Shown: positions 1 to 33,300 of the stretch, in pieces
How positions within the stretch are numbered: the stretch's first letter is position 1
Layout: every line of letters begins with the position of its first letter
Source of the DNA: an uncultured Eubacteriales bacterium
GTDB lineage: Bacteria > Bacillota > Clostridia > Christensenellales > CAG-1252
Reading direction: 5' to 3'
DNA length: 33,300 nt
Assembly: GCA_902797685.1 (NCBI GenBank)
Contig: CADBTQ010000046.1
Coordinates: 1 to 33,300 of the forward strand
Notes under the pieces: model-generated
What the model saw: the letters and a program-made list of their open reading frames with translations, nothing else
What the model was told of the DNA's origin: nothing
Databases searched by the model: none
Translations under genes and position numbers: made by a program

Positions 1-3000
1 CGGCGAACATAGCGCCCAAGTGCAAGCCGATACCGTGTTCGATATCGGTGCCGATGGTGATCTCGTCTCCGGTCACCGTCTTAGCCGCCAAGGTTTGGAG
101 ATTGCCGATGGCGATCAAACTGGTGGCGTCGGGAGCGGTCACGTCAAGACCCGCCAACGCCAAAGCGCGGGACAGCACTTGCGTGGACAAGCTCAACGCC
201 AGCCCCGAGTCGGACAAACTCAACTTGCCGAGCAACTTGACGATATCGCTGACCGTGATCTCGCCCGCCTCGGCGGTCTTGCCGCCCGACAACATATTGA
301 GAATGATGGAGTGCAGATCGAACGCGTTGGCGACCGACACTTTCATGTTGAGCGCGGGAATATGGATATAGATGGTATCCACCGCATTGCTGAGGTAATA
401 AATACCCACCACGGGTTTGCCCTCGGGATAGAGGTCGGGATCCGCCAATTTGTCGCGAATGATCACCATCATCTCCAACTTCATGTTGTTGATGATGTTG
501 TCGACCACGTCGGTCAAATTGGAGCCGCCCAATCTCGCCAAGGAGATACCCGTGAGGTCCAAGCCCGAAACGCCCATCTCCACGTCGACCGAGTAGAACA
601 CGGTCTTGTCGAGAGTGGAAGTCAAGAACAATTTGAGCATATCGTTGTAGGACGCCACGAGGTCGGAAGTCAACTGCTCTTCCCCGTCCACCACGGTGGT
701 GGAAGAGGACATCTGCGCCTTGACGGTCAACCCTGCGGACAGGTACAACTGACCCAACGTCTGCATATCGGCGGCGTTAGAGCGCAACGACTCGATGGTC
801 GACTTATAGCGATCCCGCTCGGTCAGATCCTGTCCATCGGACAGGAAGAACAGGTCGTAGTCGCTGAGGGTAAGCGCCGCAAACGAATTGTCGGACAGTT
901 GCAAGGTAAGACCCGACTTTTGGGGACCCACCTCGACGACCACCTCCTTAAACAAAGCGTTGACGGTCTCTTCCAAATCGATATCCAACGCGGACGAGTC
1001 GAGCAATCCCGCCGCCGTCGCCAAACGAACGGCAAGCGCAAGCAAACCGTTGTTGACCGACAAGCTGAGACCCTCGTCTTGATCCGCGTTCACCGCGATC
1101 ACGGCGTCCTCGGCACGGGCGGTGGGTTGATTGATCAAAGACAACACCAACTCCACGATATCCAAGTCGTCCAATCTGACGCCTTGTCCTTGCCCCAAGT
1201 CGCTGCCGAACATGACGTACAGCGATTCCTCGATCAAAGTCTTGGTACCGTCTTCGGACGGATGGCGGTCGCGGTTGTTGTAGTACAAAGTCACGAAACG
1301 ATTGGAATCACGATAGAGATCCTCGCCGTCCGAGCTGAAGTAGACGCTGAGGAACAATTCCACTTGCAATTCGCCGAGACCCGCTTGGCTCACGCCGCCC
1401 AATTCCACGTTGACGGCGAGGTCCAACCCCAAGTCGAAGTTGGCAAGTCCCGACTCGGTATCCACCGACAGGCGCAAGCCGTCACCCTCGATGAGGGTGC
1501 CCAACAAGTTGTTGACCTTGGTGGCGTACTCTTGATCCAGTTGCACGCTGATTTGCGCGCGAGTATCCAACCCGAGGTTGAGTTCGTTCCAAGGAACGTA
1601 GCTGTCAAGACTCGGGAAGAAGTCGGCGGGACGGGCAAAGCCCACTTGCAAGCCGCCCAAGCCCACGGCAAGACCAAAGGTCACTTGATCGTCCTGACCC
1701 AAGAAGTTGAGTCCCAAGTCGACCGCAAGACCATTTTCGTTGATTCCGAGCCCCAAGTCGACCGCCACCGAAGGCAGCACGCCCACCAAGGCTTCCATGC
1801 CCACGAGACCCAACACGCTATCCAAGAAGTCGGCGCGAGTGATGATCTCCAACATGGTGGACTTGCCGCTGACGCCCACGACGTTGATCTGTTCGATCAC
1901 GTCGCCGACCAAGCCGAGGATATCCAAACCTTCCTCTTCCTCGTCGGCGTGCGCCACGAAGTCGAGTCCTTGCAGGACGGGTCCCAAATTGTCCTCGATC
2001 AACTTGGACAATCCGAGCCCTTGAATATAGAACTTTTTGGCGTTGGCGGTCAAAGCGGTGTCGCCCAAGTCGACGAACACTTTGTCCTCTCTGCCGTCAA
2101 AGCTCAACGTAAGCAAATTGATATCGTCGTCGCCGTGCAAAGCAAGTACCAGACCCGTGTTGGACAGATCGGTCAAATCGGCGTACAACTTGACGCCCAA
2201 CGAAAGGTGCGCGTCGAGATCCATTCCCAAATACACCTTGAGAGCGGACAAGATGGAATTGATCCCTTGATCCAAGCCCAAGCCTTGGAGCAACTGATCC
2301 ACTTGCTCGGCGTAACCGAGTTTGTCCAAGATCTGACCGACGGTGCCCGACAATTCGGCGCCGGGAGCGGGCAGATCGCCCAAGATATCCATATCCACGG
2401 TCACCGCGGCATAGATCTCCTTAATGGCCAACGAGCCCTGTTCGTCGGTGATGGAAGCGAATTCGCTCTCTTTGACGACGGCAAACGCGGTTTGACTGAG
2501 GTCGGGAGCCCCCGCTTGCAGGTTGATACCCGCCAAGCTGAGGCGCAGACCGATACCCGCCAGTCCTGCCGAAACGCTGACTCCGCCCGAAGTGGTAAAG
2601 CCCGCGCCGATGGTATCCAAGTACGTCCCCACGTCGAGGCCGCCCAAGTCGATACCGAACAAACCGAGCGCTTGACCGATAAGCCCGCCGCTGACGGACA
2701 GCGCCAAGCCGTCTTGATCGAAGCACAAAGCGACCAACTTGTCGCTGTTGGACGTCTCTCCCGCGGGTGCGGTCTGTTGATCGCCGCCCAAAAGGCCTCC
2801 GACCAACTCCGCCAGATCCAAGCCGTCGTAACGCACCGCGCCCACCCCGAAGAGAGGAGCACGAGCGTACACGCTATGTACACGGCCGTCGTAGTAGAGG
2901 GAGATCGCGGTGTCGATACGATTATCCGCCGCGTCGAGGGTATACACGTTGAGCAACAGTTGCACGTCTTGCAGCAAGCCGCCCACGCTACCCGCTAAGT

Positions 3001-6000
3001 CGTTAAGATCCAATTCCGCCAAGTTGACGCCCGCGATGAGGTCGAACGAGGTGCGGATCTCAAACGCTTCGGGCACGCCGATAGCCGTGGTCCAACGGCT
3101 ACCCGCAAGCGAAGCCACGGCGGTCGTCACCAAGTCTTGCAAAGAGCCCTTGGGAGCGTCGCCCGTGATGCTGCCTTGCTGTTTGTCAAAGGACAAAGTC
3201 AAATTGCCGGTGAGGGCGACGGTCATCTCGCCCAAACCGTTGAGATCCAATTCGTCGTAATCGTCGGGATCGGGAAGGTCGATGTCCTGTCCGCTGAACG
3301 CCAACGACACGTTGCGCAAGCCAAAGCCCAAATGCCCCATGTCGATCTCCTTGCCCCTCGGATCGGTATCCACAAAGTGCAAGGTCAAGCCGATACCCAA
3401 ACCGTGGGTAAAGTCAATATCCAAAGTGGGTTTAACGCCGTCGAGCGCGGTGCCGTCGTACAGGGAGTCGATATGCAAAGCCGCCACCCCGATGATGTTG
3501 AGCAACCGTTTGAGGGTGTCTTTGGCAAGTCCTACGACGATACCCTTGGAATCGTCGTTGTTGGTGATGGTGATGTTGGTCAAAATGCCCAAGTTTTGCA
3601 AGATCAGATCGGCGATCGCCACTTGCTGTTGCTCGTCGTCCGCTTCCGCCACCTTGCAGCAGTCGCACTCTCCGTCGTCGCAACGGGTGGTGCCGTCGGG
3701 CAGATAGCAGGAGCCCGCGGCGATACACTCGGGATTGGTGCAACCGCAGGGCAGCGAGCCGATCAAGACCTTGAAGGGCTCCAACTTAATGCCCGTGGTC
3801 TTGCCGCTTAGGTCGGTCGAACCGACGTTGGCGTCCACGTAGAGATATACCCCGTCGAACCAAGCGGTCAACAAGGTCATCTCGCCGGCGTTGACTTGCA
3901 CGCGCAAAGTCAGACCCGACAAGATCGTGGACAAACCGATACCGTCGGAAGAGCCCATCAGGCGACCCACGTCCACGTTGGCGTCGATACGCACGGACAA
4001 ACGACCCGCCACCGAACCGGCTTGACCGCCGCGCACTTGCAAGTTGATCAAAAGGTCGCTGAGCAAACGAGCGATGGATTCGTCTTGGATATCGACGACC
4101 TTGTCCACTACGGACAACAGATCGCTCACGTCGTACGTCGCCGACTTCATATCGTAATCGACGTAGATCTCGGCGCCCGCATACACGGTGGAAAGATCGC
4201 TGATCGAACCGTACGATTGGGTATCGAGGTCGGCGGGCAGCACCGCGGTCTTGCGCATATCCAACCTAAGGTCGGACAAAGACAAGCGCAGGAAGGTATT
4301 GGTATCCGACGAACCGTTGGTGTTGAGACCCAAGGCGATGCCGATCTTCAAACCGTCCTCCACGGACACGGTCAAATTGCTGCTGCCGTCCACGCCGAGC
4401 ATACCCGACACGGGCACGCCCAACAAGAGGGAAGCCAAGTTGTCCAACATGGTCTCGGCGAGATAGACGCTGATACCCGTTTGGTCGATCGCCAAGCCGC
4501 CCAACACGCCGCCCGCTATACGCAACAAGCTGTCCAAGCTCAGAGCGGGCGCTTCTTCGCCCTCTTCGGCAGCCGCCCAGTTGCGCTCCGCCGCCATAGC
4601 GGTACGCGGCGAGGAGAGCGCGTTGTTGAGCATTGTTTCCAACGAAACGTCGTAGCGGAAGGCGGGCAGGTTGGTGCCGCCCAAGTTGAGACGGGACAAA
4701 TCGACGAAGACGGCGTCCACGTTGTATTCGTCCTCGGTATAATACACGGTCAAAACGGGAGTGGCGCCGCCCGCGAGGTACGCCTCTTTGGCGTAGATCT
4801 CGAGAGCCAACTCCACGTCCACGACTTCCACGTTGAGGCTGGAGCCCGCCAAGATCGTCCTGAGGGAAATGGGATCGATCTCCACGTTGCCCTTGACGGT
4901 GATGACGACGCCGCCTTGCACGCGGTCTTCAAATTGCAAAACCGCAGCCAACTCTTTGAGATAGCCGCCCAAGACGTTGCTGTCGCGCAAAGTGCCGATG
5001 GCGTTGCCCAGATCGAGAGAGGTCACTTCCCCCTCACCCACGTTGCCGCTGTCAAACTCGACGGCGAGAGCCGCGCCGAAACTCAACTCGCTGATGGAAT
5101 CCAAGTCGGTGTATTCGTTGGTAAGTGTGACGGGAATAAAGTCGGGCACGAAACCGACCGCCACCACGGGAGCGGCGATGGTCAAGGTCGTGTCTTGCGC
5201 CAATTTGACGTCCACGCCGAGATCCAAACCCAAGTAGGGATCGCCCGAGGTCGTCTTGGTCACGAAAGACAAATGCAGATCCACTTGGCGCAGCGCCAAG
5301 TCGTTGTCCGAGAAGGTGCGGTGTTTGAGTGCGCCCGCGATACCGCCCAAGGTGGGATCGTCCATCGTGGAAGCGTTGAGGGTGGGGAAACGATACCCCT
5401 CGCCCACCAACGTGGCGGACAAGTCGCCGCCCGCCATACGAGCCACCGCTTTGAGCATATCGATCAAGTTGTCGCGAGTGATCGTGACGGTCAGAGTACC
5501 GTCTGCGATCTCCCCGCTGCGGATCAGATCGGCGAGCAAGCTCATCACGTTGGGGATAGCGCCCAATACGTCGCCCGTACCCGTTTCGCCCGCCATCGCG
5601 GTCAATCCGTAAGTGCCGGTCCGCATAAAGTTGCGGACGGCTTCTTCAAACGTGTCCCCGCCGTAGCGAGCCATCGCCGCCTCGCGAATGTCGGCGGCTT
5701 GGGAATCGCCGCCCAAGAAGTGCCAGATAGCGGGGTTGGTGATAAAGGAATGCATCAGGCTGTTGAGGTTGAAGCTGTAACTGAACGAAGGCAGATCCAG
5801 CCCCGACAGATCGACGTACAACATCTCCACCGTGCCGTCGTAGACGATCTTGGCGACGTTGCCGACCTGTCCCAAAGTGGACACCAACAGTTGCAAATGG
5901 TTGCGTTCGTTGTGCGCCAAGTCGAGGGACGCTTGCAGTCTGACGTCCAAACCCAAGTCGCCCTCTGCCAATCGCAATTTGCTGTTGGTCAGGTTGCCCA

Positions 6001-7318
6001 TGTCCTCGATGCCGGTGACGGCGACCAACAAATCGCCGATCATCGCGCCCAAAGAGGTGTCTTTGTCCGAGCCGTTACGCAAAGTGACGGCGATCTCGGC
6101 GTCCCAGTTGACCGGGCTGAATTGTTGGAATTTGTCAAAGTCGGGCACGTCGAAACTCACCTTGGTGGTGTCGTCGCCCAAATAGTTGGAGTTGAGATCC
6201 ACGCCCAAAGCCCAATCTCTGCCGTAGCCCAAGTCGAGTTCGACCCCGTCGAAGGCTTCGTTGTGTTTGGAAATAGACAAGGTGGCGACGATATCCTCAA
6301 AGCGGAAGGCGAAGATGTCGTCCATGGTGATACCGAAAGCGGCGGACAGCACTCCGTCCACGTCGCCCAAGATGTCGCCCAAGCCCAAGTTCCAAAGACC
6401 TTTGATATTGCCGATCAAGTTGTTGACGAACACGTTGAGACCCATCGACAGAGTAAAGGTCTGTTTGACGTCGGTTTGATCGGGCGATACGACCGTAGTG
6501 ACGTAAGCGTCCTCGATCAACACGGTAAGCAGATTGTTGACGATACCCTTGATACCCAGCGTCTTGATGATGTCGGGACCGCCGTCAAGAAGGTTGTCGA
6601 GCAAAGATCCCAAGTCGCCCACGGCTCCACCTGCGGTATCCACCACGGAGGCGGCGGTGGAAAGGATGGTAGCCATGTCGATACCGTCGATATAGATGTT
6701 GGCGCCCTTGTCACCCATCAGATCGAAGTAGAACATACCCGCATCATAGTACGCTCCCATGATCAGTTGATCGGTGGCAGGCTGCTTGATCTCCAAAGAC
6801 AGGGTGGATTGCTCGTTTTTGGTCCGAGCGTCCGCGCTCTCGTCGGTAAGGTAGCGCATTTTGAGGTCAAGATAATACCCCGTGCTCTCCCCCTTATCGG
6901 TATAGATCACGTCGCTGACCAAATTGAGCACCAACCAGTTGCTCTTTTGGGAGATCTCGGTAAAGTTGGACAGTTCCCCTCCGCAATCGGGACAAACGAA
7001 CCAGTCGGGCAAAGCGCTAAACGGCGTAAACTCGGCAAACGAGGCGTCCTCGTCCTCGGGATCCGTATAGCCCTTGTTTTCGTCGTAGATCCACCCGCAC
7101 TCGTTACAACGATAGCGGGAAGCCCCCACAAACGTGACCAACTGATTGAGAACGGCGAAGGCGTCTTCGCTGTCCAAATGCCTCGTGGTCGTGACCGCTT
7201 CTTCTTCCTTGTCGGACGGCGTGACCTTGACCGACTTGTTACAAGCCGTGAGCAGGACGACTGCCGTAAGACACAGGAGCAATACAATGATGACTGTCAA
7301 GTTGATGCGTTTTTTCAT
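1..7318 (-). CDS. Giant repeat-built lipoprotein with N-terminal rubredoxin-like domain (C-terminus outside window)
   Basis: The frame is open from the ATG at 7318 to the left edge, at least 2,439 codons, and no end is visible. The start has GGAGG five bases upstream. The product opens with a lipoprotein signal (hydrophobic residues 7-24, lipobox LLTAC, Cys26), so the mature protein is probably anchored outside the membrane. Residues about 69-117 look like rubredoxin: CNEC (Cys71/Cys74), then LPDWFVCPDCG (Cys109/Cys112). The rest is a long series of diverged units of very roughly 250-300 residues. Each has a strand pair ending in a YVD-like motif, an LPxFxY-type segment and alternating hydrophobic GLxLxLS stretches. 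I see at least nine of these, near 6740, 5820, 4700, 4150, 3830, 2860, 2050, 1220 and 350. An eight-Cys stretch interrupts the series near 3675-3748. I do not recognise the repeat family. A surface or structural role is inferred. Large antisense open frames here are shadows. Confidence 0.85.
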   Translation of the reverse strand, partial: MKKRINLTVIIVLLLCLTAVVLLTACNKSVKVTPSDKEEEAVTTTRHLDSEDAFAVLNQLVTFVGASRYRCNECGWIYDENKGYTDPEDEDASFAEFTPFSALPDWFVCPDCGGELSNFTEISQKSNWLVLNLVSDVIYTDKGESTGYYLDLKMRYLTDESADARTKNEQSTLSLEIKQPATDQLIMGAYYDAGMFYFDLMGDKGANIYIDGIDMATILSTAASVVDTAGGAVGDLGSLLDNLLDGGPDIIKTLGIKGIVNNLLTVLIEDAYVTTVVSPDQTDVKQTFTLSMGLNVFVNNLIGNIKGLWNLGLGDILGDVDGVLSAAFGITMDDIFAFRFEDIVATLSISKHNEAFDGVELDLGYGRDWALGVDLNSNYLGDDTTKVSFDVPDFDKFQQFSPVNWDAEIAVTLRNGSDKDTSLGAMIGDLLVAVTGIEDMGNLTNSKLRLAEGDLGLDVRLQASLDLAHNERNHLQLLVSTLGQVGNVAKIVYDGTVEMLYVDLSGLDLPSFSYSFNLNSLMHSFITNPAIWHFLGGDSQAADIREAAMARYGGDTFEEAVRNFMRTGTYGLTAMAGETGTGDVLGAIPNVMSLLADLIRSGEIADGTLTVTITRDNLIDMLKAVARMAGGDLSATLVGEGYRFPTLNASTMDDPTLGGIAGALKHRTFSDNDLALRQVDLHLSFVTKTTSGDPYLGLDLGVDVKLAQDTTLTIAAPVVAVGFVPDFIPVTLTNEYTDLDSISELSFGAALAVEFDSGNVGEGEVTSLDLGNAIGTLRDSNVLGGYLKELAAVLQFEDRVQGGVVITVKGNVEIDPISLRTILAGSSLNVEVVDVELALEIYAKEAYLAGGATPVLTVYYTEDEYNVDAVFVDLSRLNLGGTNLPAFRYDVSLETMLNNALSSPRTAMAAERNWAAAEEGEEAPALSLDSLLRIAGGVLGGLAIDQTGISVYLAETMLDNLASLLLGVPVSGMLGVDGSSNLTVSVEDGLKIGIALGLNTNGSSDTNTFLRLSLSDLRLDMRKTAVLPADLDTQSYGSISDLSTVYAGAEIYVDYDMKSATYDVSDLLSVVDKVVDIQDESIARLLSDLLINLQVRGGQAGSVAGRLSVRIDANVDVGRLMGSSDGIGLSTILSGLTLRVQVNAGEMTLLTAWFDGVYLYVDANVGSTDLSGKTTGIKLEPFKVLIGSLPCGCTNPECIAAGSCYLPDGTTRCDDGECDCCKVAEADDEQQQVAIADLILQNLGILTNITITNNDDSKGIVVGLAKDTLKRLLNIIGVAALHIDSLYDGTALDGVKPTLDIDFTHGLGIGLTLHFVDTDPRGKEIDMGHLGFGLRNVSLAFSGQDIDLPDPDDYDELDLNGLGEMTVALTGNLTLSFDKQQGSITGDAPKGSLQDLVTTAVASLAGSRWTTAIGVPEAFEIRTSFDLIAGVNLAELDLNDLAGSVGGLLQDVQLLLNVYTLDAADNRIDTAISLYYDGRVHSVYARAPLFGVGAVRYDGLDLAELVGGLLGGDQQTAPAGETSNSDKLVALCFDQDGLALSVSGGLIGQALGLFGIDLGGLDVGTYLDTIGAGFTTSGGVSVSAGLAGIGLRLSLAGINLQAGAPDLSQTAFAVVKESEFASITDEQGSLAIKEIYAAVTVDMDILGDLPAPGAELSGTVGQILDKLGYAEQVDQLLQGLGLDQGINSILSALKVYLGMDLDAHLSLGVKLYADLTDLSNTGLVLALHGDDDINLLTLSFDGREDKVFVDLGDTALTANAKKFYIQGLGLSKLIEDNLGPVLQGLDFVAHADEEEEGLDILGLVGDVIEQINVVGVSGKSTMLEIITRADFLDSVLGLVGMEALVGVLPSVAVDLGLGINENGLAVDLGLNFLGQDDQVTFGLAVGLGGLQVGFARPADFFPSLDSYVPWNELNLGLDTRAQISVQLDQEYATKVNNLLGTLIEGDGLRLSVDTESGLANFDLGLDLAVNVELGGVSQAGLGELQVELFLSVYFSSDGEDLYRDSNRFVTLYYNNRDRHPSEDGTKTLIEESLYVMFGSDLGQGQGVRLDDLDIVELVLSLINQPTARAEDAVIAVNADQDEGLSLSVNNGLLALAVRLATAAGLLDSSALDIDLEETVNALFKEVVVEVGPQKSGLTLQLSDNSFAALTLSDYDLFFLSDGQDLTERDRYKSTIESLRSNAADMQTLGQLYLSAGLTVKAQMSSSTTVVDGEEQLTSDLVASYNDMLKLFLTSTLDKTVFYSVDVEMGVSGLDLTGISLARLGGSNLTDVVDNIINNMKLEMMVIIRDKLADPDLYPEGKPVVGIYYLSNAVDTIYIHIPALNMKVSVANAFDLHSIILNMLSGGKTAEAGEITVSDIVKLLGKLSLSDSGLALSLSTQVLSRALALAGLDVTAPDATSLIAIGNLQTLAAKTVTGDEITIGTDIEHGIGLHLGAMFA

Positions 7319-7329
7319 ACTTACCTCCA

Positions 7330-7348
7330 TCTTTCCTTATAGGAAAGA
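7330..7348 (-). promoter_or_regulatory. Leader hairpin next to the ribosome site of the giant gene
   Basis: TCTTTCCT (7330-7337), loop TAT, AGGAAAGA (7341-7348) form a perfect 8-bp stem with a 3-nt loop. It ends one base from the complement of the GGAGG ribosome site (7324-7328). It lies inside the predicted transcript, so it could stabilise the mRNA or tune translation. There is no U-run, so it is not a terminator. Confidence 0.45.
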
Positions 7349-7361
7349 CACGTACGCGACA

Positions 7362-7390
7362 ATTTTACCTTATCTGCGCCCCTATGTCAA
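7362..7390 (-). promoter_or_regulatory. Sigma-A-type promoter of the giant lipoprotein gene
   Basis: Reading leftwards, TTGACA (7390-7385) is followed after exactly 17 bases by TAAAAT (7367-7362). Transcription would begin near 7355, giving a leader of about 37 nt before the ATG at 7318. Confidence 0.7.
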
Positions 7391-7615
7391 TACCCACGGG
7401 CGTATATTAAATTATTTTATTGAGTAAAAAGCGCGCGTTGTGGTGCAGACGAGCGCGCACCCACTACATATTGTGGTCCGCTCGCAGAACGCGGCGTATT
7501 TGTGAAACGGGCGCAAAACGACTTAATATAAGCGCAGATTATATATGGCATAAGTAAATCAAAACGGATTTTGAGCGACGAAAACCGAGCGCCGCCCTAA
7601 GACGGGTAAAAACCG
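7391..7615. other. Intergenic gap between the giant lipoprotein gene and spoIIID
   Basis: No gene is apparent. The stretch holds paired GCGCGC words (7431-7436 and 7453-7458) and an AT-rich segment near 7530-7555. I see no convincing RNA gene. Confidence 0.5.
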
Positions 7616-7645
7616 ACATATTCCGCCCCTTTGCGACATAAAAAT
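7616..7645 (+). promoter_or_regulatory. Candidate sigma-E-type sporulation promoter of spoIIID
   Basis: ACATATT (7616-7622), 14 bases, then CATAAAAAT (7637-7645) fits the mother-cell sigma-E pattern of an ATATT-like -35 and a CATA-type -10. In Bacillus subtilis spoIIID is a sigma-E gene. The predicted start of transcription is only a few bases before the ATG at 7655, which agrees with the absence of a Shine-Dalgarno sequence there. Confidence 0.4.
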
Positions 7646-7654
7646 GACTGAACT

Positions 7655-7915
7655 ATGAAACCGTATATCGTCCGCCGCACACTGGAATGTGCCCACTACA
7701 TCGTAGACCGTCAAACTACCGTCAGAGAGACCGCCAAGCACTACGGGCTGGGCAAATCGACCGTGCACGCCTATCTTACGGTCTATCTGCCGTTGATCGA
7801 CAAAAAATTGAGCGCAAAGGTCTTAGACCTATTTGCGCTCAATCAAAGCGAAAAGCATTTAAGAGGGGGCAATTCCACCCGCCTCAAATACGCTCACTCG
7901 TCGTCAAAAGTCTGA
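7655..7915 (+). CDS. spoIIID: Stage III sporulation protein D, mother-cell transcription regulator
   Basis: This 86-residue protein matches SpoIIID along its length. It has the N-terminal pattern MxxYIxxRT, then YIVD, the helix-turn-helix with TVRETAKHYG and KSTVHAYL, and the diagnostic C-terminal HLRGGNSTRLKYA. In spore formers SpoIIID binds DNA in the mother cell and switches genes between the sigma-E and sigma-K programmes. The ATG at 7655 is chosen because it aligns with the N-terminus of known members, although no clear ribosome site precedes it. Its last 22 bases overlap the end of the convergent ttcA-like gene. It stands alone rather than next to spoIIQ or mreB-type genes. It is the best evidence that this lineage has a sporulation programme. 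Confidence 0.93.
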   Translation: MKPYIVRRTLECAHYIVDRQTTVRETAKHYGLGKSTVHAYLTVYLPLIDKKLSAKVLDLFALNQSEKHLRGGNSTRLKYAHSSSKV

Positions 7916-8646
7916 TTTTGCACGGGTTTTTGCCACAAATTGTTGCGTTCGGGATGGGTGATGGCGGACAGCATATTGTCTTTGGCAAAGGGGATCTCGG
8001 CTTTGAGAGAAGACAGCATCTCTTTCATACGCTCGCGGTTGGTGTGCTTGTCGTTGGGACAGGGATTGAACACCACGGGCAGTTGGCATCGGGCGGTCGC
8101 GCCCCGGATCTCCCCTTCTTCGAGGTAGATAAAAGGACGGATCACCCACACGTTTGAGCGATCGAGATGACTTACGGGCGCAAAGGTAGAGAACCTTCCC
8201 TCGTAGATCAAGCATAGCATCAAAGTCTCCAACACGTCGTCCGCATGGTGCCCCAACGCCACCTTGTTGCATCCTAATTCGTGCGCGCGATTGCAGAGTG
8301 CGCCGCGGCGCATTTTGCTACACAAGCTGCACGCGTCCTTGCCGCCGCGCGCCTCGAACAATATCTCGGCGAGTTGGGTGGGGACTTCTTCCAGAGTCAG
8401 CCCTTTTTGGGCAAAATAGGCGCGCAAAGCGTTCATCTCCTCTTCCGACGTGTCCTTAAACCCCATGTTGACGTGGATGGGGACCAATTCGAAGGGAATC
8501 ACGTTCCAGGTGTGGAATTGCCACAACGCTTCAAACAGCAACAGGCTGTCCTTGCCCCCCGAAACGCCGACGGCGACCTTGTCGCCCGGCTCGATCATGC
8601 GGTAATCCTGAATGGCTCTGCGCATCTTGCTCAATATCTTTTTCAT
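7894..8646 (-). CDS. ttcA: TtcA-family tRNA 2-thiolation protein (PP-loop ATPase)
   Basis: A 250-residue PP-loop protein. Near the N-terminus it has the ATP pyrophosphatase motif GVSGGKDSLLL. The central CSLCSKMRRG supplies the CxxC pair typical of the TtcA/TtuA group, followed by ALGHHADD. Family members adenylate a tRNA base and exchange oxygen for sulphur, usually at cytidine 32, often with an iron-sulphur cluster on these cysteines. I chose ATG 8646 because GGGAAAG lies just upstream. An upstream TTG at 8670 is less likely. The gene is divergent from tRNA-Gln and convergent with spoIIID. The exact tRNA target cannot be read from the sequence, so a related thiolase remains possible. Confidence 0.85.
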   Translation of the reverse strand: MKKILSKMRRAIQDYRMIEPGDKVAVGVSGGKDSLLLFEALWQFHTWNVIPFELVPIHVNMGFKDTSEEEMNALRAYFAQKGLTLEEVPTQLAEILFEARGGKDACSLCSKMRRGALCNRAHELGCNKVALGHHADDVLETLMLCLIYEGRFSTFAPVSHLDRSNVWVIRPFIYLEEGEIRGATARCQLPVVFNPCPNDKHTNRERMKEMLSSLKAEIPFAKDNMLSAITHPERNNLWQKPVQNQTFDDE

Positions 8647-8664
8647 ATCTTTCCCAAAAATCGT

Positions 8665-8693
8665 TTGCAATTATCGTTAAGTTGTATTATAAT
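8665..8693 (+). promoter_or_regulatory. Promoter of tRNA-Gln
   Basis: TTGCAA (8665-8670) is 17 bases from TATAAT (8688-8693), ending 11 bases before the mature tRNA. The opposite strand also reads TATAAT at 8691-8686, so the leftward ttcA promoter may share the same melted segment. Its -35 is poor. Confidence 0.75.
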
Positions 8694-8704
8694 CGTGTTA
8701 TCGA

Positions 8705-8778
8705 TGGAGTATGGTGTAGTGGCAACACGTGGGTCTCTGACTCCCAAATTGTTGGTTCGATTCCAACTACTCCTGCCA
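8705..8778 (+). tRNA. tRNA-Gln (anticodon CUG)
   Basis: A 74-nt cloverleaf with encoded GCCA end. The D stem is GTGT/ACAC. The anticodon loop CTCTGAC carries CUG. The T arm is GTTGG-TTCGATT-CCAAC. The acceptor is TGGAGTA/TACTCCT. The first acceptor pair is U-U, in keeping with the weak U1 pair usual in bacterial tRNA-Gln. Base 31 and base 39 also face each other as T-T. It decodes CAG. Confidence 0.93.
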
Positions 8779-8780
8779 AC

Positions 8781-8803
8781 GGGTACCTATGGTACCCTTT
8801 TTT
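8781..8803 (+). terminator. Intrinsic terminator of tRNA-Gln
   Basis: GGGTACC (8781-8787), loop TAT, GGTACCC (8791-8797), then six T. It begins two bases after the CCA end. It has no U-run in the opposite direction. Confidence 0.9.
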
Positions 8804-8807
8804 GTTT

Positions 8808-10055
8808 TCAATCGGGTTTTCCGAGTAATTTCGCCATCACCTCGAGGCGTTGCCACCCCTCGATATAATCGCCCCAAGGGGCGTGTAAAAAAGGCGTTAA
8901 AACGGCGATCTGTTTGTCCCTTGCCTCTTTGGCTCCGTCCACCTCAAGCCATTCCCCCTCGCAAAGCAAGCAATACCTGCCCCACTCGGCGATCGGGTTA
9001 AACGCGGCGCGACGAGGAGACAGGGCAAAGCGGATCTGCTCGGTAAGTCGCGAAGTGAGTCCCGCGATCTCCGCCGCGTCGTACGGCGTCATATCCAAGC
9101 GGTTTCGCCCTCTTTTGTAATAGCGGGAGAGCAGGTCTTGGATCTGCGCTTTGATCTTGGCGTCGGGATCGGCACGATACAATTTGGCAAGTAAATACGC
9201 GTCGTACAAGGTAGTATTGCCGCCGCGACCGCCTTTGGCTTGCTGCACCTTTCGCCACACCGAAAGAGAGGGCAAGACCACGTATTCCCCGTTCCATTCC
9301 AAACGGGTTTTGTCTTTGACAAACACAGCGGATTCGCTTTCGCTCTCATTCGTACCGAATCGCACGTTTTCCCCTTCTTCGCCCCACAACGGACAGATCC
9401 GCCAAACGGGAGCGTAGCGGGCGGTTTTGGCGGCGTAATCGGCGTCGTCCGTGTAGTCGTATATCACCCAACCCCATTTGATCTCCTCTCCTGCCGAGAG
9501 AGTTTTGGGTGGCATATATGCCACGAGTTCCCCGCGGTCCGAGGCGGTGGGGTACTCCTCTTTCACTTCGGCGATCTCCCCCTCTGTCGAGGTCAACGCC
9601 AAACCCCCTAAGGTGCCGTCCGCACGAGAAGACGCCATATACAAACGGCTGCCGCTAAGTATGTGCGTGTAAGCCCTTCGAGCCACAAAGACGTCCGACC
9701 TCTCCCCTCTCTCGGCAAAGGTGACGTACACGCCCACTTCTTTCTCCTTGATCTCCACGGGCTTTTTGCCCACGTTTTGCCAAACGTACTCCTCTCGGTA
9801 CTCCTCGCCGACTAGGTAGCGATCGACGGTCAAACGCAGATCGACCATATATTCGTAGGTCAATCTTACGCCGCCCTCTCTTGTCTCTCGCTTGTCCAAG
9901 AAACACGCGCCGTAAGGCATACCGAAACGACCCCTGCTCCATTCCATGCGGGTGGGGTCGTCTTGCAACCTAATACTTTCGACGCTACCCGTCGTGTAGT
10001 GCCAAAAGAGATGCCAATGATCGTTGGTGAGGGTAGAGGGTACTTTGGGTCTCAT
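8808..10055 (-). CDS. Unknown protein, last gene of the surface operon
   Basis: A 415-residue protein I do not recognise. The N-terminal two thirds are rich in aromatic and charged residues in a beta-strand pattern (for example YEYMVDLRLTVDRYLVGEEY and KWGWVIYDYTDD). This resembles the beta-sandwich part of some carbohydrate-active proteins, but I see no catalytic motif. The C-terminal third is helical. No signal peptide or membrane segment is seen, unlike its upstream neighbours. Its ATG overlaps the stop of the transglutaminase gene as ATGA (10055-10052), so translation is probably coupled. The context suggests a role linked to the extracellular proteins encoded before it. Confidence 0.75.
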   Translation of the reverse strand: MRPKVPSTLTNDHWHLFWHYTTGSVESIRLQDDPTRMEWSRGRFGMPYGACFLDKRETREGGVRLTYEYMVDLRLTVDRYLVGEEYREEYVWQNVGKKPVEIKEKEVGVYVTFAERGERSDVFVARRAYTHILSGSRLYMASSRADGTLGGLALTSTEGEIAEVKEEYPTASDRGELVAYMPPKTLSAGEEIKWGWVIYDYTDDADYAAKTARYAPVWRICPLWGEEGENVRFGTNESESESAVFVKDKTRLEWNGEYVVLPSLSVWRKVQQAKGGRGGNTTLYDAYLLAKLYRADPDAKIKAQIQDLLSRYYKRGRNRLDMTPYDAAEIAGLTSRLTEQIRFALSPRRAAFNPIAEWGRYCLLCEGEWLEVDGAKEARDKQIAVLTPFLHAPWGDYIEGWQRLEVMAKLLGKPD

Positions 10056-13000
10056 TGAAGTATAATGGTCACGATATCCCCGCTCTCCGAGTGGGAATAA
10101 CTTTTGTCGACATAGCCGGTTTTCTTCATCAGTTCGGCAATGTTGTAGTCAAAGCCCATCTCAAACTCCAATACAGTTTGGTCGTGCAAGCGATAGAACG
10201 CGTTGAACATGGACAAAAACTCCGCTTCGCTCTCCACGTACAGATCGTAGCCGTAGACGCTCGTGCGGCGATAGTAATCGTAAACGCCGTCCGCCAAGGT
10301 ATCCACCACCGAGGTAGAATCGGTGCGGCAATTCTCCTTGTGATTATCCACCGCGTCGCTTTCCTCAAGGAGCAACCAACGATGAGTCACCCAGTCCCCG
10401 TTGCGTCCCCAAGTGGCGTCCACGACGTACCAATGTCCGTCGATCGACACCTTGTTCCAAGCGTGGTTTTCGGTACCCGACGAGGTCACGCCCAAGCCGG
10501 TCGCTTTGAGACAGGGGATTCCCTCTACCAAGCACAGCAAGCGGAAAGCGTCCGAAATGCCGTCGCACACCGCCAGTCGCTCGACCATGGCGCCGTAAGC
10601 GTCGAATACCGAGAGTTTGTGCAAGATCTCGTCCAACACCTCTTGCGCTTCTTTGATCGTCGTACACGCCAACACCTTGTTGAAGTTGGCGGTCATGGTG
10701 GCGTTGTCCTGATAGGTGGAGCGTTGCGTTTCCACTTGCGTTTTGATCGCGGACAGGCTGTATCCCGAAAAAGCGCGGGCATAAAGATCGTACCACACCA
10801 AGGTGTAGCGATCGTAAGTCACGTTGAGGGCAAGCCACTCGTAGAGGGCGGTCACCTTTTGATAGGCGGTCATCTCGTCGGAGAGGTACCGATCGCACAC
10901 CGACACAGCCGCGTCGTACGCACGCTTGGCTCGCGCGGAGTTGGCGGTCGAATCGAAGGTAGGTCTAACCCCCATCGGCAGATCCGCCAATTCCACCACG
11001 TTGCGCACCAACTGGGTGACGGACACTTGATCGATATACAAACTGCGTCCGCTGCCGACCTCGGGCGCTAACGAGCGGGTATCTTCGCTCGCTTTGACGC
11101 TCATGCCGCTCTTGCCGTCCCGCTCCACGGGAGACACGAATTCGATATTGACGGTCAGTTTGTTGCCGAGCGAACTCAGTCCGATCTTCGAACTAAAGGG
11201 AGTCTCGAAGGAAGCGGTCGCCCGAGAGAGCGCCGTATTGAGATCGAGCCCATCGCTAAAGCGGTCGCTCAAATACACCTCGGCGCTTGCCGAGCCGTAC
11301 TTGCCGCCGCTACTCGAGTAATTGCCCCCGTAGGACAGCCATTTGACGAGGTGATTAAGTTCGGATTGACTGTCGATATACATATCCGCCACGTCCCCGT
11401 CGAAAGCATAGTGTTGATTGAGATACTCCACCGCCGAAGAGGCGGGCGCCGAAGCGGTGACCGAGGTCTGTTTGCCGTTGGTTAAGCAACTGACGGTCAA
11501 CGTGTGCGTTTTGGTACGATCCACCTCGCCCAAAGACAGGCGATCGCCCGACCCGACGGATCTGCCGTCGAACACGACGGAGTGTTGATCCCCGCCGCAA
11601 TCGCAACTAAAGGTGGCGTAAGCATAGGTGGCGTCGATATCGTAGTTGAGGCGCACGTCGGAAGGCGCGCAACCGCTGTCGAACACCTTGACCCCGAAAT
11701 AGGTATCCACCTTGTTGCCTTTGGCAAGATAGCGATAGTCGCCCGCGGGCAACGATTGCAGGTAGTCCTCCAGCAAGGTCAGACCGCCCACGCCCACGCT
11801 CTCGGTATAATCCTCGGTGGTGATACTCCCGCCGTAGACGGGCACCAAGTTGAACAAATACCCCTCGAGAGTCAGATCACCGCCCAAGCGTTTGTCGTAT
11901 TCGTATTGAGATTGATTGAGCGCCAAGTCGTCCGAGCCGATCGCCACCGTGACGGTCACGCCTTCGGGGCGCAAACGGCTGCATAACGTGATGGACATTT
12001 CTCCCGATTTGCCCTCAAACAGACTGGAAGAGAGGGTCAAACTATTGACGCCCGAGGTAAAATACTCGCCGTCGTACTCGGTGTGCCCGATCACAAGGCG
12101 CGTCACCTCGTCCCCGTGGGTGACGATATTGAGATCAAGATCGCCCCCGCCGTAATTATACTCGGTCTTGTCCAACGCAAAGGGACTGTCGTACAACACG
12201 ACTTTGCCTGTCGCTTGATCGGTGGTACCGTCCACCTTGCGATAGGTCAGCACCAAGTCGTATTCGCCCGCCTCCATCGCGTTGAGCAAGTCGACCGACA
12301 GCGTTACGCCCAAAGTAGGCGTTGCGCCGTCCACGGCGTCTACGGTGACCGCGAATTCCAAACTGTTACCGTCCAACGTCAACGACAAAGCGGTATTGGA
12401 GTATAGATCGGCGAAGCAACCCAAAGGCAACGCGCCGTGGCGTTCCCAACGCACTTGTCCGTCCGTAAAGTTCCAAGCGGCGGGACGAGTATCCGTCAAA
12501 GTGATACTGTAGATCTTGGTTTCGACGCCGGTCACCCGCAAGGTATGCAAGCCCTTGCTTTGCCCGCGCAGATCGAAGTAACTCACGCCCTCTTCGTAGG
12601 CGGGCGTAACCGCCACCCCATCCAAGTAAGCGGCGGTAAACTGCCCTTCAAGGGGCAAACGTCCGTCTTTGAGATCCCAAGCGATATCCTCGGCGACAAC
12701 CGCGTCCGACGGGTCGAACGAGGCGGACGCCCAAGCCCCCGTCAAATACAGTCCGTTGCCCACGGGGCGCACTTGGATGGTGCAAGCCGTCGAGGGCAGA
12801 TCCAACAAACAGGACGTGGCGTCCTGCCCGCGCGAGAGGGACTCGCCGCCCTCTATACGCACTTCGTATCCACCCGCATGGTTGACCGCCTGCCAGGACA
12901 CCAACAGATCCCCGTCCGACGTAACGTACAACTCGATCTCACCTAACGCAAGGACTTTGGTCACGCGGTAGGTCAGTTGATTGCCGTAAGAAGAGTCGAC

Positions 13001-13330
13001 GTAGCCCGCCTGCGTGGTCTTTGCCATCGCCGAGATCGTGTATTGATCCACCTCGAGATCGGGGATAACCATCGTAAGAGAGGTGGTGGTGCGGAACACT
13101 TCGTTGCCGTTGGAGCCCGCAAAGCGCACCCTGTATTCCTCCGCGCCGTCCACTTTTGCCCAACTCAGCGTATCGCCGTCAAGCGCAATGGTGGGCGCGG
13201 AAAGGGTAACGGGATCGGACGATTTCTTTTTGCCGATCCCCAATTTTTCCTGCAAAAAATTACAGCCCGTCAACGAGACGAGCAATACCAAAATAAGACC
13301 CAAAACCGCTAATCGTTTGTATCTTACCAT
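10052..13330 (-). CDS. Transglutaminase-core lipoprotein, 1,092 residues
   Basis: Begins MVRYKRLAV, then a hydrophobic stretch and lipobox SLTGC, so it is a predicted lipoprotein. The first about 650 residues look like tandem fibronectin-type or Ig-like beta domains (LSAPTIALDGDTLSWAKVDG is a typical start). The last about 350 residues hold a transglutaminase/cysteine-protease core with a plausible triad: Cys922 in VCDGISDAFR, His956 in NHAWNKV and Asp971 in VDATW. Such domains act on peptide or isopeptide bonds at the surface; the substrate is unknown. ATG 13330 has GGAGG ten bases upstream and overlaps the end of the pilin-like gene by 7 bases. A TTG at 13354 is rejected because it would put charged residues before the signal. 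Confidence 0.88.
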   Translation of the reverse strand: MVRYKRLAVLGLILVLLVSLTGCNFLQEKLGIGKKKSSDPVTLSAPTIALDGDTLSWAKVDGAEEYRVRFAGSNGNEVFRTTTSLTMVIPDLEVDQYTISAMAKTTQAGYVDSSYGNQLTYRVTKVLALGEIELYVTSDGDLLVSWQAVNHAGGYEVRIEGGESLSRGQDATSCLLDLPSTACTIQVRPVGNGLYLTGAWASASFDPSDAVVAEDIAWDLKDGRLPLEGQFTAAYLDGVAVTPAYEEGVSYFDLRGQSKGLHTLRVTGVETKIYSITLTDTRPAAWNFTDGQVRWERHGALPLGCFADLYSNTALSLTLDGNSLEFAVTVDAVDGATPTLGVTLSVDLLNAMEAGEYDLVLTYRKVDGTTDQATGKVVLYDSPFALDKTEYNYGGGDLDLNIVTHGDEVTRLVIGHTEYDGEYFTSGVNSLTLSSSLFEGKSGEMSITLCSRLRPEGVTVTVAIGSDDLALNQSQYEYDKRLGGDLTLEGYLFNLVPVYGGSITTEDYTESVGVGGLTLLEDYLQSLPAGDYRYLAKGNKVDTYFGVKVFDSGCAPSDVRLNYDIDATYAYATFSCDCGGDQHSVVFDGRSVGSGDRLSLGEVDRTKTHTLTVSCLTNGKQTSVTASAPASSAVEYLNQHYAFDGDVADMYIDSQSELNHLVKWLSYGGNYSSSGGKYGSASAEVYLSDRFSDGLDLNTALSRATASFETPFSSKIGLSSLGNKLTVNIEFVSPVERDGKSGMSVKASEDTRSLAPEVGSGRSLYIDQVSVTQLVRNVVELADLPMGVRPTFDSTANSARAKRAYDAAVSVCDRYLSDEMTAYQKVTALYEWLALNVTYDRYTLVWYDLYARAFSGYSLSAIKTQVETQRSTYQDNATMTANFNKVLACTTIKEAQEVLDEILHKLSVFDAYGAMVERLAVCDGISDAFRLLCLVEGIPCLKATGLGVTSSGTENHAWNKVSIDGHWYVVDATWGRNGDWVTHRWLLLEESDAVDNHKENCRTDSTSVVDTLADGVYDYYRRTSVYGYDLYVESEAEFLSMFNAFYRLHDQTVLEFEMGFDYNIAELMKKTGYVDKSYSHSESGDIVTIILQ

Positions 13331-13920
13331 TTGACCAAACCTCCACTCTTCCAAGTCACGTTGGCTTTGCCCCCAGTGAGTCCGTTAAACTTACCCGTCA
13401 CGCTGTCCGCGGCGCTGCCTTTGACGACGTACCATCCGCCCAAAACCTGTGCATACCTCGCCCTTTCGGGATCGAAAGAGGGCACGCCGTCCACGGTGAC
13501 GACGTCGCCCGATTGAGCGGTTTTGAACTGGACACACACGACGATGGTGTCTTTGTAGTTGTATTGATTGATATCGGGTATGACATTGGGATTAAAGACG
13601 ATCACCACGTCGTAGAGATGCCCGTAATTGTTTTCGGCGCGCAAACACTCCTGCATACCCTGCGGAGTATCCACGCGATAGCCTCCCACCCAAGCGGGAT
13701 TGTCCTGCTCCACCGAAGCGTTGAACGCACCCACCACGATGGCGGCTTGGGTCAGCACGTCGGCGAGATCCGTCTTGTAGTCTTCCGTCTTGCGCCCTTT
13801 GGTAAAGGAACCGAACGTGGGCACGGCGACCGCGGCAATGATCGCCATCACCGCGATGACGACCACCAATTCCACCAACGTAAAGCCTTTGGCGTTGCGT
13901 AACGCTTTGCTAAGTCTCAT
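13324..13920 (-). CDS. Type IV pilin-like / pseudopilin protein
   Basis: A 198-residue protein with a textbook prepilin leader: MRLSKALRNAKG, cut site, then FTLVELVVVIAV with Glu at mature position 5, and a long hydrophobic helix up to VAVPTFGSF. A prepilin peptidase would cut after Gly12 and methylate Phe. The globular part contains GGYRVDTPQGMQECL and ends in a Gly-rich strand region. No prepilin peptidase, ATPase or other pilus gene is in the window, so the assembly machine must be elsewhere. The ATG at 13920 overlaps the stop of the InlB-repeat lipoprotein gene as ATGA. Being co-translated with a lipoprotein and a transglutaminase is unusual for a pilin. Confidence 0.9.
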   Translation of the reverse strand: MRLSKALRNAKGFTLVELVVVIAVMAIIAAVAVPTFGSFTKGRKTEDYKTDLADVLTQAAIVVGAFNASVEQDNPAWVGGYRVDTPQGMQECLRAENNYGHLYDVVIVFNPNVIPDINQYNYKDTIVVCVQFKTAQSGDVVTVDGVPSFDPERARYAQVLGGWYVVKGSAADSVTGKFNGLTGGKANVTWKSGGLVKW

Positions 13921-15674
13921 AGTTTGCTCCATTGCGCCACGTAGGTGGCGTCTGCGTACGCTTGGTTGCCCGAGACGAAGCCCGCCCAACCCGCAAACGC
14001 GTAGCCGTCGCGATAAGGCGACGAGGGGGCGACCACGTCGGCGCCGTACTCTAAAACGTCCACGTGATACACGGTGTCTTCGTCAAACATCCAAGTAATG
14101 GTAAAGGTGTCGATCACTTCCTCGCACGAGTAGGCGAACGCGGCGTTGCGGGTGACTATGTAGCCGTCCGTCCAGTTGATCCACACGCACTCCCAATGGT
14201 GCCCCTCTTGCGCGGGCTCCTCGGGCTCGGGCGGGATGGGGGCGTCGATCACCGCGCCGTACTCGGCGACGACGGTATCGTACACGTGCCCTTGGACGGA
14301 AAACACGATCTCGTATTTGCGAGCGGTGGTGGCAAAACTGACTTGATAAGTGACGTCGCCCGTGATCACGTCCTCTTCCTTCCACTTGACCCCCTCTTCG
14401 GTCTTCCAACCGTCAAAGGTATAGACGTCCGACACGGTCATCTCCTTCTCGGGGGTCTCGTCGGGGGCTAAGATCTCGCTGCCGTAGTCGGCTTCCCCAG
14501 CCCACGACGTGCCGTGACTATCCACGTACACCTCACCGTCCTCATCCAAAAAGGCGTAACTATAGCGATTGACTACCTCGGCAAACCTGGCGTTGACCGT
14601 GATAGGCGTGAGTATCTCGTCAAGATCGGCGTCCCAGCCGTCGAAAGTATAGGTATATTGTGCGTCCCGAGCGCGGACGGGTTCCTCCCCCTCGTACGTC
14701 GCGGGGTAGCCGTGTTCCACTTGGGTACGGTACAACTCCACCCCGTCGGACAAAAAGATCACGGTGTAGTACATCGTGTAGGTGTCGTACACGGCGACAG
14801 CGGTCATGGAACTTGTGACCGAAGAGGGGATCTCGTCGGGTTTGCCGTCCCCGTCGACGTCCCAACCGGCAAAGGTGTAGCCCACCCCGTCGGACGGCTC
14901 CTTGACGGGATCGGCGGGCAAAGCGATACGGTCCCCGTATTCGAGCGAGCTGCGCTTGATCTCGGTGCCGTCGTCTTGGGCGAATACGATGTCGTATTCA
15001 ACCGAACTGCGCTTAAAGTTGGCTTTGATATCCAAGTTGGAACGGACGTTGTCAAACGAGTGATCCCACCCCGTAAACGCGTACGTAAAGAAAGCGTCGG
15101 CGGGTTTGGTGGGATTGGCGGGCGCCAAAGCGCTCTCCCCGCTTTTGACTTTTTGGCGGGAGTAGATCTCCCCGTCCACCCAAAAAGTGACTTGATAAGC
15201 GTCCGAATAGACCGCGTAAATATTGACGTCCCCCACCAAAATGCGGGGCACGCCGTCCCAGTGGTCGAACACCCGCTTGTCGGCATCCCTCACTTCGGGA
15301 TAGCGGATCTCGGAGATGGAAGTGACCCGACTGCGGGACAGGATCTCGCCGCTTTCGTCGTAAAAGGTGACCAAATAGGTCTTGGCGTTGGGTCTCTCCC
15401 ACTTGGCGTAGAGAGAGGTGTCTTGGGTGATCTTGTCCCAAACGACCGCTTGGGTCAACTCCGCGTCCAAATACCAGTCGGTCAAAGTGTAGCCCTCGCG
15501 CGTAGGGAGAGAGACCCCCTCTTTGCGATAGGTCGACAAAGAGACGGTGGTATACGCCTCGCCGTCCACGTAAAAGCTCAAATTGATCGGCTTGACCTGA
15601 TTGAAGTTGCAGCCGGCAAGCAGTAGAGCAAGGACGAGAGGCAGGATCAAAGTCAATTTAAGATACCGTTTCAT
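13917..15674 (-). CDS. InlB B-repeat lipoprotein, about eight repeats
   Basis: A 585-residue protein. Its lipoprotein signal ends in lipobox LLAGC (Cys22). The rest is about eight copies of the Listeria-Bacteroides (InlB B-type) repeat, each ending in a GW-type motif such as YTLTDWYLD, FTGWDH, FAGWDVDG, FDGWDAD and FAGWAG, and then a strand with AKW, AVY or ANF. These beta-grasp-like repeats are common in surface proteins of gut Firmicutes and act as stalks or ligand-binding units. The ATG at 15674 has GGGAG ten bases ahead. The unequal repeat length, with one calcium-like DVDGDGKPDE loop, suggests ongoing divergence. It is the first gene of the operon. Confidence 0.9.
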   Translation of the reverse strand: MKRYLKLTLILPLVLALLLAGCNFNQVKPINLSFYVDGEAYTTVSLSTYRKEGVSLPTREGYTLTDWYLDAELTQAVVWDKITQDTSLYAKWERPNAKTYLVTFYDESGEILSRSRVTSISEIRYPEVRDADKRVFDHWDGVPRILVGDVNIYAVYSDAYQVTFWVDGEIYSRQKVKSGESALAPANPTKPADAFFTYAFTGWDHSFDNVRSNLDIKANFKRSSVEYDIVFAQDDGTEIKRSSLEYGDRIALPADPVKEPSDGVGYTFAGWDVDGDGKPDEIPSSVTSSMTAVAVYDTYTMYYTVIFLSDGVELYRTQVEHGYPATYEGEEPVRARDAQYTYTFDGWDADLDEILTPITVNARFAEVVNRYSYAFLDEDGEVYVDSHGTSWAGEADYGSEILAPDETPEKEMTVSDVYTFDGWKTEEGVKWKEEDVITGDVTYQVSFATTARKYEIVFSVQGHVYDTVVAEYGAVIDAPIPPEPEEPAQEGHHWECVWINWTDGYIVTRNAAFAYSCEEVIDTFTITWMFDEDTVYHVDVLEYGADVVAPSSPYRDGYAFAGWAGFVSGNQAYADATYVAQWSKL

Positions 15675-15715
15675 TTCTTCTCCCGAGCGCTTGTACGCGC
15701 GTTTGATCATATATC

Positions 15716-15744
15716 ATTGTACCATAGTCTCGACCAAAAGTCAA
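15716..15744 (-). promoter_or_regulatory. Promoter of the four-gene surface operon
   Basis: Leftwards, TTGACT (15744-15739), 17 bases, TACAAT (15721-15716). It lies about 40 bases before the start at 15674, and no other good promoter is seen between the four genes. Confidence 0.7.
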
Positions 15745-15801
15745 CATCCTTCCTTTTGGGGCACTTTCTCGACGGTTTGACAAAAAGTGTCACAAATCGC
15801 T

Positions 15802-15830
15802 TTGTGTTTTGCTAAGGATTATGCTAAAAT
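15802..15830 (+). promoter_or_regulatory. Possible prs promoter
   Basis: TTGTGT (15802-15807), 17 bases, TAAAAT (15825-15830). A dyad TGACA-N5-TGTCA (15778-15792) just upstream could be an operator or chance. Confidence 0.45.
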
Positions 15831-15869
15831 GAAAATGCCTTATGGCACTTACAACAGATGGAGGCTGAC

Positions 15870-17048
15870 ATGGCTACGTTTTTCGATACGGCAATCAATT
15901 TTGAGTCACAGCATCCCAATATGGGACTAATCGCCCTTGCCGGCGCGGAAGAATTTGCGAAAAAGGTGGATCGGTACTTGGTAGACTGGTACAACGCCGA
16001 AGCGCAAAAGCAAAACAAGCCCATTCACAAAGACACCTTTTTGGTATCCACCGTCTGTCCCCGTTTTACCTCGGGCGACGGCAAAGCGCTCATCAAAGAC
16101 TCGGTGCGCGGCATGGACGTGTATATCGTCTGCGACGTAGGCAACTACTCCATCACGTACAATATGTTCGGGCAACAAGTACCCATGTCTCCCGACGACG
16201 TGTACGCCGATCTCAAACGCGTGATCTGCGCCATCGGAGGCAAAGCGGACCGCATCTCGGTCATCATGCCCATCCTCTACGGCGGCAGACAGCATCGCCG
16301 CACCGCAAGGGAGAGTTTGGACTGCGCCATGATGCTGCGCGAATTGGAGACGTTGGGCATAAGAGAGATCATCACCTTCGACGCCCACGATCCTCGCGTG
16401 CAAAACGCGGCCCCCTTGATCGGATTCGACAACTTTATGCCCCACTATCAAGTGCTCAAAGCGCTGCTCCGTCACTTCCCCGGGCTGCATCTTGACAAAA
16501 ACCACTTTATGTGCGTCTCTCCCGACGAGGGCGCTATGTTCCGCAACATCTACTACGCTTCCATTTTGGGCGTGGATCTGGGTATGTTCTACAAGCGCCG
16601 CGACTACTCTGTAGTCGTCAACGGGCGCAACCCCATCGTGGCGCACGAATATATCGGCAGTTCGGTGATGGGTATGGACGTGTTTATCGCGGACGACATC
16701 ATCGCTACGGGCGAGTCCTTGATCAGCATGGCGCATCACCTCAAACAAGCGGGCGCCAACCGCATTTTCCTGTGCGCGACCTTCGCCCTGTTTACCGAAG
16801 GAGTGGAAAAGTTCCGCAAGGCGCACGATGAGGGGCTGTTCGACGCGGTCATTTCCACCAACTTGACCTATGCCAAACCCGAAGCGCTCGCCGAGCCTTG
16901 GTTCATCCAAGCGGACATGAGCAAGTTTGCCGCCTACATCGTTTCGGCGTGCAACCAAGACACTTCGGTGTCCCGTTTGCTCGACCCGCACGACAAAATT
17001 GCGGAACTTATTGACAAATACAACGCAAACGGGCTACAATTGAAATAG
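15870..17048 (+). CDS. prs: Ribose-phosphate pyrophosphokinase (long form)
   Basis: A 392-residue protein that should make PRPP from ribose 5-phosphate and ATP, the precursor of purines, pyrimidines, histidine, tryptophan and NAD. Visible motifs are ITFDAHDPRVQN (a diverged form of the usual His-containing catalytic flag region), GGRQHRR, and the PRPP-binding loop FIADDIIATGESL near the C-terminus. It is longer than the roughly 315 residues of the classical enzyme, which fits a divergent clostridial form. Start 15870 is chosen because GGAGG lies five bases ahead; the ATG at 15858 overlaps that site and has no ribosome site of its own. It is followed by the MBL hydrolase after 46 bases. Confidence 0.88.
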   Translation: MATFFDTAINFESQHPNMGLIALAGAEEFAKKVDRYLVDWYNAEAQKQNKPIHKDTFLVSTVCPRFTSGDGKALIKDSVRGMDVYIVCDVGNYSITYNMFGQQVPMSPDDVYADLKRVICAIGGKADRISVIMPILYGGRQHRRTARESLDCAMMLRELETLGIREIITFDAHDPRVQNAAPLIGFDNFMPHYQVLKALLRHFPGLHLDKNHFMCVSPDEGAMFRNIYYASILGVDLGMFYKRRDYSVVVNGRNPIVAHEYIGSSVMGMDVFIADDIIATGESLISMAHHLKQAGANRIFLCATFALFTEGVEKFRKAHDEGLFDAVISTNLTYAKPEALAEPWFIQADMSKFAAYIVSACNQDTSVSRLLDPHDKIAELIDKYNANGLQLK

Positions 17049-17094
17049 TGGCGGCGTGATTTGCCGTCAATTCATCCACTTTTAAGGAGGATAT

Positions 17095-17742
17095 ATGAAA
17101 ATACAATGGTTGGGCCATTCCTGCTTCGTCCTCACGGAGAGCACGGGCACCGTCGTAGTCACCGACCCCTATGGGGATAAGGTCGGCTATCCTTTGCCCT
17201 CTGTCCGCGCGGACGCCGTCACCGTGTCCCATTCCCACTTCGACCACTGCAACACCCAAGCGATCGAGGGCAATCCCAAGATCTTTGACAAGGTCGGCAG
17301 TTACGAGATCGAGGGGGTCAGCATCTCCTCTTTCCGTACCCATCACGACACGGTCAAGGGTGCCAAGAGGGGCGACAACCTCATTTTCACCTATCGGTTG
17401 GACGGCGTTGACGTCTGCCACATGGGCGACATCGGGGAGCCTTGCACCGCGCACATTTTGGACGCTATCGGCGCAGTCAACGTTTTGCTTATCCCCGTCG
17501 GCGGACATTACACCATCGACGCGGAGACCGCCAAGGACTACGTTGACAAACTGATGCCGGATATCGTCATTCCCATGCACTACTACACCGAAGGTTGCGA
17601 GATCGACTTGGAGGAAGTAGACGCGTTTTTGGATCTCTTCGACGAAGAGAACGTTACTTTCGTAGACGGCGACTCCATCACCTTGGATCGCACTCGTTTC
17701 GACGGGGACTTTGAGACGACAGTCGTCGTTTTTCGCCGTTAA
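17095..17742 (+). CDS. MBL-fold metal-dependent hydrolase (UPF0173-like)
   Basis: A 215-residue metallo-beta-lactamase-fold protein. The strand MKIQWLGHSCFVL and the metal motif HSHFDH (His46 to His51) are clear, with later metal ligands in FRTHHD, MGDIGEP and PMHYYTEG. This arrangement fits the small UPF0173/UlaG-like branch, cytoplasmic hydrolases of uncertain substrate. AAGGAGG stands before the ATG. It follows prs with no terminator between, so it is probably co-transcribed. Its substrate cannot be told. Confidence 0.85.
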   Translation: MKIQWLGHSCFVLTESTGTVVVTDPYGDKVGYPLPSVRADAVTVSHSHFDHCNTQAIEGNPKIFDKVGSYEIEGVSISSFRTHHDTVKGAKRGDNLIFTYRLDGVDVCHMGDIGEPCTAHILDAIGAVNVLLIPVGGHYTIDAETAKDYVDKLMPDIVIPMHYYTEGCEIDLEEVDAFLDLFDEENVTFVDGDSITLDRTRFDGDFETTVVVFRR

Positions 17743-17756
17743 TTTCCGTTTTTCAC

Positions 17757-17769
17757 CGGTATAATACCG
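17757..17769 (+). promoter_or_regulatory. Palindromic -10 region upstream of rho
   Basis: CGGTATAATACCG is a perfect 13-bp palindrome whose centre contains TATAAT (17760-17765). It could be a -10 box inside an operator. A good -35 is not visible, so the promoter call is weak. Confidence 0.4.
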
Positions 17770-17789
17770 TTACAATCGAACTAAGATAG

Positions 17790-17805
17790 TAGAGCGTTTG
17801 CTCTA
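17790..17805 (+). promoter_or_regulatory. Hairpin in the rho leader
   Basis: TAGAGC (17790-17795), loop GTTT, GCTCTA (17800-17805), then TTTCTT. A 6-bp stem with a short U-rich tail, 30 bases before the rho start. It could be a weak attenuator, in line with rho autoregulation known in other bacteria. Confidence 0.4.
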
Positions 17806-17836
17806 TTTCTTGGTTTCGTATCTTTTTGGAGGCTCT

Positions 17837-19240
17837 ATGGACAAAAACGAATTTTGGGCTACGATCACCCCTCAATACCTCGAGGGCAAGGGTCGCGGAC
17901 TCCGTGCTTTGGCAAAACAAGCGGGGATCGGCGACTACGATTTCGATACCGACGAGGTATTGATCGCCAAACTACTCAAGCGCAAGGACGAGTTGTTCCC
18001 CCTGCAAACGGTGGAACCCATCCCCACGTTGGACTCGGTAAGAGAGGACGTCAAGGAACGACCCGAGCGGACGGAGGGTTTTGCCGAATCGACGGTGGGG
18101 TGCGAAGTGCGCGAGGGTATACTGGAAGTCTTGCCCGACGGCTATGGATTTTTGCGTGCGGATAGCCGCAACTCCCTCAAAGACGCCTACGTGTCCAGCG
18201 CGCGTATCAAACGCTACAACTTACGCATGGGCGATCATATCGTGGCGTACACCCGTCAGACCGCCGAGGGCAAACCGCCTGCGGTGGTGGCGATGGTGTC
18301 GGTCAACGGTCACACCGACTGGGAAGTGGACCAAAAACGCCCCTCGTTCGAATCGTTTACCCCCATCTACCCCCAAGATCGTCTGCAAATGGAGATCAAG
18401 GGCAAGCGCAACGAATTGGCTTTGAGGTGCATCGACTTGTTGGCGCCCATCGGCAAGGGGCAACGCGCCATGATCGTGTCCCCACCCAAAGCGGGCAAGA
18501 CGACTTTGCTCAAAATGGTCGCCAACGCCATCACGACCAACCATCCCGAGGTGACCTTGCTGGTGCTGTTGATCGACGAACGCCCCGAGGAAGTCACGGA
18601 TATGCAGCGCTCTATCAAAGGGGAAGTCATCTACTCCACCTTTGACGAGGAGTGCGACAACCACATCAAGATCGCCGAACTCACCTTAGCCCGCGCCAAA
18701 CGCATGGTGGAAGAGGGCAAGGACGTGGTGATCTTACTCGACTCCCTCACCCGTATGGCGCGCGCCAACAACGTGGTGGTGCCCTCTTCGGGCAAGACCC
18801 TCTCGGGCGGCGTCGACCCCGTGGCGCTGTATTTCCCCAAACGGTTTTTCGGCGCGGCGCGCAACATCGAAAACGGCGGATCGCTGACCGTGATCGCCAC
18901 GGCTTTGGTGGACACCGGCTCGCGTATGGACGATATCGTGTACGAGGAGTTTAAGGGCACGGGCAACATGGAGTTGCACTTGGATCGCCGCCTTAGCGAA
19001 AAGCGCATCTTCCCCGCCATCGACCTCGCCAAGTCGGGCACCCGCAAAGAGGAATTGTTGCTCTCCCAAAAGGAATTGGAGGGGGAATACAATCTCCGCC
19101 GTATGCTCGCCTCGGGCAACACGCAGGAAGCGACCGAAGCGGTGCTGTCCATGATGGCAAAGACCACCACCAACAAGGAGTTTTTGCAATCGTTGGATCT
19201 TTACATCACCAAATTGCGCAAGGACGGTATCCGCATCTAA
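17837..19240 (+). CDS. rho: Transcription termination factor Rho
   Basis: A 467-residue hexameric RNA translocase that ends transcription. The N-terminal helical part is followed by the RNA-binding cold-shock-like domain (GILEVLPDGYGFLR at about residues 90-105), then the RecA-type motor: Walker A around SPPKAGKTT (Lys221), Walker B VVILLDSLTRMARANN, and the hallmark GTGNMELHLDRRLSEKRIFPAID. Start 17837 has TTGGAGG just ahead; a TTG at 17798 is rejected. The usual bacterial length is about 420 residues, and the surplus is in the N-terminal part. It ends 20 bases before a shared bidirectional terminator. Confidence 0.97.
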   Translation: MDKNEFWATITPQYLEGKGRGLRALAKQAGIGDYDFDTDEVLIAKLLKRKDELFPLQTVEPIPTLDSVREDVKERPERTEGFAESTVGCEVREGILEVLPDGYGFLRADSRNSLKDAYVSSARIKRYNLRMGDHIVAYTRQTAEGKPPAVVAMVSVNGHTDWEVDQKRPSFESFTPIYPQDRLQMEIKGKRNELALRCIDLLAPIGKGQRAMIVSPPKAGKTTLLKMVANAITTNHPEVTLLVLLIDERPEEVTDMQRSIKGEVIYSTFDEECDNHIKIAELTLARAKRMVEEGKDVVILLDSLTRMARANNVVVPSSGKTLSGGVDPVALYFPKRFFGAARNIENGGSLTVIATALVDTGSRMDDIVYEEFKGTGNMELHLDRRLSEKRIFPAIDLAKSGTRKEELLLSQKELEGEYNLRRMLASGNTQEATEAVLSMMAKTTTNKEFLQSLDLYITKLRKDGIRI

Positions 19241-19254
19241 GTGCGAGATCGCAT

Positions 19255-19297
19255 GAAAAAAGGGGCTTGACCACGATGGATCAAGCCCCTTTTTTTG
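19255..19297. terminator. Bidirectional terminator between rho and hsp20
   Basis: GGGGCTTGA (19262-19270), 10-nt loop, TCAAGCCCC (19281-19289), preceded by an A-run and followed by seven T. The flanking A and T runs make it work in both directions for the two convergent genes. Confidence 0.9.
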
Positions 19298-19315
19298 GGG
19301 GAAAATAAGGGAAAA

Positions 19316-19738
19316 CTATTCGATACTGATAAACTTGCGCTCTTCCTTCTTTTTGGGTTGAGGCTTAGTGACCGACACGGTCAAGACGCCTTCTTCCATC
19401 TTGGCTTTGAGGTCCTCTTCGGTGACCTCGTCGCCCACGTAGAAGCTACGGGTGTAATTGCCCACGAAGCGCTCTCTGCGAATGTACTTGCCGTCCTTTT
19501 TGTCCTCTTTGTCACCAAAGGTGGCGGTGATGGCAAGGTACCCGTCAGACAACGAGATCTTGACGTCCTCTTTACGAGCGGCGGGCATATCCACCTTGAG
19601 CAAGTAGTGATCGCCCTCGTCGGTAATATCGGTGTGCATCATGTCTTGATGGGTATTGGAGTTGCCCCAAAACGCGTCAAAGAACGGGTCGATCAAATCA
19701 AACGGATTGTTACGTTTCGTCAAATAATAGTTACTCAT
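19316..19738 (-). CDS. Hsp20 / alpha-crystallin small heat shock protein
   Basis: A 140-residue chaperone with the alpha-crystallin domain: HTDITDEGDHYLLKVDMPAARKEDV at the start, then DGYLAITA, and the final GVLTVSVTKPQPKKKEERKFISIE with the GVLTVxV hallmark and an I-x-I type end. It holds unfolded proteins in oligomers. The ATG at 19738 is chosen over 19744 because AAGGAGG then sits seven bases away, while it would be one base from 19744. It is regulated by HrcA, to judge from the CIRCE elements upstream. Confidence 0.95.
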   Translation of the reverse strand: MSNYYLTKRNNPFDLIDPFFDAFWGNSNTHQDMMHTDITDEGDHYLLKVDMPAARKEDVKISLSDGYLAITATFGDKEDKKDGKYIRRERFVGNYTRSFYVGDEVTEEDLKAKMEEGVLTVSVTKPQPKKKEERKFISIE

Positions 19739-19770
19739 AATCATACCTCCTTGAGATAGTCATTTTAATT

Positions 19771-19797
19771 TTGGCAATCTTGTCTCTTGAGTGTTAG
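19771..19797 (-). promoter_or_regulatory. Degenerate CIRCE-like operator (leader copy)
   Basis: TTGGCAATC-N9-GAGTGTTAG. Each arm differs from the CIRCE consensus (TTAGCACTC-N9-GAGTGCTAA) at two positions. It overlaps the next copy by four bases. Confidence 0.45.
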
Positions 19798-19820
19798 CAC
19801 TCTTTTGCCTTGATTGCTAA
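19794..19820 (-). promoter_or_regulatory. CIRCE operator (HrcA site)
   Basis: TTAGCACTC-N9-GATTGCTAA matches CIRCE with one mismatch and the exact 9-base spacer. It sits just downstream of the hsp20 -10 box, where HrcA would block initiation. Confidence 0.9.
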
Positions 19821-19824
19821 TTGC

Positions 19825-19853
19825 ATTATACACGCATTTTAGCACTCTGTCAA
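19825..19853 (-). promoter_or_regulatory. Consensus promoter of hsp20
   Basis: Leftwards, TTGACA (19853-19848), 17 bases, TATAAT (19830-19825): a perfect sigma-A promoter, held in check by the CIRCE elements. Confidence 0.9.
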
Positions 19854-19865
19854 GAGGATTGCCAA
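19839..19865 (-). promoter_or_regulatory. Second CIRCE operator, over the -35 box
   Basis: TTAGCACTC-N9-GATTGCCAA has one perfect arm, one arm with two mismatches, and the exact spacer. It covers the -35 box of the hsp20 promoter. Confidence 0.8.
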
Positions 19866-19968
19866 AAATTTTTGAATTTTTTTTCGGAATGCGCTGTTTT
19901 CACCCCTTGCCGAACGCTAATACGAGACAAAATGCAAAAATAGGATAGATCAGACAACCCAAATATGT
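19866..19968. other. Intergenic stretch between hsp20 and the deaminase gene
   Basis: The two promoters diverge around this stretch. It carries a T-rich run near 19869-19884 and no gene. Confidence 0.5.
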
Positions 19969-19974
19969 TATAAT
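19966..19974 (+). promoter_or_regulatory. Extended -10 promoter of the deaminase gene
   Basis: TGTTATAAT: an extended -10 (TGn before TATAAT at 19969-19974) with no good -35. The leader holds a small hairpin, TTATCG-N6-CGATAA (19984-20001). Confidence 0.55.
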
Positions 19975-20020
19975 AAGTAAAACTTATCGCTTAGACGATA
20001 AAAGCAGGGAGTGGACCTCG

Positions 20021-20587
20021 ATGAAAATGTACAAAAATCTGATCACAATGGGACTTTTGGTGCCCTTCTTGCCGGTCCTGCCACCCGAGAGAGAAACAAA
20101 GAGCAGACCGACTCTATCCGTATCGGCGCATAATCCCTATATGCAAATGGCGATCGACGAAGCGCTTGACGGGATCGGCAAGGGACACGGCGGGCCGTTT
20201 GGGTGCGTGATCGTCAAAGACGGCAAGGTCATCGGCAGAGGTCACAACCGAGTTGTTCTCAACAACGACCCTACCTGCCACGGAGAGATCTCGGCACTGA
20301 GAGCGGCAGGGGAAGCGCTGGGCACGTTTGACCTTACGGGGTGCGAATTATACACCACCGGCGAACCCTGCCCCATGTGTCTGTGCGCTTGCTTGTGGGC
20401 AAACATCGACAAGGTGTATTATGGTTGCACCATCAAAGACAACGACTCGATCGGGTTCCGCGACGAAAAGTTCGACCGCCTATTCGGCGACCGCTCCGCG
20501 TTTGACGAGTATTTGACGGAGATCGATCGTCAAGCCTGCTTGGCGCTCTTTGACGAATACCGCCGTATGGAACACGTCAATTACTAA
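20021..20587 (+). CDS. Nucleoside/guanine deaminase-like protein with hydrophobic N-terminal extension
   Basis: A 188-residue zinc deaminase of the cytidine-deaminase fold. His87-Gly-Glu89 (CHGE) and PCPMC (Cys117, Cys120) form the usual zinc site and proton shuttle. The run GGPFGCVIVKDG and the C-terminal FRDEKFDRLFG are closest to guanine deaminase and related nucleoside deaminases, so GuaD is likely but not certain. The first about 35 residues (MKMYKNLITMGLLVPFLPVL and a charged tail) are not part of the family. GGGAG stands before the first ATG. The next Met before the domain (residue 41) has no ribosome site. Secretion of a zinc deaminase would be odd, so the extension needs proof. Confidence 0.8.
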   Translation: MKMYKNLITMGLLVPFLPVLPPERETKSRPTLSVSAHNPYMQMAIDEALDGIGKGHGGPFGCVIVKDGKVIGRGHNRVVLNNDPTCHGEISALRAAGEALGTFDLTGCELYTTGEPCPMCLCACLWANIDKVYYGCTIKDNDSIGFRDEKFDRLFGDRSAFDEYLTEIDRQACLALFDEYRRMEHVNY

Positions 20588-20608
20588 ACCAAATAATAGG
20601 AGGATCGT

Positions 20609-21040
20609 ATGAAAAAAGCACTCGTTATCGTATGCATACTATGCGTTGTAGCGATCGGATTGTCCGTCGCCGCTATCGCGTTGGTCGCGCCCAACCTCAA
20701 CAAAACGCAAACCGCACCCGCCTTTGATACCCAATACGTGTTGTATTTGGGCACCAACGACAAGGACACCAACCTACCCGTGTTTTCGCACGAGCAAGCC
20801 AAGGTCAAGGCGGAAGAGATATTGATCAAGCACTTCGGCGGCTACACCATTCAGGAAGCCGACGGCGGCTGGATCGACGAGGGAACGACTTATCAAGAGT
20901 ACACCTTGGTGATTTACTTGAGCGATACGACCTTGGACAAAGTCCATTTGGCAGCCAAAGAGATGCTCCAAGTGTTCAACCAAAGCTCGGTACTCATCCA
21001 ATCCAACCAAACCGTTACCGAGTTTTACGCAGGAGACTGA
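20609..21040 (+). CDS. Small membrane-anchored or secreted protein, DUF3574-like
   Basis: A 143-residue protein with one N-terminal hydrophobic helix (MKKALVIVCILCVVAIGLSV) and then a compact domain. The pattern YVLYLGTNDKDT, FGGYTIQEADGGWIDEGT, YTLVIYLSDTT, where a Gly-Trp follows a beta hairpin, resembles the DUF3574 family of unknown function. GGAGG is before the ATG. It follows the deaminase gene after 21 bases, probably in the same transcript, and ends before a strong terminator. Confidence 0.72.
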   Translation: MKKALVIVCILCVVAIGLSVAAIALVAPNLNKTQTAPAFDTQYVLYLGTNDKDTNLPVFSHEQAKVKAEEILIKHFGGYTIQEADGGWIDEGTTYQEYTLVIYLSDTTLDKVHLAAKEMLQVFNQSSVLIQSNQTVTEFYAGD

Positions 21041-21082
21041 TCTACCCACACCTATCATAGATAGGGTAACCCGCCATTGATC

Positions 21083-21109
21083 GCCCAAGCCTAACCGCTT
21101 GGGCTTTTT
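21083..21109 (+). terminator. Intrinsic terminator after the DUF3574-like gene
   Basis: GCCCAAGC (21083-21090), loop of six, GCTTGGGC (21097-21104), five T. Confidence 0.93.
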
Positions 21110-21138
21110 CTATTCTTTCCGCGCACGCATGACATCAC

Positions 21139-21961
21139 TATGCCTTCGGCGCAAGGAAACCGATTATCCGTACCCCCCCCCCAAACAATCTATATCTTTA
21201 TATCCGCTTGGAGCGATGCCCGCGCAGTGAAGTGGGTACTCTCCCCAAAGCATCAAATCGATATATCCGCTTTTGGGGCTGTAGTGACGGCAAACGAAGG
21301 CGTCATGCACACCACAAGTGTATATGTAAGCCGAGTGCAGCCGTCTCAGCTCCACTCGTCGTGCCTCGCGCTTGAGGCTCAATGCACCTTTTGGGCACAT
21401 CTTCGCTTGACACACGGGCACTCCTCTCGGTGTCACGCCTTTTTTCAAACGCGCGCCACCGTTATGCCTTCGGCGCAAGAAACAAACTATGCACAACTAA
21501 AACCATCAAATCGTTATATCCGCTTTTGGGGCTGTAGTGACGGCAAACGAAGGCGTCATGCACACCAGCCACGCACCCTAACCATCAAATCGGTCTAACC
21601 GCTTGGAGCGATGCCCGCGCCGCGAAGTGGGTACTCTCCCCAAAGCATCAAATCGTTATATCCGCTTGGAGCGATAGTAGCGAAGTTGGCACAGCACCCA
21701 CAGCATCTATCGCTATATCCGCTTTGGCGCGATGACAACGAGTGAAGCCATAATCACACTATACTCCCACCTAAACCATCAAATCACTATATCCGCTTTG
21801 GAGCTGTAATGACGGCAAACGAAGGCGTCATGCACACCAGCAGCGCACCCAAACCATCAAATCGCTATATCCACTTGGAGCGATGCCCGCGCCGCGAAGT
21901 GCGTCGAACACCGCAGGTACTCGTAAGCCGAGCAAGCGGACTTCAGCTCCACGACACTGTG
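21139..21961. repeat. Non-coding array of eight degenerate direct repeats
   Basis: The core CATCAAATCG-N-TATATCCGCTT (or a variant) recurs at 21199, 21262, 21515, 21594, 21657, 21714, 21788 and 21866, mostly 57-79 bases apart. Between cores two segment types alternate: one with GGAGCGATGCCCGCGC and GTGGGTACTCTCCCC, the other with GTAGTGACGGCAAACG and GCGTCATGCACACC. A further duplicated word is ATGCCTTCGGCGCAAG (near 21139 and 21464). Units differ by indels and single bases. Short open frames across it are not genes. Confidence 0.8.
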
Positions 21962-21972
21962 CGGGCACAGTG

Positions 21973-22011
21973 CATTTTGTGGGGCTTTGCAAAGCAAAAC
22001 GCCACAAAATG
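21973..22011. repeat. Inverted repeat flanking a small palindrome
   Basis: CATTTTGTGG and CCACAAAATG flank CTTTGCAAAG, so a strong extended hairpin can form. It lies next to the tRNA terminator. Confidence 0.6.
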
Positions 22012-22042
22012 AAAAAGACACCTCGTAAAAGGTGTCTTTTTC
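22011..22042 (-). terminator. Native terminator downstream of the tRNA-Thr fragment
   Basis: GAAAAAGACACC (22011-22022), loop of eight, GGTGTCTTTTTC (22031-22042). It works in both directions and lies right after the CCA end of the tRNA fragment, as expected for the original tRNA gene. Confidence 0.88.
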
Positions 22043-22043
22043 G

Positions 22044-22091
22044 TGGAGCTGATGACCAGATTTGAACTGGTGACCCCGTCCTTACCAAGGA
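22044..22091 (-). pseudogene. 3' fragment of tRNA-Thr (GGU), candidate attachment site
   Basis: Leftwards this reads TCCTTGGTAAGGACG (anticodon arm with GGU), then GGTCACCAGTTCAAATCTGGTC with an intact T arm, the acceptor strand CATCAGCT and an encoded CCA: 48 nt, the 3' part of a tRNA-Thr. The matching 5' acceptor GCTGATG and the D arm are absent to the right, where AT-rich foreign DNA begins. The base that should pair at the start of the anticodon stem is already mismatched, so identity stops there. Tyrosine integrases commonly recombine at the anticodon arm and leave such a fragment at the far end. Confidence 0.82.
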
Positions 22092-22138
22092 TAAACACGA
22101 AAAATGAAGGGATGTGCTCTCTATAAAAATCGTTTTTC

Positions 22139-22163
22139 TTCCTATTTATATAATAAATAGGAA
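22139..22163. repeat. Inverted repeat inside the presumed element end
   Basis: TTCCTATTTA (22139-22148), five bases, TAAATAGGAA (22154-22163): a perfect 10-bp stem near the tRNA fragment. Function unknown; possible terminator or protein site. Confidence 0.5.
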
Positions 22164-22194
22164 AATGCGACTTATAATTCTTAAAATCGTCAAT

Positions 22195-22243
22195 GGCTAC
22201 ACTTTTTCGGAAAATTTGTGTAGCCAAGTGTAGCCAATGTAGC
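22195..22243. repeat. GTGTAGCC repeat cluster, candidate integrase arm sites
   Basis: GGCTACAC (22195-22202) is an inverted copy of GTGTAGCC (22218-22225 and 22228-22235), with a partial third copy TGTAGC (22238-22243). The direct copies are spaced ten bases. Short direct and inverted repeats 100-150 bases inside a tRNA att site are typical arm-type binding sites of tyrosine recombinases. Confidence 0.5.
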
Positions 22244-22330
22244 AAAATCAGGCAGTTTTAGGCAGAACCGGACAGTCAAATCGGCATATCTCGAAGACGC
22301 ATTTTTTCTTTGCAAATTTTTACTTTACTC

Positions 22331-22359
22331 TTGACAAACGAAGTAAAACAAAGTAAAAT
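22331..22359 (+). promoter_or_regulatory. Promoter of the AAA+ ATPase gene
   Basis: TTGACA (22331-22336), 17 bases, TAAAAT (22354-22359). The spacer and the -10 box are themselves part of a repeat series. Confidence 0.75.
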
Positions 22360-22380
22360 TAAGTAAAAAAGAGTAAACTA
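22341..22380 (+). repeat. Four 10-base-phased AAGTAAAA repeats over the promoter
   Basis: AAGTAAAACA, AAGTAAAATT, AAGTAAAAAA, GAGTAAACTA lie one helical turn apart. Just upstream a reversed copy reads TTTACTTTACTC. This looks like a cooperative repressor site. Confidence 0.7.
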
Positions 22381-22396
22381 AAAAGTGAGGGATGTT

Positions 22397-24154
22397 ATGA
22401 CCAAACAAGAAATACTCGATAGATTGTCCATTCTTCCGCAAGGTGGAATAACCGTAAAGAAAATCAAAGGGAAAAACGGCAAAACATACGAATATCACTT
22501 TCTTCAATGGCGGGAGAACGGAAAGCAAAAATCAAGAGCGTTGAAAGAAGACGAGATCGCCATCGTTCAAAGCCAATTAGAGGAAAGAAAGAGACTGGAA
22601 CGTCTGCTCGCATTCCCCGACGCGGAAGAAAAGACGCCGGTCGATTTTAACGTGCAGATAAGGATCGGCGCGGCACTTCGTTCTTATGTGGCGCCCGTCA
22701 AAGAACTGAAAAAGAGAAACGGATTCAAGGACATAACCGAGTACGTTTACGGAAACGAATACAATAAGGTTTTCATTCTGTACGGATTGAGGCGAACGGG
22801 AAAAACAACGCTCATCAAGCAAGTGATTGCCGAGATGTCGGACTCCGATTTTGACAGAGCCGCTTTCATTCAGATCACACCGAAAGACGACCTTGCGACG
22901 TTAAACAAAGACCTGAAAAAGTTAGAGGACGGCGGATACAAGTATGTGTTCATCGACGAAGTTACGTTCATGTCGGACTTCATCGAAGGCGCGGCGCTAT
23001 TATCCGATATTTATGCGGCGGTCGGAATGAAGATCGTCCTTTCGGGTACCGATTCTCTTGGTTTTTGGATCACGAAAAGCAACGAGTTGTACGATCGTTG
23101 CTGCTTGCTTCACACGACTTTTATTCCTTACAGAGAGTTTGCAAACGTGCTTGACGTTCACGGTATCGACAATTATATCCAATACGGCGGCACAATGAGT
23201 TTGAGTGGCATTCGCTATAACGATAGCGTGTTTGCCGACAAGAAAAGCACGGACGAATACGTCGACAGCGCGATTGCGCAGAACATCCAACACTCCTTGA
23301 AAGCATATCAATACGGCGGGCATTTCAGACACCTCTATTCGCTGTACGAAAAAGGCGAATTGACGAGTGCGATCAATCGTGTGGTCGAGGACATCAACCA
23401 TCGCTTTGCCATAGAGGTATTGGAGCGCGATTTCAAATCCAACGATTTACGGCTTTCGGCAAACAACCTACGTAAAGATCGTTTTGCGCCCACCACCATT
23501 CTCGACGATATTGACGTCGCCGCGTTTACCAAACGTCTAAAAGAGATATTGGACATTAAAGACAAAGATGAAAGAATGGTCAAGATAGACAAAGGTCATG
23601 TTGCGGAGATCAAAGAATATCTCGCCGCATTGGATCTGATCGAAGAGATCGACGTAAACGATATAAAAAATACAAACGGCAAAGAGAAGCGTATCGTGTT
23701 TTCTCAACCGGGGCTCCGCTACTCGCAGGCAAAATCCTTTATCGAATCTCTTTCGTCGGACGAGGTGTTCAACAATCTTTCCGCAGAAGAAAAAAAGCGT
23801 GTGATTACAAGGATATTGAACGAGATCAAAGGAAGAATGACCGAAGACGTTATATTGCTCGAAACCCAAAAGGCAAAACCACATAAAAAAGTTTTTAAGT
23901 TGCAATTTGCCGACGGTGAATTCGATATGGTCGTCAACGATCCCGATACGCTTGAAACGCAAATATACGAGATCAAGTTCAGCGCCGAAAGAGTTCCCGA
24001 GCAAGCGCGCCACCTACTTGACGAAAAGAAGTGTGCCGAAACCAACTTCCGCTACGGCAAGATTACCCAAAAGGTCGTCCTTTATCGCGGTGAAACTTGT
24101 AAGGAAGGCGACGTTGACTATATCAACGTGGAAGAATACCTGACGAACCTATAA
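22397..24154 (+). CDS. AAA+ ATPase with C-terminal nuclease-like motif
   Basis: A 585-residue protein. Residues 1-65 resemble a small DNA-element domain (QEILDRLSILPQGGITVKKI, QWRENGKQKSR). The motor follows: Walker A GLRRTGKTT (Lys136), Walker B VFIDE (Asp187, Glu188) and sensor-like LSGTDSLG. The C-terminal part has Asp510 and Glu525-Ile-Lys527, a D...ExK pattern of restriction-type nucleases, as in the AAA_14/DUF4143 group common on mobile elements. Its role is not known. The ATG at 22397 follows AGGG; a GTG at 22385 is less likely. Its base composition is closer to the host chromosome than to the AT-rich operon downstream, so it may belong to the element backbone rather than the cargo. 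Confidence 0.85.
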   Translation: MTKQEILDRLSILPQGGITVKKIKGKNGKTYEYHFLQWRENGKQKSRALKEDEIAIVQSQLEERKRLERLLAFPDAEEKTPVDFNVQIRIGAALRSYVAPVKELKKRNGFKDITEYVYGNEYNKVFILYGLRRTGKTTLIKQVIAEMSDSDFDRAAFIQITPKDDLATLNKDLKKLEDGGYKYVFIDEVTFMSDFIEGAALLSDIYAAVGMKIVLSGTDSLGFWITKSNELYDRCCLLHTTFIPYREFANVLDVHGIDNYIQYGGTMSLSGIRYNDSVFADKKSTDEYVDSAIAQNIQHSLKAYQYGGHFRHLYSLYEKGELTSAINRVVEDINHRFAIEVLERDFKSNDLRLSANNLRKDRFAPTTILDDIDVAAFTKRLKEILDIKDKDERMVKIDKGHVAEIKEYLAALDLIEEIDVNDIKNTNGKEKRIVFSQPGLRYSQAKSFIESLSSDEVFNNLSAEEKKRVITRILNEIKGRMTEDVILLETQKAKPHKKVFKLQFADGEFDMVVNDPDTLETQIYEIKFSAERVPEQARHLLDEKKCAETNFRYGKITQKVVLYRGETCKEGDVDYINVEEYLTNL

Positions 24155-24204
24155 TAATTTAGATAGAATAAAGAGATGTTGTAGTTCATTGACGCTATAT
24201 AAAC

Positions 24205-24233
24205 TTGATTATTTTGGCAAAATATGTTAAAAT
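24205..24233 (+). promoter_or_regulatory. Promoter of the six-gene operon
   Basis: TTGATT (24205-24210), 17 bases, TAAAAT (24228-24233). Predicted leader about 85 nt. No other promoter of equal quality is seen before 32949. Confidence 0.65.
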
Positions 24234-24268
24234 AAAGCAAATTCAATCGCAAAGCAAAAAGGCAATAG

Positions 24269-24306
24269 TAATCGACATTGATAACAATTATAAAAGCAGT
24301 CGATTA
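24269..24306 (+). promoter_or_regulatory. Inverted repeat in the leader of the operon
   Basis: TAATCGAC (24269-24276), 22-base loop, GTCGATTA (24299-24306). Perfect 8-bp arms just before the ribosome site GGGAG. Possible operator or RNA switch-like hairpin. Confidence 0.5.
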
Positions 24307-24323
24307 TCACGGGAGAAGCGAAT

Positions 24324-25481
24324 ATGCCTAAGATAATGGAAATTATCGAAAAAGAAACAAAAGGAAAAAGTTATCATACCTACAAATATAGTTATGATTC
24401 TATTGGATTGCCTACAATAGATTACGATGATGATCCTAATAAGGTCATGAAGTGGAGAGATTCAGCAGAGACAATTCAATATAAAAAGCCAGTTGATATC
24501 AAGCCTTTAGCAGATCAAATCCAATCTGAAGAGCCGCTTCTCAAGTATTTTTTAGACGGATCGCGTCATGTGTTTAAAGTAGATGATATTGCTTACAATA
24601 AACAGGTTTTTCCCGTAGTTGCGGGGCAAATCGGTGTAGGGTGTTGTCGGCGCGAGAATAAACAAATGTACAAAGAATTGTTTTATCGTGAGTTTGTCCT
24701 CTCGCTACCAGATAAAGCGGATGCAGACGGCTGGGATAAAACATATTTTTCTGCAATAACAAAAAAGGTAAATGAAAGTCCTGAACTTAAGCATTTAGGT
24801 ATTCAGTTTTCGTCAATTCTGCCGTATTCCACTTCAAAAATGGGGGCGCCCGACACAAAATTAGACAACTTGGCTGTCGGTAAAATTCAAGATTATATGA
24901 TTGAAGCGGAGAAACGGATGGTCGCAGAATTGGTCAGGAATAAAAAACTTGGACAAGACAGTTACCTGTTGAAAGATGGCTCATTAGAATACAAGGTTAT
25001 GAGATCAGGTCGCGAAGATTTGCGCGTTTTGCAAAAGATTAAGCATAATTACAACTGGGTAATTGGAGTGTCGAAATCTTTTAATCCTGAAAGTTGTCTT
25101 GATCATACAGGTAGACCTAATTCAAACTATATAGCGGATTTACCTTTGTTTCATAGAACTCCAGTCGCTCGCTATGAAAATAGTTATACTGGAGATGTTC
25201 AATTTGGCGTTTGGTACATACGACTGCGTGATAAACGTAGAACACAAACACCCTTTGATGGTGTCGTAAAAGTTGAGAAGATAATGATGGATGATGAGAT
25301 TGAACACGGAATAGATAGCGATATTATAGATTTGATTTCAGCAAATATCATTAACGAAAGGAATCCTACCTGTTATGGAACAGATAGGAGATGGGCAAAT
25401 CACCTATACCCTGTTTTTTTGACAGAGTCTTTCGTGAAGAGTCAGTATATTAGTGCGGAAATGTTCCTACAACTTTTTTAA
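24324..25481 (+). CDS. NurA-like nuclease
   Basis: A 385-residue protein. Asp78-Gly-Ser80 (FLDGSRHVF) fits the N-terminal active-site motif of the NurA nuclease fold. Later segments with WVIGVSKSF and FGVWYIRLRDKRR match the general layout of NurA-type proteins. The following gene is a HerA ATPase, the standard NurA partner, which strengthens the call. NurA cuts DNA while HerA pumps it, first known from archaeal end resection. GGGAG precedes the start. The sequence is far from the well-studied archaeal family, so the identification rests partly on context. First gene of the operon, 11 bases before herA. Confidence 0.65.
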   Translation: MPKIMEIIEKETKGKSYHTYKYSYDSIGLPTIDYDDDPNKVMKWRDSAETIQYKKPVDIKPLADQIQSEEPLLKYFLDGSRHVFKVDDIAYNKQVFPVVAGQIGVGCCRRENKQMYKELFYREFVLSLPDKADADGWDKTYFSAITKKVNESPELKHLGIQFSSILPYSTSKMGAPDTKLDNLAVGKIQDYMIEAEKRMVAELVRNKKLGQDSYLLKDGSLEYKVMRSGREDLRVLQKIKHNYNWVIGVSKSFNPESCLDHTGRPNSNYIADLPLFHRTPVARYENSYTGDVQFGVWYIRLRDKRRTQTPFDGVVKVEKIMMDDEIEHGIDSDIIDLISANIINERNPTCYGTDRRWANHLYPVFLTESFVKSQYISAEMFLQLF

Positions 25482-25492
25482 GGAGAAATATA

Positions 25493-27208
25493 ATGAGTAC
25501 GAGTAATATAATTGGAAGAATCCTTGCCACGGAGAAAAGCCCTACGACCATTGATGACTTTACGTTTTGGACGGCACAAGATTTAATTCTTAATCCGTTT
25601 GATATCGTTAAAGTTCAGCATGTAAATGGTTCATATACATACGGCGTAATTGAGGACATTGCCCATATAACAGATGCCGCCAGTTTTTTGACCAATTTTA
25701 TTTCAAGCGATTTCGGTGATGTAAATGCAGAAGAAAACACTTTGAGAATTGGAATGAATTATGTGTCGGCAAAGGTTATTTGTAACACTGCGAATATCTA
25801 TATTCCGTTACAAAGCAATGCGAAAGTAATGCTCGCTTCTGCTGAAGAGATCAATTATGCGCTTGGCCTGGATGATATAAAGAACCCGCTCGTATGTGGT
25901 TACTTAGAAATGTATGAAGGCACAAAGAATTGTGAAAAAGTAGTACTTCCCGTAAACTTAAATTCAAAGTTTATTATCGGTCCGGAGGGTGCGCATTTAA
26001 ATATCTCGGGTATTTCTGGATTAGCCTCAAAAACATCATACGCAATGTTCCTTTTGAAAGCGATTCAAGATAGCTATTTAAAAAAAGAAAAGGCGACTGA
26101 CGAGGAAGAAGACAGTGTTGCTTTTGTTTTGTTTAATGTAAAAGGCAAAGATTTGCTTGCGATAGATCAAATGAATGATTTTTCAGATGAAAGAAATCCT
26201 GAACAGGCAAAACAAGAAATATTAGCAAAATATAAAGAATTAGGCTTGTCTGCGGAACCATTTAAAAACGTCCATTATTATTATCCTTATTCCATTCCAA
26301 ACACAAGGAATTGGAATACATACATGACTCCTCAAGAAGTTGAAGACAATATTAAAAAGAAGAAGGCAAAAAAATATAAGTATGTCTACAAATATGATAA
26401 AGATAACTTAGATTTAATGTTTGCCAATATTGATGATTCTACGCAAACAATGGAATCAATCATTAGTTATATTATGTCTGGGCAAGGGAAATTTGCTCAA
26501 GTAAGCGATTGGCAAGGGTTCTTAGAGGCTGTGCATGAAAAATGTTCAACAGAAACATCAGGCAAAGACAAAGAAATCCCTGTTGCTAGTTGGCGCAAGT
26601 TTTATCGCATTATTAATAAAAGCATTACTGATAACAAGATTTTTGCGCGAGATATTCGCGAAGATAATAATGAAACACGTATCGGAGATGCAATAAAATA
26701 CATCAAAAAGAACGAAGTACACGTCATTGATATTGCTAAATTGTCAGAAGATAAACAGGCTTATGTCTTTGGTGATGCAATCCGAACAATTTATGATTTA
26801 CAACTTGGACAATATAGTGGGGAAGAAGGTGTAAATCCGCCGTCGAGAATCGTCATATTTATAGATGAATTGAACAAATATGCGTCAAAAGATACGCCGA
26901 AAAATTCGCCGATTTTACGCCAAGTGTTAGATGTTGCAGAACGTGGGCGTTCTTTAGGAGTAGTTTTATTTGCGGCAGAACAATTCAGAAGTGCTATTCA
27001 TGATCGTGTAACTGGGAACTGCTCTACACATGCTTATGGTAGGACCAATTCTATCGAGGTAACTAAAGGAGATTACAAGAGCATTCCTTCAGTATACAAA
27101 ACAATGATGACGAGATTAAAACAAGGGGAATATATAATTCAAAATCCCGTTTTTAGGTCATTATTAAGCATTAAGTTCCCGAAACCGATTTATAAACAAT
27201 TCAAATGA
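25493..27208 (+). CDS. HerA-like DNA-translocating ATPase
   Basis: A 571-residue ATPase. The N-terminus (residues 1-110) is a beta-rich HAS-barrel-like domain. The P-loop around residues 171-182 reads ISGISGLASKTS, with Ser where Gly normally precedes Lys and one extra residue, a variant I associate with a divergent HerA group. Walker B is IVIFIDEL (Asp458, Glu459). The run DVAERGRSLGVVLFAAEQF carries the probable arginine finger and sensor region. HerA forms a hexameric ring that threads DNA. AAGGAG precedes the start. A central insertion with a poly-Lys stretch (about 280-300) is unusual. Confidence 0.85.
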   Translation: MSTSNIIGRILATEKSPTTIDDFTFWTAQDLILNPFDIVKVQHVNGSYTYGVIEDIAHITDAASFLTNFISSDFGDVNAEENTLRIGMNYVSAKVICNTANIYIPLQSNAKVMLASAEEINYALGLDDIKNPLVCGYLEMYEGTKNCEKVVLPVNLNSKFIIGPEGAHLNISGISGLASKTSYAMFLLKAIQDSYLKKEKATDEEEDSVAFVLFNVKGKDLLAIDQMNDFSDERNPEQAKQEILAKYKELGLSAEPFKNVHYYYPYSIPNTRNWNTYMTPQEVEDNIKKKKAKKYKYVYKYDKDNLDLMFANIDDSTQTMESIISYIMSGQGKFAQVSDWQGFLEAVHEKCSTETSGKDKEIPVASWRKFYRIINKSITDNKIFARDIREDNNETRIGDAIKYIKKNEVHVIDIAKLSEDKQAYVFGDAIRTIYDLQLGQYSGEEGVNPPSRIVIFIDELNKYASKDTPKNSPILRQVLDVAERGRSLGVVLFAAEQFRSAIHDRVTGNCSTHAYGRTNSIEVTKGDYKSIPSVYKTMMTRLKQGEYIIQNPVFRSLLSIKFPKPIYKQFK

Positions 27209-27218
27209 GGTAATAGCG

Positions 27219-28772
27219 ATGGCAACCGTAGGCAAAAATATTCTTGAAAACCTTACGACAGGAATGTATTCTGATTCGACAGTCATTTATCGTGAATACA
27301 TTCAAAATGCTTGTGATCAAATTGACATTGCCGTTAAGCAAGGATTAATGAGTAACGCCGATGCAATGGTCGACATTTTTATTGATAGTAGTAAACGTTA
27401 TATAAGCATTAAAGATAATGCGACAGGCGTAAAATCCTCTGTGTTTGTAGAGGATTTGGGCGATATTGCAAACTCCAATAAAGAAATTGGCAAGAACAAA
27501 GGGTTTCGTGGAATTGGTCGCCTTTGCGGTTTGGCGTATTGCAAAACACTCAGGTTTTCAACGAGTTTTTTTGGCGAACCAATTCGCTCTATTATGATTT
27601 GCGACGCAAAGAAAATGCGAGCAATGCTGATGGAGAATAAAAAGTATACTCTTGATGAAATTTGGGATGCTATTGTTTCTTTTGAAACAGTAACTGAAGA
27701 AAGTGCTGAGCATTACTTTGAAGTCGAAATGTTTGATATTAATCATGAAAATACGGATTTGCTTGATGAGAAAAAGGTAAAAGAGTATTTAAGTTTTGTC
27801 GCACCGGTCCCATATAAAAACACATTCATTTTGAGAAATCAAATCTATAATCACGCCAAAGTAATTAATTACAAGATTGATGAGTACTGCGTTAAAGTAA
27901 ATGGCTGTCAGATTTTTAAAGAGTATACGACAAAACTAAAGGAGAATGTCGGTGCTAATTTAAAAAACTACGATGAGATTTCAAAACTGGAGTTTCATGA
28001 TTTTATTGATGGAAAAGGTGAACTGCTCGCATGGATGTGGATAGGATTGTCCCGATTTGAAAAATCGATTCCTAAAATCAATCAAATGCGCGGAATTAGG
28101 TTAAGAAGTTCCAATATTCAATTAGGTAATGATGACGTTTTGCAAAAATTATTTAAAGAAAATCGCGGGAATTACTACTTTGTGGGAGAAGTCTTTGCTG
28201 TTAGTAAGGAGTTGATTCCAAACTCGCAACGTGATTATTTTAATGAAAATGAAGCACGCGTTCTCTTTGAAGATAAGTTAAGAGAGTATTTTTATGATGT
28301 TCTCCATAAGCTATATTATGATGCAAATAGAATTAAAAATATCTATAAACGTCAAGAAGAATACATAAGCAAGGTATCGGAATATAAGAAAAAAAGCGAT
28401 GAAAATGGTTTTGTTGATGAAGCAGCAAGACAAAAAATGCAAGATGAGATGAATCGCGCCAAGCAAGAAGCTGAGGAAGCAAGGCGACAGCTTGGAAAAT
28501 ATGATTTGAGTGATGAAACGCCACTTGCTGAAGTTCACAGAAGTATCGGGAGAAAATTTGATGCGGAAAATTTAGTGCGTGAAGCAACCGATACAAATGT
28601 TGTTGATGAGGAAGCAGACACCAAGAAAAAAAGCTATATTACTGCTACGATGTCAAAGCTTTCAAGAAGCGAGCGGAAGCTTGTTAGTAGAATATTGACC
28701 ATTATTACCGATATCGCGCCGAAAGATGTCGCTGAAATGATTATTGAGAAAATAAAAGAAGAACTAAAGTAG
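27219..28772 (+). CDS. HSP90-type (GHKL) ATPase, first copy
   Basis: A 517-residue protein with the Bergerat ATP fold: N box REYIQNACD (Asn30), G1 box DNATG (66-70) and G2 lid GFRGIGR (95-101). These place it in the HSP90-like branch rather than histidine kinases, since no phosphoacceptor domain is seen. The C-terminal about 130 residues are coiled-coil-like with many Glu, Lys and Arg. GAGGT is before the ATG. It lies ten bases after herA. A similar protein ends the operon, but the two are only distantly related outside the ATP site. The role (clamp, sensor or chaperone) is inferred only. Confidence 0.85.
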   Translation: MATVGKNILENLTTGMYSDSTVIYREYIQNACDQIDIAVKQGLMSNADAMVDIFIDSSKRYISIKDNATGVKSSVFVEDLGDIANSNKEIGKNKGFRGIGRLCGLAYCKTLRFSTSFFGEPIRSIMICDAKKMRAMLMENKKYTLDEIWDAIVSFETVTEESAEHYFEVEMFDINHENTDLLDEKKVKEYLSFVAPVPYKNTFILRNQIYNHAKVINYKIDEYCVKVNGCQIFKEYTTKLKENVGANLKNYDEISKLEFHDFIDGKGELLAWMWIGLSRFEKSIPKINQMRGIRLRSSNIQLGNDDVLQKLFKENRGNYYFVGEVFAVSKELIPNSQRDYFNENEARVLFEDKLREYFYDVLHKLYYDANRIKNIYKRQEEYISKVSEYKKKSDENGFVDEAARQKMQDEMNRAKQEAEEARRQLGKYDLSDETPLAEVHRSIGRKFDAENLVREATDTNVVDEEADTKKKSYITATMSKLSRSERKLVSRILTIITDIAPKDVAEMIIEKIKEELK

Positions 28773-28779
28773 GCAATAT

Positions 28780-30675
28780 ATGAATCGTAAAGTGTTGCTC
28801 ATTGAGCCAGATTATCACAATAAATATCCCCCGATGGGATTAATGAAACTTGCTACATATTACAGAATGGTTGGTGATGATGTTCGTTTTTATAAAGGGG
28901 ACATGAAAACTCTTGCCGCAGAATTAATATGCGAGGATTTGCTCAACCATCTTAAACTCGTTTATCCTGATGTGTTTTGGCAAGGCTTTTATTTAACATT
29001 TCTTGAATATATAAAACTCGGTAAAAGTGCAATTATTGAAAATAGCGAAATACCCAAAGATGATATGCTTTTAGAAACACTAAAAACATTTCATACAAGA
29101 TATAAGAAAAAAGAGTATTTTTCAAATCCTCGTTTCGATAAAGTTGGTATTACGACTTTATTTACTTTTTATTGGGATAAAACGATCGAAACCATTAATT
29201 TCGCCAAGAAACTATGCAAGTCAGAATCTGATGTAATGGTGGGCGGAATCATGTCTTCTTTGCTTCCTGATGAAGTATATCAAGCGACAGGGATTAAACC
29301 TTTTGTTGGCTTATTAAATCATCCGGGAGATATTGACGAAGGTAATGAGTTAATAATAGATGAATTGCCTCTTGACTATTCTATATTAGACGAAATTGAT
29401 TATGTCTATCCGGCGCACAACGCTTATTTTGCCTATATGACAAGAGGTTGTGTAAATAAATGTAGGTTTTGTGCTGTACCAAAGCTTGAGCCACAGTATT
29501 GTGATTATATCAATTTGAAAAATAGAATAGAGTTTACAAAACAAAGATTTGGAGAACAAAGAGATCTTCTTTTGCTAGATAATAATGTTTTGGCATCAAA
29601 ATGTTACGATCAGATTATTGACGAAATAAAAGAGTGCGGATTTGGCGTTGGAGCAACATATTCCGTTCCCAATGATTATGACATTACCATAAACAATCTA
29701 AAAGATTCCTATAATGATCGCGCATATATCCGTAAAGCGGTAAAAATATACCGCGAAATTATAGAAAAATTAACAGACGACGCCGAGAAGGCTGATTTGT
29801 ATTTGAAATTGGAAACTGCGCATTGTCTGTGCCACTATACAGCGACGAAAGAAGCAATCCTTTCACTAGATGATTATGTAAGACCTTTATATGAAAAAAC
29901 GCATAAACCATCTAAAAGAAAACGTATAGTTGATTTTAACCAAGGGATAGATTCACGTCTGATTAATGAGTCAAATATGACCAAACTTGCTGAAGTGAAT
30001 ATTTATCCTTTACGAATTGCTTTTGATCATTGGAAATTAAAAGATATTTATGAAAACTCTATTCGTACTGCAGTAAAGTGCGGGATAAAAAGTCTATCCA
30101 ATTACCTCCTTTATAACTTTGAAGATAAGCCAGAGGAATTGTATTACAGGCTTAGAATGAATGTAGATCTCTGCGAAGAACTCGGCGCAAGCATATACTC
30201 ATTTCCAATGAAGTATCACCCTATTAATGATAAAGAGTTTTTCATGAACAGGGATTACATAGGGAAGCATTGGAATAGGAAATTCATCCGTGCGGTACAA
30301 GCGGTATTAAATTCAACAAAGGGAAAAATTGGCAGAGGTGTTGAGTTTTTCGAGGAAGCCTTTGGTAGGGATGTCGATGAGTTTATGCGGATTCTGTGGA
30401 TGCCGGAAACGTTTATAATTTATCGTAGAATGTATGATGAAAATCTAAGAAATAGGCTTGCAGAAAAGTATAAAACTCATTCAAAAAACGACTGCAACTT
30501 GGCAAATGAGTGGTGGGAAAAATTTTCATCGCTTTCTAACAAAAAGAGAGAAGCGGCTAAAACAATCATTGCTCTTAATCACTTTAAGGTTGGTGAATAT
30601 GAGTGTAATGATGACGAGATAGAAGCGGTTATAAATTATTATCGTATAACACGGAATGATGCAGAATTACATTAG
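28780..30675 (+). CDS. Radical SAM enzyme with B12-binding-type N-terminal domain
   Basis: A 631-residue protein. The N-terminus VLLIEPDYHNKYPPMGLMKL and later VMVGGIMSSLLPDEV follow the B12-binding domain pattern found before radical SAM cores, but the base-off His motif is not seen. The core has RGCVNKCRFC with Cys224, Cys228 and Cys231 (CxxxCxxC) for the 4Fe-4S cluster. A helical stretch of about 80 residues (roughly 305-385) is inserted after the first half of the barrel. A long C-terminal part is not recognised. Members of this group methylate or rearrange unreactive carbon atoms, but the substrate here is unknown. The ribosome site is weak and the gene lies only seven bases after the first GHKL gene. 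Confidence 0.85.
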   Translation: MNRKVLLIEPDYHNKYPPMGLMKLATYYRMVGDDVRFYKGDMKTLAAELICEDLLNHLKLVYPDVFWQGFYLTFLEYIKLGKSAIIENSEIPKDDMLLETLKTFHTRYKKKEYFSNPRFDKVGITTLFTFYWDKTIETINFAKKLCKSESDVMVGGIMSSLLPDEVYQATGIKPFVGLLNHPGDIDEGNELIIDELPLDYSILDEIDYVYPAHNAYFAYMTRGCVNKCRFCAVPKLEPQYCDYINLKNRIEFTKQRFGEQRDLLLLDNNVLASKCYDQIIDEIKECGFGVGATYSVPNDYDITINNLKDSYNDRAYIRKAVKIYREIIEKLTDDAEKADLYLKLETAHCLCHYTATKEAILSLDDYVRPLYEKTHKPSKRKRIVDFNQGIDSRLINESNMTKLAEVNIYPLRIAFDHWKLKDIYENSIRTAVKCGIKSLSNYLLYNFEDKPEELYYRLRMNVDLCEELGASIYSFPMKYHPINDKEFFMNRDYIGKHWNRKFIRAVQAVLNSTKGKIGRGVEFFEEAFGRDVDEFMRILWMPETFIIYRRMYDENLRNRLAEKYKTHSKNDCNLANEWWEKFSSLSNKKREAAKTIIALNHFKVGEYECNDDEIEAVINYYRITRNDAELH

Positions 30676-30702
30676 AGACAACTGAAAGGAGAAATAAAAG
30701 GT

Positions 30703-31485
30703 ATGCCATATAATAATCCTATTCCAGATTTAAAAGAAGAAAAGAGCAATATCATCGTAGAAGATTTGCAACAGGACTATACACAAATACAGCAAGTGTA
30801 TTTTGCATTTATTGATGTGCTTGGCTTTAAAAAGACATTTGATGAAATAAAACTACTTAATAAATTGGAAGCGGTGAAAAAATATAAAGATGTCTTTAAT
30901 TACTATTTTGGTCTAATGAATGCCGCTCTTTTTATGCAAAACGGGGGAATAACTGGTTGTTATGCAGGGCAAACATCAGATAGTTTGTATTTTTATACTA
31001 ATCGAAAAGATTTTCTTTTACAGTTTATTCGTATTTTTTCCCATTTAAACCTATATGCAATGTCACAAGATGTTTTTTTCAGGGGCGGAATAGCAAAAGG
31101 GCTTTTATATAAAAAAGAAGCTCACCAATTTTTTGGAGATAGTGTGATAGGCGCATATTTATTAGAAAGTAATATTTCAAAGAATCCTATTATTATGGTT
31201 GATGAACAAACGCATAATGATATGAAATCAGAGCCCGGATATACAGAATTAATAGAAACAACAGGGGATGAACGCCATTACTTAAAGCCGTTTGCATTAA
31301 TGAAACAGCCGTGTGCTTTGGATATTGATGAAAGTTTTGAACAAAAAGATATTGATCCAAGTGCCATAAAAGCCAAAATTGATCAGAATTGCCTCACATT
31401 TGAATATGATGAAAAGAATCATTCAAAGTATGTATTTTTGAGAGACCTATATAATAAAGCTACAAACGATAAAAAGGAGGAATAA
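30703..31485 (+). CDS. Class III nucleotidyl cyclase-fold-like protein, possibly catalytically altered
   Basis: A 260-residue protein. FIDVLGFK (Asp38) and SDSLYFY (Asp93) sit where the two metal-binding aspartates of class III cyclases occur. RGGIAKG (127-133) and FGDSVIGAYLLE (144-155) follow the usual order. In the last motif the family pattern VNxAARLE is replaced by VIGAYLLE, so the normal transition-state Asn and Arg are Ile149 and Leu153. It may bind nucleotides without cycling them, or use another mechanism. AAAGGAG is upstream. It ends one base before the next gene. Pycsar systems use cyclases of this fold, but no matching effector is clear. Confidence 0.55.
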   Translation: MPYNNPIPDLKEEKSNIIVEDLQQDYTQIQQVYFAFIDVLGFKKTFDEIKLLNKLEAVKKYKDVFNYYFGLMNAALFMQNGGITGCYAGQTSDSLYFYTNRKDFLLQFIRIFSHLNLYAMSQDVFFRGGIAKGLLYKKEAHQFFGDSVIGAYLLESNISKNPIIMVDEQTHNDMKSEPGYTELIETTGDERHYLKPFALMKQPCALDIDESFEQKDIDPSAIKAKIDQNCLTFEYDEKNHSKYVFLRDLYNKATNDKKEE

Positions 31486-31486
31486 A

Positions 31487-32935
31487 ATGATGGATTATAA
31501 TGTTGGTGCAAGTATATTAGGTGTTATTACAGAATCATTGTATGATAATCCTATCGTTGTTTTTCGTGAGTATGTGCAAAATTCTGTGGATTCAATTATA
31601 AAAACTGATAAAAATGAATATTGCGAAATAAGGATTTGGTGGGATGGCACAAATCTGTTTTTCATAGATAATGGACATGGCGTAGACCGAGGTTTATTTA
31701 TTAAAGAAATGATAAAAATAGGTTCATCTAGTAAAAAAAGACAAAGCAATCTAGGCTATAAAGGAATTGGAAGATTGTCAGGCGTTCCATACTGTCAGGA
31801 GCTCTTATTTATAAATATTTATGATTATGCGCAAGATGCCGCCCAACTCTACTCCATTGATGGAGTAAAATATAATGCAATAAAAGAAGAAGATACATAT
31901 AATTCCCTGAGTTTTGAGGAGTTAATGCAGAAGATAGGGAGTTATAGAGATATTGCTTTAAGCGATATTAATTCTTTGGTCAAAGATTTAACACAATATG
32001 ATTATTTGCTTAAGACAACAAACACGGGTTTTGTAGTTGTACTTAAAAATGTTAAAGAGGTTCTTAGCGCAACGATAAATGATGATTCTTTTATTACAGA
32101 TTTAGAATGGTTGTTGCCAGTTGATTTTTTACCGAGTTTGTACGAGTCGAATGAAACACAATTATTTAAAGATTTAACAGATAAAGAACAAGAAAGAGTC
32201 CCTGTGCGCTTTTGTAATATTTATTACAATGATAGACAATTGTATAGACCAATTAAACAGGAGATGCTAAGAGATTATGTGTGTAAAAGCAATTTTAGCC
32301 AGTATGCCGTGGGGTTTCATTCGTTCAAAAGCGATAAGATTTCTATAGAAAGAAATAACCCATTTCAAGGAATTAGAATCTATATCGATAATATGCTATT
32401 GTGTGACGAAAGTGTATTAATACAATCATTAGCAAATTATGGGTTGCTATCGCATACAATTAACGGGCAACTTCAATCAATTAGAGGTTTAGGAGCAATG
32501 ATCTATATAACAGATAAAACTAATATTAGGGCAAACGCGCGTAGAACATTTTTGGAAGTAACAGATAATGATTCGATCGCTTTTTTGCGGTTATTAGCAG
32601 AATTTGTTAATACGGTATATGACACAAGATATGCACTCTCAAATTATTTTTCCTTTAAACAGAAACATGCAAATAATGGGGAAACATTAAAAAAACTACG
32701 ACAAAATGCGATTGATAACTTAAAAAAATTAGCTTCAGAAACTATTTCACTTCCAGACGAAGGCGAATTACCCCTTGATAGCGACAATGAAACAGATAAA
32801 AAATACTATTTAAAGAAAAGAATCGGTAGCGTTTTAGACAAGAAAATTAAGCAATACCTTGAAGTGGTTACTAATTATGATATAGAAAAAGCGTATTATA
32901 ACTTTATAGAATGGTTGAACAAAAACTTAGATTAA
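31487..32935 (+). CDS. HSP90-type (GHKL) ATPase, second copy
   Basis: A 482-residue protein with N box REYVQNSVD (Asn32), DNGHG (61-65) and GYKGIGR (90-96). It shares the ATP-binding motifs and order of domains with the copy encoded before the radical SAM gene, including N-terminal NILxxxxxGMY-like or SILGVITESLY segments, but has diverged elsewhere. The start ATG is doubled (31487 and 31490); AAAAGGAGG fits both. It follows the cyclase-like gene after one base, so translation is probably coupled. Last gene of the operon. Confidence 0.85.
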   Translation: MMDYNVGASILGVITESLYDNPIVVFREYVQNSVDSIIKTDKNEYCEIRIWWDGTNLFFIDNGHGVDRGLFIKEMIKIGSSSKKRQSNLGYKGIGRLSGVPYCQELLFINIYDYAQDAAQLYSIDGVKYNAIKEEDTYNSLSFEELMQKIGSYRDIALSDINSLVKDLTQYDYLLKTTNTGFVVVLKNVKEVLSATINDDSFITDLEWLLPVDFLPSLYESNETQLFKDLTDKEQERVPVRFCNIYYNDRQLYRPIKQEMLRDYVCKSNFSQYAVGFHSFKSDKISIERNNPFQGIRIYIDNMLLCDESVLIQSLANYGLLSHTINGQLQSIRGLGAMIYITDKTNIRANARRTFLEVTDNDSIAFLRLLAEFVNTVYDTRYALSNYFSFKQKHANNGETLKKLRQNAIDNLKKLASETISLPDEGELPLDSDNETDKKYYLKKRIGSVLDKKIKQYLEVVTNYDIEKAYYNFIEWLNKNLD

Positions 32936-32948
32936 ATTAAACCATAGT

Positions 32949-33300
32949 ATGAAAACCATCTTATACACTTTTGCCGATGGGCATAAAGAAGAATTGGAAG
33001 TAACAGACGAAGTCGCGGAAGTGTTCTACGAGCTTGAGAAATATGAGCAGAAAGTGAACAGGAAAGAAACGCGGCGGCACATCTCGTTGGATATGCTTGA
33101 AGAAGCCGGTTTTGAGTTCGCCGATCCCGAATCGGATATTGAAATCGTGTGGGAGAAACGCGAGGAAGAAGAACTCGAAGACGAATTGGCACAGATAGAA
33201 GACGAGCGACTTGAGCGTAAACAAAAGTGGTTGGAGTCGCGGCTCACGGCGCGGCAAGCGCAAGCCTACTTCAAGTTCAAGTATCTTGAAATGAAGAAAG
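32949..33300 (+). CDS. Sigma-70-like mobile-element protein (C-terminus outside window)
   Basis: The frame is open from the ATG at 32949 to the right edge, about 117 residues. The layout (short beta start, VTDEVAEVFYELEKYE, RRHISLDMLEEAGFEF, then a charged helix and a KYLEMKK end) resembles small sigma-factor-like proteins that ride on integrative elements in Firmicutes, where the helix-turn-helix would come next. No ribosome site is seen. Base composition returns to GC-richer values here, so this is probably element backbone, not cargo. The call is tentative because the DNA-binding part is missing. Confidence 0.5.
   Translation, partial: MKTILYTFADGHKEELEVTDEVAEVFYELEKYEQKVNRKETRRHISLDMLEEAGFEFADPESDIEIVWEKREEEELEDELAQIEDERLERKQKWLESRLTARQAQAYFKFKYLEMKK

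Follow-up and report, generated by a model that had tools for sequence, protein, structure and literature searches.

In Islander, the ends of genomic islands within tRNA genes are marked by a restored tDNA on one side and a displaced tDNA fragment on the other (PMC4383910). Among its 3919 islands, 3760 have a 3′ fragment and 2083 are anticodon-centred, and tyrosine integrases are the only kind known to target tDNAs (PMC4383910). HerA-type ATPases and NurA-type nucleases, which are relevant for the cargo described below, have been found together in a complex of D. radiodurans and as adjacent genes in a phage, Marinitoga camini virus 1. In the HerA-DUF4297 and SIR2-HerA systems, a HerA-family ATPase stands beside an effector nuclease in defence islands. 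A further HerA/NurA-like complex is TdpAB, the effector of a phosphorothioate-based defence system.

The DNA analysed here (the window) is a whole contig of 33,300 bp, C46, from a genome (G000) of 1.78 Mb in 95 contigs. Like the Islander-type tRNA islands, this locus has a displaced 3′ fragment at one end, a restored tRNA at the other with identity from the anticodon loop onward, an element-borne terminator, and arm-like repeats near both ends; it differs in that the ends lie on two unjoined contigs and no integrase was recovered, and is otherwise not unusual (PMC4383910). The tRNA-Thr island is thus a routine member of a well-known class. Its boundary features in the window are the following:

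22011 to 22043, minus strand: hairpin and T-run directly 3′ of the fragment, on the chromosomal side, read as the original host tRNA-Thr terminator from its sequence and from alignment to a relative (G002)
22044 to 22091, minus strand: displaced 3′ piece of tRNA-Thr(GGU), 48 bp, very likely the attL core, with one other exact copy in the genome
22082 to 22088, minus strand: anticodon loop TTGGTAA, the inferred 7-bp crossover region
22092 to 33300, no strand: left part of the element, running off the end of C46, where the contig breaks in a two-copy gene
22217 to 22261, plus strand: arm-type repeats GTAGCCAA..GTAGCCAATG, some 125-170 bp from the core into the island, putative arm sites of an integrase, matched on a second contig (C18)
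32949 to 33300, plus strand: first part of a small, possibly sigma-factor-like gene that has a second copy in the genome and is cut by the contig end (94% identity over 352 bp to C42:40-391, minus strand)

Read on the minus strand from 22091 to 22044, the fragment is TCCTTGGTAAGGACGGGGTCACCAGTTCAAATCTGGTCATCAGCTCCA, which comprises, in this order, three nucleotides of the 5′ anticodon stem, the loop TTGGTAA with the GGU anticodon, the 3′ anticodon stem, the variable loop, the T arm, the 3′ acceptor strand, and CCA. The first-pass annotation, which was made from the sequence of the window alone, had listed the T arm, the acceptor 3′ strand, CCA, and GGU correctly; its full anticodon arm has to be reduced, as only 3 of the 5 nucleotides of the 5′ stem strand are present. 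It had also placed the missing 5′ half on the island side, and indeed the 5′ half of the tRNA-Thr is lacking at 22044-22091, where the minus-strand sequence starts three nucleotides before the anticodon loop. ARAGORN called no tRNA at these positions, as expected for half a gene, and no intact tRNA was found elsewhere in the window. The terminator ascribed to the fragment is present as well, as a hairpin and T-run reading GACACC..GGTGTCTTTTTC on the minus strand. At the fragment edge, the GC content changes exactly, from 55.5% (1-22043) to 36.4% (22092-33300). Chance similarity to a tRNA was considered and rejected: 0 matches to the fragment are expected in the window, and a reversed-pattern control over the whole genome delivered no exact 48-mer, compared with two for the real pattern.

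Two further observations concern the DNA to the left. Imperfect direct repeats (21180-21960, with units such as 'atatccgctttggagcgatgcccgcgccgcgaagtg') fill the stretch that separates the last host gene from the tRNA fragment, and similar units are also found on contig C23 of a relative (G001). At the far left, the minus strand carries a very long open frame (2-7330, >2,400 aa) that is open at the contig start; it begins like a lipoprotein and has, close to the N-terminus, a rubredoxin-like CxxC segment.

The genome contains the 48-bp core in two copies, both perfect in a pattern search that allowed three mismatches: the one in the window and C18:366-413 (minus strand). The latter belongs to an intact tRNA-Thr(GGT) gene (C18:366-441, minus strand), of which it forms the 3′ part. 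A full tRNA-Thr(GGU) had been predicted for the other end of the element, and here it is found with an exact 48-bp direct repeat in the expected polarity, so that the lack of a far-end repeat, named beforehand as a counter-argument, does not apply. The Islander signature is therefore present: one end has the intact tDNA (C18:366-441), the other a displaced piece of that tDNA (22044-22091). Past the 3′ end of the intact tRNA, C18 continues for 365 bp and then stops; these first 365 bp have a GC content of 37.8%, compared with 52.9% in the rest of that contig. The missing 5′ half of the C46 fragment faces the island, as does the 3′ end of the intact gene on C18, and both the direct-repeat orientation and the polarity of the copies, which sit on two unjoined contigs, fit one island. 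Similar terminators adjoin the tRNA sequence at both ends. Identity between the fragment and the intact tRNA ends three nucleotides beyond the loop TTGGTAA, as anticipated by the claim that it stops at the anticodon stem, and because the identity of the two ends starts three nucleotides before this loop, the simplest reading would be an exchange within it.

A second sequence is shared by the two ends. Positions 22217-22261 match C18:109-153 with 89% identity over 45 bp (E 6e-10) and no other place in the genome, and repeats of the form GTAGCCAA(G/A)TGTAGCCAATG are common to the island-side DNA of both contigs. The 20-mer GTAGCCAAGTGTAGCCAATG occurs exactly at 22220-22239 and C18:91-110, nowhere else in the genome, with a one-mismatch copy at C18:112-131. 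Arm sites of tyrosine integrases typically lie where these repeats are found, 125-275 bp inside both ends.

No tyrosine integrase gene was found in the window or on C18, and part of the island is absent from the assembly. A genome-wide search with PF00589 gave two matches, of which the one on C73 is a Xer-like gene and the one on C16 a C-terminal remnant; neither is linked to the island. The remnant lies by a tRNA-Arg(CCT) gene and beside enolase (L063, C16:10432-10850), and together with this tRNA it probably represents a decayed second island. The genome does encode three serine recombinases with PF07508 (on C89, C90, and C12), and relatives of the conserved cargo cassette in other genomes lie near serine recombinases, which raises the question whether the element was inserted by a large serine recombinase instead of a tyrosine integrase. 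We consider this unlikely, since targeting of tRNA genes is known only for tyrosine integrases (PMC4383910), none of the three PF07508 genes is on C46 or C18 or otherwise linked to either end, and the core and arm repeats look tyrosine-type.

The island is longer than 11.5 kb. The two contigs could not be joined by sequence: apart from self-matches, the last 341 bp of the window match nothing but C42, and C18:1-365 nothing but the left end of C46. Of 396 genomes of the order, 54 have relatives of the small gene at the right end, and a scan of a wider collection of genome contigs with this gene gave no relative. On C42 (L088, 1-6500), a second element adjoins a host gene for an RlmD-like methyltransferase; its cargo includes an AAA-ATPase and a nucleotidyltransferase-like gene, and the contig ends in the same small gene as the window. 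As this gene is common to C46 and C42, two related elements share a module at which the assembly broke. With C46 and C18 unjoined and at least one further element in the genome carrying the right-end gene, the window and C18 could also be the ends of two different tRNA-Thr elements, in tandem or rearranged. This is less probable still, because the assembly holds only two core copies, where a tandem pair would leave a third, and because the arm repeats of both ends match each other.

Five other genomes of the same genus were drawn for comparison, and an intact matching tRNA-Thr was found in four of them. No separate tRNA-Thr fragment, and no fragment in the absence of the intact tRNA, occurs in the same-genus genomes with a match, so that the relative with a lone fragment but no island, which would have spoken against the first-pass annotation, was not among them. 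The 110 bp that follow the tRNA in G002 and those that follow the window fragment align with z 10.7. Past the terminator, z is still 5.5-6.5 depending on the cut point (6.1 beyond the hairpin), with 0 of 500 shuffles as good; this part of the comparison is with G002 as the single relative, its contig stopping 203 bp after the tRNA. The island side of C18 has no match to G002 beyond the terminator (z <1), and upstream of the tRNA, on its chromosome side, C18 is collinear with C17 of G002. Since G002 aligns with the window flank and not with the island side of C18, the flank represents the original chromosome, and C18:1-365 belongs to the element. G002 thus provides the comparison with an island-free relative that had been proposed as a check: its intact tRNA runs straight into DNA like the left flank of the window, without an element, which is the uninterrupted tRNA site of the Islander definition. 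A conserved gene order of the left flank was also considered and rejected, as the genes farther left in the window (deaminase, Rho) sit elsewhere in the relatives, where the left-flank gene order differs.

In three species of the genus, extra copies of the tRNA-Thr 5′ half closely precede the intact gene, namely at L001 (G000:C18, 500-640, minus strand), G002:C17 313-392, and G001:C141 ~3398-3500. They fold in a tRNA-like manner (-30 to -39.5 kcal/mol), with the 3′ part paired to the 5′ acceptor and D region, and the G002 copy is barely above the Rfam tRNA cut-off. As they are present in relatives without the island, these copies are not an island product. Near the intact tRNA-Thr of a further species of the genus lies a serine recombinase that is distributed over several frames (L062, G003:C80, 623-2262). 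Although partial tRNA-Thr copies thus do occur here, it is the least probable of the alternatives that the fragment is a remnant of ordinary tRNA duplication and decay, unrelated to low-GC DNA that came by another route, because the copies in G000, G001, and G002 are 5′ halves whereas the window has an exact 3′ piece ending at the anticodon, with a GC step on its edge and arm repeats that are unique to the island sides of both tRNA copies.

We are therefore confident that a genomic island sits in the tRNA-Thr(GGU) gene, with 22044-22091 as its attL and with the attR on C18. The 48-bp pair, the shared arm repeats, the GC step, and the empty site in G002 together uphold the original proposal that the fragment marks the left end of an integrated element. 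The element has brought its own copy of the tRNA 3′ part, from the anticodon loop to CCA, plus its own terminator, and this copy now completes the tRNA at the far end on C18, while the displaced 3′ part and terminator of the host are left at 22011-22091. A tyrosine integrase would bind the anticodon-stem core of attP and the flanking arm repeats, with strand exchange presumably in the anticodon loop; its gene would be located in the unassembled DNA between C46 and C18.

The cargo of the element in the window consists of the following genes, all upstream of the small gene at the contig end:

22385 to 24154, plus strand: AAA_14-type ATPase, first gene of the element, outside the conserved cassette (PF13173, E 2.3e-11)
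24324 to 25481, plus strand: cassette gene 1, NurA-like nuclease, from an AlphaFold2 model, its structure match, and conserved residues
25493 to 27208, plus strand: cassette gene 2, HerA-like ATPase with a variant Walker A (GISGLASKTS; HerA 7f6d profile match, E 5e-49)
27219 to 28772, plus strand: cassette gene 3, Hsp90/HtpG-type GHKL ATPase (profile match to HtpG 2ior, E 2.9e-11)
28780 to 30675, plus strand: cassette gene 4, radical-SAM protein (PHROG 9298, E 1.2e-36)
30703 to 31485, plus strand: accessory gene (PHROG 23933, E 7.5e-12)
31487 to 32935, plus strand: second GHKL ATPase, accessory (PF13589, E 2.7e-08)

Genes 1 and 2 received no name from Pfam, NCBIfam, or PHROGs. By sequence, gene 1 resembles NurA weakly (7f6d_H, E 0.71). 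Its AlphaFold2 model, built with 30 sequences (pLDDT 84.6), matches the D. radiodurans NurA chain 7f6d_G with a Z-score of 20.2 (295 aligned residues, rmsd 3.5; Foldseek E 5.5e-12), followed by TM1739 (Z 18.7), Sulfolobus NurA (2ygk_A, Z 15.3), and the TdpAB chain 8wfd_G (Z 14.8), so that the protein is predicted to have the NurA RNase-H-like fold. Candidate active-site residues are D78 and H360, conserved in 30 of 30 sequences, and D218 (29 of 30). Gene 2 has the HerA sequence profile with both Walker motifs; G173, G176, K180, T181, D458, and E459 are invariant in 25 sequences, and its Walker A has one extra residue and a spacing that differs from GxxGxGKS. In gene 3, E26, N30, and D66 are invariant, and HATPase_c_3 was matched in 19 of 20 family members. 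The cysteines of the CxxxCxxC motif in gene 4 (C224, C228, and C231) are invariant in 22 sequences.

As in the D. radiodurans HerA-NurA complex (PDB 7f6d), a HerA profile match in gene 2 is combined with a NurA fold in the gene 1 model; here, however, the pair comes with two further proteins, a GHKL ATPase of the Hsp90 type and a radical-SAM protein, is located on mobile elements, and has a HerA with a variant Walker A. With TdpAB (PDB 8wfd), the cassette shares a NurA-type subunit fold paired with a HerA-type ATPase, but no TdpC/DndC-like PP-loop enzyme was seen in the cassette, which has the radical-SAM and GHKL genes instead. HerA-DUF4297 and SIR2-HerA have in common with it the HerA-family ATPase by an effector nuclease in defence islands, whereas the partner here is NurA-like rather than DUF4297 or SIR2 and two further conserved genes are present. 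The adjacent nurA-herA pair of Marinitoga camini virus 1 (KP836355) lacks an annotated GHKL or radical-SAM neighbour; judged from its hhalign matches to the cassette families (E 3.9e-23 and 1.8e-68), it is a distant relative of cassette genes 1 and 2.

The cassette (24324-30675, with genes starting at 24324, 25493, 27219, and 28780) was traced with a three-member HerA-like alignment, which found 80 loci in genome contigs and one viral contig (81 in total). All four genes are present in the same order and strand in 53 of the 59 loci with room for the whole block. According to the record titles, and including a few contigs that are too short or without one cassette gene, the loci belong to Bacillota, Bacteroidales, Planctomycetaceae, Cloacimonadota, Ignavibacteria, Synergistales, Chloroflexi, Chlorobiaceae, Desulfobulbaceae, and one Methanomicrobiales archaeon. 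In bacteria labelled Eubacterium and Oscillospiraceae, the HerA-like protein is up to 90% and the NurA-like protein up to 86% identical to that of the window, and such values in other taxonomic groups indicate horizontal movement of the cassette. The AAA_14-type ATPase has no relative in the 81 loci. The accessory gene is found in 5 of 81, in four of these five beside a close relative of the second GHKL gene, whose relatives with 55-57% identity are in L125, L132, L134, and L137. In a few loci, these two genes form a unit directly downstream of the cassette (30703-32935 in the window), which is inverted in L137.

PADLOC 2.0.0 (2023) has no system that matches the four-gene set: genes 1, 3, and 4 gave no match, and gene 2 gave weak mad8 and HerA matches (HerA E 5.5e-4). 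A Mads system was rejected, as the similarity is limited to mad8 and no other Mads gene is present. At E 1e-20, 63 family matches were obtained in 87 genes flanking the cassette at 16 loci, including AbiE, AbiL, type IV restriction, DpdF, HEC-06, and PsyrT, compared with three families (mad3/mad2/AriA type) in a control of 50 mostly chromosomal genes; because the control was hand-picked, PADLOC was used without system rules, and several models can match one protein, the link to defence is one of guilt by association. Pfam matches in the flanks include MobA/MobL, relaxase, resolvase, TrbL, RloB, and GmrSD. Both defence and mobility genes are abundant around the cassette.

The cargo (the ATPase gene, the four-gene cassette, and the two accessory genes) is probably an anti-phage or anti-plasmid system, and the four-gene set is a candidate defence cassette that may be an undescribed anti-virus system; the literature searched contained no description of a NurA/HerA/GHKL/radical-SAM set. 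More tentatively, and with some doubt on our side, 24324-30675 could be an undescribed, widely mobile four-gene defence system in which a DNA-translocating HerA-NurA nuclease is coupled to an Hsp90-type GHKL ATPase, acting in sensing or assembly, and to a radical-SAM enzyme that produces either a mark on self DNA or an activating molecule. In such a working model, invading DNA would be degraded by HerA-NurA, the GHKL ATPase would sense or license the degradation, and the radical-SAM enzyme would make the self-mark or signal.

The tRNA scar provides the exact left boundary of the island, and the right boundary follows via C18 despite the broken assembly. With both boundaries at hand, the cargo can be regarded with confidence as foreign. 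If the cassette is a defence system, it would extend the HerA-NurA nuclease by an Hsp90-type ATPase and a radical-SAM enzyme, and this combination was found in neither the 2023 defence library nor the literature searched.
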